Shown: piece by piece, positions 1 to 64,000 of the stretch | How positions within the stretch are numbered: the stretch's first letter is position 1 | How the letters are laid out: the number at the start of each line of letters is the position of its first letter | DNA from: Deltaproteobacteria bacterium | GTDB lineage: Bacteria > Myxococcota_A > Polyangia > HGW-17 | DNA: 64,000 nt | Reading direction: 5' to 3' | NCBI GenBank assembly: GCA_016937155.1 | Contig: JAFGWM010000038.1 | Coordinates: forward strand, 1-64,000 | Position numbers and translations under genes: made by a program | The notes under the pieces: model-generated | Databases searched by the model: none | The model's input: the letters and a program-made list of their open reading frames with translations, nothing else | What the model was told of the DNA's origin: nothing

Positions 1-193
1 CTGAGCACATTTTTATTTTTATGTGTTTCTTATTTTATTACTAGATTTTTTATTACAGTTTTTTTAACCTTAATCTGTTACCTATGTACCTAGTCCCTAC
101 ATTCCCTGCTCCCCTGACTCTGCTCCTACATTCCCTGTTTTCCTGCTATCCCTCTCACGCCTTTGCGGGCATCTCCCACCTTCGCCCCTACAA

Positions 194-1009
194 TTAGTTA
201 TCACTTCCACAGATGATTTTTCTCATAAGTTTTAAACTCTCCACAATTCTCACTCCCGGTGAATACATATGAGAATCATTAACAATAAATATCCGTGGAG
301 TTTTTAAAAATGGAATACTGTCCCAGTCTTTCTTATGACCACCGGATGGAACAATATCAATTATTATATCCGGAGCTAAAGCCACAAGAGATTCTGCACC
401 CAAGGACGGATATGAAAAAACTTTTCCTTCAAGCACATTTTTTCCACCTGCCATAACAATAAGCTCATCAAGATATGTCCCCCGACCAGCTCCAACAACG
501 TTTTTCAGTGTTGGAGCACTTCTGCCCAGAGTCACCAGAACTTTTTTCCGAATGTTATCCATGCAGGATTTAATTTTTAATTGTCTGTCCATTTCCTTTA
601 TAATTGCATGTCCTTTATCGGAAACCACTAATTTTTCTGAAAGTTTAACAATACTTTGTCTGATTTCTGAAACACTTCTGGTTCTCAGCTCAAGATATGG
701 GATACCAATTTCCTTCAGTTTTTTCTTCAAATCCAGATGCATCTCAGTAATCAGCACCAGTTTCGGATTACACTGCAGTATTCTTTCGATATTGGCATCA
801 AGAAAACCCCCGACTTTTGGAATTTTCTTCACGTCTTCAGGAAAATTGTCGTAAGTGGTAACACAGTTTACACTGTCCCCTTTTCCAAGAGCAAAAACAA
901 TTTCTGTAAGACTTGGAGAAAGACTGACTATTCCCTTTTTCTTAAAAGAGGTTTTATTCTCACTGCAACTAACTGAAAACAGAAATAAGGGAAATATTAT
1001 TTTCCACAC
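194..1009 (-). CDS. BtuF/FhuD-like periplasmic metal or corrinoid-binding lipoprotein (ABC transporter substrate-binding)
   Basis: Lipobox FSVSC; SLSPSLTEIVFALGKGDSVNCVTTYDNFPEDVKKIPKVGGFLDANIERILQCNPKLVLI matches the helical-backbone metal receptor family. Confidence 0.85.
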   Translation of the reverse strand: MWKIIFPLFLFSVSCSENKTSFKKKGIVSLSPSLTEIVFALGKGDSVNCVTTYDNFPEDVKKIPKVGGFLDANIERILQCNPKLVLITEMHLDLKKKLKEIGIPYLELRTRSVSEIRQSIVKLSEKLVVSDKGHAIIKEMDRQLKIKSCMDNIRKKVLVTLGRSAPTLKNVVGAGRGTYLDELIVMAGGKNVLEGKVFSYPSLGAESLVALAPDIIIDIVPSGGHKKDWDSIPFLKTPRIFIVNDSHMYSPGVRIVESLKLMRKIICGSDN

Positions 1010-2160
1010 CTTGATTCCAGTATCTTTCTTACATCCTCAGGATATATATCAGAATTTTCTCCAAGAATTATACGCCGCTTTTCAAATCTTTCCACAATGC
1101 GATCTATTATTGAACAATCTACAGCCACCTCACTGAGAGTAACTCCAGCACCAAGTTCAGAAAAAAACTTTTCTGTAGCTTCAATCCCCTGCATTACTGT
1201 TTCAAGTGGATCACTTCCTGAAATTCCCCAGACATTTCCAGCGTAACGCACCAGCATTTCAAGTTTTTCATTTATTTTGTATTTCAGAACACCAGGCAGC
1301 AATACAGCCAAAGTTGCCGCGTGATCCATACCGGCAAGAGCAGTAAGTTCGTGCCCTATCATATGTGTTGTCCAGTCCTGTACCACACCTGTTCCAATAT
1401 ATCTGTTGAGAGCATTTGAAGAACACCACATCAGCATTCCTCTGGCATCCAAATCCGGAGGTTCCCTCAGAATATTTTCGGAACGTTCAACAAGTGTTTT
1501 CAGAATTGATTCACTGAGGGCGTACTGCAGTGGAGCATCTGTATTAACCGTCAGGTACTGTTCACAGACATGCACGAAAGAATCAATTATTCCATTAACA
1601 AGTTGCCGCCTGGGGAGTGTCACAGTAAAATCCGGATCAATTATCGAAAATTCCGGGAAAACCAGAGGAGATTTAAATACCATTTTTTCCTCTGTTTTCC
1701 TGCGACTTATCACGGCACCATCATTAACTTCACTCCCTGTAGCGGGAAGTGTCAAAACTGTGACAATTGGGAGTGCACTTTTTATTCTCAATCCTTTTCT
1801 CAATATATTCCACGGATCATCTTCCTCAAAAAAAACTGCCCCTGCAATAAATTTTGTCCCATCAATTACACTTCCACCACCCAGAGCCAGCAGCAGATCC
1901 GGTTTTTCTTTTCTTGCAAGCTCAACCGCTTTCATCAGTGTATCAAAATCCGGATTGGCCTCCACACCGGAAAACTCCACCACCTCTCTTTTGGCCAGAT
2001 TCTTCATAACTTTTTCATATGAACCGTTTTTATGAACACTTCCACCACCGGTTATCAGCATCACTTTACTGTATTCACTTTTCAGAAAACCACCCAGCGA
2101 GTTTACACTTCCTCTTCCAAAACTGATTTTAACCGGATTGAAATACTCAAAATTTTTCAT
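997..2160 (-). CDS. Iron-containing alcohol dehydrogenase (butanol dehydrogenase/YqhD-like)
   Basis: N-terminal FNPVKISFGRGSVNSL, GGGSVIDGTKFIAGA, and metal-binding His region DWTTHMIGHELTALAGMDHAATLAVLLP. Confidence 0.9.
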   Translation of the reverse strand: MKNFEYFNPVKISFGRGSVNSLGGFLKSEYSKVMLITGGGSVHKNGSYEKVMKNLAKREVVEFSGVEANPDFDTLMKAVELARKEKPDLLLALGGGSVIDGTKFIAGAVFFEEDDPWNILRKGLRIKSALPIVTVLTLPATGSEVNDGAVISRRKTEEKMVFKSPLVFPEFSIIDPDFTVTLPRRQLVNGIIDSFVHVCEQYLTVNTDAPLQYALSESILKTLVERSENILREPPDLDARGMLMWCSSNALNRYIGTGVVQDWTTHMIGHELTALAGMDHAATLAVLLPGVLKYKINEKLEMLVRYAGNVWGISGSDPLETVMQGIEATEKFFSELGAGVTLSEVAVDCSIIDRIVERFEKRRIILGENSDIYPEDVRKILESRCGK

Positions 2161-2203
2161 AACTTCCCTGTAATTATTTCTAAAGGTTACTTACCTGAAG
2201 TGA

Positions 2204-3856
2204 TTATTTCCTTTTAGGAACAGCTTTTAACCCTGCTTTGCCATCTCTCTCATAAACTTCAAGAATTACCTGCTCACACTTGGCCTTGGCTCTGATGTTA
2301 TCTGTGGAATCTGATAGTTTTTTAATGAAGTCCTCATCATTAAACCCGTCAATATTTCCCTCGAGTTTTAATTTCAGTTCTCTGTATTCATTACAGACAA
2401 AATTGAAGTATTCAGAAGGATCATCACCAGGAAGAGGTGGCTGAGGTGGCTGTGATTCTTCTTTTACCGAAGGCGCCTCAACAGCAGGAATCTCTCTGCT
2501 TGAGGGTATTGGCGGAAGATCAGGTCTTGACGAAGCAACTCTATCACTTTGTCCTGGAAGAGAAACTTTTTTCATTTCAGGATAAACAAGCGGTTTTCCA
2601 CCGACTGGTGGTGGTGGTGGTCCACCATCTCTCAGGCTTGCTCTTTCACCAGTGGATTTTTCTTCCCCGCCAAGAAGTTCATCAACACTCTTTTGCTGTA
2701 CATTACCGCCACCACTGGCCTGAGCTTTCTCAAGGGCTTCATTAATTGCCCTTGCAAGTGATGAAAATCTCCCGCGGAATTCCTGATCATTTATTAGAGC
2801 TAGTTCACCTGATGAAACTTCCTTGGCGCGTTTAATCAGTTTTCTAAGTGGGAGGTCTCCTTCCCAGAGGACAATAAATATGCCAAGGAAAAGTATCACC
2901 ACAGTGGCTGCAATAAACATTCCCCATGGAAATCCCTTCAGAAGTTCACTTTGTGGAATAAGTTTATCAAGAAATGCAAAAGGCCCCATAGCCTTGGGTA
3001 ACTTCCAGATAACTGCATAAAAAACTCCAGTATCGGGAAGTTCAGGCAGTTTTTTTGAAGAATCAAAAACGGGATTTGTTGCTGCACCACGGAGCATCCC
3101 CAAAATAACTGCATAGTTATCAGTTTTTCCACTGATTTTTATGACACTGGAAAATCCTTTCTGAGGATTACGAATATCCTTAATGTTTTTGGCATACAGC
3201 AGCGGAAGCTTCTGCGCTATCTCAATGCTACCGGTGGAAAGAACACTCTTGTCCTTGACAAAAATTGCCAGTTCAACTGGTCTTTTATCCTGGGAATAAC
3301 CCATTCTTTCCAGATGATAGGACAAAAATTCAGTATCAAGTTTTCTTATACCCATAAGGACACCATGGGTGCTTTTATGGGTTGAGGCAAGTACAGGAAC
3401 TGACCATGTCATATAAAGAATACCATCCACCAGAAATGAATTATCATTATGAAATCCTTTTTTTGCCTCAATAAACCCGGATAATCCGGCGATACTTTTC
3501 CGGTTTTTAGTGGTTGCAGTAACCACCTTACCTTCGTTATCGGCAAGAATCAGTTCATCCATGTTCAACGTATCTGCAAATTTTTTAAAAACATCCTTAA
3601 TTTTAAATGGATCAAGCTTCTTCTCGAAAATATCAAGAATCCGGCCATCCATTCTTATACGTGCGAGACCATCCAGAACCTGTCTGCTTTCCCACTCCAG
3701 TTCTTTATCAAAAGCAGCCTGAAAAAGATCCACTACATTATCCTGATAAGTCTTCTGGAGAAAAAACTCTGCGGGACGGTTTGCTACAAGAATACTGCCA
3801 ATAGCAAGTACACCTATAAATGAAAGTATTAAAATCCAGACTTTAGAAAAAAACAT
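2204..3856 (-). CDS. Membrane protein with periplasmic cache-like sensor region, HAMP-like segment, Pro-rich linker and conserved C-terminal domain (possibly MXAN_5187-type)
   Basis: N-terminal TM, long extracytoplasmic region, second TM (WGMFIAATVVILFLGIFIVLWEG), Pro-rich linker, C-terminal EYFNFVCNEYRELKLKLEG... Confidence 0.55.
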   Translation of the reverse strand: MFFSKVWILILSFIGVLAIGSILVANRPAEFFLQKTYQDNVVDLFQAAFDKELEWESRQVLDGLARIRMDGRILDIFEKKLDPFKIKDVFKKFADTLNMDELILADNEGKVVTATTKNRKSIAGLSGFIEAKKGFHNDNSFLVDGILYMTWSVPVLASTHKSTHGVLMGIRKLDTEFLSYHLERMGYSQDKRPVELAIFVKDKSVLSTGSIEIAQKLPLLYAKNIKDIRNPQKGFSSVIKISGKTDNYAVILGMLRGAATNPVFDSSKKLPELPDTGVFYAVIWKLPKAMGPFAFLDKLIPQSELLKGFPWGMFIAATVVILFLGIFIVLWEGDLPLRKLIKRAKEVSSGELALINDQEFRGRFSSLARAINEALEKAQASGGGNVQQKSVDELLGGEEKSTGERASLRDGGPPPPPVGGKPLVYPEMKKVSLPGQSDRVASSRPDLPPIPSSREIPAVEAPSVKEESQPPQPPLPGDDPSEYFNFVCNEYRELKLKLEGNIDGFNDEDFIKKLSDSTDNIRAKAKCEQVILEVYERDGKAGLKAVPKRK

Positions 3857-4678
3857 TTATAACTCCGACTTCAAAATTGGAACTGTTACTTTTAATTTAA
3901 CAGGTGGGACTTTTCCTTTTTTCCTGATTTCAATTTTTTGGGTGTGAACAACTTTATTTATATACACAACATGGAGTGTATACTGACCGGGGGGAATCTG
4001 AGAAATTAAAAAGGCACCACCTTCAGTGAGATTTGAATAAAATTTTGATTTTATAAATACCACCCGACCTTTTGCCAGAGGAAATTCCTTTGCAGCAAGA
4101 GGATAGGACCAGAAAAAATCTCCTTCCTTTTGCTCACCGCTTCTGGGTCTGACATTGAATATCATATCACCACCGGCTACAATTTTTTCAGTTTTCATAG
4201 GTTTACCGCGTATAACCCTGCCGGGACTTAAGAAATTTACGGTTCTGGCCATCAGGTTATAAATCCTGAAATCCATCTGAGTTGAAAGAAGAACAATTCG
4301 CGGCTTAAACCCACCTCCAACCATTTCAATTTTTTCTTCACTTCTGGAATCCTCTTCTGTATCAGAAGAAACAGCAGCGGTGGGCTCAGTTCCCTTACCT
4401 GACAGAAAAACAAACATTCTGTTCTGCACCGGAAATCGATCTGGAAGAACTATCAGAGGATCATAAAACCTCCAGTAGGCTCGCCTTCTGAATTTTTCAA
4501 TGGATTTCACATTGTTGCTTATGGTGTCCCCTGCAGATTTCACTGAAACAGAAATTGTTCCGTTAATATCCTGTAATTTAATACGTTTTTTTCTCCGGTT
4601 TCTCCGGGAAAATGACTCTGAGGGCATCAGGACAGAAAAAATCATCACCAGTATTAAAATCAAATAGCTTTTTCTCAT
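3857..4678 (-). CDS. Secreted hypothetical protein with carboxypeptidase-regulatory/cupredoxin-like beta-sandwich features
   Basis: Signal peptide MRKSYLILILVMIFSVLMPSESFS if started at 4678; track start at 4714 is a TTG; C-terminal FLISQIPPGQYTLHVVYINKVVHTQKIEI. Confidence 0.55.
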   Translation of the reverse strand: MRKSYLILILVMIFSVLMPSESFSRRNRRKKRIKLQDINGTISVSVKSAGDTISNNVKSIEKFRRRAYWRFYDPLIVLPDRFPVQNRMFVFLSGKGTEPTAAVSSDTEEDSRSEEKIEMVGGGFKPRIVLLSTQMDFRIYNLMARTVNFLSPGRVIRGKPMKTEKIVAGGDMIFNVRPRSGEQKEGDFFWSYPLAAKEFPLAKGRVVFIKSKFYSNLTEGGAFLISQIPPGQYTLHVVYINKVVHTQKIEIRKKGKVPPVKLKVTVPILKSEL

Positions 4679-4816
4679 AGCTGATATGATAGCCATATGA
4701 TATTTTTCGGTCAACTCAATTTGTATTTGTCCCCATCAGGAAATACATGTTCATCTGTAGTGGTTTGCATTACTTTGATTTGTAGTGTACCTTTCGCTGA
4801 GGAAGGAGATTTATAT

Positions 4817-7324
4817 ATGTTTAGATATAACACACAGATAGCCATTGCAGCACTCCTGATGCTTCTTGCAGGCAGCTGTGAAAAAAAGAATGAAAAAGCA
4901 GATAAACCGGAAAAAACTTCGGAAAAAATATCCTCTACACCCCAGAAAAAATGGCCCGTTGCAGTAAAATTATGGTCAAGGGAACTTTCCACATATGCTT
5001 TCAGTATTATGAATAACAGTAAGTATGTATATGGATTCGGATTCAGAAAAGGGAAAAAAAGTTTCAGACCGAAGGGACAGTTTTTACTGGATGCCCAGAC
5101 TGGAATTACCAAGTGGTTCAGAAAACGCAATCCGGGTATGTTCGGATGGGCTCATCCCGACGGTGTTAATGCCAGTCTGAATGGTGATCAGGTAATATTC
5201 ACAACCCGTAGAAGGCAGATAACTTCACTGGATACAACTGCAGGAAAGTTAATAAAGGGCATAAAAAGCAGCGCAGGTTTCATAGATCTGGGAGATCGAC
5301 TTTTTGTGGCGGATAATCCTCCCTATTTTCTTTCCAGAGATGATGGGAAAAAAGAATTCATTCCACCATTAAAGCAAACCGTGGAAAGTATTCCGGTGAA
5401 AATATCCAGAAAGTTCAAACCCAGAAACGCAAATGGAACAATTCTTCTTAGAACCGTTGATGGAACATTAAGGGGTATTGATTCCCTGACAGGTAAAGAG
5501 TTGTGGACTTTCATTGAAAAAATTGATGATCGTGATTATGCACTGGATATCCCTGTCAGCAAAAGTACTGCCTTGATTCCAACTGTTTATCCATCCACAC
5601 TTCCATCCTCTGAAATCAGCGTTTACAACGGAGAATCAGTAAATAAGGTTAAAATTCCAGGGCTGTTTATTGCCAGAAAAACCCCTGTTCTTTATAAAAA
5701 CATTCTCAGTTGTTTTTCGAGACTGTCCTGGGGAGGAATTCTTTTAAATGGTATTGATGTGGAGACCGGAAAAATCAGATATTCTGTAGAGGTACCTTCT
5801 GATACATGCAGCATTGTTTCCGGTATCGTCAGTTGCCGGTATGCATCCACTCTCAATATATATGACCAAATGACCGGAAAAATGACAAAAACACTCCAGT
5901 ATTCATCAAGAATACGTTTCCTGGCCAGAAAAGGAAAATTCATCACCATACAACTGAATACCGGCAGATACCATATTTTGTCACTTCCTGATGGCAAAGA
6001 ATTATGGAAGGGCGAAATTAAAATAAAGGAGATGAAAACAACTCTGAAGAAAATGGTGTGGTCTGGTGGTGATCGTATAGGTCTGGTGGTTAAAACTACC
6101 CATCCAAGGCAGGATAGGCTTAACCGGATTTATCTTCACCTGTTTTCTCTGGCTATGAATTTTGCCGGAACAAACATACAGCTTGGAAAAGTTCCCGAAA
6201 AAACCTTCATAAGTTCCACTTCAAGCGGTAAGGAGATTCCAGTTAATTTTCCAGTATGGTATACAGAAAACAGGATTTTTTCTGCTCTGGATTCAAATGT
6301 TATGGCCATTAATCCTGAAACAGGATTGAGAACCGGTGGATTCACACTTCCAGGGAAAACCACTTATCAGGTTTCCCTTATCCATAAGAATTCTGATGTT
6401 GCTGTACTTAAAAAAGGTAATTTCCTCGTTGGTATTTCCGGTCAGCCACGTGTAGTATGGCAAAAATATATTAAAAACAAGGAAGTAAGTTATGCCAGCG
6501 ACAGACATGTTATCATAAGAGGAGATAAATCATCGGTAATCTATAACACTAAAACAGGGACTGAAATTTCAAATCCTTTCGATAAATTCGACTCTGCCAT
6601 CCTGACAAGCAGCTGGGGAAACGAATTCAGGGCGGTTACAGACAAGGGTCAGAAAATTTATTCAAACGGTGCAGTTAAAGATGGTAAACTGCCAGTATTC
6701 ACTACAAGTACAGGTAAATATGAGCTAAGTATAAACCACGTTTATGACAAACCACAAGGAAAGGGCAGCTGGACTGCCCTGGATTCTGCCACAGGTAAAG
6801 TGAAGTGGAAATTCACATATAAGGAAAGTAGAGGAGATGTTGGAAGTGCCGGAAATATTGGAGAAATTCCCGTAGCACATACATCACTGAATCCTCCCAT
6901 GTGGCTTTTTGCCACGGATAAAGCATTTGGTGTGCCAGGTCCCGCTGGCAAATGCATTTATTTTATAAGCCCGGAAAATGGTAAAACACTGAAAACCGTG
7001 TGTTTTTATCGTCTCGGTTCAAGACCTGTAAGTATTCCCTCTACTCCCTGGCTTGTTTTCACAGCAACAGGCGCCGCTTATATCCCAGGTGGAAAACCTG
7101 TGGGTGAAAATCCTCGTGATGAGGGTATTTTAAGTGTATGGGTTATAAATACCGACGACTGGAGTTTTAATAAAATAATAGAAAATTCAGAAGGACACAG
7201 TATGTATGGACCGGGAAATTTCACTACAAAAAATGATCCTCTGATTTTTACTGTTTTCACGGAAAAACTCTTTATCAAAAAATCCAGCCTCGAAGCATGG
7301 AAAATTAACTGGGATTTAAAATGA
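4817..7324 (+). CDS. PQQ-like beta-propeller lipoprotein
   Basis: ATG at 4817 preceded by GGAAGGAG; lipobox LLAGSC; repeated LTGKELW / TGKIRYS / TGKVKWKFTY PQQ-type blades. Confidence 0.75.
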   Translation: MFRYNTQIAIAALLMLLAGSCEKKNEKADKPEKTSEKISSTPQKKWPVAVKLWSRELSTYAFSIMNNSKYVYGFGFRKGKKSFRPKGQFLLDAQTGITKWFRKRNPGMFGWAHPDGVNASLNGDQVIFTTRRRQITSLDTTAGKLIKGIKSSAGFIDLGDRLFVADNPPYFLSRDDGKKEFIPPLKQTVESIPVKISRKFKPRNANGTILLRTVDGTLRGIDSLTGKELWTFIEKIDDRDYALDIPVSKSTALIPTVYPSTLPSSEISVYNGESVNKVKIPGLFIARKTPVLYKNILSCFSRLSWGGILLNGIDVETGKIRYSVEVPSDTCSIVSGIVSCRYASTLNIYDQMTGKMTKTLQYSSRIRFLARKGKFITIQLNTGRYHILSLPDGKELWKGEIKIKEMKTTLKKMVWSGGDRIGLVVKTTHPRQDRLNRIYLHLFSLAMNFAGTNIQLGKVPEKTFISSTSSGKEIPVNFPVWYTENRIFSALDSNVMAINPETGLRTGGFTLPGKTTYQVSLIHKNSDVAVLKKGNFLVGISGQPRVVWQKYIKNKEVSYASDRHVIIRGDKSSVIYNTKTGTEISNPFDKFDSAILTSSWGNEFRAVTDKGQKIYSNGAVKDGKLPVFTTSTGKYELSINHVYDKPQGKGSWTALDSATGKVKWKFTYKESRGDVGSAGNIGEIPVAHTSLNPPMWLFATDKAFGVPGPAGKCIYFISPENGKTLKTVCFYRLGSRPVSIPSTPWLVFTATGAAYIPGGKPVGENPRDEGILSVWVINTDDWSFNKIIENSEGHSMYGPGNFTTKNDPLIFTVFTEKLFIKKSSLEAWKINWDLK

Positions 7325-7347
7325 TTGAGACTCGCAATAATTTCAGC

Positions 7348-7376
7348 TTGATCTTTTAGGTTTCTGAATTTATATA
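7348..7376 (+). promoter_or_regulatory. Candidate sigma70 promoter of the tRNA-tRNA-SRP RNA unit
   Basis: TTGATC (7348-7353), 17 nt, TATATA (7371-7376), about 40 nt upstream of the first tRNA. Confidence 0.5.
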
Positions 7377-7415
7377 TCTATGTCTTAGCGGGAGGTATGC
7401 TTCCTTCCAACTTCT

Positions 7416-7502
7416 GGAGAGATGTCCGAGAGGTCGAAGGAGCCTGACTCGAAATCAGGTGTACGGGCAACCGTACCAAGGGTTCGAATCCCTTTCTCTC
7501 CG
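7416..7502 (+). tRNA. tRNA-Ser(CGA)
   Basis: Acceptor stem GGAGAGA/TCTCTCC, long variable arm, TTCGAATCC T-loop, anticodon loop ctCGAaa. Confidence 0.95.
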
Positions 7503-7516
7503 CTATGATTTGCTCT

Positions 7517-7604
<88 letters not shown>

Positions 7605-7605
7605 A

Positions 7606-7706
7606 CAGCCCTTGAGGCTTCAGGTGACGATTTGCCTGTGAATCCGCCAGGTCCGGAAGGAAGCAACGGTAGCTTGACAATCGGGTGCCTGAAGCCTCAA
7701 GGGCTG
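7606..7706 (+). ncRNA. ffs: Bacterial small signal recognition particle RNA (4.5S)
   Basis: Hallmark domain IV sequence CCAGGTCCGGAAGGAAGCA; long terminal stem CAGCCCTTGAGGCTTCAGG...CCTGAAGCCTCAAGGGCTG. Confidence 0.95.
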
Positions 7707-7746
7707 ATTTGTTTTTATATTACTTTTTCTTTGATGGGTTGTTGCA

Positions 7747-9582
7747 GTGTCATATGTTGTATTAGCCAGAAGATACCGACCACAAACTTTCGATGAAATC
7801 GTTGGACAGCATCATATTGTAAAAATCCTTACCAATGCAATAAATTCCGGTCGTATTCATCATGCTTTTCTTTTTACAGGAGCCAGAGGAACAGGTAAAA
7901 CCAGTTCAGCTAGACTTTTAGCTAAGGCACTGAACTGTGTGAACGGACCCACCGCCATACCGTGTAATATTTGTTCAAACTGTATTGATATCACAGATGG
8001 CAAAAATGTTGATGTACTTGAAATTGATGGTGCTACAAATACCGGTGTTGACAGTGTCCGTGCCCTTAGGGAAGATATAAGATATCTGCCTTCTTCCTGT
8101 CGGTATCGAATTATTATTATCGACGAAGTTCATATGCTCACAACCAGTGCGTTTAATGCGCTGCTCAAAACTCTGGAAGAGCCACCCCCTCATGTAATAT
8201 TTATTTTTGCCACTACTGAGCCCCATAAAATTCCTGCAACAATTCTTTCCAGAGTTCAAAGATTTGATTTTCATCGTGTGGAAACTGATGAGCTATCCTC
8301 TCATATCAGTTCTATTCTTAAAAAGGAACATTTTGAAATCACCCCTGAGGCCTGTCAGATTATTGCTGTCCAGGGTGAAGGCAGTGTACGTGATTCACTC
8401 AGTATTCTGGATCAGGTACTTGCTCAGCATACAGATGGCACAATTTCCGCTGATGAAGTCAGAAATGTCCTAGGAATCAGCGATCGTGAAACCCTTATTT
8501 CTCTTGGTGAAGTGCTTTTATCCAGAAACATCCCTTTATTGCTTAAAATGATTCAGGATTTATTCATTAATGGTGCCGATGTGGCTAATCTCACTAAGTC
8601 TCTTATAGGCCAGTTGCGTGACTTTCTGGTGGTAAAGGCTGCCCCTGAATCTGCCCACTTGCTTACGCAAAACAGCATTTCCGAACTTAAACGTATTTCT
8701 GAACTGGTTCAATCATTTGAAGTGACACATATTCATCATCTGCAATTGAGACTTTTCGGTGCAAGTGAACACATTGCCCGTTCTCATTCACCAAAAGTAG
8801 CTCTTGAAATGATTCTATTGGATTTATGTCTGAGTGAACCTCTTCTTCCGATTGAAAAAATCGCAAGTATTGTAAAAAAACTACCATCAACTAACATCAC
8901 ACTAAATCCCGGCAGTGCGGAAGTTTCCACTTTGGGTAGTGAACCATATTCTCCCAGAGTTTCACACTCTATTATTTCAAAGGAAAATGTGGACGTTACT
9001 CCTCAGTATAATAGCGAAGCCCCTAAGATTAGCCCAAAACAGATTCTTGAAGAAATTGTAAAAAACAGTTCTGGCAACGAAACTGAAACTAAAAACACTG
9101 TAAAAACCGTAGTGGATTCCTCTGATACCCCACCTGAAATTGTAACTCTCCCCAAATGGATGGCTATAGTTGAGAAAATTAAATCGGATCGTCCTACTAT
9201 TGGTTTTCAACTTGAAGAGGCCAAATTCTCCAGTTGCATTTTTAAAAATCATAGACTTAATATTTCTCTGATTCTTCCGGGAATGAAGGACGACGACTAT
9301 ATATTTTCCAGTCTCATGAATAATAAGGATCTCATAAATAAACTGGTTTCAACTGAACTTTCATGTAACACTGTTATTTCATTTAAAACTGGAGAATTAA
9401 AAAATACTCATCTTCCTGCTGGAATTCCTGTAAAGAGCGTCAGAGATATCAAGGAACAGCAAAATGCAGTCAAAAAGCGGCAGATTGAAGAGGATATCCT
9501 TGGAAATCCATTTGTACGTACACTACTTGATGAATTTCAGGGTGAAGTAATGAAATTTAATGTAACTGATGAAAATGAATAA
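7747..9582 (+). CDS. dnaX: DNA polymerase III subunit gamma/tau (GTG start)
   Basis: SYVVLARRYRPQTFDEIVGQHHIVKIL, GARGTGKTSSARLLAKALNC, zinc Cys module, TTEPHKIPATILSRVQRFDF; SRP RNA-dnaX-ybaB-recR synteny. Confidence 0.97.
   Translation: MSYVVLARRYRPQTFDEIVGQHHIVKILTNAINSGRIHHAFLFTGARGTGKTSSARLLAKALNCVNGPTAIPCNICSNCIDITDGKNVDVLEIDGATNTGVDSVRALREDIRYLPSSCRYRIIIIDEVHMLTTSAFNALLKTLEEPPPHVIFIFATTEPHKIPATILSRVQRFDFHRVETDELSSHISSILKKEHFEITPEACQIIAVQGEGSVRDSLSILDQVLAQHTDGTISADEVRNVLGISDRETLISLGEVLLSRNIPLLLKMIQDLFINGADVANLTKSLIGQLRDFLVVKAAPESAHLLTQNSISELKRISELVQSFEVTHIHHLQLRLFGASEHIARSHSPKVALEMILLDLCLSEPLLPIEKIASIVKKLPSTNITLNPGSAEVSTLGSEPYSPRVSHSIISKENVDVTPQYNSEAPKISPKQILEEIVKNSSGNETETKNTVKTVVDSSDTPPEIVTLPKWMAIVEKIKSDRPTIGFQLEEAKFSSCIFKNHRLNISLILPGMKDDDYIFSSLMNNKDLINKLVSTELSCNTVISFKTGELKNTHLPAGIPVKSVRDIKEQQNAVKKRQIEEDILGNPFVRTLLDEFQGEVMKFNVTDENE
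8874..8880 (+). other. Candidate programmed -1 frameshift or transcriptional slippage site (A AAA AAA) in dnaX
   Basis: GTA AAA AAA CTA in frame; the -1 frame reads AAA AAA ACT ACC ATC AAC TAA, stop at 8892-8894. Confidence 0.65.
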
Positions 9583-9602
9583 TAAATTATGGAGATTTAG
9601 AA

Positions 9603-9953
9603 ATGAATGATTTTGATTTTGGACAACTTGGTCAGTTTCTTCCTGATCTTGGAGAAATTAATAATAAACTCGCTAGAGTATCAGAAAGAGTCGCTAGAGA
9701 ACCAGTGACTGCTGAAAGTGGTGGTGGTATGGTTAGTATAGTAGGAACTGCTGATATGAGAGTAAAATCAGTAAAACTTGATAATAATCTCCTGTCATTG
9801 GAAGATAATGAAATGACTAGTGATCTTATTACCGCTGCATTTAATCAACTTATTGAAAAATGTAAGGAACGCAGTGCAGAAATTGCCACTGAAGAACTTG
9901 GTCCTTTAGCTTCTATGATGCAAAATTCTCCTTTGACTTCACTCATCAGGTAA
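9603..9953 (+). CDS. ybaB: YbaB/EbfC family nucleoid-associated protein
   Basis: Small acidic protein with VKSVKLDNNLLSLEDNEMTSDLITAAFNQLIEK, between dnaX and recR. Confidence 0.88.
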   Translation: MNDFDFGQLGQFLPDLGEINNKLARVSERVAREPVTAESGGGMVSIVGTADMRVKSVKLDNNLLSLEDNEMTSDLITAAFNQLIEKCKERSAEIATEELGPLASMMQNSPLTSLIR

Positions 9954-9957
9954 AACA

Positions 9958-10560
9958 ATGATACTCGCTCCTCTGGACCAACTGGTGGATGCTCTTAGTG
10001 CACTTCCCGGTATCGGGAAAAAAACCGCCAGACGTCTTGCATTCTTTCTTGTGGACTCAGATACTGAGATTTCCGGTAAAATAGTTGATGCAATTAATCA
10101 ATGTAATAATCTTTTAGGGAAATGCCCTCAGTGCGGATTGTACAGTATCAAAAATCAGAATTGTTCTATCTGCTCCAGTGAAAACCGTAACCGAAATATC
10201 ATATGTGTTGTAAGCCGACCCCAGGATGTTATTGCTATCGAGTCCAGTCATGGATTTAACGGAGTATATCACATTCTTGGAGGAAATATTGCACCTCTTG
10301 ATGGTATCGGCCCTGAAGATCTGACAATTGACAGACTTTTAGATCGTATATCCTCTGATAATGTAAATGAACTCATTTTTGCCCTTGATAATACTGTTGA
10401 CGGAGAAACCACCTCCCACTATCTTGCAGCAGTAGTCCCACAAAACGTTACCATATCGAGAATTGCTGCAGGTATTCCTTTTGGAGGTGAACTGGAATAC
10501 ACTGACGGCGTCACGATATCAAGAGCTCTCGAATTCAGAACCCAGTACAAACGACTTTAA
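9958..10560 (+). CDS. recR: Recombination protein RecR
   Basis: LPGIGKKTARRLAFFL HhH, C4 zinc finger CPQCGLYSIKNQNCSIC, Toprim region and Walker-like C-terminus. Confidence 0.97.
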   Translation: MILAPLDQLVDALSALPGIGKKTARRLAFFLVDSDTEISGKIVDAINQCNNLLGKCPQCGLYSIKNQNCSICSSENRNRNIICVVSRPQDVIAIESSHGFNGVYHILGGNIAPLDGIGPEDLTIDRLLDRISSDNVNELIFALDNTVDGETTSHYLAAVVPQNVTISRIAAGIPFGGELEYTDGVTISRALEFRTQYKRL

Positions 10561-10707
10561 TCTATAAAACTGATTTTCTCACTGTAATAAATCGACACAA
10601 TTCCAAGTACAGATAATGGATATAGACTTTAATAGATACAGATTTACTTGAATTTTGTTGGAAAATATCTAAGAAGAGAGAGAAAACAGACTACAACAGT
10701 GGGATTA

Positions 10708-11265
10708 TCAACCACCTCTGGTTTTAACAATCGCAAAACTGAATCTTACATAGCGTGCTTTTACACAAGTTTTGAGAACCTGATCAACCAGTTTCCATGG
10801 TATTTTCTGGTCAGCAGCTATGAATGCCTCTCCCTGGAATTTACCGGCAGACTTATCCTGTTTTGCTTCAATTTCCTTATTACGGAGTTCATCAAGGCGC
10901 TCTTTAAGATTTTTGATAGTAAATCCGTCAGGAGCATCCTGTGAAGATATTGTGTTATTGGTAATGGTAACTACTTTTTTACCCTTAACAACAATACTCG
11001 TACGTGAAATCTGAATATCCACGCATTCTGACATGGAGGACATTGAATCTGACTTCGGAACCATCAATTCGTTTTTCTTCTGGGGAACCTGCATTGGATC
11101 TGATCCATAGCTCTTCAGAAGGAAGATGAGTATAATGGTCAACGCGTCCATCAGAGATGTAATATTGAATGCTGATTCTTCAGCTTCCTTACCACGCCTC
11201 TCAGCCTTTTTTTCAGCCAGCATTTTGGCAATTTTGGCTTCTTCTGGGGACATATCCTGGGACAT
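10708..11265 (-). CDS. ExbD/TolR-family biopolymer transport protein (TolR-1)
   Basis: FNITSLMDALTIILIFLLKSYG: single TM with the conserved TM Asp. Confidence 0.85.
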   Translation of the reverse strand: MSQDMSPEEAKIAKMLAEKKAERRGKEAEESAFNITSLMDALTIILIFLLKSYGSDPMQVPQKKNELMVPKSDSMSSMSECVDIQISRTSIVVKGKKVVTITNNTISSQDAPDGFTIKNLKERLDELRNKEIEAKQDKSAGKFQGEAFIAADQKIPWKLVDQVLKTCVKARYVRFSFAIVKTRGG

Positions 11266-11326
11266 GCTACTATCTCCTTAAAAAGTCTGAATACTCAAAT
11301 GAGTATCTACTAAATATTAAAACGTT

Positions 11327-11950
11327 CTACCGACCGAGTGAGGCCAGCGGGAACATACAGGCTCCGGAAAGTTCCCAGTCTTTTTTACCCTGCGGCTTTT
11401 TGAAAACGCAGGCAAGGGAACCACTAAGTCCATCAATTTCGCCCTTTGCTTCTGGAGGAAGTTCACGGGTTGCATCCAGTGTTTCAATAACAGTTTCATA
11501 AGGAATCTGATCCTGTGGTCTCACAGTAACCTTACGCCAATCGGTAAACATCTGGGCTTCCGGATTCTTGTTCTGCTTGTAGAACGGTTTGTAATACTTT
11601 GTGTAGATAAATTTTCTTAAAGCAGCAGAGGGATAAAGTTTTTTCCCTGCACTGTGAGTAACACTCAGGCAGGGCTGTCCGTTGTTCTTACGTTCTGGAC
11701 AGGCACTACCCTTTTTGGTGGAAATATAATACCCTTCCTGAGTGATATCAACAACAAGACCCAGGGCCTTACTTTCCTTGTTATCCTTATTCTTTTTAGC
11801 TCTTCCTTTTCTCGGAGTATCCACGAGAATAATACCGATCTGAATGAACTGCGCACTCAGAAGAAGGAAAGGAATAAGAAGACACAGAAGGTTCATAATA
11901 GGCATCAAGTTGATGTCTTCCATTTTATCGTCAACAGTTTTCCTGGCCAT
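11327..11950 (-). CDS. ExbD/TolR-family protein (TolR-2), Asn replacing the conserved TM Asp
   Basis: DINLMPIMNLLCLLIPFLLLSAQFIQIGIIL aligns by eye with the N-x-x-P-[LM]-[VI]-D-x-x-x-x-L-L TolR motif; located between tolQ and TolR-1. Confidence 0.8.
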   Translation of the reverse strand: MARKTVDDKMEDINLMPIMNLLCLLIPFLLLSAQFIQIGIILVDTPRKGRAKKNKDNKESKALGLVVDITQEGYYISTKKGSACPERKNNGQPCLSVTHSAGKKLYPSAALRKFIYTKYYKPFYKQNKNPEAQMFTDWRKVTVRPQDQIPYETVIETLDATRELPPEAKGEIDGLSGSLACVFKKPQGKKDWELSGACMFPLASLGR

Positions 11951-11999
11951 GGTTCAGTCCTTTTAAAAGGGTTTATAACCTGCTACTTCCAATGAATGA

Positions 12000-12635
12000 T
12001 TATCTGGCTCTGCTTAATCTTCTGGCAAGAAGATTGTCAAGCTTTGTAGAGAACAGCTCAACATCATCCATGATTTTCTTAGTGAAACTCATGAGAAGAA
12101 GGTGTGCAGTCAGACAGGGAACCGCAACAATAAGACCGAATGCAGTGGTATTCATAGCAACTGCAATACCGTGCGAAAGAACGGCTGATCTGTTTTCAGG
12201 AGTTGCTGTACCGAGAGCATCAAATGCCTGAATCATACCAAGGATTGTTCCAAGAAGACCACACAGTGTAGCGATGTTGGCAACACCCTGCAGAGCTGGG
12301 GTTCTTTTGGTAACTTCAGGTGTTACTTCCAGTTTAGCCTCTTCAATGGCTGCGCTGACAGCAAGAGGACCTTCAGCATATTTGGTCAGTCCGGCTTTAA
12401 TAACGCGGGGAAGTGCTGCAGTAGGAGCAGCGTTACAGAGTTTGATGGCCTGATCAATGTTATTTGCTCCAACGAGCTGCATAACCTGAGCCATAAAAGC
12501 TTCTGCGTTAATGTTGTACCTGAAAAGAAGAAAAATTGACCTCTCGATGATAATGGCTATTCCGAATGCTGATGCAAACAAAATAACGTACATAAATTCG
12601 CCACCATCGACAAATGCCTTTGCAAGACCGCTCAT
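12000..12635 (-). CDS. MotA/TolQ/ExbB proton channel family protein
   Basis: NIATLCGLLGTILGMIQAFDAL and AVAMNTTAFGLIVAVPCLTAH conserved TM segments. Confidence 0.92.
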   Translation of the reverse strand: MSGLAKAFVDGGEFMYVILFASAFGIAIIIERSIFLLFRYNINAEAFMAQVMQLVGANNIDQAIKLCNAAPTAALPRVIKAGLTKYAEGPLAVSAAIEEAKLEVTPEVTKRTPALQGVANIATLCGLLGTILGMIQAFDALGTATPENRSAVLSHGIAVAMNTTAFGLIVAVPCLTAHLLLMSFTKKIMDDVELFSTKLDNLLARRLSRAR

Positions 12636-12701
12636 AATGCTCTTTCCTCCGTTGGGCTTAAAAGCCGGTTAAAAAAATACTCATACCAAAATCGTTATGC
12701 G

Positions 12702-12730
12702 AAGATATAACAAAATTATCTTAAACTCAA
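12702..12730 (-). promoter_or_regulatory. Candidate internal promoter for tolQ-tolR-tolR
   Basis: Minus strand TTGAGT (12730-12725), 17 nt, TATCTT (12707-12702), in the 194-bp gap upstream of tolQ. Confidence 0.4.
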
Positions 12731-12829
12731 GAATATCCTGTATGCAAAATCATTTTTTGTAATACTGGATAATTGCAAAGGAATATAACCTATTTCAAAC
12801 TAGGTTAAAACAAAAAAAAAAGATAATTT

Positions 12830-13075
12830 CTAAAAAGGCCCTAAAAATAAAGACTCATGAATTTTATTAAGAAATTCCTTAAAGAATCGAGGATCCTTTT
12901 CATCCCATTTCCAGAAACCACCATATTCCCAGGCTCTGTATATTTCAAACTTTGGTTTTGGGATCTGAACCTCAATTACATTAGGACCCTGACTTGCAGC
13001 CTTTTTATCCTGACCAGATGCAGGAAAGGCCGTGAATAAAACAGCCAGGGTGGATACTACAAGGATTTTTTTCAT
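12830..13075 (-). CDS. Small (81 aa) exported protein of the TolQR/TPR operon
   Basis: Signal peptide MKKILVVSTLAVLFTAFPASG; ATGA-type overlap with the upstream TPR lipoprotein gene. Confidence 0.65.
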   Translation of the reverse strand: MKKILVVSTLAVLFTAFPASGQDKKAASQGPNVIEVQIPKPKFEIYRAWEYGGFWKWDEKDPRFFKEFLNKIHESLFLGPF

Positions 13076-14220
13076 TTTCCACCTCTGCTTTTTGCCAATT
13101 CCATTCTTTCCTTCGCCTGTTTTATCCATTTGTTAAGTCTGGATACAAGCTCCTTATCATATCTTCTCTTTTTTCGTTCTTCATTTCTGTAAATAACTGC
13201 ATGCTTTATTGCATATTCCGCTCTTTCAACTGTGGTAAGATTACCAACCCTGGCAATATCGTCCCACATACTATATATCAGAGCAAGATTATAGTGGCAG
13301 GTCATACATCTCACACTCAGAGCACCCAGAACATGTCTGAACTGTTTTTCAGCTTCCATATATTTTAAAGAATAAAAATACGCCACGCCCAGATTTACAC
13401 TGAATTTCCAGTTTTTCCTCCATTCATTACCACCATACTTAAGTACATTTTCATAACTGAGTAAGGCCTGTTTGTATTCACCTTTTTCAAGGAGGAGGTT
13501 TCCGTACTGAAAAAGAGCCTCTGAATTATCCTTCAAACTGGAGTGACCAAATTCTTTTTCAGCTTTTCCTTTTTCAAAAATACCTGCAAGGGTCAAACCC
13601 TTGCTTTCATAGTTTCTGGCCTGATGCAGATAATATTTACCCATGTACAGGTGCCAGATGGGTTTAACTTTAGTGGGAGGCTTTGATTTGCTTCTAAGAA
13701 CTTCAATGCGGTTAAGCACATTTCTCATTTTTTCAAAATTTCCGCGTGCAAGCTCCATTTCCACAATCAACAGCATCGCTTCATAATTCTGGTAATCAAG
13801 CTTTAGAACCGCCTTAATATTATCCAGAGCCTCGACAAAGCTTTTTTCGTTGCCCTTTTTAACAAAGGCTTTTGCCATAAATATTTTTTCTTTGATTTCC
13901 TGAGCAGTTTTTTCTTTCTTTGAGAGAATTTTGCCTGAAGGTTTCTTTTTACCGGAATCAGATTTGACATCTGATTGTTTTTTATCAGTATCCTTTGAAT
14001 CCTTACTGGTTTTATCCTGAACCAGATTGTTCTTATCTTCGTTTCCGGAATTACTTTCCTTCAAAACTTTTTTATTATCAGAATCCGTCTTTTTATTTGA
14101 AGTGTCAGTGGATTTGCCATCCTTTTTTTCGCTGACAGGAACCGTCTTGCCCTTCTTTTTCTTTGAACATCCGGGACTTACCACAAAACCTATAATTAAT
14201 AAAATTAGTATCTTTTTCAT
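13072..14220 (-). CDS. TPR lipoprotein with Lys/Asp/Ser-rich linker (GltE/AglT-like by layout)
   Basis: Lipobox VVSPGC, low-complexity linker, TPR-like helices (EALFQYGNLLLEKGEYKQALLSYENVLKYGG). Confidence 0.75.
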   Translation of the reverse strand: MKKILILLIIGFVVSPGCSKKKKGKTVPVSEKKDGKSTDTSNKKTDSDNKKVLKESNSGNEDKNNLVQDKTSKDSKDTDKKQSDVKSDSGKKKPSGKILSKKEKTAQEIKEKIFMAKAFVKKGNEKSFVEALDNIKAVLKLDYQNYEAMLLIVEMELARGNFEKMRNVLNRIEVLRSKSKPPTKVKPIWHLYMGKYYLHQARNYESKGLTLAGIFEKGKAEKEFGHSSLKDNSEALFQYGNLLLEKGEYKQALLSYENVLKYGGNEWRKNWKFSVNLGVAYFYSLKYMEAEKQFRHVLGALSVRCMTCHYNLALIYSMWDDIARVGNLTTVERAEYAIKHAVIYRNEERKKRRYDKELVSRLNKWIKQAKERMELAKSRGGK

Positions 14221-14230
14221 TTTTAACTTC

Positions 14231-17200
14231 TTAATGGCTCATCTTAACCATTTTAGGTTTAAACACCCGCTGGTATTTTTTTGAACCTTCAAACTGCCGA
14301 TAATCCTCAAAAGCCTCTTCGATAAGATTACTACTGATTTTTTCAGAAGTCACAATGGAATGAAATTCCTTGAAAGTTTTATTATATTCGTCAATCAACC
14401 GGTCCTGAGGAACCATCTCAACAGACTCAGTTGTTTTACCTTTTGGTATACTGTAACTGCGTTTATAAAACATCTTGCGTTTGTAATCGAGATAACACTG
14501 ATCAGCAATTTTAGCGGGTTTCCCTGCACAGTTGCTTTCCTTAAGTTTAGCGGCTCTATCCTCTTCCAGTTCTGCCTGACTCAGTTTTTTCAAAAAAGGT
14601 GCTTTGGCAAATATATCAATACCCTGAATTATCATCTTAAGTTTCAGAGCCATAAGATTAGCCTTTATCAGAGCCACCTGACTTCTGATATAACCTTTTT
14701 GTTCAGTATACCAACTGTAACCTTTTGCCAGACCATCAAGACTTCCACCTCGAACAAGTGTCAGTACAACAGCGTCAGCACCTGCAAGCATTGTTGATAA
14801 AGTAGCCATCTGTCCCAATACCTGAATAATTGGAACACAGTCATTGACCTGAAGATCTTTTTTAGTCTTATAAAGTTTATCGATATCCTTAATAGTTTTC
14901 TTTAGGGTAGCGATAATTGGAAGATTCTGATCCTTATAAATTTTTTCAATATTTTTAATTCCATTTTTTGATTTAGGAACAAAATCCTTGAAGAATTTCT
15001 TCACCATTTCAGGAACAGATTTGCTCCAGTCTTTTCCAAGATTCTCCATATCCTTAACCAGCTTTTTAATATCCTTACGATCAGCTAAAAACTGTTGAAT
15101 TGCTGGTTGAAATCCAACTTTTTGAGCCAGCGGCCAGAACTTCGGGTATTTCTTTGTAAATTTCTGATATACCTTATAGTGCTTTAGAAGATCCTTTTGG
15201 CTCAATTTTGCTCTTGCTGCAGGGGCGAGATTCTGTAGAGCAACTGCAAACTCCTGTATTTCTTTAACATATGCATTCTGTGTATCTGCAAGTTTCTTTT
15301 TCAGATCCTCCAGTTTTTTGTTAAGTTTTTCCCCTTTACCGGAAAGTTTTGTCTGAAGTATTTTAAACTGCAGTTGTGAATCCTCAAATGCATCAATTTC
15401 AGGAGTTGATGTCCCCTTAAAGGGATTGTCAACTTTCTTATATTCTTCTGTAACATACTGAATAAGTGCTTCACCATAGTTTACAACCGCATAACCGGGA
15501 TTGAGGGAAGGTGTAGCTCTAACCCCCTTATCATAAAGCTTTTTATATTTTTTAAGAAGTTCAGTGAATTTTTCTCTGGCTTTTTCTCTGTTAGTTGCAC
15601 TCCCTGATTTTGTCATCAGATACTTGTAAATACTTGCTCTCTGATAGGTGAGGAAAAGCCTTTTTTTCCACATAGCCTCATACTGTTTGGATGTTGTAAT
15701 TTTCAGGGAGTCGCCAGTTCCAGATTCTTTAAAAATTCGGGAAAGCTTCACATAGTAATCAAGTGCCGTTTCGAGATCAGTCAGTTTCTGCAAAACATTT
15801 GATAAATCTTTTTCACTTCCATCCTTACCCAGTGCTTTATTAAGGTAGACCTGATAAAGCATTTCTTTATAGTAAATAAATTTATCAGTTACAGTTGCAC
15901 TGGTACATTTGCCTCCAGGACAGTTCCAGTAAACGATGTAGTATTTATCCAGTTTATCCTGCTTCAAACCCATCTGTGCCGCTAAATCCTTAAAGGGGTT
16001 AGCGTCTCCAACCGAAAACTTTTTAGCATACATTCTTTTGACTCTGGAATATTCTTCCATGAGTTTTTCCATGAGACTTACGGTTTCGCGGAAAAATTTA
16101 TCACCATTTGATCTGTAAATATCAAGTTTCTTCTCTTCGGATATAAGTCTGAAATTACTTTCCTGTGCTGTTTTAACCCGTTTTCCATCCCTTAGCCGCC
16201 ACACACCCTTTCTGGCGAGTTCATCCCACATTTTTAATGCACGATCCTCATTGAAACTTTTGGTGTATGCATCAGCCAACTGGTAGAAAACAATCTCCTT
16301 GTAACCTTCTCTGTCTGCCACCTCGAATATTTTTTCCTGTTTTCTGATACTTTCCAGAATTTCAATAGCACCAATAAAATCACCAAGTTCTTTTTTACAT
16401 GTGTATATGTTCCAGTAGATACCAAAAAGATTGCTGTAATACTCTTTCTCTTCTTTCTTTGGTGGTTTTCTGGATTCCACTTTCTTTTTGAGAGTCAGAT
16501 AGTATGTGAGAGCAGATTTCCATTTGTCGGGATCATTTTTCCCTTTATCCTTGGAACTATTGGCTTCCGCGAATACTTTCTCAGTGGTTTTAACAAGCTC
16601 GCTGAGTTCAAGTTTCGCTATCATGCTCATCAACTCACGATGCTTTTCGCCACCGCCACATTTTTTCTTCTCCAGACCACTTATTACTGAATCCCTTTCC
16701 TTTTTGAATTTTTCATCTGTCAGGGCATCTGTCTTTTGATGTCTGTATGTGAGAAACAGATCATAGCTTGCGTAGTATGCAGTTTCATGAGAGCAGTATT
16801 TTTCCAGAATCTGATCATAAGTTTTTCTGGCCAGATCAACATCCTGATAATGCAGAAAAATACGGGCAATTTTATATAAAAACAGCGGAGAGTTTGAATC
16901 TTCCGGGTAAAGTTTCATGTAAATCTGAGCATCTTTTATATAATTTTGATAAGACTCAGGTATTTCTTTTTTAACATAAGTTATTTTACCCTTTGCATCA
17001 TCTTTTTTAGGGTCAAAAGGATATGGAGGATCTTTATATGCCAGTTTATCCATATAAATATTATTCAGAATAACAGCTGCATTCTTTCTCCAGTCACTCC
17101 CAAGGTGGCTGTCCCTGACTTTTCTGCCCCAGTCAAGACCTGAATAAATCCTTTTTTTACGTTCAGCCTCATTGGGTGCAAGATCAATGATGTAGTATTC

Positions 17201-19345
17201 AGCTGACTTATCCATAAGATCATTATAAAAATTCATAATCTGAACCATGGCGCCATACTGATAGATACTATTGGGATAGTCCTTAATAATTCCCTTAAAA
17301 TACTTTACAGCTTCATTAAAGGCATTGTCAGCCTTACGTCTCAGTATTTCCTTTTCCGCACCGGTAGCTTTTTTAAAACGATCGAACAGATCCTTTGCCT
17401 TTGATGCAAGTGTTATACCTGTATACATCAAGGCAAAACTCTTGATGTAGGTAATATTCATCCTCAATTCATCTATGGTAACGGTGGGAATTTTTACTTT
17501 TTTGGCAGCATTGAAAGTCAGAAACTTCTGATGACTGGTAAGAAATCTATCGGTTTCATCTGTATTAAATACGGTGTTCAACGCAAACTGATATAGATCC
17601 TTGCGTTTTTTCTCCCATTCGGAAATTTTCTTCCTTACCTCATTTTTATCCCTTTCGGTTTTCAATTCCAGAAGGAGATTTTTATTCTTGGCCACCATAA
17701 TATCAATGAGTTCTTTCATCTTCCAGAACACTGCGGGTTTATCTGGGTTATATTTCCAGTTTCCCTCGGTATCCATCTTACGGAAAATGTAGTCATACAG
17801 GTTCCATGCAAAAAGATAGTCCTCCTCACTGCGCTGATAAGCCTTGCCTTCTTCAATACCCTTAAAGAAATCAGCTATTCCATACCATATTCTCTTCACA
17901 TGTGGTTCGTTCTCCCTTCCCTTGTAAAAAGTCACCAGCTTTTTAACCGGACATTTATTTTTACACTGAACTGGAAAGGGGTCTACCCAACTGTATTTTT
18001 TCTGATCATCTATGTTATCGACTTTTTCATCCTGAAAAAGAAAGCCAATATATTTAATGGCTTCCTTATGGGGTGAATTCAGATCCTTATTTTGCCCCAT
18101 AACAATAACCTGATCAAAAAGTTTCATTGCCAGAGCAGGATTAAGTTCATTCTGATAAAGCATAAGTCCTGCAAAATAAACTATATATCCTCTGGTACTC
18201 AGGTTTTTGTATTCAGGTCCAAGGGCTCTCTTGTATGCACTCAATGCTGACCATTTTGTAATCGCATAATTGAACAGGTGAATATTCATTGACTGTTCAT
18301 CAGTCATGGTTGCATCCACTTTTTCAAATTTTATTCTTTTTGTGGAAAGATATTTACCCAGAGTAGCCCAGGCTGTACCAATAAATTCAAGGCCACCCTT
18401 TACCGGTTTACATTTCTGAAACAGGTCAAATGGAATTTTTCCTGGAAACTCTTTGATAGCCCATCCCTTATAAGCAGTAAGAGAATCAGAAGCAAGAATC
18501 AACTTTCCTCTTGATACAAGTGTTTCATTAAAATCATCCTTAAACGGGTTGTATCCCCAGTTTGAACACACTGCAGCAAGAGAAACCTTTGCTGGAAGTT
18601 CCTGATTTGGATCCTGCGTTGAAAAAGGAGGGTTTTCATAAATCCTCGCAAGAAGGTGAAAAGCACTGCCCAGAGCCCGGAATTTCGGGTAGCCGCTTAT
18701 CAGTTTCCTCAAATTCTGTTCAGATTTCTTTCGGTAAAAGTCAACACCTAAAGTGGAATCAGCTACTCTGACAACACCATTTGAGAGCTTATGGGCAGCC
18801 TCAAGGGTATCCCTGTAATCCTCATCAAACTCAAGAATTTTTCCTGTTTTCTCATCTTCCTTTTCAGATCTGAGAAAAAGTTCCTCAGCTATTTCATGAT
18901 AAATTACAGCAGTTCTCCATAAAAGTTCGGGAGTCCACATGGGATCCTTGAGTTTTTCAAATTCACTGAGGCGGGTCTCCAACATTTTGAGGAGCTTCGC
19001 CCTCTCGATCATATCCTGAACCTTTGCGGATTTTGTATCCTTTGACAGCTTTGATCTCAGAGCAACTTCCTCATTTCTCCTGGTTCTTTTGATCATGTAC
19101 GTAGTAAAATCGCTGTTAAATCTGATAGCCTTCCGAAATGTTTTGTAGTCTTTTCTAAGATCATTTATTTCTTTAACTATATCAGTGGTTTCAAATTTTG
19201 GTTCATTTGAAACATTTTTCTTATCATCGGGTATCTTTTTTATAATTTTTTCACGGGTTTTTCCTGAAGTTCTCTTTCCCTGAGAATACACATTTCCCGA
19301 TTGCATAGTAAAAACCAGGGCTGCAAATAAAAAAACTACTCTCAT
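14231..19345 (-). CDS. Giant (1704 aa) exported TPR-repeat protein
   Basis: Signal peptide; TPR-like segments such as NAFNEAVKYFKGIIKDYPNSIYQYGAMVQIMNFY and PLFLYKIARIFLHYQDVDLARKTYDQILEKY; 4-nt overlap with upstream gene. Confidence 0.75.
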   Translation of the reverse strand: MRVVFLFAALVFTMQSGNVYSQGKRTSGKTREKIIKKIPDDKKNVSNEPKFETTDIVKEINDLRKDYKTFRKAIRFNSDFTTYMIKRTRRNEEVALRSKLSKDTKSAKVQDMIERAKLLKMLETRLSEFEKLKDPMWTPELLWRTAVIYHEIAEELFLRSEKEDEKTGKILEFDEDYRDTLEAAHKLSNGVVRVADSTLGVDFYRKKSEQNLRKLISGYPKFRALGSAFHLLARIYENPPFSTQDPNQELPAKVSLAAVCSNWGYNPFKDDFNETLVSRGKLILASDSLTAYKGWAIKEFPGKIPFDLFQKCKPVKGGLEFIGTAWATLGKYLSTKRIKFEKVDATMTDEQSMNIHLFNYAITKWSALSAYKRALGPEYKNLSTRGYIVYFAGLMLYQNELNPALAMKLFDQVIVMGQNKDLNSPHKEAIKYIGFLFQDEKVDNIDDQKKYSWVDPFPVQCKNKCPVKKLVTFYKGRENEPHVKRIWYGIADFFKGIEEGKAYQRSEEDYLFAWNLYDYIFRKMDTEGNWKYNPDKPAVFWKMKELIDIMVAKNKNLLLELKTERDKNEVRKKISEWEKKRKDLYQFALNTVFNTDETDRFLTSHQKFLTFNAAKKVKIPTVTIDELRMNITYIKSFALMYTGITLASKAKDLFDRFKKATGAEKEILRRKADNAFNEAVKYFKGIIKDYPNSIYQYGAMVQIMNFYNDLMDKSAEYYIIDLAPNEAERKKRIYSGLDWGRKVRDSHLGSDWRKNAAVILNNIYMDKLAYKDPPYPFDPKKDDAKGKITYVKKEIPESYQNYIKDAQIYMKLYPEDSNSPLFLYKIARIFLHYQDVDLARKTYDQILEKYCSHETAYYASYDLFLTYRHQKTDALTDEKFKKERDSVISGLEKKKCGGGEKHRELMSMIAKLELSELVKTTEKVFAEANSSKDKGKNDPDKWKSALTYYLTLKKKVESRKPPKKEEKEYYSNLFGIYWNIYTCKKELGDFIGAIEILESIRKQEKIFEVADREGYKEIVFYQLADAYTKSFNEDRALKMWDELARKGVWRLRDGKRVKTAQESNFRLISEEKKLDIYRSNGDKFFRETVSLMEKLMEEYSRVKRMYAKKFSVGDANPFKDLAAQMGLKQDKLDKYYIVYWNCPGGKCTSATVTDKFIYYKEMLYQVYLNKALGKDGSEKDLSNVLQKLTDLETALDYYVKLSRIFKESGTGDSLKITTSKQYEAMWKKRLFLTYQRASIYKYLMTKSGSATNREKAREKFTELLKKYKKLYDKGVRATPSLNPGYAVVNYGEALIQYVTEEYKKVDNPFKGTSTPEIDAFEDSQLQFKILQTKLSGKGEKLNKKLEDLKKKLADTQNAYVKEIQEFAVALQNLAPAARAKLSQKDLLKHYKVYQKFTKKYPKFWPLAQKVGFQPAIQQFLADRKDIKKLVKDMENLGKDWSKSVPEMVKKFFKDFVPKSKNGIKNIEKIYKDQNLPIIATLKKTIKDIDKLYKTKKDLQVNDCVPIIQVLGQMATLSTMLAGADAVVLTLVRGGSLDGLAKGYSWYTEQKGYIRSQVALIKANLMALKLKMIIQGIDIFAKAPFLKKLSQAELEEDRAAKLKESNCAGKPAKIADQCYLDYKRKMFYKRSYSIPKGKTTESVEMVPQDRLIDEYNKTFKEFHSIVTSEKISSNLIEEAFEDYRQFEGSKKYQRVFKPKMVKMSH

Positions 19346-21999
19346 TTGCTGCCTCCAACTTTAGCATTTTTTCCAGTTTCTTTTTTGTTACCTGAAGTCT
19401 TTTTGGAAACTGCTTTTTTCTCCTCGAAAGGATCCGCGAGTTCGCCTTTTCCTATTTTGAAAGTTGGTTGCATTATTTCTCCAAAACGGGAAGACAGATT
19501 TCGGGTGATTTTATTGTTCTGATCCATCAGGCGGCTCCATTTTTTTCTGGTGAGAGAGCGCTTGGTCCAGGATACATCTACAATACCAATGTCAGCTTCC
19601 ATAACTATTGCCTGAAATTTATCAGCTATGTTTTTAATACTGTCCTTTGATACCACTCTGGAAAAATATTCACTGCGTTTAGAATAATTTCCATACCGCT
19701 CCTGATACATTTTTATCTTGCTTTCCTCATCAGCCACTTTGGTTCTGATATCATCTATTTTTTTAACAGCAATATTATCAATTTTACGGTTAACAGCATC
19801 CATTCTTGAGTCAATCTGAAGGGATGTTTTCATCAGCGCACCAAGATTGTCTATTACATTTTTAACTTCACCGGTAAGAGACAGGGATGAACGCTCAATT
19901 AATTGAAATTCCTTTTCAACTATACTCCTGTACTTCAATCTGAGGTTCTTCTCCATTTTCATATCGGAATCATCAACCCCCACCTCAAGACTGGCATCAA
20001 CAACAGCAGACCTGATTTTTTCAGCCATCTTAATTGTGAGTTTCACATGTTCAGCTTCTGCCCTGAGTTTGTCTACCATATCAGGTAACTTTGCTTTTTT
20101 CTTTTTATCCAGATTCAAATAATATTTATATAAAGCCTCAATCTGTTCCTGCTTCAATTTCAGATCCAGTTTCAAACCATCAATGGATGCTGTCATTTTA
20201 TCATAAAGTTTACGCTTCGCTCTCAATCGTTTCTCAAGAGAGTCAGTACTTTTAGGCATATCTGAAATTTTCTTGTTCAGAGCCAGTCGTTCCTTCTGAA
20301 GTGAACTCAGTCTGGTCATATCGGATGATGTAAGCTGGGATGAAATTTTTCCGGTTATTTCAGCTAGAATCTTCTTTCTCAACTGCATATTTCTAAGTTC
20401 CAGTTCGTATGTTTTTTTGCGCATATCACTCAGAAGTGGAAAAGCACCAATTCTACTGGTGGATTGAAGCCTCCTTTTTACTATCTGAAGAGTACTTTTT
20501 GCCTCTGAAAGATCCTTGCCTATAACTTCAATGTCATCAGAAATAATAACTGCTTTCATAAAATTCTGATCATTGTGAAATATTGGAACCATTTCTGGTG
20601 GAATATCATACTCTACTTTAAATATAGATTTTGTGGATGTTTTCTTTTTGCCGGATGAATCCTTAGCCTCTTTTTTCTTGGTAATCTGATCGAAAAGGGC
20701 TTCAGGATCAATATCTTTTTTCAGAAGCTGTTGAATCTTGTTATAAACTCTCTTGTACTGAAGACTTGTTTTATTGAAGCTTTTATTTGCTTCCAGCCAT
20801 TTTTCACCCCGTACATTCAGATAACCAAGAAGAATCTTTGCTCTTGGAAGAAATACACTGTTTTTATTTCTGACTTCCATAATAGCCAGAGTCTGAACGG
20901 CTTTCATCACTTCGCCTTCACGAACATAGACCCAACTCATTTCATAAAGACTATCCTCATAATATTTGGATTTAGGATCCACCATGCGGTACCACTTCAC
21001 AGATTCCCCGGTCTGACCAAGCTCATAGAAAATACGGCCTATTGCCATCACAGCTAGAGTCTGTACTTCCTTCTCAACACTGGTTTTAGGTTCAAACCAT
21101 ATGGTTTTTTCAGGGAATTTTTTTACAATATCAGATACATTTTTGTTAATACTAACCAGTGTAAAGCGTTTGATTGCCTCAAACAGTATAAGCTCCCTCA
21201 TTTCACTTGGAAAAGCGGTGAACTGTTCTAAAAGGACAACCTTTCCATCTCTTATAAAGCTTGTGGCTCCTGTCTTGGCAAGCCTCACAAGAGTTGCCCC
21301 ACTGTAGTATATTGCCTGAGAATACAGAGGAGGAAATTTAGTCTTTCCCTTCTCATCAGTAAAGGGTTTGAAAAGATCAAAATATTTCAGAGCCAATTGA
21401 AGTTTCTGAATTACAAAAGTTTCGTTACGTTTCTCTCCGGATTTATGAAATTCTTTATCCGCAAGAAAATAATTATATTTTCCAAGAGCATAACGTACTT
21501 CCCATGAGTTTTTCATTTCAGGCATATTTTCAATAATGGAGATGAGTTTTTCTATTCCCTTGAATCCTCTGACTTTCATTGAAATTTCAAGCAGTCTTTT
21601 GATGGCTTTACTTTTTAATGACATTGATGCCTTCATCGTGAGAATTCTGAAATAATTATCTGCAGCCACAAGATAATTTCCGCTTAGATACATTGACTCA
21701 CTGTAGTGAAACGTTGCCTCACCACCCACCTGGGGATCATTTGTCAGTGACATAAAAAGAGCAGCTGCATCCTGAGGACGGTTGTTCTTCAGAAGATAAA
21801 CACCATTAAGCAGACGCTGAACAGTGTTATATTTCTTTCCCATAACTATCTTGGAAGCTGTATTTATTACTGTCTCAACTCTTTTAAGACTTGAATCAAT
21901 GATCCTGATTTCATCTGAGTAATCAGTCTTGCCCTGTCCGGTTGCTTTAACAGGTACAGACAGTAGCATGAACATAATAATAGAAATGCCCTTTTTCAT
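19342..21999 (-). CDS. Exported TPR plus coiled-coil protein (885 aa)
   Basis: Signal peptide, TPR-like helices in the N-terminal half, heptad-rich C-terminal half. Confidence 0.7.
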   Translation of the reverse strand: MKKGISIIMFMLLSVPVKATGQGKTDYSDEIRIIDSSLKRVETVINTASKIVMGKKYNTVQRLLNGVYLLKNNRPQDAAALFMSLTNDPQVGGEATFHYSESMYLSGNYLVAADNYFRILTMKASMSLKSKAIKRLLEISMKVRGFKGIEKLISIIENMPEMKNSWEVRYALGKYNYFLADKEFHKSGEKRNETFVIQKLQLALKYFDLFKPFTDEKGKTKFPPLYSQAIYYSGATLVRLAKTGATSFIRDGKVVLLEQFTAFPSEMRELILFEAIKRFTLVSINKNVSDIVKKFPEKTIWFEPKTSVEKEVQTLAVMAIGRIFYELGQTGESVKWYRMVDPKSKYYEDSLYEMSWVYVREGEVMKAVQTLAIMEVRNKNSVFLPRAKILLGYLNVRGEKWLEANKSFNKTSLQYKRVYNKIQQLLKKDIDPEALFDQITKKKEAKDSSGKKKTSTKSIFKVEYDIPPEMVPIFHNDQNFMKAVIISDDIEVIGKDLSEAKSTLQIVKRRLQSTSRIGAFPLLSDMRKKTYELELRNMQLRKKILAEITGKISSQLTSSDMTRLSSLQKERLALNKKISDMPKSTDSLEKRLRAKRKLYDKMTASIDGLKLDLKLKQEQIEALYKYYLNLDKKKKAKLPDMVDKLRAEAEHVKLTIKMAEKIRSAVVDASLEVGVDDSDMKMEKNLRLKYRSIVEKEFQLIERSSLSLTGEVKNVIDNLGALMKTSLQIDSRMDAVNRKIDNIAVKKIDDIRTKVADEESKIKMYQERYGNYSKRSEYFSRVVSKDSIKNIADKFQAIVMEADIGIVDVSWTKRSLTRKKWSRLMDQNNKITRNLSSRFGEIMQPTFKIGKGELADPFEEKKAVSKKTSGNKKETGKNAKVGGSK

Positions 22000-22015
22000 G
22001 GCTTAAATCCTGAAA

Positions 22016-22924
22016 TTATTTAGAAGATTTAGATTTACCCGATTTCCCGGTACTTTTCTTACTGGAAACAAGGGGTCTGACTTCCAGTTTAAATTTGATA
22101 GTGGGTCTTTCATCCAGAGGAGTTGTCATATTTCCTTTTTCTTTTCCGATTACTGTAAGTACATACAACTTACCTGGTTCTACAGAAAAACTATAACTGT
22201 TCTTAACTTCCCACTTCCACTCTTTCACATATCTGAAAAGGCCGTACCCGTTACCAAGATAAGAAATAAAAACCCTTACCCTTTTGTTCCCTGGAGTTAC
22301 ATGATCACTGACAACAGGAATATCTTTCTTGGAAAGTGCAACCTTGTCAGCTTTAATAACATCACTGTAGGTTTTAATAGGATTTCCATCGAGAAAATAT
22401 CTGAGTCTCACAAGTCTGTAGACTCCACCCATCTCATTTCGATGTTTGATTATAATCTTGGCACCGCCAAGAGTTTCCTTTTGATCCGTCATTGCTTCCT
22501 TAAGCAACTGAAGCCTGTATTTACTTGATGTTACTTTATTTTTTAAATCCTCAACCTGTTCTGCCAGTTCCCTGAGTTTCAGTTCTGTCTTACTCAGTTT
22601 AGGCTCCTTTGTTTTTGTGTTAGTAGGTAAAACATCTCTTTTCACATCCCTGCCAACGGTAACAGGTGTGTCCTTTTTTTCATTTGAAACTGGTACTGAT
22701 GTGTCAGAGGGAGTTTTTTTCCCGGCACCAGGATCAGCAACAGGAGTTTTCTTAGATGCATCAGTTGCAGAATTATTCTTAGGCGGATCTTTGGATTTTG
22801 TCGTTTCCGTTTTTGCCGGTTCTTTTGTTTTTTCATTGGCTCCGTTGGGCTTCTTACCCTGAGCCATAACTGTCCAACTTATTGATATTATAGTTATAAA
22901 AATAATTTTACTTAAGTTTTTCAT
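22016..22924 (-). CDS. Exported protein with Lys/Pro/Thr-rich linker, first gene of the TolQR/TPR operon
   Basis: Signal peptide MKNLSKIIFITIISISWTVMA, KTKEPAKTETTKSKDPPKN linker, coiled coil and beta-rich C-terminus. Confidence 0.65.
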   Translation of the reverse strand: MKNLSKIIFITIISISWTVMAQGKKPNGANEKTKEPAKTETTKSKDPPKNNSATDASKKTPVADPGAGKKTPSDTSVPVSNEKKDTPVTVGRDVKRDVLPTNTKTKEPKLSKTELKLRELAEQVEDLKNKVTSSKYRLQLLKEAMTDQKETLGGAKIIIKHRNEMGGVYRLVRLRYFLDGNPIKTYSDVIKADKVALSKKDIPVVSDHVTPGNKRVRVFISYLGNGYGLFRYVKEWKWEVKNSYSFSVEPGKLYVLTVIGKEKGNMTTPLDERPTIKFKLEVRPLVSSKKSTGKSGKSKSSK

Positions 22925-23254
22925 TTTACCCTGTCATCCCCTTTCGACCAGAAACCAGGTCTTACAGGAAAATATCCGTTCAGTTTCACCTGCTGTTCAA
23001 AACAGGAAATATACCTGAAACAGGCCCTGTGGTCAAACTCTTCATCCAATATTAATTGACTTACTTTTTTAAATATTCAAGTAATTTATTTATTACACCA
23101 TTGAACACAAGGAAGTACTCATATCAGGGGCTTTTATATTCAGTTCCTCTGTAGAGTAAAAATTGGTCGTGAAAAATGGAATATAAATATGAGTGTAAAA
23201 ATACACAATTTGTGATAATATTCGTTTTTTGAACTTTTTTCTAAGGAGGATTAT

Positions 23255-24565
23255 ATGATCTTTCAGGATGTAATCATTAAAAAACGTGATGGATATGAAC
23301 TTTCACCCGATGAAATAAAATACTTCATTGATAACTACTCAGCAGGAACTCTCCCGGATTATCAGGTGGCATCGCTTCTAATGGCAATCTTTCTCAGGGG
23401 AATGACAGGAAGTGAACTGGCTGCACTTACCCATGAAATGCTCCACAGCGGAGATGTGATGGATTTCAGTTTTATCGATGGAATAAAAGTTGATAAACAC
23501 TCCACAGGAGGAGTTGGTGATAAAATTTCCATTCCTCTGGCTCCAATTGCAGCGAGTTGTGGCGTGTATATTCCAATGATTTCAGGAAGGGGGCTTGGAC
23601 ATACTGGAGGAACTCTGGATAAACTGGAAAGTATTCCAGGCTTTAATGTCAATATTGATACTGAAAATTTTAAAAGAATTGTACAGGAACAGGGAATGTG
23701 CCTCATCGGTCAGACGAAACAACTGGCTCCTGCGGACAGAAAAATCTATGCCCTCAGAGATGCCACCGGGACTGTTCCCAGTATTCCGCTTATATCAAGT
23801 TCCATTATGAGTAAAAAACTTGCTGAAGGAATTGATGCACTGGTACTTGACGTAAAATGTGGAAGCGGTGCATTTATGAAAACTGTGGAAAATGCAACTG
23901 AACTGGCTTCAACTCTGGTTGACATAGGTTACAGAGCAGGTAAAAAAGTCACCGCATTTATCACCAGGATGGATGATCCACTTGGACAGGCAGTGGGTAA
24001 TTCTAATGAAATTATTGAATCAATAGAAATTTTAAAAGGTCGCGGCCCCTCAGATATCAGACAACTTACTCTGACCCTGGCAGCTGAAATGATTTTTATG
24101 GGAAATAAGGCTGAAAGTTTTGAGGATGGAATGAAAAAAGCTGAGGCATCTATTTCCGATGGTTCAGCCCTTAAAAAATTCGGTGAATTAATAACAGCTC
24201 AACATGGCAATGCTGGTGTTATCGATAATTACGATCTGATGCCTTCATATACTGACACGGTTGAAGTTAAAGCCACAAAATCCGGATATATCACTTCAAT
24301 AAACTCAACAGAAATCGGAATGGCAGGAATTGAGATAGGCGCGGGAAGAAGAGTTGTCAGTGATAAAGTGGATCATGGTGCCGGAATCGAAGTAATGATG
24401 AAATCCGGAGATCAGGTTAACAAGGGAGACACTATTGCAGTGATCAATCACAATGCTTCTTCCGGAATTGAAAACGCAGTGGCAAGAGTTTTAAACGCAT
24501 ATGTCATTGGAGATGTTAAAATTGAAAGCAAACCAATGATTATCAAAGAAATAAGACAGGGTTAA
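23255..24565 (+). CDS. Pyrimidine-nucleoside (thymidine) phosphorylase
   Basis: KHSTGGVGDKISIPLAPIAASCGVYIPMISGRGLGHTGGTLDKLESIPGF; SD AAGGAGG. Confidence 0.95.
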   Translation: MIFQDVIIKKRDGYELSPDEIKYFIDNYSAGTLPDYQVASLLMAIFLRGMTGSELAALTHEMLHSGDVMDFSFIDGIKVDKHSTGGVGDKISIPLAPIAASCGVYIPMISGRGLGHTGGTLDKLESIPGFNVNIDTENFKRIVQEQGMCLIGQTKQLAPADRKIYALRDATGTVPSIPLISSSIMSKKLAEGIDALVLDVKCGSGAFMKTVENATELASTLVDIGYRAGKKVTAFITRMDDPLGQAVGNSNEIIESIEILKGRGPSDIRQLTLTLAAEMIFMGNKAESFEDGMKKAEASISDGSALKKFGELITAQHGNAGVIDNYDLMPSYTDTVEVKATKSGYITSINSTEIGMAGIEIGAGRRVVSDKVDHGAGIEVMMKSGDQVNKGDTIAVINHNASSGIENAVARVLNAYVIGDVKIESKPMIIKEIRQG

Positions 24566-24566
24566 A

Positions 24567-25385
24567 ATGATATACGAACAGCTTCAGAAAACTATAGACT
24601 ATATCAGGGAACACACAGATGGTTTTGTTCCTGAACTGGGACTCATTCTGGGAAGTGGTCTTGGGGATTTTGCAGACACACTGGAAAATTCGGTCAGAAT
24701 TCCTTTCGGAGATATCCCGGGATTCAGTGTAAGCACAGTAAGTGGTCATGCCGGAGTTCTGGTATGCGGAATCTCCGGAGGGAAAAAAGTTGCCATCATG
24801 CAGGGACGTGTCCACTACTATGAGGGACATGAAATGGAAAAGGTTATCTTTCCGGCAAGAACCCTTGTAATGATGGGTTGCAAAACACTCATCATTACAA
24901 ACGCTGCAGGAGGAATCAGCCCATCTCTGGCTGCGGGGGATCTTTGCCTGATTACTGATCACCTGAATTATATGGGTACAAACCCTCTTCGTGGACCCAA
25001 TGACAGCAGACTGGGAGCAAGATTTCCCGATATGAGTGACATCTACAGCAAAAAACTTCGGGAGCAGGTTCTCGCCATTGCAGCATCAAGTGGAATTACC
25101 CTTAAGGAAGGTGTCTATGCCGCAATGCCCGGACCAACTTATGAAACACCAGCTGAAATTTCCATGTTGAAAACAGTTGGAGCCTCAATGGTGGGAATGT
25201 CAACAGTTCCTGAATCCCTTGCGGCCCACCATATGGGAGCTTCTATAATAGGGATAAGCTGTATTTCAAATCTTGCTGCAGGAATCAGTCCTGTACCTCT
25301 GACCCATGACGAAGTCAAAGAAACTGCAAATCGCATAAGTGCTGTCTTCAAAAAACTGATACAGGAAATTATTTCTGGTATCTAA
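24567..25385 (+). CDS. Purine-nucleoside phosphorylase (trimeric, PunA-like)
   Basis: LGLILGSGLGDFAD, MQGRVHYYEGHEMEKVIFPARTLVMMGCKTLIITNAAGGISP, MPGPTYETPAEI. Confidence 0.95.
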   Translation: MIYEQLQKTIDYIREHTDGFVPELGLILGSGLGDFADTLENSVRIPFGDIPGFSVSTVSGHAGVLVCGISGGKKVAIMQGRVHYYEGHEMEKVIFPARTLVMMGCKTLIITNAAGGISPSLAAGDLCLITDHLNYMGTNPLRGPNDSRLGARFPDMSDIYSKKLREQVLAIAASSGITLKEGVYAAMPGPTYETPAEISMLKTVGASMVGMSTVPESLAAHHMGASIIGISCISNLAAGISPVPLTHDEVKETANRISAVFKKLIQEIISGI

Positions 25386-25451
25386 CGGAAAAATTTTATA
25401 TTAATCCCACAGTTGAGCGATATCTGTTCTCAGCATTGACTGGAGTAAAAG

Positions 25452-28004
25452 ATGAAGACTATTTATAAATTTGCTGTTGTTCCATCCCTTCCTGAACCGT
25501 TGAAGCGTCTTAATGATCTCGCAAACAACATGTGGTGGGCATGGAACTTTGATGCCATTGAGCTGTTCATCAGACTGGACAGAAATCTATGGGAAGAAGT
25601 TGGTCACAATCCTGTTGCCCTTTTGGGAAGGGTCAGTCAGGAACGTCTTGAATTTCTGGCCAGTGACAATGCCTATCTTCATAGCCTCCAAACCGTACTT
25701 GCAAGATTTGATAATGCCATGACAAACGGTCGTGTTTTCAAACACCCCGATGGTGATAATACCTCATTCTTAGTGGCTTATTTTTCACTGGAGTTTGGCC
25801 TCCATGAATCTTTGCCAGTGTACAGTGGTGGTCTTGGGGTTCTGGCAGGAGACCATTTAAAAAGCACCAGTGATATTGGACTGCCTCTTGTGGCTGTCGG
25901 GCTGCTTTACAGAGAAGGATATTTTCGTCAGTATCTTAATCCTGATGGTTGGCAGCAGGAAACATATCCTGATAATGATTTTTACAACATGCCAATTATT
26001 CCGGTTCTTGATCAAGATGGAAATGCTGCAAAAGTTTACGTATCATTACCTGACAGAACTGTAACAATAAGAATCTGGAAAGTTCAGGTTGGTCGTACCC
26101 CTCTCATTCTACTGGATACAAATCTGGAAGAAAATTCTCTGGACGATAGAGAAATTACCGCCCAGCTTTATGGCGGAGATCTTGAAATGAGACTTAAACA
26201 GGAATTCGTTCTCGGTCTCGGAGGAATTGAAGCACTGAAAAAGCTTGACTATTCCCCCAGTGTTTTTCACATGAACGAAGGTCACAGTGCATTTTTAGGA
26301 TTAAAAAGAATTCAGGATCTGATGAAATCAAGAGGACTTTCATTCTGGGAAGCAATGGAAGCCTGTTCAAGTGGTTCCCTGTTTACAACTCATACTCCTG
26401 TTCCTGCAGGCATTGATAAATTTCCTCCGGCTCTCATGGATAAGTATTTCTGGAAATACAGAGATGAAACAGGAATAAGCCGGGATGAATTTCTGGGTCT
26501 GGGACGCGAAGATCCTGCAAATCACGATGAACCATTCTCCCTTGCTGTTCTCGCTTTAAGATTATCTGACCAGTACAATGGTGTTAGTAAGCTGCACGGT
26601 GAAGTTTCCAGAAAAATGTGGAAAAAAGTATGGCCTGAAATACCGGTTGAGGAAATTCCTATTGGACACGTCACCAATGGAATTCACAATCGCACCTGGG
26701 TTTCACATGAACTTGGAAATCTGTTCGATCGCTATCTAGGACCAAGATGGGGAGAATACAGTGAGGATAAAAACATCTGGGCTGCCGTTGATCAGGTCCC
26801 GGATGCTGAGCTCTGGAAAACCCACGAAAGACGGAGAGAACGCCTTGTGGGTTTTGTCAGAAAACGCATGAGGCAGCAGTTTGAAAAAAGAGGCGGTTCA
26901 AAATCTGAACTGAATCTTGCAGAGGAAGTCCTGAATCCGGATATACTGACCATTGGTTTTGCAAGACGTTTTGCAACTTATAAAAGAGCAACCCTTATTT
27001 TCGAGGATCTTGAAAGACTGTCACGAATACTTACCGATGCAGAAAAACCTATACAGTTTATTTTTGCTGGCAAGGCACATCCCAAGGATAATGAAGGCAA
27101 GGAATTTATCCGCAAGATAATTCATACAATCCGTCAGGAACCATTCAGACACAGTGTGGTCTTTCTGGAGGATTATGACATGAATGTTGCCAGATATATG
27201 CTTCAGGGCGTAGATGTATGGCTGAATAATCCAAGAAGACCTCTGGAAGCAAGTGGTACCAGTGGAATGAAAGCCAGTGCCAATGGTGCCTTAAACCTCA
27301 GTGTTCTTGATGGCTGGTGGTGTGAAGGCTATTCCCCTGAAGCCGGATACAGCATCGGACATGGTGAGGAATACGTTGATCTGGATTATCAGGATGATGT
27401 GGAATCACGGGCACTTTATGATCTCATTGAAAAAGAGATTATTCCAGACTTCTATACCAGAGGAAGAGATGGTATTCCCAGACACTGGGTTGCCAAGATG
27501 AAAGAAACCTTTAAAAGCATAGTTCCTTTTTTCAATACCAACAGAATGGTAAGTGAGTATGCTGAAAAGTTCTATATTCCAGCTGACCGAAGGTGGAATC
27601 AGATGAAAAAATCCGACTTCTCAGGTGCACGAAATCTTACAGCATGGAAAGGCAAGGTAAAGGCCAACTGGCATGAAGTAAGTATTCTGAATGTCAAAAC
27701 CAAATCAAACGAAGGAATTCGTGTTGGTGAAACAGTTACTATCGAAGTGGAACTAAACCTTGGACATCTTAGCCCTGAAGATGTCAATGTTCAGGTCTTA
27801 TACGGTGGTCTTAACCCTGATGGTGATTTGATCAATCCATGCGTCCAGAATCTTTCACTTACCTCAAGTGATGGTTCAGTTTCTGTCTATGGCGGAACTG
27901 TAAGCTATCTTAACAGTGGAATGCAGGGACTCGCCGTAAGATGTATTCCTTCCCATGTGGGTATGAGTTATCTTCACGAAACAGGGCTGATCCGCTGGGC
28001 TTAA
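25452..28004 (+). CDS. glgP: Alpha-glucan (glycogen) phosphorylase, short form
   Basis: N-terminal LNDLANNMWWAWNFDAIELF; EASGTSGMKASANGALNLSVLDGWW pyridoxal-P region. Confidence 0.93.
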   Translation: MKTIYKFAVVPSLPEPLKRLNDLANNMWWAWNFDAIELFIRLDRNLWEEVGHNPVALLGRVSQERLEFLASDNAYLHSLQTVLARFDNAMTNGRVFKHPDGDNTSFLVAYFSLEFGLHESLPVYSGGLGVLAGDHLKSTSDIGLPLVAVGLLYREGYFRQYLNPDGWQQETYPDNDFYNMPIIPVLDQDGNAAKVYVSLPDRTVTIRIWKVQVGRTPLILLDTNLEENSLDDREITAQLYGGDLEMRLKQEFVLGLGGIEALKKLDYSPSVFHMNEGHSAFLGLKRIQDLMKSRGLSFWEAMEACSSGSLFTTHTPVPAGIDKFPPALMDKYFWKYRDETGISRDEFLGLGREDPANHDEPFSLAVLALRLSDQYNGVSKLHGEVSRKMWKKVWPEIPVEEIPIGHVTNGIHNRTWVSHELGNLFDRYLGPRWGEYSEDKNIWAAVDQVPDAELWKTHERRRERLVGFVRKRMRQQFEKRGGSKSELNLAEEVLNPDILTIGFARRFATYKRATLIFEDLERLSRILTDAEKPIQFIFAGKAHPKDNEGKEFIRKIIHTIRQEPFRHSVVFLEDYDMNVARYMLQGVDVWLNNPRRPLEASGTSGMKASANGALNLSVLDGWWCEGYSPEAGYSIGHGEEYVDLDYQDDVESRALYDLIEKEIIPDFYTRGRDGIPRHWVAKMKETFKSIVPFFNTNRMVSEYAEKFYIPADRRWNQMKKSDFSGARNLTAWKGKVKANWHEVSILNVKTKSNEGIRVGETVTIEVELNLGHLSPEDVNVQVLYGGLNPDGDLINPCVQNLSLTSSDGSVSVYGGTVSYLNSGMQGLAVRCIPSHVGMSYLHETGLIRWA

Positions 28005-28042
28005 ATCCGTCCCTCTATTAATTTTCAATTTATCAGAACCAG

Positions 28043-30325
28043 CTAATTACATATTTCATTTAGATGATTGGCTAATTCAGGTTCAGTGTAAACCTGGACA
28101 TATGTGGGGAAAAATCCGGTTGCATTGAATATAAGAGGAACATCCTCCATGGTACAACTTCCATTGTTACATGAACTTACATTCATAACTCCACTGGCTG
28201 AAATTCCCATTTTCACAGTGCCTGCAAGGGATCCTGAAAAATTAGACATCGTATCAGTAAGTTCACATGTATCAAAACTGAAGGATCCTGAAATACTATA
28301 TCCGCTTATTATATCCTCTCCGTTTTGAGTTTTAAATACAACAGTACATCCGGGGGTTGAAGAGGATGTATCCCTCAGGGGAAGATTTTCAAGTGGAGCT
28401 TTAATTTCGCTGCAGTTTATCTCAAGAAGTGTATTCTCGTCAATATGACCTGTGTACTGAAATCCTACAGGATTTTCAGGAATCTCAATATCTATGGGCA
28501 AGTCTCCGGGAATCCAGTTGTTTCCCAGAATTCCGACCTCATCAGTTGAATCAAAAATAAGGTCGCCAATCTGCTCCACTTCAAAACGCATTGAAGTCTC
28601 CTCGCATGTTCTGGCAATTATAAAACCTGATTCAATAGGTCCAAGCCTGGTATCCCCATCTGCAACAGAAAGATACTTGCATTTATCCAGAGTAGGATCA
28701 GCACTGCAATTCATATCCCACAGAAGATACAAAAGAGGATACGAAAATGACAGCATGGGAAATGTGTATGTATTGTTTATTGTCACAGAACGTGGATAAT
28801 CTTTCAGATATCTTTTTACCGATTCACTTGAAATATTTTTGTTTATGCTGAACAATAGCGCTGCTGCTGCTGTCACATAGGGAGCTGAAAATGAAGTTCC
28901 CACAAAGTATGTTCCCTGAGTGCCGATGATCGGAAAATCGATTTGATAGGCCGGAGCATAAATGTCAATACCGGCTTTAAGTGTGTTTATATTACCAGTC
29001 CATACAGATAAATCACATTGATTATTACTGGTAATACTCTTTGCACCTCCCACAGTGATTATCCTGCTTTTATCAATTCCGGTAATTATTGAATCGGGTC
29101 TGAGAAAGGGAAAAAACTCCAGAGAACTTATATCAATTTCCTCTGGAATACCTTTATTATGAGGTGCCGCCACAACCAGAAGCAGATTATTTTTTTTCAA
29201 TAGTGTAGTAAGTCTATTGTAAATTGCAGTAAAAGCTGTTTTTTCACCGGTTATCAGATTTGATTTTTTAAAGGCAAAGAAAATTGAGGCATTTACCGGA
29301 GCATTTTTAATTTTTTTCAGAAGGGAACCCATTGATGCGAGTTTTGAACTGAGAGTGTTGAGAGTCAGAATTCCCGATACATCACTCTGAGTTGGAGCGT
29401 AATAGATATTAAAATTATCCTTTAAATAAGCACGCAAAAGTCCATTTGGAAAAGTACCATTCATATCAGCTGCAAGAATTTCCATAATTACACTACCATG
29501 TGTATACTTCAGATATTCATCATACTTTTCGTCACCGCTAACAGGTATTTCTGTGGCATCCATCGTTTTTAGTATTTCACTGGTATTCCAAGTATTTGTT
29601 ATAACCTTATCCATAAAATTTCTGTCGGAAATTACAAACTCCACTTTTTCCTTTGAAACACTTTTATTAAAAAACTTCAGGTTCTTCATTTCCTCTTCAA
29701 TTTTGTAGAATGTACCATCAGCAACACCTACATTAACTGTTGATAAAGAAAAATTCAGACGACTCTCAAGCAATTTCAACAGTGCAGTGGTCTGATAGTA
29801 TTCTGTGTCCATGTAATTGCAGAAAGAACTAAGAGACTCAAAAAATTTCTTATCAATATCAGTTGCCGGGGAACACGGAAATTTTGCCACTGTAGATTTA
29901 TAATTTTTTGTCTCTGAGTCATCTGTATAATCATATCCCTCGGAAACATAATCCGGAATTACACTGTCAACACTGCCCAGAGAAGATATTTCGTCAATTT
30001 TTTCAAAAAGTTCATTCTCATTTGATGTATCAACTCTGAATTCATAAACGCCAAATACCGGAATTTTTCCTATCAGCGTTGCATCTACCGCTTCAACATC
30101 GGTAATCATTCCATTAATATCGTCGTCAGCGTTCATAACAACAAGGACATGATTTTTCACAACCAGAAATCCTTCTGAAGTACGAATAATATCATCCTCA
30201 TTTTCAATTCCGGTGGAATAGATATCAGTGTCATATTCAATCCCCGGAATTTTTGAATCCGAAGCATCATCACATCCGACAGATAGAAAAAATACCAATA
30301 AAAAAAGTATGTAACTGTTTTTCAC
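28043..30325 (-). CDS. Subtilisin-like (S8) serine protease lipoprotein
   Basis: Lipobox FLSVGC; I9-like propeptide; Asp region VGVADG, His region THGSVIMEILAADMNG, Ser region GTSFSAPYVTAAAALLFS. Confidence 0.8.
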   Translation of the reverse strand: MKNSYILFLLVFFLSVGCDDASDSKIPGIEYDTDIYSTGIENEDDIIRTSEGFLVVKNHVLVVMNADDDINGMITDVEAVDATLIGKIPVFGVYEFRVDTSNENELFEKIDEISSLGSVDSVIPDYVSEGYDYTDDSETKNYKSTVAKFPCSPATDIDKKFFESLSSFCNYMDTEYYQTTALLKLLESRLNFSLSTVNVGVADGTFYKIEEEMKNLKFFNKSVSKEKVEFVISDRNFMDKVITNTWNTSEILKTMDATEIPVSGDEKYDEYLKYTHGSVIMEILAADMNGTFPNGLLRAYLKDNFNIYYAPTQSDVSGILTLNTLSSKLASMGSLLKKIKNAPVNASIFFAFKKSNLITGEKTAFTAIYNRLTTLLKKNNLLLVVAAPHNKGIPEEIDISSLEFFPFLRPDSIITGIDKSRIITVGGAKSITSNNQCDLSVWTGNINTLKAGIDIYAPAYQIDFPIIGTQGTYFVGTSFSAPYVTAAAALLFSINKNISSESVKRYLKDYPRSVTINNTYTFPMLSFSYPLLYLLWDMNCSADPTLDKCKYLSVADGDTRLGPIESGFIIARTCEETSMRFEVEQIGDLIFDSTDEVGILGNNWIPGDLPIDIEIPENPVGFQYTGHIDENTLLEINCSEIKAPLENLPLRDTSSSTPGCTVVFKTQNGEDIISGYSISGSFSFDTCELTDTMSNFSGSLAGTVKMGISASGVMNVSSCNNGSCTMEDVPLIFNATGFFPTYVQVYTEPELANHLNEICN

Positions 30326-30486
30326 TTATGATTCTCCTTATAAATTTTCAGGGGACGGACACTTTGTATGACAAAAAATTTCAATATATCAACCCCGATA
30401 ATTTTTCAATGAAATTATATGAAATTTGTTCTGAAGATATCTTACAAAATAACCCTGAAAATTCAACAATGGTGAAAAATTTTATG

Positions 30487-32295
30487 CTAAGGAATATACT
30501 CAAAAGCTCCAGCTGAAGGAGGATTTTCATACATATTTCCGGCATAATCAGTTGCCAAACCGGAAATTTCTTCACCAAGTCCAATACAGATGGATTCTGA
30601 CATAAGATTAAAATCTCCCTCAATCGCATCCACCAGATTAAGATTCTCGTTTTCAGTTCCATATGATTCAAAACCGGTGGCATCCCTGAAAGCCTCAAGA
30701 GACGGGAAGCTATCACCTGAATAACCAATCATATTTATACAACCGGAATAACAGTTATTATCCATGTTGATCTGACTCAATTCAGTACCGGCATAAAAAT
30801 GAGTCATCGCTGTGGTTGTAGAAAAAATATTGTTCTGAATATGGGTATATAGCGAATTACTGAAAAAAGCCGCATTTATGGAATTATTATCTGAAAAGGT
30901 GTTATGCAGCATTGTTAATCCATAACAATCCGGGCAGTTATAAATCAATCCTGTACCACCGTTATTATAAACAAGAGATCTTGTCAAAGTAAGATAGGGA
31001 GAAACAGTTCCAGTGGAGCCGGCAAAACTGATTCCTCCCTCATTACACTCTGATACTGATGATTTCTCAATTATTGTGCTTCCTGTTTCCCCTAAAATAA
31101 AAACACCGTTTCCTATGGAATTTTCCACAATGACATTACTTATATGAGTATCAGAAATTATTCCAGCCCCGCCATCTGCCATGATTCTTACACCATGACC
31201 TTCTGTCCCGTATCTTCTTCCACTCCAGCCTTTTCCGGTATTCCTTATAACCAGATTTGTAAGAGTCACATTTGAGATAGCACTTCCAGAATTTCCTCCA
31301 TTACTCAGAACAGAAATTTCCACACCGGAAAATCCACATTCTGAAACAGTTGTGTCTTCAAATGATATTTCGCTGATTAATGTATCACTGTCATAAGTCT
31401 GAGGAGAAAGACATGAGTCAAAAATATTTTCTATAACAGAATGTGACACTTTTCCCCCAATGGAATTTCCTCCATACTCAATTCCGTTTCCTGCCTGTAC
31501 TTCACCAAGGCTTGCTCCTCCAATATTAGAAATGTGAACTGAGTCAGCATTGCATCCAGTACAGTTTCTGAATTCTATCCCATGAAGAGAGAACCCTTCT
31601 ATATCAATATTGTTTATATTTACATCGGAACATCCATCCACAGTTATTCCTCGATACAATGCACTGTAGGTGATATCTGCCGAAGAAATATCATTTTCGT
31701 ACTTGAAATACAGTGTCTCGGAATAGATATCGTAAGTAAAACTCCGGTCATCTGCTGCACCGAGTGTAGTTTCAACATCAACCTCAAAGGGAATAAATTT
31801 CATGACCACACCATCAGATGCAATATGCCCTGGACCTTCTCCTATTTCAAAACTGGGATGGGCTACATAAATATTTTCGGATACAACCGAAAAATTTTCG
31901 ATCTGTCGGGCTCCATAAAGAATCGGTTTATCCCCTGTTCCGTATGCATCAACTGTCACGAAAGAAGTACTAACCTCCAATGATTCATTCCAGACTTCAC
32001 CCCTTTTAAAGAGTATCCTCGAATTCTCTGGAATATTTTCTTCAGACAATCTCTGAATTGTTCTGAATGGAGTATCTTCAGTTATGCCATTATTTGTATC
32101 CAGTCCTGATGATGAATCCAGATAATAAACGCTACCCACAGCATTGTTTGTGGTGTTGTTTGTACTGGTATTATTATTATTCGTAGTGTTGTTGGTTAGA
32201 TTATTCGTAGAGCTGTTATTGTTATCACCATCATCAGAATCACAACCAAAACTGATCACTGTCAAAAGAATAATTATTATCCGTCTCAAAATCAT
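30487..32295 (-). CDS. Right-handed parallel beta-helix lipoprotein with Asn/Thr linker
   Basis: MILRRIIIILLTVISFGC lipobox; NNN..TTNN linker; DSSSGLDTNNGITEDTPFRTIQ and repeated GVEI/GVFI/NNxF beta-helix rungs. Confidence 0.8.
   Translation of the reverse strand: MILRRIIIILLTVISFGCDSDDGDNNNSSTNNLTNNTTNNNNTSTNNTTNNAVGSVYYLDSSSGLDTNNGITEDTPFRTIQRLSEENIPENSRILFKRGEVWNESLEVSTSFVTVDAYGTGDKPILYGARQIENFSVVSENIYVAHPSFEIGEGPGHIASDGVVMKFIPFEVDVETTLGAADDRSFTYDIYSETLYFKYENDISSADITYSALYRGITVDGCSDVNINNIDIEGFSLHGIEFRNCTGCNADSVHISNIGGASLGEVQAGNGIEYGGNSIGGKVSHSVIENIFDSCLSPQTYDSDTLISEISFEDTTVSECGFSGVEISVLSNGGNSGSAISNVTLTNLVIRNTGKGWSGRRYGTEGHGVRIMADGGAGIISDTHISNVIVENSIGNGVFILGETGSTIIEKSSVSECNEGGISFAGSTGTVSPYLTLTRSLVYNNGGTGLIYNCPDCYGLTMLHNTFSDNNSINAAFFSNSLYTHIQNNIFSTTTAMTHFYAGTELSQINMDNNCYSGCINMIGYSGDSFPSLEAFRDATGFESYGTENENLNLVDAIEGDFNLMSESICIGLGEEISGLATDYAGNMYENPPSAGAFEYIP
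32137..32223 (-). repeat. Low-complexity Asn/Thr codon tract in the beta-helix lipoprotein
   Basis: Encodes NNNSSTNNLTNNTTNNNNTSTNNTTNN. Confidence 0.7.
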
Positions 32296-32542
32296 TGTCC
32301 TTTTCCAATTTGCGCCATCTGTCATTAATAAATCCACTAAAACATCAGGTTCTATCATCTAAAATTCCATCAGCAATATTTTTTTTTAACGGCCTAGTTT
32401 TCCAAGGTATAATGTGTTCCATATCAAAATTTAGCATCAATCAAATAACAGCCTGAATTTATTATCTAATAAATAAAGTTGACACTCAATTTTCACTATA
32501 TTAAAAAGTTCAAATATCAGAAAAAGAGAATTCGAGGAACAA

Positions 32543-33208
32543 ATGATGGATGAAGTAAAATTTAAAAGTACCCTTAACATGTACAACAAAGCTGCATCAA
32601 TTACACAATACTCTGAAACGGCCCGTACAGGATTATCAGAATTTTATATAAACTGGCTGAAAGAAAGAGCACTCAGTGTCAAAAATATTCCGGTAAGGTT
32701 TCTGGATCTGGGCTGTGCGGATGGCTTTGTTGGCAGCATACTAAGGAATTTCAGTGTTGAAGGTGAATTTACAGGGATTGATTTTTCTGAGAATATGCTG
32801 GCTCAGTGCACACAAAACGGATTTTATTATAAACTTTTTCAGCGTGACCTGAATTTCGGTATCAATCTGGAAGAAAACGCAGGATTTGATTACATCTGTG
32901 CCACTGGCTTTATGGAGTACATCGAAAATCCAGTAAAACTGCTTAATGAAATCCATACTTATCTTCTTCCGGGGGGCGAGCTGTGGATCTCCTTTGAGAA
33001 AAAAAATAAAGTCAGCATTGAAAATATTACAAGCAAGTTAACAAACGAAGTTATCCAGAGTTTTCTGTGGACTCATAATGAAGTTGAAAGTTTTATTCAG
33101 GAGTCCGGATTTATTCTCAGGTCCATAGTGGAAAATACTGCGTATACATTAAAATCTGTCAACTATAATGTTCCATTCTTTTTTGTTGTAGCCACAGTGC
33201 CTGAGTAA
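32543..33208 (+). CDS. Class I SAM-dependent methyltransferase
   Basis: VRFLDLGCADGFVGSILRN, FTGIDFSENMLAQC, LLPGGELWISFEK. Confidence 0.85.
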   Translation: MMDEVKFKSTLNMYNKAASITQYSETARTGLSEFYINWLKERALSVKNIPVRFLDLGCADGFVGSILRNFSVEGEFTGIDFSENMLAQCTQNGFYYKLFQRDLNFGINLEENAGFDYICATGFMEYIENPVKLLNEIHTYLLPGGELWISFEKKNKVSIENITSKLTNEVIQSFLWTHNEVESFIQESGFILRSIVENTAYTLKSVNYNVPFFFVVATVPE

Positions 33209-33371
33209 ATAATCCATACTGTAAATATCATGACACTATTGGGGAATAATATCACTTCATCCTTGTAAACGTTTCACAAATACAAAACTCAAATTCTAAC
33301 GCAAAGTTCTGTATGCATTTCAGACATGTCTTTCGTCTGAAAATACACTGAACATCCGCCCGGAGACTCGC

Positions 33372-34841
33372 ATGCATTTTATTAAAATATTGAAATTTCT
33401 TCTGTATTTTAAAAGAGGATTTCAGATTAAAAATATTAAAAGAACATATGTATATCTTTTCATTGTAACTGCATTTTTTCATACGGCATGCACAGTAGGC
33501 CCGCATTATAAAAAACCGACAATAAAAATTCCTTCCAGATGGTCGAATGAAACACCCTTCACCGGAAAAGATGCAAAAAAACTTTCAAAATGGTGGACAC
33601 TTTTCGAAGATGAAACACTGAGTTATCTGATAAATCTGGCAGTATCCTCCAATGCTGATATTAAAAAAACAATACTGAACCTTAAAAAAGCCCGTCTACG
33701 TCACCAGATAAGCGTATCTGCCAAACTTCCAAGTGTCAGTTCAGGGGCAGCAGCAGCAGCAACAACTACTAACTTAAAAAACTATTCTCAAAAAACTGAA
33801 TTATCGATTGATGCAAGTTGGGAAATTGATTTATTTGGAGGTCTTAAACATCAATCTCAGGCTACTGCCGCGGATTACATGACAAATTTCTATAATTTGT
33901 TTTCAGCAAAAGTAAGTCTCTCCAGCGAAATAGCTTTGCTATACATCGAAATAAGAACCCTTCAGAACAGAATTATTTCAATGAATAAAAACATTAACCT
34001 TCTTTCTGAAACAATTAAACTGGCCAAAATGAGAGAAAAAGCCGGTGTATCATCATCAGGTGATGTTGAAGTTGCAATTGCCAATAGAGAAAACTCTTTA
34101 GCACAACTACCTCAACTACGCGAAACTCTGAACAATACTATTCTATCTTTAGAATTACTTCTGGAAAAACAACCCGGTGCTCTAAAAAGACTTTTAACAG
34201 AAAATGCACAATTACCATCCGTTCCAAAAAAAATTTCTATGGGAATCCCTGCGGATATTATCAGACAAAGACCGGACATAATAGCTGCTGAAAGTAAACT
34301 TATAGCTGAAAATGCACGAATTGGAGTATCAAAAGCGGCTTTGTATCCTGCACTTGCTCTTTCCGGGGGTGCAACAATGGATATGCTCGCCTCCGGCACT
34401 GGTTTTTCAGGTAATATCCTGGCTTCCCTTGCGGCATCCATAACAGCACCCCTCCTGAACAGAACCAGGTTAAAAAACCAGGTTAAAATACAGATACATG
34501 AATATGAAGAAGCAAGAATTTCATATAAACACACAGTGTTAACAGCTCTTTCAGAGGTGGAAACTGCACTTGTTTCCCTAAAATTTATAAGACACCGAAT
34601 ATTATCTCTGAAAAATTCCATGAAAGCATTTGAAAAGGCACTTTCACTTGTCAGACAAAGCTATACAGCTGGACTTACTGATATTGTAAGTATTGTTGAT
34701 ATTGAAAGAACAATAATCACTGCTCAGGATACTCTTTTATCTTCAAGGGGAGATGAATTAAAAGCCATCATCCGACTTTTTAAAGCCCTTGGAGGTGGAT
34801 GGGATGTGGAAAAATACGGAACGGGAAAGAGAAAGAAATGA
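33372..34841 (+). CDS. TolC-family outer-membrane efflux lipoprotein (NodT-like)
   Basis: ACTVGPHYKKPTIKIPSRW N-terminus, IPADIIRQRPDIIAAESKLIAENARIGVSKAALYPALALSG. Confidence 0.92.
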   Translation: MHFIKILKFLLYFKRGFQIKNIKRTYVYLFIVTAFFHTACTVGPHYKKPTIKIPSRWSNETPFTGKDAKKLSKWWTLFEDETLSYLINLAVSSNADIKKTILNLKKARLRHQISVSAKLPSVSSGAAAAATTTNLKNYSQKTELSIDASWEIDLFGGLKHQSQATAADYMTNFYNLFSAKVSLSSEIALLYIEIRTLQNRIISMNKNINLLSETIKLAKMREKAGVSSSGDVEVAIANRENSLAQLPQLRETLNNTILSLELLLEKQPGALKRLLTENAQLPSVPKKISMGIPADIIRQRPDIIAAESKLIAENARIGVSKAALYPALALSGGATMDMLASGTGFSGNILASLAASITAPLLNRTRLKNQVKIQIHEYEEARISYKHTVLTALSEVETALVSLKFIRHRILSLKNSMKAFEKALSLVRQSYTAGLTDIVSIVDIERTIITAQDTLLSSRGDELKAIIRLFKALGGGWDVEKYGTGKRKK

Positions 34842-36136
34842 ATAAATGTAAATCAGGGGACATAAAAGATGAAAAAACACTTTCTGAGTTGCTGGGAGAA
34901 AAACAGAAACATCTGTTTACCAGAAAGAGAATATTTTTTTTCATATCTCTGGTAATAATTGCAATTGTTATATACACCAACTTTTTTATTCCGAAACCTC
35001 CTTCTCCCTCAAAAAATTTTAGAAAAGGACGAATTTTCAAGGGACTCATTAAAGTAAAAATAAGTGCAACAGGTAACCTTAAACCAACTAAAACTGTTGA
35101 TGTAGGCAGTGAACTCTCCGGAATTATAAGCGAGGTTCTGGTTCAGGAAAATGACACCGTAAAAAAAGGTCAGATTCTTGCCAGGCTTGACCTTTCCAAA
35201 CTCAATGATGCGGTTACAAAAAGCCGGGCAAGTCTTGGTGTCGCAAATGCTCAGGTGATACTTTCCAGAGCAACACTCAAAGAAGCCAGAAAAAAACTGG
35301 ACAGATACAAAAAGCTTTCAGAAATCTCCGGTGGTAAAACTCCCTCAAAATTAGAGATAGATACAGCAACTGCAGATTTGGAAAGGGCTAAAGCTAATCT
35401 TCTAAGTTCAAATTCCAATGTTATCCAGGCTAAAGCAAATTTGAAATCTGATGAAACAAATCTGCAAAAGGCAACTATTGTTTCACCAATCAATGGTGTG
35501 GTAATGAAAAGGAGTGTTGAGCCCGGTCAGACAGTTGCAGCTGCTTTTCAGGTGACAGTACTTTTCAAAATTGCTCAAGATCTCACTGAGATGGAATTAT
35601 ACCTTGATGTGGATGAAGCTGATGTGGGAAGAATTAAATCCGGACAAAACGCCACCTTTACAGTGGATGCATATCCTTCAAGAGTTTATTCCGGGAAAAT
35701 ACTGAGAGTTGGTCTTAGCGCTGAAGAAAAAGATGGAGTTGTTTATTATCCCACAATTATAACGGTAAAAAATGATGATTTAAGCCTTCGACCGGGAATG
35801 ACAGGAATGGCTGATATAATCACAATCAGTGATGCTCAGGCTCTTTTGGTACCGAATGAAGCATTGAGGTTTTCTCCATCGGGACCAGATCAGTTTCGTG
35901 GAAAACCATCCCCAGGAGGCTGTCTTATCAGTAAACTGGTTCCTCATCCCCCTGGGGGACCCCCAAAAAAAATGATGAACACAAATCCTGAAGGTTCAGG
36001 TGTCTGGATTCTTGATGACGATAACAGACCCAGACGAATTCCTATCAAAACAGATGTAACTGATGGAATTAATACAAGGATAATCGATTCTTCTTTAAAA
36101 GAGGGTACCGAAATAATTCTGGGAATGGAATTTTAA
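34838..36136 (+). CDS. MacA-like HlyD-family periplasmic adaptor
   Basis: ATGA overlap with the TolC-like gene; ATGNLKPTKTVDVGSELSGIISEVLVQENDTVKKGQILARLD, IVSPINGVVMKRSVEPGQTV. Confidence 0.9.
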   Translation: MNKCKSGDIKDEKTLSELLGEKQKHLFTRKRIFFFISLVIIAIVIYTNFFIPKPPSPSKNFRKGRIFKGLIKVKISATGNLKPTKTVDVGSELSGIISEVLVQENDTVKKGQILARLDLSKLNDAVTKSRASLGVANAQVILSRATLKEARKKLDRYKKLSEISGGKTPSKLEIDTATADLERAKANLLSSNSNVIQAKANLKSDETNLQKATIVSPINGVVMKRSVEPGQTVAAAFQVTVLFKIAQDLTEMELYLDVDEADVGRIKSGQNATFTVDAYPSRVYSGKILRVGLSAEEKDGVVYYPTIITVKNDDLSLRPGMTGMADIITISDAQALLVPNEALRFSPSGPDQFRGKPSPGGCLISKLVPHPPGGPPKKMMNTNPEGSGVWILDDDNRPRRIPIKTDVTDGINTRIIDSSLKEGTEIILGMEF

Positions 36137-36838
36137 ATGACAGATATTCCCTTAATAGAACTTAGCAAAATAAATAAAGTTTATGGAAAAAAACCCAATA
36201 CTCATCATGCTTTAAAGGGTATTGATATAGCTGTCAACAAGGGTGAGTTTGCTGCAGTAATGGGTCCTAGTGGATCAGGAAAATCCACTATGATGAATAT
36301 ACTTGGATGTCTGGATATTCCGACATCAGGTTCATACAGATTTCAGGGTGTAAGACTGGAAACACTATCCAGAAGCCAGAGAGCCCTGGTAAGAAGATAC
36401 CAGTTTGGATTCGTTTTTCAGGGTTTTAATCTTCTTTCAAGAACTACTGCAATTGAAAACATTGAACTTCCCCTTATATACAGAAAAGAATCATATTCTT
36501 CAAGACGGCAAAAAGCTCTTTTCGCTCTTGATCAGGTAGGGTTAACAGGGTGGCAGAAGCATTTGCCATCTGAATTATCCGGAGGTCAGCAGCAGAGAAT
36601 AGCAATTGCCCGGGCCATTGTATGCAGACCATCTGTATTACTGGCTGATGAACCAACAGGAAATCTTGATACAAGCACAAGTCATGAGATAATGAAGCTA
36701 CTCACTACTCTCAACCGCGAGCATAATTTTACAATTATAATGGTCACCCACGAAATGGATATGGCTCAGTATGCTTCAAGAATTATACTTTTCAGAGATG
36801 GACTGATTGAAAGAGATTATACAGGGGAAAAAAAATGA
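36137..36838 (+). CDS. MacB/LolD-type ABC transporter ATP-binding protein
   Basis: GPSGSGKSTMMNILGCLD, LSGGQQQRIAIARAI, LLADEPTGNLD. Confidence 0.95.
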   Translation: MTDIPLIELSKINKVYGKKPNTHHALKGIDIAVNKGEFAAVMGPSGSGKSTMMNILGCLDIPTSGSYRFQGVRLETLSRSQRALVRRYQFGFVFQGFNLLSRTTAIENIELPLIYRKESYSSRRQKALFALDQVGLTGWQKHLPSELSGGQQQRIAIARAIVCRPSVLLADEPTGNLDTSTSHEIMKLLTTLNREHNFTIIMVTHEMDMAQYASRIILFRDGLIERDYTGEKK

Positions 36839-37926
36839 ATTTCAATACACTGATACTTGCCCTCAGAGCTATCAATAGAAATCTGATGCGCAGTTTTCTC
36901 ACCATACTTGGAATAGTTATTGGTGTAGCAGCAGTAATCGCTATGGTTACGTTGGGAAATGGAGCTACAAAATCCATTTCTGATCAGATTTCAGGTATGG
37001 GAACAAATCAGTTAATGATTGTTCCCGGACAAAGATTCGGCCCGGGAAGTGAAGGTGCAAAAAAATTCAAAGATTCAGATATTAAAACAATCAGGAAAAA
37101 TATCAGTCTGGTAAGTGCTGTCGCAGGTGTTGTCAACAAAACAGTAACTGTGGTATACCAGTCAAAAAACTGGTCTACAGGTATTACAGGGACAAACAGT
37201 GATTATTTTAAAATCAGCAACTGGAAATTTTCCAGCGGAAGAGAATTTACAGATACTGAAATTCGCGCCGGTTCAAGGGTCTGTATTCTGGGTGAAACCG
37301 TTAGAAAAAATCTGTTCGGGAATACTGATCCTGTTGGAAATGAAATAAGAGTAAAACAGTTCACATGTAGAGTTATCGGACTATTAAAATCCAGAGGACA
37401 ACTGGCAATGGGTCATGATCAGGATGATATTATTATTATGCCCATGAAAACTGTTCAGAAACGCTTAACAGGTACTCTTGATGTTAACTCAATAATGGTA
37501 AGTGTTCGCCATACAAATCAAATTACACAAGCTATTAAAAATATTACCTCACTTCTCAGAGAAATAAGAAAAATTAGAAATGGAAAAGATGATAACTTCA
37601 GAGTGATGGACACAAGGCAGATGGCTGAAACATTGACTTCCACCACAAAAATTCTCACTACTCTTTTAGGGGCAGTGGCAGCAGTCAGTTTACTGGTTGG
37701 AGGAATAGGGATAATGAATATAATGCTTGTTTCAGTCACTGAACGAACAAGAGAAATAGGCATCAGACTGGCGATTGGAGCACTTGAAGGTGAAGTGTTG
37801 CTCCAGTTTCTGACTGAAGCTGTAATGCTCAGTGCATTGGGAGGAATCATCGGTATTATTTTTGGTTATTTCCCGGCACGCAGAGCTGCTTCCCTAGACC
37901 CGATTGAAGCACTGCGTTATGAATAA
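36835..37926 (+). CDS. MacB-type FtsX permease, apparently shortened near the C-terminus
   Basis: SFLTILGIVIGVAAVIAMVTLG, LLVGGIGIMNIMLVSVTERTREIGIRLAIGA, C-terminal PARRAASLDPIEALRYE. Confidence 0.9.
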   Translation: MNFNTLILALRAINRNLMRSFLTILGIVIGVAAVIAMVTLGNGATKSISDQISGMGTNQLMIVPGQRFGPGSEGAKKFKDSDIKTIRKNISLVSAVAGVVNKTVTVVYQSKNWSTGITGTNSDYFKISNWKFSSGREFTDTEIRAGSRVCILGETVRKNLFGNTDPVGNEIRVKQFTCRVIGLLKSRGQLAMGHDQDDIIIMPMKTVQKRLTGTLDVNSIMVSVRHTNQITQAIKNITSLLREIRKIRNGKDDNFRVMDTRQMAETLTSTTKILTTLLGAVAAVSLLVGGIGIMNIMLVSVTERTREIGIRLAIGALEGEVLLQFLTEAVMLSALGGIIGIIFGYFPARRAASLDPIEALRYE

Positions 37927-38012
37927 TTTTAATATCCAAAGCTAAATCTGTTGATAATTTCGTATAAATAACAGATCCTATAACCATTCTGAAGTATTTA
38001 TGGAGTTTCACA

Positions 38013-38861
38013 ATGCACAGGTTTTTTATCAAATTACGTGTTTGCTTTATAGGTTTGATGCTCATCACATCTTTTTCAGGAGTTGTTATTGCACGTTCTC
38101 CATCCCGTCGAAGTTGTCCGGAATTAATGTCCAAAGCAATACTTAACAAAATCAAATCAGATTTTCCCGCCTATAAACTAAAAACCAGAGGACAATGCAC
38201 ATATTTTTCCGGGGATGCTCAGGTACCATTAAAACCTATACAGATACTCACGCCATCAGGAATTAAATTTCATATTCCCTATCCCATGGCAATAAAAAAA
38301 GAAGTATACAGTTCTGATTTTGGTTCCAGAAAGAAAAACTCCTATATATATACAACTGCACCAATTCCCAGTGTTCAAGTAGCAAAAAAAGCTGGTCTGA
38401 TTATACGGAAAAACAGTCTTTTTATAAAAACCTTCGGGAGGAAAAATATAGTATGTACTGCTTCTTCCGATGCTCCCGGTGGTTGTGCTTACATACTCTG
38501 TGCAGAAACATCAAGAAGAAGTGCTGACATTAAAGGTTCAGGATCTGAATTAAAATTCAGAATGCTTCTGGGAAAATCCAGAGGGAAAAAACCTGAATAC
38601 ACTCCAGAGTTGACTGGCTTCTCATTACCTCTCCAACTGGCCAGACACAGCAATGTCTGGAAAAGAATAAAATCCTATTCAGAGATCAAAACTTTTATAA
38701 AAAATAATTCCAGTATAACTGTAGAGAAAAACAACTGGCACAAGGATTACCTGATTCTAAAATCAAAAAGTTCAAGTATTGTTGCAGTATTACTGGATTC
38801 TGGTATTCATATCTGCAAAGATACAAAACCCTTTATGTGTATTTCCAAAATAAAAAGATAA
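38013..38861 (+). CDS. Exported Cys-containing hypothetical protein
   Basis: Long ORF with N-terminal signal sequence CFIGLMLITSFSGVVIA; no family recognised. Confidence 0.55.
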   Translation: MHRFFIKLRVCFIGLMLITSFSGVVIARSPSRRSCPELMSKAILNKIKSDFPAYKLKTRGQCTYFSGDAQVPLKPIQILTPSGIKFHIPYPMAIKKEVYSSDFGSRKKNSYIYTTAPIPSVQVAKKAGLIIRKNSLFIKTFGRKNIVCTASSDAPGGCAYILCAETSRRSADIKGSGSELKFRMLLGKSRGKKPEYTPELTGFSLPLQLARHSNVWKRIKSYSEIKTFIKNNSSITVEKNNWHKDYLILKSKSSSIVAVLLDSGIHICKDTKPFMCISKIKR

Positions 38862-39009
38862 GTCTTTTTGAAAAGTTTTGTTCACCCGATATGCTTATGG
38901 AATAAAAGTTAAACCATCATCACTTTTTAAAACCGGACATTATTTAACTGTGGAGACAGAAGTCTAAGTTGTGGATTAAAAACCAGAAAATACAGATGAC
39001 TGAAAGTGA

Positions 39010-40401
39010 TCAGTTTCCACAACTGACTCTTTCACATCTTGGGGTGTTTGAAACTGTATCACACATGTATCCTTCAGGACATTCAGAATTTGATGCACAG
39101 TTTTTCTTGCCACAGTAACCATTGGAACCACATTCCATACCTGCTGCACAATCAGATTCATCACTACAACTTGTAAGACAGTAACCGGAAAAACAGGTAT
39201 CAGCATATGAAGGACAATCCACAGCATCTGTACATCCACTGCAGGTTCCTGTAGGTAATTCAGGATTACAACTGAGACCTGTTCCACAGTCTTCATCAGT
39301 AACACACTGGAAGTATTCTGCAGGATCCACACAGTAACCATCAGTACAACTGAATCCATCTGCGCAATCTTCAGGAACACAGTTACCTGATGAATCCTCA
39401 ACAAGACCTTCTTCACATTCACATACCGGGCCATCACTGCCTATCACACACAGCGTATGATCACCTTCTGTACAAGGGTTTGGAGTACAACTGTCAATAC
39501 ACTCACCACCAATACAACTTGCTCCGGTCGGACAATCACCATCAGTATTGTATATACTGCAAACCGTCTCAACACAAGGAATTCGGAAACATAAACCCTG
39601 ACCATCAGCATTTTCATCTACACAGACCGAATTTCCCGGACAGTCTTCATCCGTAGTGCAGTAATCTAAAATACAGAGGCCCAGATCACTGCAGCTTCCG
39701 TATGGACAGTCATTTTCATCAATGCATGGTTTTGAGCACGTACCATAGTCGTTACAGATATAGGAAGGCGGGCAGTCTCCCTCATCAACTCTGCATCCAC
39801 TGCAGATTCCTCCAACAACAGTATTGTTACAGATTGTGGGATTCAGTGGATCACCACCATTACAATCTATGTCAGCAACACACTGTTCTTCGAGCATTGA
39901 GGAAACACATACATCACCCAGACAAACATCTTCACCCGGGCATTCTTCCACAGCAACCGGAGAGCAGTATGTATCACCTTCATAGCCATCTTCGCATTCA
40001 CAGTAAAAACTACTTTCATCCTCAGTGCAGACAGTCATATGGGGACCATACTCCTCTTCACTGCATGGATTGGGAGTGCATAACTCACCAGAATTTTCCT
40101 CAGTACACCCGTCCTCAGACTGGATATAGCCCTCATCACATTCGCAACTATAACTGTTTATACCATTTTCATCTGTAACTTCTACAGCATGTGAATTCAA
40201 CCCACAGCACACTTCAGTATATGAACTGTCCTCAAAAAGTCCCTCTTCACATTCACAGACAGCCTCATCGTTTTCCGCCACGCAGACAGTCTTACCCATG
40301 GAAATACAGGGGTTGGGATCACAGGGGTCGGTTGAAGAGTTTGAATCATCATCACACCCTGAAAAAGAAAGTAAAACAGCAATAATAAGTATTCTTTTCA
40401 T
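39010..40401 (-). CDS. Cys-rich EGF-like-repeat lipoprotein
   Basis: SD GAGGAG before ATG at 40401; lipobox SFSGC; repeated C-x-CxxG and PNPC modules (VCECEEGL, SFYCECEDGYEG). Confidence 0.8.
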   Translation of the reverse strand: MKRILIIAVLLSFSGCDDDSNSSTDPCDPNPCISMGKTVCVAENDEAVCECEEGLFEDSSYTEVCCGLNSHAVEVTDENGINSYSCECDEGYIQSEDGCTEENSGELCTPNPCSEEEYGPHMTVCTEDESSFYCECEDGYEGDTYCSPVAVEECPGEDVCLGDVCVSSMLEEQCVADIDCNGGDPLNPTICNNTVVGGICSGCRVDEGDCPPSYICNDYGTCSKPCIDENDCPYGSCSDLGLCILDYCTTDEDCPGNSVCVDENADGQGLCFRIPCVETVCSIYNTDGDCPTGASCIGGECIDSCTPNPCTEGDHTLCVIGSDGPVCECEEGLVEDSSGNCVPEDCADGFSCTDGYCVDPAEYFQCVTDEDCGTGLSCNPELPTGTCSGCTDAVDCPSYADTCFSGYCLTSCSDESDCAAGMECGSNGYCGKKNCASNSECPEGYMCDTVSNTPRCERVSCGN

Positions 40402-40409
40402 TTTTCTCC

Positions 40410-42770
40410 TCATTGAATGAAAGCAATTGTGACACCGTCACCGCCCTCTGTTTTATCACCTGACCTGAAGTGCCTAACGTAGGGACTTCGTTCACATTCC
40501 TCACGTAAACCTTTTCTTAGAACCCCACTCCCGAAACCATGTATAATTGCACAGCACGTCTCATTTTTCAAAATCATATCATCAAAAAATGAAATCATGG
40601 AATTTAATGCTTCATCAAAACGACGACCTCTCACATCCAGAGTATTGGAAGGTGTAATAACCGCAATTTCGTCCTCAATATTCTTTTTTTCCGCCTGAAC
40701 CACTATTTTAGGTTTTTTCATCTGTTCGCTGGAAACGGACGATTTTTTTTCAACTCTGTAAAGACCTGTCACACCAATCTGGGTTTTCATACCTGAAAAA
40801 TCCACCAGAACTTTGCCTTTTCCCATTAAGGATATGATTTTCACAGTATGACCTAACTGCCTGCTGTACACAGTCATATTCTCATGTAGTTCATTTTCCC
40901 CCAGAGAATCTCCCCACCATTTATCCAGATGAGTATTGGCTGTTTTTTCCACACGTTCCAGTCCAAGGCGGATTTCCTTCCGGGTTGATTCATCAGCATC
41001 TTTTGATTTTTCAGTTAGTTTAACAAGAACCCGCTTCAATCTGGCAGCTTCATCAAGAATACCACTGAATCCCTCTCTCCTTATCCTGTCTATTTCCTTT
41101 TTCTTCTCTGATTCAAGCTTCTCAAGCTGGAGCTTTTCCGACTCAAGAAGTTTTCTTTCCTCATCCAGTAAAATAATTTTTTTTCCAAGTTCTTCATTTT
41201 TTAGTCTCAACTGTGTCAGAAGGTTATCAAACTGCATATCACCTTCACCGGCAAGCTCCCTTGCTCTTCTAACAATTTTTCCGCTGAGTCCCATTTTCAT
41301 AGCCAGCGTTATTCCATCACTGGTTCCAGGCATACCCTGTACAAGTTTAAAATCCGGAGTCAGTGCTTCTCCCCCAACACTGGCATTTACAAACCTTGGG
41401 TCAGTATATGCAAGTGCTTTAAGAGCACTGTAGTGGGTGGTAACCAGAGAAGTGGCATTTCCTGAAACAATATGTTCCATAACGGCCTGGGCGAGAACAC
41501 TTCCATGAGACGGAGATGTCCCTGATGCAATCTCATCAATAATAACGAGATCGCCATCATTGAAATTATCTATAATGTCTTTCAGACGCTCAATATGTGC
41601 ACTGAATGTTGAACGATGACTGGAAATATTCTGCTTATCACCAATAACAGTATGAATTCTACCAAACACCGGAATTTTACTGTCGCTTGATGCAGGTATA
41701 TGCAGTCCCATTGCAGCCATCATGCTGAGAATACCGGCGGTTTTAATGGTAACTGTTTTGCCACCTGCATTAGGACCGGTGATTATCAGCATTTTTCCCT
41801 TTTCAAGTTCAATGGTATTCGGAATAACTTCACCCTTTGAGGATAAAAGCAATGGATGTTTTGCATCCTTAAGATAAAGAAAACCCTCAGGACTCCATTG
41901 CCAGGGCATATAATCATATTCAATTGCCAAAAGTGCAGCACTTCTCCAGATATCCATTCCTGTAAGTATTTCCTGATTTCTTCTGAAAGAATCCAGTTCA
42001 TCAGCTGCACTGTCTGCAAGCATTGAGCAAAGCCTCAGTTCTTCCAGCTCAATCTCACTGTCAATCTCTGAAAGCCTGCTGTTTAATTCGTGAATTTCCG
42101 CCGGTTCCATAAATACTGTCTGACCTGTATTGGAAACGCCCCGAATTGTACCACTTATTTTACTGCGAAATTCACTTTTTACAGGAAGAACGGTTCTTTC
42201 CTTACGATGAGTGAAAAAATCGTCCTGAAGCCAGGGTGCCACATCTTTCCTTGAAGCAATTTTTTCAATTTTACCTGTGACTTCCCTGTAGAGTACTTTT
42301 TTGCGTGATTTTAAACCGTACAGTTCAGGACTGGCATTGGATTTAAAAGTTCCATCCCTCTCAATTGAATCATTCAGAAGGTTGTAAAGGTAATCCATAT
42401 CCTGAAGATCAGAAATAAACTCCTTTATTTTTATTCCACGGGATTTTATTGAACTTTCTTTAATAAAGTGAGCTGTTTCTATCTGCCTCAAAAGTAATAA
42501 GAGATTTTCTGTATTTATCACTCCTCCCCTTTCAAGTCTTTGTAGAATTTCTGTAATATCCTCAAGACCAGAAGGAGAAAATGAAATACCTTCGGCACGT
42601 GCACGGACTATTTCACTTATGAGATCCCGTCTGAATCCGGACTCATCCGGTGATTCCGGAAATTTAAGTTTTGAAATAAATTTTACACCCACTTCACTTA
42701 TGCAATGTTTTTTCCATAGACCGGTAACCCCTGACCAGTCAAGATCTTCCATTGTCTGGTAATTTATCAT
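40410..42770 (-). CDS. mutS2: Endonuclease MutS2
   Basis: MutS ATPase ITGPNAGGKTVTIKTAGI, IIDEIASGTSPSHGSVLAQAVMEHI, C-terminal Smr domain LDVRGRRFDEALN...IIHGFGSGVLRKGL. Confidence 0.93.
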   Translation of the reverse strand: MINYQTMEDLDWSGVTGLWKKHCISEVGVKFISKLKFPESPDESGFRRDLISEIVRARAEGISFSPSGLEDITEILQRLERGGVINTENLLLLLRQIETAHFIKESSIKSRGIKIKEFISDLQDMDYLYNLLNDSIERDGTFKSNASPELYGLKSRKKVLYREVTGKIEKIASRKDVAPWLQDDFFTHRKERTVLPVKSEFRSKISGTIRGVSNTGQTVFMEPAEIHELNSRLSEIDSEIELEELRLCSMLADSAADELDSFRRNQEILTGMDIWRSAALLAIEYDYMPWQWSPEGFLYLKDAKHPLLLSSKGEVIPNTIELEKGKMLIITGPNAGGKTVTIKTAGILSMMAAMGLHIPASSDSKIPVFGRIHTVIGDKQNISSHRSTFSAHIERLKDIIDNFNDGDLVIIDEIASGTSPSHGSVLAQAVMEHIVSGNATSLVTTHYSALKALAYTDPRFVNASVGGEALTPDFKLVQGMPGTSDGITLAMKMGLSGKIVRRARELAGEGDMQFDNLLTQLRLKNEELGKKIILLDEERKLLESEKLQLEKLESEKKKEIDRIRREGFSGILDEAARLKRVLVKLTEKSKDADESTRKEIRLGLERVEKTANTHLDKWWGDSLGENELHENMTVYSRQLGHTVKIISLMGKGKVLVDFSGMKTQIGVTGLYRVEKKSSVSSEQMKKPKIVVQAEKKNIEDEIAVITPSNTLDVRGRRFDEALNSMISFFDDMILKNETCCAIIHGFGSGVLRKGLREECERSPYVRHFRSGDKTEGGDGVTIAFIQ

Positions 42771-42784
42771 AATTTCACCGATAT

Positions 42785-43576
42785 TTACTTATCAGCAGAT
42801 AAGTTGAATTTTAAATCCAGAGACAGTTTACGTCTGATTCCAGCAGTTACAGCACCAGAGGTTTCCGGATCTATCCAACTTCCTATCCAGCCACTTGTTA
42901 TACTGCCTTTTATTGCAGTATGAACTCCCGATGAAAATGTCATTACAAAATCACTTTTACCAAGAATCTGAATAGAGATCTCACCAATTTTCACCGGTTT
43001 TTCTGATTCAAAAATTACTGTTGCAGCAACTGAAAAGTTGCCATAAGAATCTCTGTCAGTCACTAAATAATTAATTTTCTGATTAACCTCCAGCAGGGAA
43101 TTCCTGACTGTGACGGTTCTTTTTTTCACTATGCTCCACTTATAACCCTTTTTTATTTCGGATTGTTGGATAGGCGGCAGGTTTCCGATAACCAGATAGA
43201 AATCGATAAAAAGCTCAGACACACCCTTTGGTGCAAAAACGCTGGAAGAAAAACTACCATTTCCGGTATCATATATCATTTCCAGTTTATCTTTTTTTCC
43301 ATCATGGCTGAAAATAAAGTCATCACCAAACAGAGTACCTCTTTCAGATTTTTTCTGAATACGGGTTCCTGTTATTCTATAAGCATTTTTATATTTTTCT
43401 ACTGTGCCCCTCCTGAGAACCAGCATATGTTCCTTATAAGTTCCGGAACCGGAAACATTCAACCTGACATCCTCTGAAAAAAACAGCTTTTTCGACGTGG
43501 TTGATGATGATTTATCTGTACATGAAAATCCACTAATCAGTGCAACAATTGCGATTGATATTATTTTCTTTCCCAT
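42785..43576 (-). CDS. Hypothetical lipoprotein
   Basis: Lipobox ISGFSC and Ser/Thr linker; downstream of rlmE with a short overlap. Confidence 0.6.
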   Translation of the reverse strand: MGKKIISIAIVALISGFSCTDKSSSTTSKKLFFSEDVRLNVSGSGTYKEHMLVLRRGTVEKYKNAYRITGTRIQKKSERGTLFGDDFIFSHDGKKDKLEMIYDTGNGSFSSSVFAPKGVSELFIDFYLVIGNLPPIQQSEIKKGYKWSIVKKRTVTVRNSLLEVNQKINYLVTDRDSYGNFSVAATVIFESEKPVKIGEISIQILGKSDFVMTFSSGVHTAIKGSITSGWIGSWIDPETSGAVTAGIRRKLSLDLKFNLSADK

Positions 43577-44166
43577 GCGTATATGAACAGCTCCTTGCTC
43601 TCGGATCTTGATGAGTCAGGTTTGATCATTTTCACTCTTTTAAACAGTGCGCGAACATTCTTAACTGTATCATCAAAATCTTCACCCTGAAAAATCTTGC
43701 AGTACAACGCTCCCCCTACCTTCAGTATCCCAGGAACCTTATCAAGTACAAAATTCACCAGTTCAGCACTCCTGACACAATCAGTAAATTTGATTCCGGT
43801 AGTGGATGGAGCCATATCCGAAAGTATAACATCGAAAGGACCCCCATTATCTTCCATTATTTTTTCATAATCCAGATCATTGAAATCCGACTTAAAAACC
43901 CTGCACCATGCAGGCAGTGATACTGCAAGTTCATTAAGGTCCACACTAATCAGTTTCCCGGAAGAACCTATTTTTGAGGCAGCATACTGACTCCAGCTGC
44001 CAGGAGCAGCACCCATATCAATAACAGTCATTCCTTTTTTCAGAATTTTATATTTTTCATCGGTTTCCTTGAGTTTATATACTGCTCTTGAAACGAAATT
44101 CTGCTCCTTCGCCTTCCTGAAGTACACATCATGACGGTTACCCTTATTACCTAACTTGCTTCCCAA
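43561..44166 (-). CDS. rlmE: 23S rRNA (U2552-2'-O)-methyltransferase RlmE/RrmJ
   Basis: FVSRAVYKLKETDEKYKILKKGMTVIDMGAAPGSWSQYA, VILSDMAPSTTG. Confidence 0.95.
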   Translation of the reverse strand: MGSKLGNKGNRHDVYFRKAKEQNFVSRAVYKLKETDEKYKILKKGMTVIDMGAAPGSWSQYAASKIGSSGKLISVDLNELAVSLPAWCRVFKSDFNDLDYEKIMEDNGGPFDVILSDMAPSTTGIKFTDCVRSAELVNFVLDKVPGILKVGGALYCKIFQGEDFDDTVKNVRALFKRVKMIKPDSSRSESKELFIYAWERK

Positions 44167-44344
44167 AACAAATACTCCTCAATAAAATACATCGTTGTGA
44201 TTAACAATCGACCTACTATAACGTAAAAATTCCACTTTCCAAGCAATCAGTATTGAAGATCCGGATTTTCACCGGCACTCCATATTTACTATCTGTGGGG
44301 AAATTAATGAATTTATTAAAAGACAGGACAGGCAGACAGAATTT

Positions 44345-44998
44345 CTAGAGATAGACTCTCTTCTTCACGGCATATCTTAGCACTACCAGAGAATTCATAG
44401 CTCCAGGAACACCACCACTCAGAAGAACGATATTGTCCTCAGGGATAATTTTAACTATCTTAAGATTCTGAACAGTAACACGACGGGATCCCATATGTCC
44501 TGCCATTTTCTTTCCCTTAACAACACGCCCTGGTGTGAGACGACAACCAATGGAACCACCATGACGGAAATATTCGTGATTACCATGGGTCTGCTCAAAA
44601 CCTGCAAAATTATACCTCTTCATAACACCCTGAAAACCCTTACCTTTGCTTGTCCCGGTTACATCAACGGGATCTCCCGCTTTGAAAACCTCAGAGGCTG
44701 TGATTTCCTGACCTGCTGTAAATTCAATTTTATCTTCATCTCTTAATCTGAGTTCTCTGATGAATCTACGAGGGGAATGTCCTCTTTTTTCAAACTGACC
44801 GCGGTCAGGTGAATTAAGTCTGGAAGCCTTCTGTTCATCAAAAGCTAACTGAAGTGCGTTATAACCATGTTTCTCAACAGTTTTAACATCAAGAACCAGA
44901 TTAGGATCAACTTTGATAACTGTTACCGGAATACGTAAGCCTGCTTCTGTAAAAATCTGCGTCATACCAAGCTTTTTGCCAATAATACCCATTCTCAT
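44345..44998 (-). CDS. rplC: 50S ribosomal protein L3
   Basis: GIIGKKLGMTQIF, TGTSKGKGFQGVMKRYNFAG, HGGSIGCRLTPGRVVKGKKMAGHMGSRRVTVQNLKIV. Confidence 0.97.
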   Translation of the reverse strand: MRMGIIGKKLGMTQIFTEAGLRIPVTVIKVDPNLVLDVKTVEKHGYNALQLAFDEQKASRLNSPDRGQFEKRGHSPRRFIRELRLRDEDKIEFTAGQEITASEVFKAGDPVDVTGTSKGKGFQGVMKRYNFAGFEQTHGNHEYFRHGGSIGCRLTPGRVVKGKKMAGHMGSRRVTVQNLKIVKIIPEDNIVLLSGGVPGAMNSLVVLRYAVKKRVYL

Positions 44999-45065
44999 TT
45001 GAATTCTCCTTTTCTCCAGAGGAAACCCGCAGTGGCTTCATGGACGTTAAATTTAAGCTGATACT

Positions 45066-45094
45066 CTAATAGTTGAATAAACACAATATGTCAA
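45066..45094 (-). promoter_or_regulatory. Candidate sigma70 promoter of rplC
   Basis: Minus strand TTGACA (45094-45089), 17 nt, TATTAG (45071-45066). Confidence 0.65.
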
Positions 45095-45187
45095 CTTGAA
45101 ATATCCATTGAATAAGTTTAATCTCTCAGTTGAAACTCGGGATATTTCGTTAAAAACAACCGGTTTCCCGAGGGAAAGGCTTTTTTT

Positions 45188-46045
45188 ATGTTACTTGGAA
45201 TAACTGGTGGCAGCGGGTTTTACTCAATCAAATCATTGAATGTTAAAGAAAAAAGATCCGTATGGACACCCTTCGGGATGCCATCATCAGATCTTATTTT
45301 CGGAGAAATAGATGGAAACAGCGTTGTCTTTCTTGCCAGGCATGGCGAAGGACACACTATTCCACCACATAACATCAATTACAGAGCCAACATCTGGGCT
45401 CTTAAAAATGCTGGAGTCACACATCTTGTTGCTGTCAGTGCAGTTGGAAGTCTCAGAGAAGATCTCCCTCCTGGCACTTTTGTTGCGGTGGATCAGTTCA
45501 TTGATTTCACAAAAAACAGAAAATCAACATTTTTTGATGATCTGGCATGCCATGTTAGTTTTGCAGAACCAGTATGCAGCGAACTTGCCGATATGGTTAT
45601 ACTTGCTGCTGAAAACTCCGGTGTTGATATTGCAAAAAACGGAACTTATATATGTATTGAAGGTCCTGAATTTTCGTCTAAAGCTGAAAGTGCATTTTTC
45701 AGGCTGATCAATGCCAGCGTAATAGGAATGACAAATGTTACAGAGGCACGTCTTGCCAAAGAAGCTGAATTGCATTTTTCAACACTTGCAATGGTCACAG
45801 ATTATGACTGCTGGCGAGAAGAAGAAACTCCTGTAACTGTTGAAACAGTTATGGATACAATACGCCAGAATGGTGAAAAAGCCAATTCCACTATCGAGAA
45901 CCTTGTGAAGTACTTCAAATCAGGTTCTTTTAAATGCAATACCTGCAACAATTCACTGTCAGGAGCAATCATGACTGATATGAACAAACTTAGTTCAGCA
46001 AAACGTGAAGAACTGAAACTTTTCACAGGAAGATTCCATAAGTAA
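45188..46045 (+). CDS. mtnP: S-methyl-5'-thioadenosine phosphorylase family protein
   Basis: GGSGFY, FLARHGEGHTIPPHNINYRANIWALKNAGV, CIEGPEFSSKAES, VIGMTNVTEARLAKEAELHFSTLAMVTDYDCW. Confidence 0.9.
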   Translation: MLLGITGGSGFYSIKSLNVKEKRSVWTPFGMPSSDLIFGEIDGNSVVFLARHGEGHTIPPHNINYRANIWALKNAGVTHLVAVSAVGSLREDLPPGTFVAVDQFIDFTKNRKSTFFDDLACHVSFAEPVCSELADMVILAAENSGVDIAKNGTYICIEGPEFSSKAESAFFRLINASVIGMTNVTEARLAKEAELHFSTLAMVTDYDCWREEETPVTVETVMDTIRQNGEKANSTIENLVKYFKSGSFKCNTCNNSLSGAIMTDMNKLSSAKREELKLFTGRFHK

Positions 46046-46713
46046 TGGTAAGAGTACTGATACTTACACTCCTGATACTGCCACCTGGTTGTGGGAAAGA
46101 TCAGGATAAATCACGGGAAATAAAAAAAAGCAAACAGACTTTCAGTGATGTATACAACCTCAAAAATGCAGTCAACCACCTCAAAGTGGGAAAATATAAT
46201 GATTCACTTTTAATTCTGCAGAAGATTCGGACAAAACATCTTAATAATCCCGAATATTTCAACACCCTTGGCATGGCCAGCAGAATAAACAGCTACATAG
46301 AAAAAGATCCTGAACTGAGAAAATCAGAAATAAAATCCTTCCGTAAGGCACTGGAATTGTCACCTGATAATCCCGTATACCTCCTGAATCTTGCAGTTTC
46401 ATTATGGGAAACATCTCAAAAAAAAGAGAGCTGCAGTCTTTTGGAGAAATTTATACGGATAAACCCACTGCATAACGAAAAAAGTGAAATTCTAAACAGA
46501 TTAAAAATCTGCCACAAAAAACCTGAAATGGAAAAAAGTCCTGAAAAGGGTAACAGAATAGTTCAATCTGTAAAAAATAAACCAACTGAAATGAAATCAG
46601 ACGACAAAACAAAAAATAAGGATAACAATATTTCCACTGCTTCAAAAATAATTAATAGAAAAAATATTTCAGTTTCAGATATGGCAGCAGCAAAAAAAAT
46701 AAAAAATCCTTAA
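46045..46713 (+). CDS. TPR lipoprotein
   Basis: Lipobox ILPPGC; SFRKALELSPDNPVYLLNLAVSLWE TPR motif; TAATG overlap with mtnP. Confidence 0.7.
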   Translation: MVRVLILTLLILPPGCGKDQDKSREIKKSKQTFSDVYNLKNAVNHLKVGKYNDSLLILQKIRTKHLNNPEYFNTLGMASRINSYIEKDPELRKSEIKSFRKALELSPDNPVYLLNLAVSLWETSQKKESCSLLEKFIRINPLHNEKSEILNRLKICHKKPEMEKSPEKGNRIVQSVKNKPTEMKSDDKTKNKDNNISTASKIINRKNISVSDMAAAKKIKNP

Positions 46714-46840
46714 TTTTTAATTACAGGTATAGATGTTTTTTTAAGATTCCGATTTTTTATGGTATTAATTTTCCATAAACTCTTACCCGGATTTCAGAAA
46801 AAATGGCACACTGTTCATCCGGCTATGAAAGGTAAAAATT

Positions 46841-47740
46841 ATGGGATTGACAGTAGTTGGATCCGTGGCGTTTGATGATGTTGAAACCAGATATGGAAAA
46901 GTAACCAGGGTATTAGGTGGAAGCGCATCCTACAGTGGAGTTATTGCGTCTAACTTTACCGATGTTAATGTAGTAGCTGTAGTGGGAGAAGATTTTCCCG
47001 ATGAATATATGGATTTACTGAAAAACCGGAACATTGATACCAGGGGTCTAAAAAAAACCAGAGGAAACACCTTTTTATGGAGAGGACGATACTCTGACAA
47101 TTTCGCCAGAAGAACTACAATTGAAACTCAATTGAATGTTTTTGCCGATTTTGATCCTGAGATTCCTGATGAATATGCAGATACATCTTTTCTTTTTCTC
47201 GCAAATATTCACCCGGCTCTTCAACTGAAAGTCCTTGATTCGATGAATGCCAACCCTTTTGTGGCTGGTGACACAATGAATCTATGGATTGATACAGAGT
47301 TAAACCTGCTCAAAACAGTGATATCCAGACTGAACATGATTGCTGTTAATGACGAGGAAATCAGGCAGCTAACCGGTAAATTCAATCTGGTAAAAGCAGG
47401 CAGAGCACTTCAGAAAATGGGTCCTGAATGCGTTATTCTTAAAAAAGGTGAACACGGGGCAATGCTGTTTCATCATGATGAAATGTTTTTTGTTCCGGCA
47501 TTTCCTCTACTCCAGTTCAAGGATCCCACGGGCGCAGGTGACAGTTTTGCAGGAGGTCTTATGGGCTATCTTGCAAGTGTTGGAAAAGTGGATATGGATA
47601 TACTGAAAAAAGCGATGTTTTACGGAGCAGTAAGCGCATCCTTCACTGTTGAAGATTTTTCCCTTAACCGCATAAAGGATCTGACAAAATCAGAAATTGA
47701 TGAAAGATTTGCTTCAATGCAGAGTTACACTTCTCTTTAG
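46841..47740 (+). CDS. PfkB-family carbohydrate/nucleoside kinase
   Basis: VLGGSASYSGVIASNFTDVNVVAVVGEDFP, FKDPTGAGDSFAGGLMGYLA. Confidence 0.88.
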   Translation: MGLTVVGSVAFDDVETRYGKVTRVLGGSASYSGVIASNFTDVNVVAVVGEDFPDEYMDLLKNRNIDTRGLKKTRGNTFLWRGRYSDNFARRTTIETQLNVFADFDPEIPDEYADTSFLFLANIHPALQLKVLDSMNANPFVAGDTMNLWIDTELNLLKTVISRLNMIAVNDEEIRQLTGKFNLVKAGRALQKMGPECVILKKGEHGAMLFHHDEMFFVPAFPLLQFKDPTGAGDSFAGGLMGYLASVGKVDMDILKKAMFYGAVSASFTVEDFSLNRIKDLTKSEIDERFASMQSYTSL

Positions 47741-47797
47741 ATGAGTTTGTTTTGAAAACAGAAGGGGGATTAGATATTTTTGTGTTATAAAAGAAAC

Positions 47798-49450
47798 ATG
47801 AAAAAATATTTTTTTTTACTTTTCTTATTTGCCCACCCAAGTTGTGATGAAGAAAAAAAGTCTTCATTGAACAACGCCACTGATATCACGGATTACAATG
47901 TTGCCGTATGCAGCACAGGCGATGATACTCCGGTTGAAATATCAGTTCCGGTACTTCGTATGACATTGAAAGCATCATGGGATGAAAACTGGTTTGCATC
48001 ACCTGCTGTCTATGATCTCGATGGGGATGGAACGATGGAAATAATCGCTGCCAGACACAGCGTGCTGTATGTCTGGAAAAATACAGGTGAACTTTTATGG
48101 AGAGCTGCATGGAGTTTTAATGCCGATGATCCTGAGGATCATGGAGGAAGCAGGATGTGGCCTTCACCGGTGATTGGTGATTTTAACGGAGATGGATTCG
48201 GTGAAATTGCTGTTGGAAGTGATGCAGACAGTTCCAGTGGAGTTAATATTGCTGTTTATGATCATACAGGACAACTGCTGAGCGGCTGGCCTGTGCATTT
48301 CGGCGGTTCACATGAAGTGCGTTCAATAACAGCAGGAGATCTTGATCTTGATGGTATTTTCGAAATTATTGTTAATAAAACATCCGAAGGCCCCGCTACA
48401 GCAGTTTATAATCTTGATGGAACACTAAAGGCTGGCTGGCCTCAGATTAATCACGACACATGTGATCCGATAGATGCTGAACAGTGCTGGGATTATGGGG
48501 GATATAACCAGAATATTGGTGTAGCTGATATGGATGGTGATGGATTTTTGGATGTTATTTCTACTTACGATGCCATTGGTTTTGGAATATTTCACGGAGA
48601 CGGCAGCCCATTCACAACAGATTCATCTTTCAGTGACAAGGTGGTCACGGCAGTTGAAGCATATCATGATATTGCTCTTTCCCGTCAGGGCTGGGGGACA
48701 GGTGATCGTTCGGAATTTACATACAGTCCACCGGTTATGGCAGACATAAACAATGACGGCAGGATTGAACTTATTCTGGCGGGAGATCACGAACATTCTT
48801 TGTCTACAGAAAATCAGGGAGTAACACTTTGGGTACTTAACCATGACATGACACGTCCCTCAGGGTGGGAGTGGCCAAAGGACACTTTACCACCACTTAC
48901 ATCTGACAATCTTGGTCAGAACATAGTACCAACTCGACCCTCACCAAGTGTTGGAAATATAGTTGAGTATGAAGGTCTCGAAATTATTTTTCCGGCTTAT
49001 GACGGCAGAATGTATGCCTATACAGCAGATGGAACAAGACTCTGGTCATGGAAGTTCGGATCATCCTCTCCATATATCGGTGCATCTGAAGCACTGATAA
49101 CTGATTTGAATCAGGATGGCATTCCAGAAATAATTTTTACGACTTTTTCATCAGGAGATCCCAGAGAGCCTGACACACCTGCTCACCTTGTAATACTTAG
49201 CAATAAAGGGGAACTTATTCATAAGGTGGAAATATTCGGCAGAGGTTCAATGGCTTCTCCAACAATAGCTGATATTGATGGTGATGGAAAATTGGAAATA
49301 ATAATATCCCTCAAGGATACTCTGGGAGGAGAATATGGTGGAGTACAGATCTGGGATATTGATTCATCCAGGGATAACTGTCTTATGTGGCCGACACAGA
49401 GGGGAAATAATCTCAGAACCGGTTATTTCAATCAATTAGATCATGACTGA
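47798..49450 (+). CDS. FG-GAP/VCBS-repeat lipoprotein
   Basis: Lipobox AHPSC; repeated DLDGDGTMEI, DFNGDGFGEI, DLDLDGIFEI, DMDGDGFLDV, DINNDGRIEL, DIDGDGKLEI. Confidence 0.85.
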   Translation: MKKYFFLLFLFAHPSCDEEKKSSLNNATDITDYNVAVCSTGDDTPVEISVPVLRMTLKASWDENWFASPAVYDLDGDGTMEIIAARHSVLYVWKNTGELLWRAAWSFNADDPEDHGGSRMWPSPVIGDFNGDGFGEIAVGSDADSSSGVNIAVYDHTGQLLSGWPVHFGGSHEVRSITAGDLDLDGIFEIIVNKTSEGPATAVYNLDGTLKAGWPQINHDTCDPIDAEQCWDYGGYNQNIGVADMDGDGFLDVISTYDAIGFGIFHGDGSPFTTDSSFSDKVVTAVEAYHDIALSRQGWGTGDRSEFTYSPPVMADINNDGRIELILAGDHEHSLSTENQGVTLWVLNHDMTRPSGWEWPKDTLPPLTSDNLGQNIVPTRPSPSVGNIVEYEGLEIIFPAYDGRMYAYTADGTRLWSWKFGSSSPYIGASEALITDLNQDGIPEIIFTTFSSGDPREPDTPAHLVILSNKGELIHKVEIFGRGSMASPTIADIDGDGKLEIIISLKDTLGGEYGGVQIWDIDSSRDNCLMWPTQRGNNLRTGYFNQLDHD

Positions 49451-49730
49451 GTAATTTTTCAATACCGTCTCCAATTCCTGACTCCTGTAAAAGTGTAAAC
49501 CTGTAACATGGAAGATATGGTGGAAATTCTATTTTCCGGTTGCATTCCAAAGGATTTTAAAGGATTATTCGCCCGCTGAGTCTGGTAATTAACTGAGAAA
49601 CGGGTTTTCCCTTTTCAGATGGTCCTTTTCCGATTTTGTTATCCTGGACTTAAACATCTTTATGTATTCTCAGTTTACTTACTTCACTCATCAGTAACTG
49701 CTTTGACTAAATGATGAAAGTGAGAATATC

Positions 49731-50774
49731 ATGTTTGATGATATCCAGAAACTCGAGGAACAGGCCGTCCAGGCTATCAACAAAGCCATGGATCTTGATA
49801 CTCTCCGTAAAATTGAAACTGAATATACCGGGAAAAAAGGCAGCATTACATTATTACTGAAGGGCCTCGGAAAAATGGCTCCAGAGGAACGCAAGGCTGC
49901 AGGTATGGCCTGTAATAATGCAAAACAGGCAGTCTTATCAGCTTCAGAATTTCGGAAAAATGAAATAACCGAAAATGAAATAAAAAAACAGCTGGATGCA
50001 CCAGGGTTTGATCCAACATTACCTTCCATTCCCGTAAAACAAATGTCAGGTAATTTTCATCCCGTAAGCACCATAAGTTTCAGTGTGGAAAAAGTTTTTG
50101 AAAAACTCGGTTTTAAAATTCCGGATTATTTTGAAGTGGAATCAGAATGGTTCAACTTTGAAGCCCTTAATATTCCTGGTGATCATCCTGCAAGAGATAT
50201 GCAGGATACATTCTGGCTTAAAAATGGAAGCCTCCTCAGGACTCATACATCTCCCGGTCAGGCGCGTGCAATGAAGGAATTTAAACCTCCTTTCAGGGCT
50301 ATATTTCCCGGCAGAGTTTTCAGATATGAAAGAACCGATGCATCTCATGAACACACTTTTCATCAGGTTGAAGGTCTCATGATAGACAAAAACCTGAGTG
50401 TTTCCAATTTGATAGCTATCATGAAACTCCTTCTTGAAGCAATTTTTGAACAGGAGATAACCATAAGACTGAGGCCTGGATATTTCCCCTTTGTGGAGCC
50501 GGGATTTGAACTTGATATCCAGTGTATGACCTGCGGTGGTTCCGGATGTCCTGTGTGTAAACACAGTGGATGGGTTGAACTACTCCCATGTGGTCTTGTT
50601 CATCCTGAAGTTCTTAAAGCAGGTGGACTTGATCCTGACGAATGGACCGGATGGGCATTCGGCCTCGGACTGACAAGACTTGCCATGATGAAATACAAAA
50701 TAAATCATATTACACATTTCATGTCGGGAGACCTGAGGTTTCTGTCACAGTTCAAAGCAGGAGGTGCCAGATGA
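49731..50774 (+). CDS. pheS: Phenylalanyl-tRNA synthetase alpha subunit
   Basis: HPARDMQDTFWL, LRTHTSPGQARAM, FRYERTDASHEHTFHQVEG, GLGLTRLAMMKY. Confidence 0.97.
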   Translation: MFDDIQKLEEQAVQAINKAMDLDTLRKIETEYTGKKGSITLLLKGLGKMAPEERKAAGMACNNAKQAVLSASEFRKNEITENEIKKQLDAPGFDPTLPSIPVKQMSGNFHPVSTISFSVEKVFEKLGFKIPDYFEVESEWFNFEALNIPGDHPARDMQDTFWLKNGSLLRTHTSPGQARAMKEFKPPFRAIFPGRVFRYERTDASHEHTFHQVEGLMIDKNLSVSNLIAIMKLLLEAIFEQEITIRLRPGYFPFVEPGFELDIQCMTCGGSGCPVCKHSGWVELLPCGLVHPEVLKAGGLDPDEWTGWAFGLGLTRLAMMKYKINHITHFMSGDLRFLSQFKAGGAR

Positions 50775-53164
50775 AAGTTTCATGGAACTGGATATCAAAA
50801 TATGCTGAACTTGAAGGAATTGATCCCATTGAACTCTCCAGACAGTTCACTCTGAGTGTTGCAGAAATTGATGAAGTTTACAAAACCGGTGAAGGCCTTG
50901 ACAATTGTTTTGTTGTCAGAGTTGACCGTGTGGAAACACACCCCGGTAGTAATAAACTTAAACTGGCAACTGTCTCAGGAGGAACAATTAACAGAACAGT
51001 TGTATGTGGTGCTCCCAACGTCAGAGAAGGTATGATTACTGTACTTGCTGATGAAGGCAGTGTGGTAAAATCATCGTCATCAGAACCGTTTGTAATCGGG
51101 AAGGCTGTAATCCGTGGTGTTGAAAGTACAGGAATGCTCGCTTCTCCTATGGAACTTGGGCTTGGAGATAATCACGCCGGGATTATTGAACTACCCCCGG
51201 AAACAGAAACAGGTAAACGTTTTCATGAAGTTGCTCCTGTTAAGGATGTAATCTGGGAGATAGATAACAAAAGTCTAACTCACAGACCGGATTTATGGGG
51301 ACACAGCGGTATCGCGAGAGAAGTAGCTTCTCTTTGTGGCAGAAAATATCTACCGGTTTCTCCGGATATTGTTTTTACAGATGATGATCCCCTTACTGTG
51401 AAAAACTCTGCAACTGATTTGTGTCCACGTTACACAGCATTCACAATGAGTGGAATCAGTATCGGCCCCTCACCTTTGTGGATACAAATTCTACTCTATA
51501 ATACCGGGATGAGACCAATAAACAATGTTGTAGATTTTACCAATTATTCAATGCTTACAACAGGTAACCCTCTACACGCTTTTGACAGAAGAGATATCCA
51601 CAACAGTTATATTGAAATCAGAACTGCAAAAGAAGGCGAAAACATAATAACTCTGGATCAGACTGATGTAAAACTGAATACTTCAGACCTGTTGATCACC
51701 GATTCAGAAGGAGGAATCGCCCTTGCAGGAGTGATGGGTGGTCTTAACAGTGAAGTAAAGGATGATACAGCAGATATCGTGCTTGAAGCCGCAAATTTTC
51801 ATGCGGGAACCATAAGAAAAACTGCAGTCAGAGCTGGGATAAGAACAGAGAGCAGTGCCAGATTTGAAAAAAGTCTTGACCCGGAAATGGCTCAAATTAC
51901 CGGATATCTTTTTGCCAGGCTTGTTTTAGATTATATTCCAGGAGCCGGGGTCAGCAGCAAATTCTATGATGAAGGCAACTGGAAAAGAGAACCTGTTATA
52001 ATATCAATTTCCTGCGATTTTATCAGAAATGCCCTCGGACTGGAGATTGCTAATGAAAAAATTATATCCATTCTTACATCTCTGGATTTTGCCGTTTCTG
52101 AGGATAGAGGAAATTTAATTGTACGGGTTCCTTCATGGAGAGCTACAAAGGATATTTCAATAAAAGAAGACCTTGTTGAGGAAATCGGAAGAATCTATGG
52201 TTATGACAATATTCCTCCTCAGTTACCAAGTGTTCTACTTGAAAAGCCTTGGTCACTCGATGTTAAAAATCTACAAAAAATCATCACTGATGTGATGGTT
52301 CTTGAACTCGGTTTTACTGAGGTGATGAATTACAGTTTTGATAAACTTAAGTATCTGAAAGCACTTGGTATAGGTACTGAAAATCTTCTAGAACTTGCAA
52401 ACCCCGTCAGCAAGGAAGAACCTGTTCTTAAAACAGATTTAATTCCAAATATGCTCGGTAATATTCTTCTCAACGAAAACCGCTGTGAGCAGCTCAGAAT
52501 TTTTGAAATGGGACGAGTTTTTATTCAGCAACAGCAGGATTTACCAAAACAACCCAGAATGTTCTCTTTCATCATAGGCGATAGCCAGATTAAGAATCAG
52601 GATGATCTGTTTTATAATGCGAAATACTGTATTGAAACTGTCATAAAAAGGATTGAGAGAGGAAATTGCGAAATTAAACCATGCACAACAGAGTTACCAT
52701 GGATTCATCCATCAAAAAGTGCAGATATCATAGTTTCCGGGGAAAAAACAGGATATATATCCATGATTAATCCTGTGGCGCAAAAAGCCATGGAAATACA
52801 AATGCCATTTGCATTGTGCAGTATCAATCTTGATTTATTATCCTCTATTCAAAAATCCATACATCAGTTTGAACCCCTTCCTAAATTCCCTGCAATCAGT
52901 TATGACGTTACCGTCATAGTGGAACCAACGGTCAGAGCCGGGGAAATTATTGAAATTCTGAAGGAAGTAGAACCCGAACTTATACACAACGTCAGATGTG
53001 TTGATTACTTTGAAGGGGAAAAATATGCTCCCAAAAGAGCATTGAGTTTCAGAATGGACTTTATCCATTCAAGCAGGACTTTGAAGCAGGAAGAAGTTAA
53101 TGAAATACACACACAGATAGTTAAAAAGCTATCAATCAGTGTTGAAGGTCAGGTGATGACCTGA
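50771..53164 (+). CDS. pheT: Phenylalanyl-tRNA synthetase beta subunit
   Basis: MKVSWNWISKYAEL start (ATGA overlap with pheS), EMAP-type tRNA-binding domain, B3/B4 and ferredoxin-fold C-terminus. Confidence 0.96.
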   Translation: MKVSWNWISKYAELEGIDPIELSRQFTLSVAEIDEVYKTGEGLDNCFVVRVDRVETHPGSNKLKLATVSGGTINRTVVCGAPNVREGMITVLADEGSVVKSSSSEPFVIGKAVIRGVESTGMLASPMELGLGDNHAGIIELPPETETGKRFHEVAPVKDVIWEIDNKSLTHRPDLWGHSGIAREVASLCGRKYLPVSPDIVFTDDDPLTVKNSATDLCPRYTAFTMSGISIGPSPLWIQILLYNTGMRPINNVVDFTNYSMLTTGNPLHAFDRRDIHNSYIEIRTAKEGENIITLDQTDVKLNTSDLLITDSEGGIALAGVMGGLNSEVKDDTADIVLEAANFHAGTIRKTAVRAGIRTESSARFEKSLDPEMAQITGYLFARLVLDYIPGAGVSSKFYDEGNWKREPVIISISCDFIRNALGLEIANEKIISILTSLDFAVSEDRGNLIVRVPSWRATKDISIKEDLVEEIGRIYGYDNIPPQLPSVLLEKPWSLDVKNLQKIITDVMVLELGFTEVMNYSFDKLKYLKALGIGTENLLELANPVSKEEPVLKTDLIPNMLGNILLNENRCEQLRIFEMGRVFIQQQQDLPKQPRMFSFIIGDSQIKNQDDLFYNAKYCIETVIKRIERGNCEIKPCTTELPWIHPSKSADIIVSGEKTGYISMINPVAQKAMEIQMPFALCSINLDLLSSIQKSIHQFEPLPKFPAISYDVTVIVEPTVRAGEIIEILKEVEPELIHNVRCVDYFEGEKYAPKRALSFRMDFIHSSRTLKQEEVNEIHTQIVKKLSISVEGQVMT

Positions 53165-53210
53165 TTTTACTGATTACAACATCCTTTCTGAGGAAGAATG
53201 AGGAAGGCTG

Positions 53211-53849
53211 ATGAGCCGAATAATTATTGGCATTGCCGGAGGTACCGGAAGTGGAAAAACGACCATAGCAAGAAACATAGCAAAACAGCTTCCTCAGGGT
53301 AAGTGTATCCTCATAGATCATGATTCCTATTACAGAGATCGCAGTGATCTTTCCATTGAAGAGAGAAAAAAACTCAATTACGATCATCCCGACAGCCTGG
53401 ACAATAAACTTTTTCTTGAACATCTTCAGGCTCTGAAAGTTGGAGAGGACATAGACAAACCGGTTTATAACTTTGTCAATCACGCCAGAGAAAAACATGT
53501 TGAGCATATTATCAATGCCCCGGTTGTAATAGTTGAGGGAATTCTGATTCTTGCTGATGAGCGTATCAGAAATATGTTTGATATGAAAATATTTGTTGAT
53601 ACTGACTCGGATATCAGAGTATTCAGACGTATCAGGCGTGATATGGAAAAAAGAGGACGTTCATTCAGTTCCATCAGAAATCAGTACTATGACACTGTAA
53701 GACCAATGCATCTTCAATTTGTGGAACCATCAAAAAGATGGGCGGATATAATTATTCCTGAAGGTGGCGAAAACAGAATCGCATTGAAAATGATGGTTGG
53801 TAATCTGATGAGATTTCTCGAGAATCCTGCCAGTGCCCTTGAACCATGA
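53211..53849 (+). CDS. udk: Uridine kinase
   Basis: IIGIAGGTGSGKTTIARNI, DHDSYYRD, NYDHPDSLDNKLFLEHL, VEGILILADERIRNMFDMKIFVDTDSDIRVFRRIRRD. Confidence 0.95.
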   Translation: MSRIIIGIAGGTGSGKTTIARNIAKQLPQGKCILIDHDSYYRDRSDLSIEERKKLNYDHPDSLDNKLFLEHLQALKVGEDIDKPVYNFVNHAREKHVEHIINAPVVIVEGILILADERIRNMFDMKIFVDTDSDIRVFRRIRRDMEKRGRSFSSIRNQYYDTVRPMHLQFVEPSKRWADIIIPEGGENRIALKMMVGNLMRFLENPASALEP

Positions 53850-54535
53850 AAATACTGAAGCCCTCCCCTGAAATAAAAGCACGTCATCTCCAAAGCCTTG
53901 AGATTTTTTCTGATCTTGATAAGACCGAAATTTTGATGCTTTCAGAAAAGGCATCAATGCGCTTTTGGGACAAATCTGAATTTCTGTTCAGAAGAGATGA
54001 AGCAGCGGAAAAACTTGAGATCCTTGTTGAGGGAACTGCCACAGTATACAGCATTCTGAATGACGGCTCACAAAAGGTCATTCATATAGTCAGTCCTGTT
54101 ACCACGGTTGGGGAAGCAGCCTGTTTTCTGGGCAGACCATTTCCTGCAAACTGTCAAATGACGACTGATGGCGCAACATTGTGTATACCGAGAAATTCTC
54201 TTCTTGAATTCTCACAACAGTATCCCGATATTTCATGGAAACTGATAGGAGGACTCTACTCAAGATTACGTGAATTTAAGAATACTGTTGAGAATCATTC
54301 CAATAAAAGTGCTGTTTCCAGACTGGCAACCTATATTATCGGTGAGGCTCGTCATGGAAAAGAATTTATACTTCCCGCAAAAAAAAATCAGGTTGCCAAT
54401 TTTCTTGGATTAAGACCTGAAAGTTTTTCAAGAGCTATAAGCCAGCTCTCTTCAGATGGTGCTGTGGAATTCGATGGCAATATAGTGACTGTTATTGACA
54501 TACATCGTCTCGAATCATTTCTGTTTCCTGAATAA
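53846..54535 (+). CDS. Crp/Fnr-family transcription regulator (DNR-like; lacks FNR N-terminal Cys cluster)
   Basis: cNMP-binding fold plus C-terminal HTH KNQVANFLGLRPESFSRAISQL carrying E-x-x-S-R. Confidence 0.9.
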   Translation: MKILKPSPEIKARHLQSLEIFSDLDKTEILMLSEKASMRFWDKSEFLFRRDEAAEKLEILVEGTATVYSILNDGSQKVIHIVSPVTTVGEAACFLGRPFPANCQMTTDGATLCIPRNSLLEFSQQYPDISWKLIGGLYSRLREFKNTVENHSNKSAVSRLATYIIGEARHGKEFILPAKKNQVANFLGLRPESFSRAISQLSSDGAVEFDGNIVTVIDIHRLESFLFPE

Positions 54536-54539
54536 ATAC

Positions 54540-54553
54540 TTGATTTAAATCAA
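54540..54553. promoter_or_regulatory. Perfect FNR/DNR-type box TTGATTTAAATCAA
   Basis: Exact match to TTGATNNNNATCAA, perfect palindrome, upstream of a TATAAT at 54582-54587. Confidence 0.75.
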
Positions 54554-54624
54554 TGCAAAAAAAATACAGTTACGTAAAACGTATAATATATTATGGAATT
54601 CCGCTTCCATATTCAGGAGAAATA

Positions 54625-55362
54625 ATGAAAAGACTTATTATTAATATTGATAGAAATCTATGTAACGGGTGTGGCAACTGTGTAACTGGTTGTGAGGAAG
54701 GAGCAATCCAAATCATAAATGAAAAAGCTGAGTTGGTAAAGGAACAGTATTGTGATGGAATGGGAGCATGCATCGGCACATGCCCCACTGGAGCTCTAAA
54801 ACTGGAGGAACGCAATGCAGAGCCCTTCAATGAGTTTGCCACCAGAATTCATCTGAAAAAAATCAATGATATTGTTATACATCAGACAGCACCTGATACT
54901 TTCCACGGCTGCCCTGGAACAGCCGCCAGAACCATAAATAATTCCATTGAGAACTCAACTGTAACAGCAGACAAACTTCCATCAAAAATAAACTCAAGCG
55001 AACTGAGACAATGGCCTGTTCAACTCCATCTTGTTCCTGTTAAGGCTGATTTTTTCAGTAACAGAGAACTTGTAATTATGTCCACATGCGGTCCACTTGC
55101 ATCCAATGATATTCACTGGAGATTCCTCCGTGGTCGTGGAGTTGTTGTAGCGTGCCCGAAGCTTGATAAAACTGATAATTATGTTGAAAAACTCGCAGCG
55201 ATATTTTCCTCAAACACCATCACTAAAGTTATTGTGGTCAGAATGACTGTTCCCTGCTGCAGAGGCCTCTGGTCCATGGCGACGACGGCAATGGATAAAA
55301 GTAAGATAAACATACCTATAGAGGAAGAGATAATGGACATTGATGGCAGTATCTGCAGCTAG
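54625..55362 (+). CDS. 4Fe-4S dicluster ferredoxin-like protein with Cys-containing C-terminal domain
   Basis: ATG at 54625 with SD AGGAGA; CNGCGNCVTGCEEGAIQI and CDGMGACIGTCPTGALKL clusters. Confidence 0.88.
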   Translation: MKRLIINIDRNLCNGCGNCVTGCEEGAIQIINEKAELVKEQYCDGMGACIGTCPTGALKLEERNAEPFNEFATRIHLKKINDIVIHQTAPDTFHGCPGTAARTINNSIENSTVTADKLPSKINSSELRQWPVQLHLVPVKADFFSNRELVIMSTCGPLASNDIHWRFLRGRGVVVACPKLDKTDNYVEKLAAIFSSNTITKVIVVRMTVPCCRGLWSMATTAMDKSKINIPIEEEIMDIDGSICS

Positions 55363-55366
55363 TTTT

Positions 55367-56101
55367 CTAAAAAAAAGTGGCTGACACATAGCGCATTGCT
55401 TTAAACTGTTTACCTGCATGGGATGCTGCAAGAGAAACCATATTTCTGAGCATACCTGAAGAAAGTCTGGTATCATTATCAATTATTTCGTTTCTCATGA
55501 TTTTCCGCCATAATTCAAAATTCCATGAATTCATTTCATTTTGTGAGGAACATCTGTCGCAGGTAATTCCTCCGGCAGAAATACTGAAATTGGAAGAGCC
55601 ATCGGGAAGTTCCACATTACATCTTGTGCATCTGTCCATCACAGGTGAATACCCCTCCTTGAGAAGTATTTCAAAAATCAACCTTATCATACAGGAAGCA
55701 GTATCATCTCTGCTTGAAATTTCCCTAAAGAAATTTCTAAGAATATGAAACGACGAACCTTCATTATTTTCCCACGGGGTAAATTCACGTATAATTTCAG
55801 TAGCAAGGGCACTGAGGCCAAGTCTTACAGGATCCCTGAGTATAAGATTATTGTATTCCACCGCCTGCAGTTCGGAAACCTGAAAATACCCGGTCTTTTT
55901 TGAACGATTAATAGTGGCAGAGTAAATTATATAGGGTGAAAAACCTCCCTCGAACCGACGTTGGCTTTTTCTGCCGCCCCTTGCGGTAACATCAATTTTT
56001 CCTGAGGATTCAGTGATCAGAGTAACAATCAGATCACTCTCACGATATCTCGTTTTTCTGACGACAACTGCCCTTGTTTTGAAAATATCACTGGATGCCA
56101 T
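55367..56101 (-). CDS. recO: DNA repair protein RecO
   Basis: FKTRAVVVRKTRYRESDLIVTLITESSGKIDVTARGGRKS; zinc module CTRCNVEL...CDRC. Confidence 0.88.
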   Translation of the reverse strand: MASSDIFKTRAVVVRKTRYRESDLIVTLITESSGKIDVTARGGRKSQRRFEGGFSPYIIYSATINRSKKTGYFQVSELQAVEYNNLILRDPVRLGLSALATEIIREFTPWENNEGSSFHILRNFFREISSRDDTASCMIRLIFEILLKEGYSPVMDRCTRCNVELPDGSSNFSISAGGITCDRCSSQNEMNSWNFELWRKIMRNEIIDNDTRLSSGMLRNMVSLAASHAGKQFKAMRYVSATFF

Positions 56102-56108
56102 TGCTTAA

Positions 56109-57566
56109 TCAACTGATAAGTGAAACCAGAACGACAAATATACCGGTGGAAATAAAATTGGCCAGACCAAACAGAGTACCGCCACTTACACTGGCAGGAT
56201 CAAGCTGCATACGTTTGAAGAATATCGGTAGAAAAGCTGCAATCAGAGCTGTAATACTGAGAGATACAACCATAATTGCACCTATAATTGCGTGATACAT
56301 GAATGGAAGATCACCGTATTTTTCAAAAACCGGAATGAATGAAATTCCAAAAACAATTATACCGAAGATAATTCCTATAAAAAGGCCTGTAAGCATTTCC
56401 CTGAATATTATCCTTAAAAACTGATTCTCCTGGATTCTTCTCATTGCAAAGGCGCGAATTATCAAAGTTGAGGTCTGATTAGAAATATTGGATGCAAATA
56501 AGAGAAAAACAGGAACAAAAAACAGAAGATACATCATTCTTCCATAAAACATCCTGCCAGCGAAACCAAGGGTGATGGAAGATGCCAGGCCTCCAATTGC
56601 AGGAAAAATTAGCCCTGTAAGCCTTGGAATCAAACCGTGCATAAGACTTTCCTGAAAATAAAGAATATCATCCCCTGCACCCGCCATTTTGAAAATATCT
56701 TCAGTGGCCTCCTCACGAATAACTTCGATAACATCATCAACTGTAACCACACCTACAATACGATTATTATCATCAACAACTGGTACCGCCAGAAAACCAT
56801 AGCGCTGAACTATTTCAGCTACTTCTTCCTGATCCATATATATAGGCACACTTATAACTTCCGGGGTCATAAGATCCTTCAGGGCAGTTTTTGGTTTACA
56901 TGTAACAAGCTGTCTTAACGAAACAACCCCAATAAGCTTTTCAGTGGAATTCATCACGTATATATAAAAAGTTGTCGCATAGTCTTCGCTGCTTTCCTGA
57001 AGATGAGATATTGCCTCCTGAGCAGTAACCGTTGACTGAAATGATAGAAAAGATGGATTCATAATTCCACCGGCGGTGGAAGAATCATAAGCAAGTAATT
57101 CCTCAACAGCCTCCTGATCCTCATCCTGCATAATCTCAAGAAGTTTTTCTCTCAATGCATCATCCAACTCTTCAAGAAGATCAGCAAGATCATCATTATC
57201 CATGAAATCAAAAATCTTAATTATATCTTCATGTTCTATGGATTCTATTAATTCCACCTGATTAGGCATATCCAGTTCAACAAGAACCTCAGCCTGGAGC
57301 TCTTTATCTTCGATTGTTTCGAAAAGTCGTTTTCTATCCACCGGTGTAAGATCACGGAAAAAAAATGCAAGTTCTGCTGGATGTCTCTTGGACAGAATTT
57401 TTTTTAACGGACCAAAAGCATCCCGATGGAGTAATTTGGTAACTGTAGAGGATAAAACCTGAAGTTTCGGATTCTGCACAAGCCACCTCCGGAATGCATA
57501 GGGTTGCTCCTGAACACAATCAGACTGAATTATTATTCTGATCGTTTCAGGGATTCTGAGACGCAT
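56109..57566 (-). CDS. mgtE: Magnesium transporter MgtE
   Basis: MgtE N-domain superhelix, paired CBS domains, C-terminal 5-TM domain (NQTSTLIIRAFA). Confidence 0.95.
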   Translation of the reverse strand: MRLRIPETIRIIIQSDCVQEQPYAFRRWLVQNPKLQVLSSTVTKLLHRDAFGPLKKILSKRHPAELAFFFRDLTPVDRKRLFETIEDKELQAEVLVELDMPNQVELIESIEHEDIIKIFDFMDNDDLADLLEELDDALREKLLEIMQDEDQEAVEELLAYDSSTAGGIMNPSFLSFQSTVTAQEAISHLQESSEDYATTFYIYVMNSTEKLIGVVSLRQLVTCKPKTALKDLMTPEVISVPIYMDQEEVAEIVQRYGFLAVPVVDDNNRIVGVVTVDDVIEVIREEATEDIFKMAGAGDDILYFQESLMHGLIPRLTGLIFPAIGGLASSITLGFAGRMFYGRMMYLLFFVPVFLLFASNISNQTSTLIIRAFAMRRIQENQFLRIIFREMLTGLFIGIIFGIIVFGISFIPVFEKYGDLPFMYHAIIGAIMVVSLSITALIAAFLPIFFKRMQLDPASVSGGTLFGLANFISTGIFVVLVSLIS

Positions 57567-57798
57567 GCATTATACAGTATATAACAATCACAATACAGAA
57601 CTATTTCCATGAAACCCGTTCGAGTTTATCAGATTCATAGTACTAAAATAAAAGTTTTATCTTTTTTATATCTTGCTTTTTTATGTAACCTATTTTACAG
57701 TTATTTTTCTATTTCTGCTGATGTAATCAGCTTGACTTAGAAAATTCACCTGCTATTGTTTGCACACTTAACGGTTTTATACTGAATTGAGGCTGCGT

Positions 57799-58311
57799 AT
57801 GAGCAGAAAAAGAAAAAATACTGAAATAAATCAAAATATTGAAATAAAATCTATAGGAAGCATTTTGTCCACGGCGAGGGAAAAACTCAACCTGACAACC
57901 GGGCAGATCCACCATAAAACAAAAATTCCGGCCTCTGCCATTGAAAATCTTGAAGCTGAAAAATGGGAAAATCTTCCTGCTCCTGTGTATACGAAGGGGT
58001 TCATCAAGTCCTATTGCAGAGAACTTGGACTGAACTACGATGAAATCATTTCCCTTTATCCCGAACAGAAGGATCAGACTCTTAAGAAAATTCAGGAACA
58101 GATAGTGATAAGTACTGCCGGAAAGACCTTTTTGAATACCGATGACAAATCCGGGGAAGAAAAGGAAAGCCGTGTAAGTACTGCACTGGTTGTATTCATT
58201 CTTTTTGTACTTGCGACTCTTGCAGTCAGTTATCTTGCAAGTCAGAAGGAAACTGATAATGGTTCCTCTCCAAGCGCCAGTGAGATGGCACATCCTGACG
58301 TTACCACCTGA
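57799..58311 (+). CDS. RodZ-like HTH_25 domain protein with single TM
   Basis: ATG at 57799 with SD GAGG; LSTAREKLNLTTGQIHHKTKIPASAIENLEAEKWENLPAPVYTKGFIKSYCRELGL, then one TM. Confidence 0.78.
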   Translation: MSRKRKNTEINQNIEIKSIGSILSTAREKLNLTTGQIHHKTKIPASAIENLEAEKWENLPAPVYTKGFIKSYCRELGLNYDEIISLYPEQKDQTLKKIQEQIVISTAGKTFLNTDDKSGEEKESRVSTALVVFILFVLATLAVSYLASQKETDNGSSPSASEMAHPDVTT

Positions 58312-58439
58312 TTTCATAACCTGAAATAAATCCAAGTATCAGCTTTAGAATTTTCCATTTTTATTATATGCTAGGTGCGTGTAAATATAATTTTGTAACT
58401 TGATAATAATATCAAGAAGATACAGTATGTTGGAATTCA

Positions 58440-61271
58440 ATGGCCAGTAAACTATCATCTTTATTAGTAAAGAAAAATCTCATTCCTGTCCGTAAACTTG
58501 ATCAGGCATTTCAGCGTCAGGTACTTTTCGGAGGAACACTGGATACATCCCTTCTTGAAATGGGACTTTTCAATGAACTTGAAATTACAAGAACTATTGT
58601 CGAGGCATCTCAGATACCCACAATTGATCTCAGACATTTGAGAATTACGGATGCTGCAGCCCTTTCAAGTGTTTTCCCACCAAAACTGGCGCAAAGATAC
58701 AGTGTAATACCGGTAATTAAAAGTAATGATTATATTGGTATTCTGGTCACAGGAGAAATTGAAAGAAATAAAATTGATGAGATGGGTTTCATGCTTGGGT
58801 TATCTCTCCATCCCAGAGTGGTTCCAGAGATAAGATTGTGGCAGTATGCACATGAAGTATACAATTTTCCACTTGATGACCGTCTTTTAAAACTGCTTGA
58901 GAAACTTGGACCGGTACCAGGTTATCCTGCAGATCTTATTGAGGAATGGTCCCTCGATGCTCTTCATCAGAATCAGGAAAGTATAGAAGAGCCTGAAGAA
59001 CCATTATCTGCTGAAAATTCATTTAACAGTAAAAATGAAGATGTTAGCGATGAAATTGAAATCACTCCTGTTCCTAAATTCGAATACATAGAAAAAAGAA
59101 TCCCATCGGACATTCTTGTTCCATCAATCGTTCACCGGGCTAAAATAGAAACCGGAGAATTTGAAAAAGCCCTTGAACGTGAACAGTCCCCTGAAGAGGT
59201 TGAAGTTGAAGATTTCAATGATGCCATAACAAAACCTGGATTCACTATCTCACCTGAAGTAAAAAGCATTCAGAAACTGGATGCTATTGAGGATGAAAAT
59301 TCCTTTGATGATGCTTCAAAGCAGGATACAGTACAAAAAAAATCACCTGTGGAATCCGAAACTTCTAATGAAGGTGGGATTTATGAGGTTCCCGCTGATG
59401 AAACTATGGAAAATTCCGGTGCTGAATCAGGGAACGTGGAGTCTGCTGGAGAAGTCCAGGATAATGCTGAAACTCCATCAAATGAAATCTCTGAATCTGA
59501 ACTGAAAGAAGAAGCCACTGATGACAGCCCTACTGCAACTGAATTTCAAACTGAAAACAAACCCGGTACCATTGAAAGCATAGCAGATGCTGATTCCACT
59601 GAACTTTTGGATATGGGATTTGATTCTAATCCTACCGAAACAGATACGCTTTCAGTTGATGAGTCTTCTCTGGATCATGTTCAGAAATCACTGCAGAATA
59701 TAATTGAAAATAAAGTAAATCGTCAGATTGTAAGTTTTGAATCCAGCAGAATTTCTCTGGATGATCTTGAAGATCAACTTTCTACTCTGAATGATAGAGA
59801 TGAAATATTGATTTCATTTCTGAAATACGCATCCAATTTCTTTGATTTCGGCTACATCTTTACCGTTACAAATGATGCTGCTCAGGGGAGATTCGCAATA
59901 TTCTCGGGTCAGATTGATCAGCACAATGTGAGAAATTATCTTATTTCTCTGTCCTTTGACAGTGTCCTTAAGGAAGCCCTTACCGGAAATCATTATATTG
60001 GAGATCTAAAACGGGATGAAGGTAATCTCTTCATCATTGATTATCTAAGTCTTGGCAGACCTGAGAAACTGTTTTCTGTCCCGCTTGCCATCGGGAAACG
60101 TACAGTAGCTGTTTTGTTTGCTGTATCCAACAGAACTGTAGATCTGAATCAGGCTGAGGAGTTTTTACCCCTTGGTGCTGATTTAACATCAAAGGCTCTT
60201 GTTTCTCTGATAAGAAAATCTAAAAAATCTGTTAAAAAACATATAGATAATGAAAAAGTATCCACTGAACACATTTCCCCCTTCAGGACCGTCAGACCTG
60301 GTCCCGGTATTCAATCCCTGCTGGGAGGAACCGGTTCTGCAGTAACAGCGGATGCTCCTATGGTCACAGCACCAATGTCACTTCATGACTCTGAAGGTGT
60401 TGAAGAGGTTATTGCACTCCTTGACCGGCTTGAACATAATTCCATAAGACTTGGACGGCTTGATCCTGAATCCTCAAATCTCTTAAGAGAAAAGCGTGAA
60501 CAAACCCTTGAGGTTCTGTCTTTTTATTTCCCTGGAATGATCACATGGCAAGGAAATACCAGTGATGTTGATGTGCCACCAGCCAGTGCCCATGGTCCAT
60601 TACTTGATTTTATGGTTGAATGGGGCTTACATGTTGTTGGTCTGGCAATGGATCTCATTGATAATGATTCTCCCATAATAAGGTATTATGCAGTTTTTCT
60701 TTTTGAAGAAATCAGACTTCCCGAAGCCATCTACCGTATAGGTGAAAAACTTTTTGATCCGGATATCAGTGTAAGAAGAATTGCTGCCAGAGTTCTTCTT
60801 TCATATGAAGGTCACCGAGAATTCAACGAGGTTGTTTCAAATATTACAGGATTTATCTCTAGTGAGGAATCCTTCCTGAAAAACTGCAGTATTGAAGCTG
60901 TCGGAAGACTTAGATCAAGAAATGCAATTGAAAAATTAATCGGATCATTATCAAATGCATCTTCAGAACTTGCAACTACTATCAGTGAGGCGTTGAAATT
61001 CATTACCCTCAGAGAATACGGGGATAACGTAAACCGATGGAATTCATGGTGGGCACTGAATTCAAAGCGCCACCGCATTCTGTGGCTTATTGAAGCCCTG
61101 CGAAGTAATGAAAAAGCTATAAAGACACTAGCTATCTCTGAACTTCACCGAATAACCGGTGAACGTTTCGGTTATAATCCGGATCAGAATCCTGCTGATA
61201 ATGAGGAATCCACAAAACAGTGGATCTCATGGTGGGAACGTCGTGGGAAACAACTGTTTTCAGGGGAATAG
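58440..61271 (+). CDS. Large protein: MshEN/GspE-N-like N-terminus, acidic linker, GAF-like domain, C-terminal HEAT-like repeats
   Basis: KLSSLLVKKNLIPVRKLDQAFQRQ...VIPVIKSNDYIGILVTGEI; acidic linker; VGRLRSRNAIEKLIGSLSNASSELATTISEAL HEAT-type helices. Confidence 0.6.
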   Translation: MASKLSSLLVKKNLIPVRKLDQAFQRQVLFGGTLDTSLLEMGLFNELEITRTIVEASQIPTIDLRHLRITDAAALSSVFPPKLAQRYSVIPVIKSNDYIGILVTGEIERNKIDEMGFMLGLSLHPRVVPEIRLWQYAHEVYNFPLDDRLLKLLEKLGPVPGYPADLIEEWSLDALHQNQESIEEPEEPLSAENSFNSKNEDVSDEIEITPVPKFEYIEKRIPSDILVPSIVHRAKIETGEFEKALEREQSPEEVEVEDFNDAITKPGFTISPEVKSIQKLDAIEDENSFDDASKQDTVQKKSPVESETSNEGGIYEVPADETMENSGAESGNVESAGEVQDNAETPSNEISESELKEEATDDSPTATEFQTENKPGTIESIADADSTELLDMGFDSNPTETDTLSVDESSLDHVQKSLQNIIENKVNRQIVSFESSRISLDDLEDQLSTLNDRDEILISFLKYASNFFDFGYIFTVTNDAAQGRFAIFSGQIDQHNVRNYLISLSFDSVLKEALTGNHYIGDLKRDEGNLFIIDYLSLGRPEKLFSVPLAIGKRTVAVLFAVSNRTVDLNQAEEFLPLGADLTSKALVSLIRKSKKSVKKHIDNEKVSTEHISPFRTVRPGPGIQSLLGGTGSAVTADAPMVTAPMSLHDSEGVEEVIALLDRLEHNSIRLGRLDPESSNLLREKREQTLEVLSFYFPGMITWQGNTSDVDVPPASAHGPLLDFMVEWGLHVVGLAMDLIDNDSPIIRYYAVFLFEEIRLPEAIYRIGEKLFDPDISVRRIAARVLLSYEGHREFNEVVSNITGFISSEESFLKNCSIEAVGRLRSRNAIEKLIGSLSNASSELATTISEALKFITLREYGDNVNRWNSWWALNSKRHRILWLIEALRSNEKAIKTLAISELHRITGERFGYNPDQNPADNEESTKQWISWWERRGKQLFSGE

Positions 61272-61289
61272 ATTTTCAGTAAAGTTTTT

Positions 61290-62303
61290 TCAGGGAATAT
61301 TTTTTTCCAGAGACCTGCACTGAGCAGCTATGCAGCTCTGGGGAGCAATAATGGAGCATTTTCTTAAATAGTCCTTAGCCACCACAGCATCACCTCTTTT
61401 TAATTTAGACATAGCACCATAAAGCCACGCTTCCTGAATGCCATTACATGGGGGTCCTTGCTTCAAAGTCCTGTCAAATTCTCTTTCACTGTCATCATAT
61501 CGTCCCATTTTATAGTAAATTCTTGCAAGTCTGTATCTGGCAAGACAAAAATTTTTCTGACTTATGAGAGCCTGTTTCAAATGAGAAATAGCTCTGGGAT
61601 AATTTTTCATATTAAAATATGCCCACCCCACATTGGATGAAGCCACATGAGTTTCCTGATAAACCAGATCTGACATTGCAATTTTAGAGTGTTCCAAGGC
61701 GCTTTCCCAATCTTCAAGATAAAGATCTATCGCACTGATATTATTATAACTTGATGATTTTAATTCTTTATCTCTTGCACTAAATGTAAAATGCTTTCTT
61801 GATTTAATAAGCAAATCCTTCCATCTGTCAGAACTTTCCTTTTTTTCATCACCCTGAAAACACTGTACTCTTGTTCCCATATCAATTTCAGTTGTGGCTT
61901 TTTTCAGATAAATCAGACCCAGTTCAAAGTGTGCCCTGACATGGCTGCTGTCAGCAATTATGGCTTTTCTCAGTTCAACAAGTGCAGCATCAAGATATTT
62001 CCTTGAAGCAGCGGTCTCCCGCTCAATTACAAGGTTGTTTCTTTTCATTCTGTTTCTGTCAGATCTTATTTTTGAAATCTGAGCAGGTCTGTCACCTGAA
62101 AGTGAAAGTTTTGACAGACTTTTTACAATACGGGCATTTTCTGCTCTCAGAGAATCTATCTTCCTGAGTGTTTCCACATATTTTGAAAAATAGTCATGAC
62201 CAAGATAATACTGCTTCTGGGCAAACCTTGGTTTTTTACCATCCTCTTCACGACATGAACTCATAATAAAAATAATTGTGGAAATATATAGAAGGTTTTT
62301 CAT
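61290..62303 (-). CDS. TPR lipoprotein
   Basis: Lipobox IMSSC; TPRs VGWAYFNMKNYPRAISHLKQAL and ARIYYKMGRYDDSEREFDRTL. Confidence 0.75.
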   Translation of the reverse strand: MKNLLYISTIIFIMSSCREEDGKKPRFAQKQYYLGHDYFSKYVETLRKIDSLRAENARIVKSLSKLSLSGDRPAQISKIRSDRNRMKRNNLVIERETAASRKYLDAALVELRKAIIADSSHVRAHFELGLIYLKKATTEIDMGTRVQCFQGDEKKESSDRWKDLLIKSRKHFTFSARDKELKSSSYNNISAIDLYLEDWESALEHSKIAMSDLVYQETHVASSNVGWAYFNMKNYPRAISHLKQALISQKNFCLARYRLARIYYKMGRYDDSEREFDRTLKQGPPCNGIQEAWLYGAMSKLKRGDAVVAKDYLRKCSIIAPQSCIAAQCRSLEKNIP

Positions 62304-62507
62304 CATAAACTCCATCAGCAGGATTCTATGTCATTAATTCCGTAAGTCAAAAATACGATGGATAAATCTTTCGGTGACCTTTGTTCTTCTGTGCGTTTGC
62401 AGTTCCTTTTGGGAATTACTTTCTTCAGGTATGGATTCATAATGAAATTTGGTATTGGAAAATACGGTCTTACGTGAGATAATCCGCCGCTGATAAGGAG
62501 TAAAATA

Positions 62508-63782
62508 ATGATCGATCCCAAATTGCTTGATGATGAATCCCTGAAAACAACTCTGGCCAAAAGAAATGAAAAGTATGCAAAAATGGCAGAAGAGCTATCA
62601 CTTATCAATAACCGCTGGAAACTTCTTAAGGCTGAAATAGACAACCTCAGACATGAACAGAAGTCCCGTTCCACTATGATGAGAACTCTAAAAGGTGATG
62701 AAGCAGCTTCTCTCAGGGATGAATTAAAAAAACTCAGTGATACCATCAAGGAAAAGTCATCTCTGCTTCTGGTAATTGAAAATGAAAAAATGGAAATGGC
62801 ACTGCATATTCCAAATATTCCATACGCCGATACACCTGATGGTGGTGAAGAAAACAATCGCGAGGTCGGCAAATGGGGAAGTATTCCTGAAATAGAAAAT
62901 CCTTTACCTCACTGGGAACTGGGTGAACATCTCGGGATACTGGATTTTGACCGTGCTTCAAAAATGTCAGGGAGCCGATTCAGTATTCTTAAAGGTGCAG
63001 GAGCTAAACTTGAGAGAGCACTCATAAATTTCATGCTGGATGAACACACCAGTTCTGGATACACTGAGATGAGTCCACCTCTTCTGGTAAAAAGAGACAC
63101 AATGGTTGGAACAGGTCAACTTCCTCACCTCGAAGAGGATGCTTACAAGACATCAGGAGACGATCCCTATTTTCTCATTCCTACAGCAGAAGTGGTTCTT
63201 GTAAATTCACGGAGAGATGAAATCCTTGAAAATTCAGAGTTACCAGTAAAATATGTTGCAGCCACCACCTGCTTCAGATCAGAAGCCGGGAGTTATGGAA
63301 GAGATGTAAGAGGGCTCATAAGACAGCACCAGTTCTGGAAAGTGGAACTGGTAAAAATAACTGCTCCTGAGGAATCAGAAAACGAACTTATCGAATTAAA
63401 AAACAATGCTGAAGGTATTTTAAAAAAACTGGAACTTCCTTTCAGAACTGTAATGCTGGCCAAGGGAGATATGGGGTTTGCAGCTGCAAGAACATTTGAT
63501 CTTGAAGTATGGCTTCCTTCAGAAAACACATACAGGGAAATATCATCATGTTCAAACTGCACTGATTTTCAGGCAAGAAGAACAAAAATCCGATATCGCC
63601 CGAATACTGGTGATAAACCACAACTTTGTCATACACTTAATGGAAGTGGAATTGCAGTAGGCAGAACACTTCTTGCAATTCTGGAAAACTTCCAGACACC
63701 TGATAAAAACGTTGTTATCCCTCCAGTTTTAAGACCATATCTGGGAGGAAAAGCAATGATAACACCTGAAGGTCTGAAATAA
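62508..63782 (+). CDS. serS: Seryl-tRNA synthetase
   Basis: N-terminal coiled coil; [64 protein letters not shown]-type motif 2; motif 3 [20 protein letters not shown]. Confidence 0.97.
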   Translation: [424 protein letters not shown]

Positions 63783-63806
63783 CAATTCTCAACAGGGAGT
63801 TTTTTT

Positions 63807-64000
63807 ATGAATTTCAAAAAACGGAAGATGATTGAAATAATAGACCGTCGGTCGTTTTTAATGACTACTTTTGCAGTGTTAGCCGGTTGCAAAACCGGAA
63901 AGAAAACTGAGCATTCTGAAACTGCCGGAAAACCAGGAAAAAACAAAAATATACAGCCACTAAAACCTAATCCATCGTCCAAAACAGAACCTGTAGTAAA
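63807..64000 (+). CDS. Putative Tat-dependent lipoprotein, 3' end outside the window
   Basis: SD CAGGGAG; translated by hand: MNFKKRKMIEIIDRRSFLMTTFAVLAGCKTGKK..., twin-Arg and lipobox. Confidence 0.6.
   Translation, partial: MNFKKRKMIEIIDRRSFLMTTFAVLAGCKTGKKTEHSETAGKPGKNKNIQPLKPNPSSKTEPVV

Follow-up and report, generated by a model that had tools for sequence, protein, structure and literature searches.

We found that the window (the whole stretch of 64,000 nucleotides analyzed here, from an uncultured, low-GC deltaproteobacterium related to Myxococcota MAGs) carries an operon for an envelope motor in which one axle subunit, TolR2, appears from its sequence to have naturally lost the residue whose loss kills the Myxococcus motor, as have most motors of its kind. 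In MotB, TolR, ExbD and AglQ/AglS, the axle helix has a conserved Asp that is considered to be the proton site. The absence of this Asp from TolR2 and the wide conservation of this loss were observed directly, and the new point lies in such an Asp-less subunit at the AglQ position, although a prior description may exist outside the open-access literature that we searched. The initial annotation of this DNA had missed the lost Asp, as well as the unlinked GltG gene and the match to an mglBA-linked cluster.

The Agl/Glt-type operon of the window

Eight co-directional minus-strand ORFs were recovered at positions 10708-22924, each exactly where the initial annotation had placed it and with both of its 4-nt gene overlaps (19342-19345 and 13072-13075). 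The transcription order is KP302, GltC-like, GltD-like, GltE-like lipoprotein, GltF-like, TolQ (AglR), TolR2 (AglQ position) and TolR1 (AglS position), and the start of the GltF-like gene sits inside an ORF at 12830-13129. The features and the evidence for each are as follows:

22016..22924, minus strand: KP302, 302 aa, first gene of the operon, exported, with Lys/Pro linker, coiled coil and beta-sandwich (ORF, conservation, AlphaFold model)
19342..21999, minus strand: GltC-like protein of 885 aa, a long form that has a C-terminal coiled coil (NCBIfam NF033756 gliding_GltC)
14231..19345, minus strand: GltD-like periplasmic TPR protein, 1704 aa (position after GltC, phmmer, TPR_6)
13072..14220, minus strand: GltE-like TPR lipoprotein, 382 aa (TPR matches, lipobox, synteny)
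12830..13075, minus strand: GltF-like small exported protein, 81 aa, C-terminal ...GPF (position, size and C-terminus as in relatives)
12000..12635, minus strand: TolQ/AglR-type channel subunit, 211 aa (Pfam MotA_ExbB, identity, tree)
11327..11950, minus strand: TolR2, axle subunit at the AglQ position, 207 aa, Asn20 in place of Asp and a new Pro27 in the transmembrane helix (Pfam ExbD, alignments, survey)
11891..11893, minus strand: TolR2 Asn20 codon, site of AglQ D28 and the ExbD Asp (alignment, survey)
11870..11872, minus strand: TolR2 Pro27 codon (all Asp-less TolR2 copies have this Pro, and all Asp-bearing ones lack it)
10708..11265, minus strand: TolR1, axle subunit at the AglS position, 185 aa, Asp40 kept (Pfam ExbD, survey)
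11146..11148, minus strand: TolR1 Asp40 codon, putative sole remaining axle proton site (alignment, survey)

In the same genus and family (G001, G004, G006 and also G002), every gene of the operon was conserved, and the whole gene order was kept at the order level as well (G009, G008), so that this is a maintained operon and not a product of chance. In G002, the GltD-like gene was present as two ORFs (695 and 988 aa; L037:635-5734), reflecting either a split gene or an assembly error. The operon is flanked by nucleoside phosphorylase genes on one side and by recR on the other, with ybaB-recR convergent with it; in a Myxococcaceae MAG, recR is found just upstream of mglB. Scans of the operon for ribosome sites and promoters gave signals no more than chance. 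Elsewhere in the window (61290-62315), a TPR protein had a marginal match to the GltC model (E=0.012), which is probably generic TPR similarity.

The motor part consists of one TolQ and two TolR genes in a contiguous set. Pfam searches identified TolQ as MotA_ExbB (E=1.4e-23) and both TolR1 and TolR2 as ExbD (9e-12 and 2.8e-9, respectively). TolQ was 54-95% identical to the Agl-type TolQ of relatives and retained the conserved Thr residues of TM2 and TM3 (GT motif, T164). The predicted structure of TolR2 contained one TM helix and an alpha/beta domain, for which a fold search found no PDB match at E<=0.001, with ExbD domains appearing at E 0.3-1 only. An ordinary Tol-Pal or ExbBD-TonB energizer lying by chance beside TPR genes, as the bare presence of TolQ/TolR domains might suggest, is extremely improbable and such membership was ruled out: in the TolQ tree, the window protein grouped with the Agl-type clade, separately from Tol-Pal and ExbB, the same genome has a separate tolQ-tolR-tolA-tolB locus (contig C14) and separate ExbBD genes (contig C76), and no TolA, TolB, Pal or TonB gene is near the operon. 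This bears out the earlier view that an ordinary Tol-Pal role was less likely.

The Glt-like part is best recognized by the 885-aa protein, which matched the NCBIfam gliding_GltC model with E=3.7e-16 over residues 51-459, a score under the curated cut-off, and had matches in 38 of the 39 relatives searched. The earlier description as TPR proteins held for the 1704-aa and 382-aa proteins, with weak but significant Pfam matches (TPR_6 E=7.2e-5 and TPR E=7.5e-7, respectively), and was only marginal for the 885-aa protein. Neither the 382-aa nor the 1704-aa protein had a direct match to the GltE or GltD model, and both were assigned via synteny and chained similarity. The 1704-aa protein matched the GltD-position proteins of class relatives (phmmer E 1e-10 to 8e-16); the 382-aa protein has a lipobox (...VSPGC-SKKKK), and the Archangium gene syntenic with it matched the NCBIfam GltE model (E=1.6e-32). 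The 81-aa protein shares position, size and a C-terminal PF with its counterparts in relatives. Among class relatives, the proteins at these three positions are ~1190, 400-450 and 90-112 aa long, lengths similar to those of GltD, GltE and GltF, and are followed by a GltG (FHA + TonB-like) protein. No GltG gene is present in the window operon; the homologue of this genome lies on contig C30 (L146:9048-10715) and matched a profile of the class-cluster GltG with E=4.4e-65. NCBIfam GltG matches were under the curated cut-off, as with GltC. In the order-level relative G008 (L044), GltG is within the cluster; the order KP302-GltC-D-E-F-TolQ-TolR2-TolR1-(GltG) occurs there and in other relatives.

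KP302 contains a coiled coil (112-149) and a beta-sandwich (155-284), and its AlphaFold model was good for the C-terminal part only. In 19 relatives, its gene preceded the GltC-like gene, and a KP302-based contig search yielded 260 confirmed stretches with this arrangement. A fold search with KP302 gave no PDB match at E<=0.001; the best matches, to Bacteroides fimbrial and transthyretin-like folds, had TM-scores of ~0.2 to the query and were rejected.

By sequence comparison, the operon belongs to the Agl/Glt core-complex family, i.e., a relative of the Myxococcus gliding and spore-coat envelope motor. The proposal of an 'ancestral or variant' Agl/Glt-type motor was upheld as to its type by the GltC match, the TolQ clade and the glt gene order, and 'ancestral' was not.

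Loss of the TolR2 aspartate

The M. xanthus gliding motor has a transmembrane-helix Asp in AglQ as well as in AglS. In the window, alignment revealed Asn20 in TolR2 (...NLMPIMNLLCLLIPFLLL), at the site of AglQ Asp28, and a conserved Asp40 in TolR1. One guide row of this alignment was an E. coli ExbD sequence, and the genome's own TolR and ExbD yielded the same column. In Archangium AglQ (L177), the Asp is exactly at residue 28 and aligned with the window Asn20. In M. xanthus, the aglQ D28N mutation abolished proton conductance and paralyzed the motor (PMC3858216).

Of the 80 TolQ-TolR2-TolR1 triads that we surveyed, most came from the window's phylum and some from elsewhere. More than three-fourths of them (62/80) had a TolR2 without Asp (Asn 51, Ser 6, Ala 3 and Gly 2), and 18 had the Asp, the Asp-less state being the commoner one within the lineage surveyed. 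On the other hand, TolR1 had the Asp in all triads (81 of 81 TolR1 copies). The loss was accompanied by a Pro in the transmembrane helix after the site, which was present in all 64 Asp-less TolR2 copies and in none of the 18 Asp copies; in the window it is Pro27, seven residues past Asn20. At TolQ position 163, 98% of the Asp-less class had Thr, and most members of the Asp class had Asn or Cys. The same combination (Ser and the Pro in TolR2, Asp in TolR1) was found in a gammaproteobacterial TolQ-TolR-TolR cluster on a Vibrio plasmid. In G009 (L038:13840-16440), two TolR2-TolR1 pairs, each with the Asn/Asp pattern, were observed after a single TolQ.

An AU test of a single clade for the Asp-less motors (p about 0.5) rejected neither one clade nor its opposite. 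Among 72 triads in the short stretches fetched, a GltG start was located within ~3 kb downstream of 49 of 54 Asp-less motors versus 2 of 18 Asp/Asp motors, a difference with a Fisher p of 6e-10 when kinship is ignored, and with only 3 independent pairs and a sign-test p of 0.5 otherwise. Since only three independent contrasts remain once kinship is counted, the link between Asp loss and GltG should be regarded as a clade pattern and not as a demonstrated rule.

Proposed mechanism and alternative readings

It seems fairly probable that the operon encodes a PMF-driven motor whose AglQ-AglS axle is asymmetric and has a single proton site, and that this motor pulls a Glt-like envelope complex. In such a system, a 5:2-type inner-membrane motor would be encoded together with the periplasmic/outer-membrane complex that it pulls, and a TolQ (AglR) pentamer would surround a heterodimer of one TolR2 and one TolR1 axle helix. 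Protons would be carried by TolR1 Asp40 alone, TolR2 being permanently neutral (Asn20, with Pro27), and their passage through this single site would turn the ring around the axle. The GltG-type FHA/TonB-like protein from contig C30 would be the likely transducer to KP302, GltC, GltD, GltE and GltF. Force could then reach the cell surface, where the output may be a moving surface polymer or adhesin, or gliding.

Elsewhere in the genome, a second glt set, more canonical, is located on contig C48 (L009:3659-10861), with a GltC of 247.6 bits and GltD- and GltE-like genes, and on contig C85 (L147:8098-10558), with GltG and a CglF-like gene; it has no motor of its own. In total, four ExbD-family and five MotA/TolQ/ExbB-family genes were found, and the window contains the only TolQ-TolR-TolR set, hence the sole Agl-type motor found in this 95% complete MAG. 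Because the second glt set is motorless and the only triad is in the window, the window motor may serve both Glt-like complexes, by analogy with the single M. xanthus Agl motor that serves Glt and Nfs (PMC3858216).

One possible, still tentative, alternative is that this motor is the organism's gliding motor, powering both the window complex and the C48/C85 set with polarity set by MglAB. In addition to the second glt set, the lack of another triad in the genome and the M. xanthus precedent, this reading agrees with the GltC-model matches in 14 of the 14 genomes searched (a stronger copy occurring in nearly all of them) and with an mglB-mglA pair on contig C32 (L266:7441-8521), whose MglA is 82% identical to that of Archangium. 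The GltF-like gene of the window operon corresponds to gltF, one of the group A genes (gltA, B, F, H, I, J and K) of the M. xanthus gliding machinery. However, AglQ Asp28 is needed for gliding in M. xanthus, and another motor may be missing from the assembly of this uncultured organism. Equally tentatively, the role of the motor might be to move or assemble surface polysaccharide, in the way that Agl-Nfs acts in the case of the spore coat. In class relatives, genes for a beta-barrel protein (BBP2_2 1.1e-8) and for Wza-like export (Poly_export E 3e-22 to 4e-19) come after the cluster, which speaks for such a role, whereas the flanks of the window operon contain no polysaccharide genes. In L044, L047 and L052, all of them class relatives, the glt cluster precedes genes for an outer-membrane-like protein and for Wza-like polysaccharide export, and the L044 cluster lies beside obg.

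The main rival to the hetero-axle is a working motor of AglR5 and a homodimer of TolR1 (AglS type), in which the Asp-less TolR2 would be an accessory outside the axle with a part in anchoring, assembling or gating the motor, e.g., via binding to peptidoglycan or Glt proteins. We regard it as rather unlikely. The larger, variable periplasmic domain of TolR2 and its variable site (N, S, A or G), compared with the invariant site of TolR1, would suit an accessory, and the literature lists the homo- or heterodimer state of AglQ/AglS as unresolved (PMC9389320). However, TolR2 retains the whole transmembrane motif N-L-x-P-x-M-N, its state tracks TolQ position 163, as would be expected if its helix lay within the ring, and TolR2 and TolR1 were never parted in the survey. 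Moreover, homodimers of TolR2 would be unable to use protons, and the pairing of a conserved neutral TolR2 with a conserved acidic TolR1 therefore favors the heterodimer. There is about an even chance that Agl-type motors fall into two classes: glt-operon motors with an obligate hetero-axle and one proton site, and free-standing motors, including the M. xanthus gliding motor, that serve multiple complexes and have two. Should this be true, each turn of a 5:2 hetero-axle motor would be predicted to take about 5 protons and to proceed in 72-degree steps.

Comparison with known systems

The co-occurrence of motor and Glt genes in one locus, which the initial annotation had put forward, holds, but the arrangement itself is largely known: a locus uniting aglRQS with gltC, D, E and G was published as a core complex for gammaproteobacteria and Geobacter (Luciano et al., 2011; PMC3169522), and Bdellovibrio clusters were likewise described with the motor (PMC3169522). 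The window operon resembles this core complex in having one TolQ, two TolR and homologues of GltC, GltD and GltE, and differs from it in the unlinked GltG, the presence of KP302 and a GltF-like protein, and the TolR2 without Asp. A Bdellovibrio sp. MAG cluster (L129/L187) also has KP302-GltC-GltD-GltE-AglR-AglQ-AglS in one operon, but with Asp in both TolR proteins.

A cluster in Archangium (mglB-mglA-KP302-GltC-GltD-GltE...GltG; GltC 1.2e-17, GltE 1.6e-32 and GltG 3.9e-49) shares the KP302-GltC-GltD-GltE order and sequence with the window, whereas it includes GltG and its motor is elsewhere. It is probably the G4 cluster of M. xanthus, an equation that leans on the numbers of the mglBA genes, MXAN_1925-1926. 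MXAN_1922 is the GltD of the G4 cluster, whose function is unknown (PMC3169522).

The M. xanthus AglRQS motor has the same three subunits as the window motor. In contrast with the latter, its AglQ has Asp28 (and Archangium AglQ has no transmembrane Pro), and it is a free-standing locus serving two complexes, in gliding and sporulation. The Vibrio alginolyticus plasmid pMBL96 is like the window in its Asp-less TolR2 with Pro and its TolR1 with Asp; however, its TolQ is only 31% identical and its neighbors are CS1-pilus and Ig-like genes. On this mobilizable plasmid (L263, locus 977-16478), the TolQ-TolR-TolR genes lie beside genes for a beta-barrel protein, a CS1 pilus and an Ig-like adhesin. 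A tblastn search of plasmids with the 885-aa GltC-like protein found no match.

Motors in which one axle subunit lacks the Asp and its partner never does form a large natural class and represent a natural experiment on the AglQ/AglS heterodimer and the number of proton sites. Since TolR2 is Asp-less in most of the motors surveyed here, the results obtained with AglQ Asp28 of M. xanthus are not directly transferable to the majority of these Agl-like motors.
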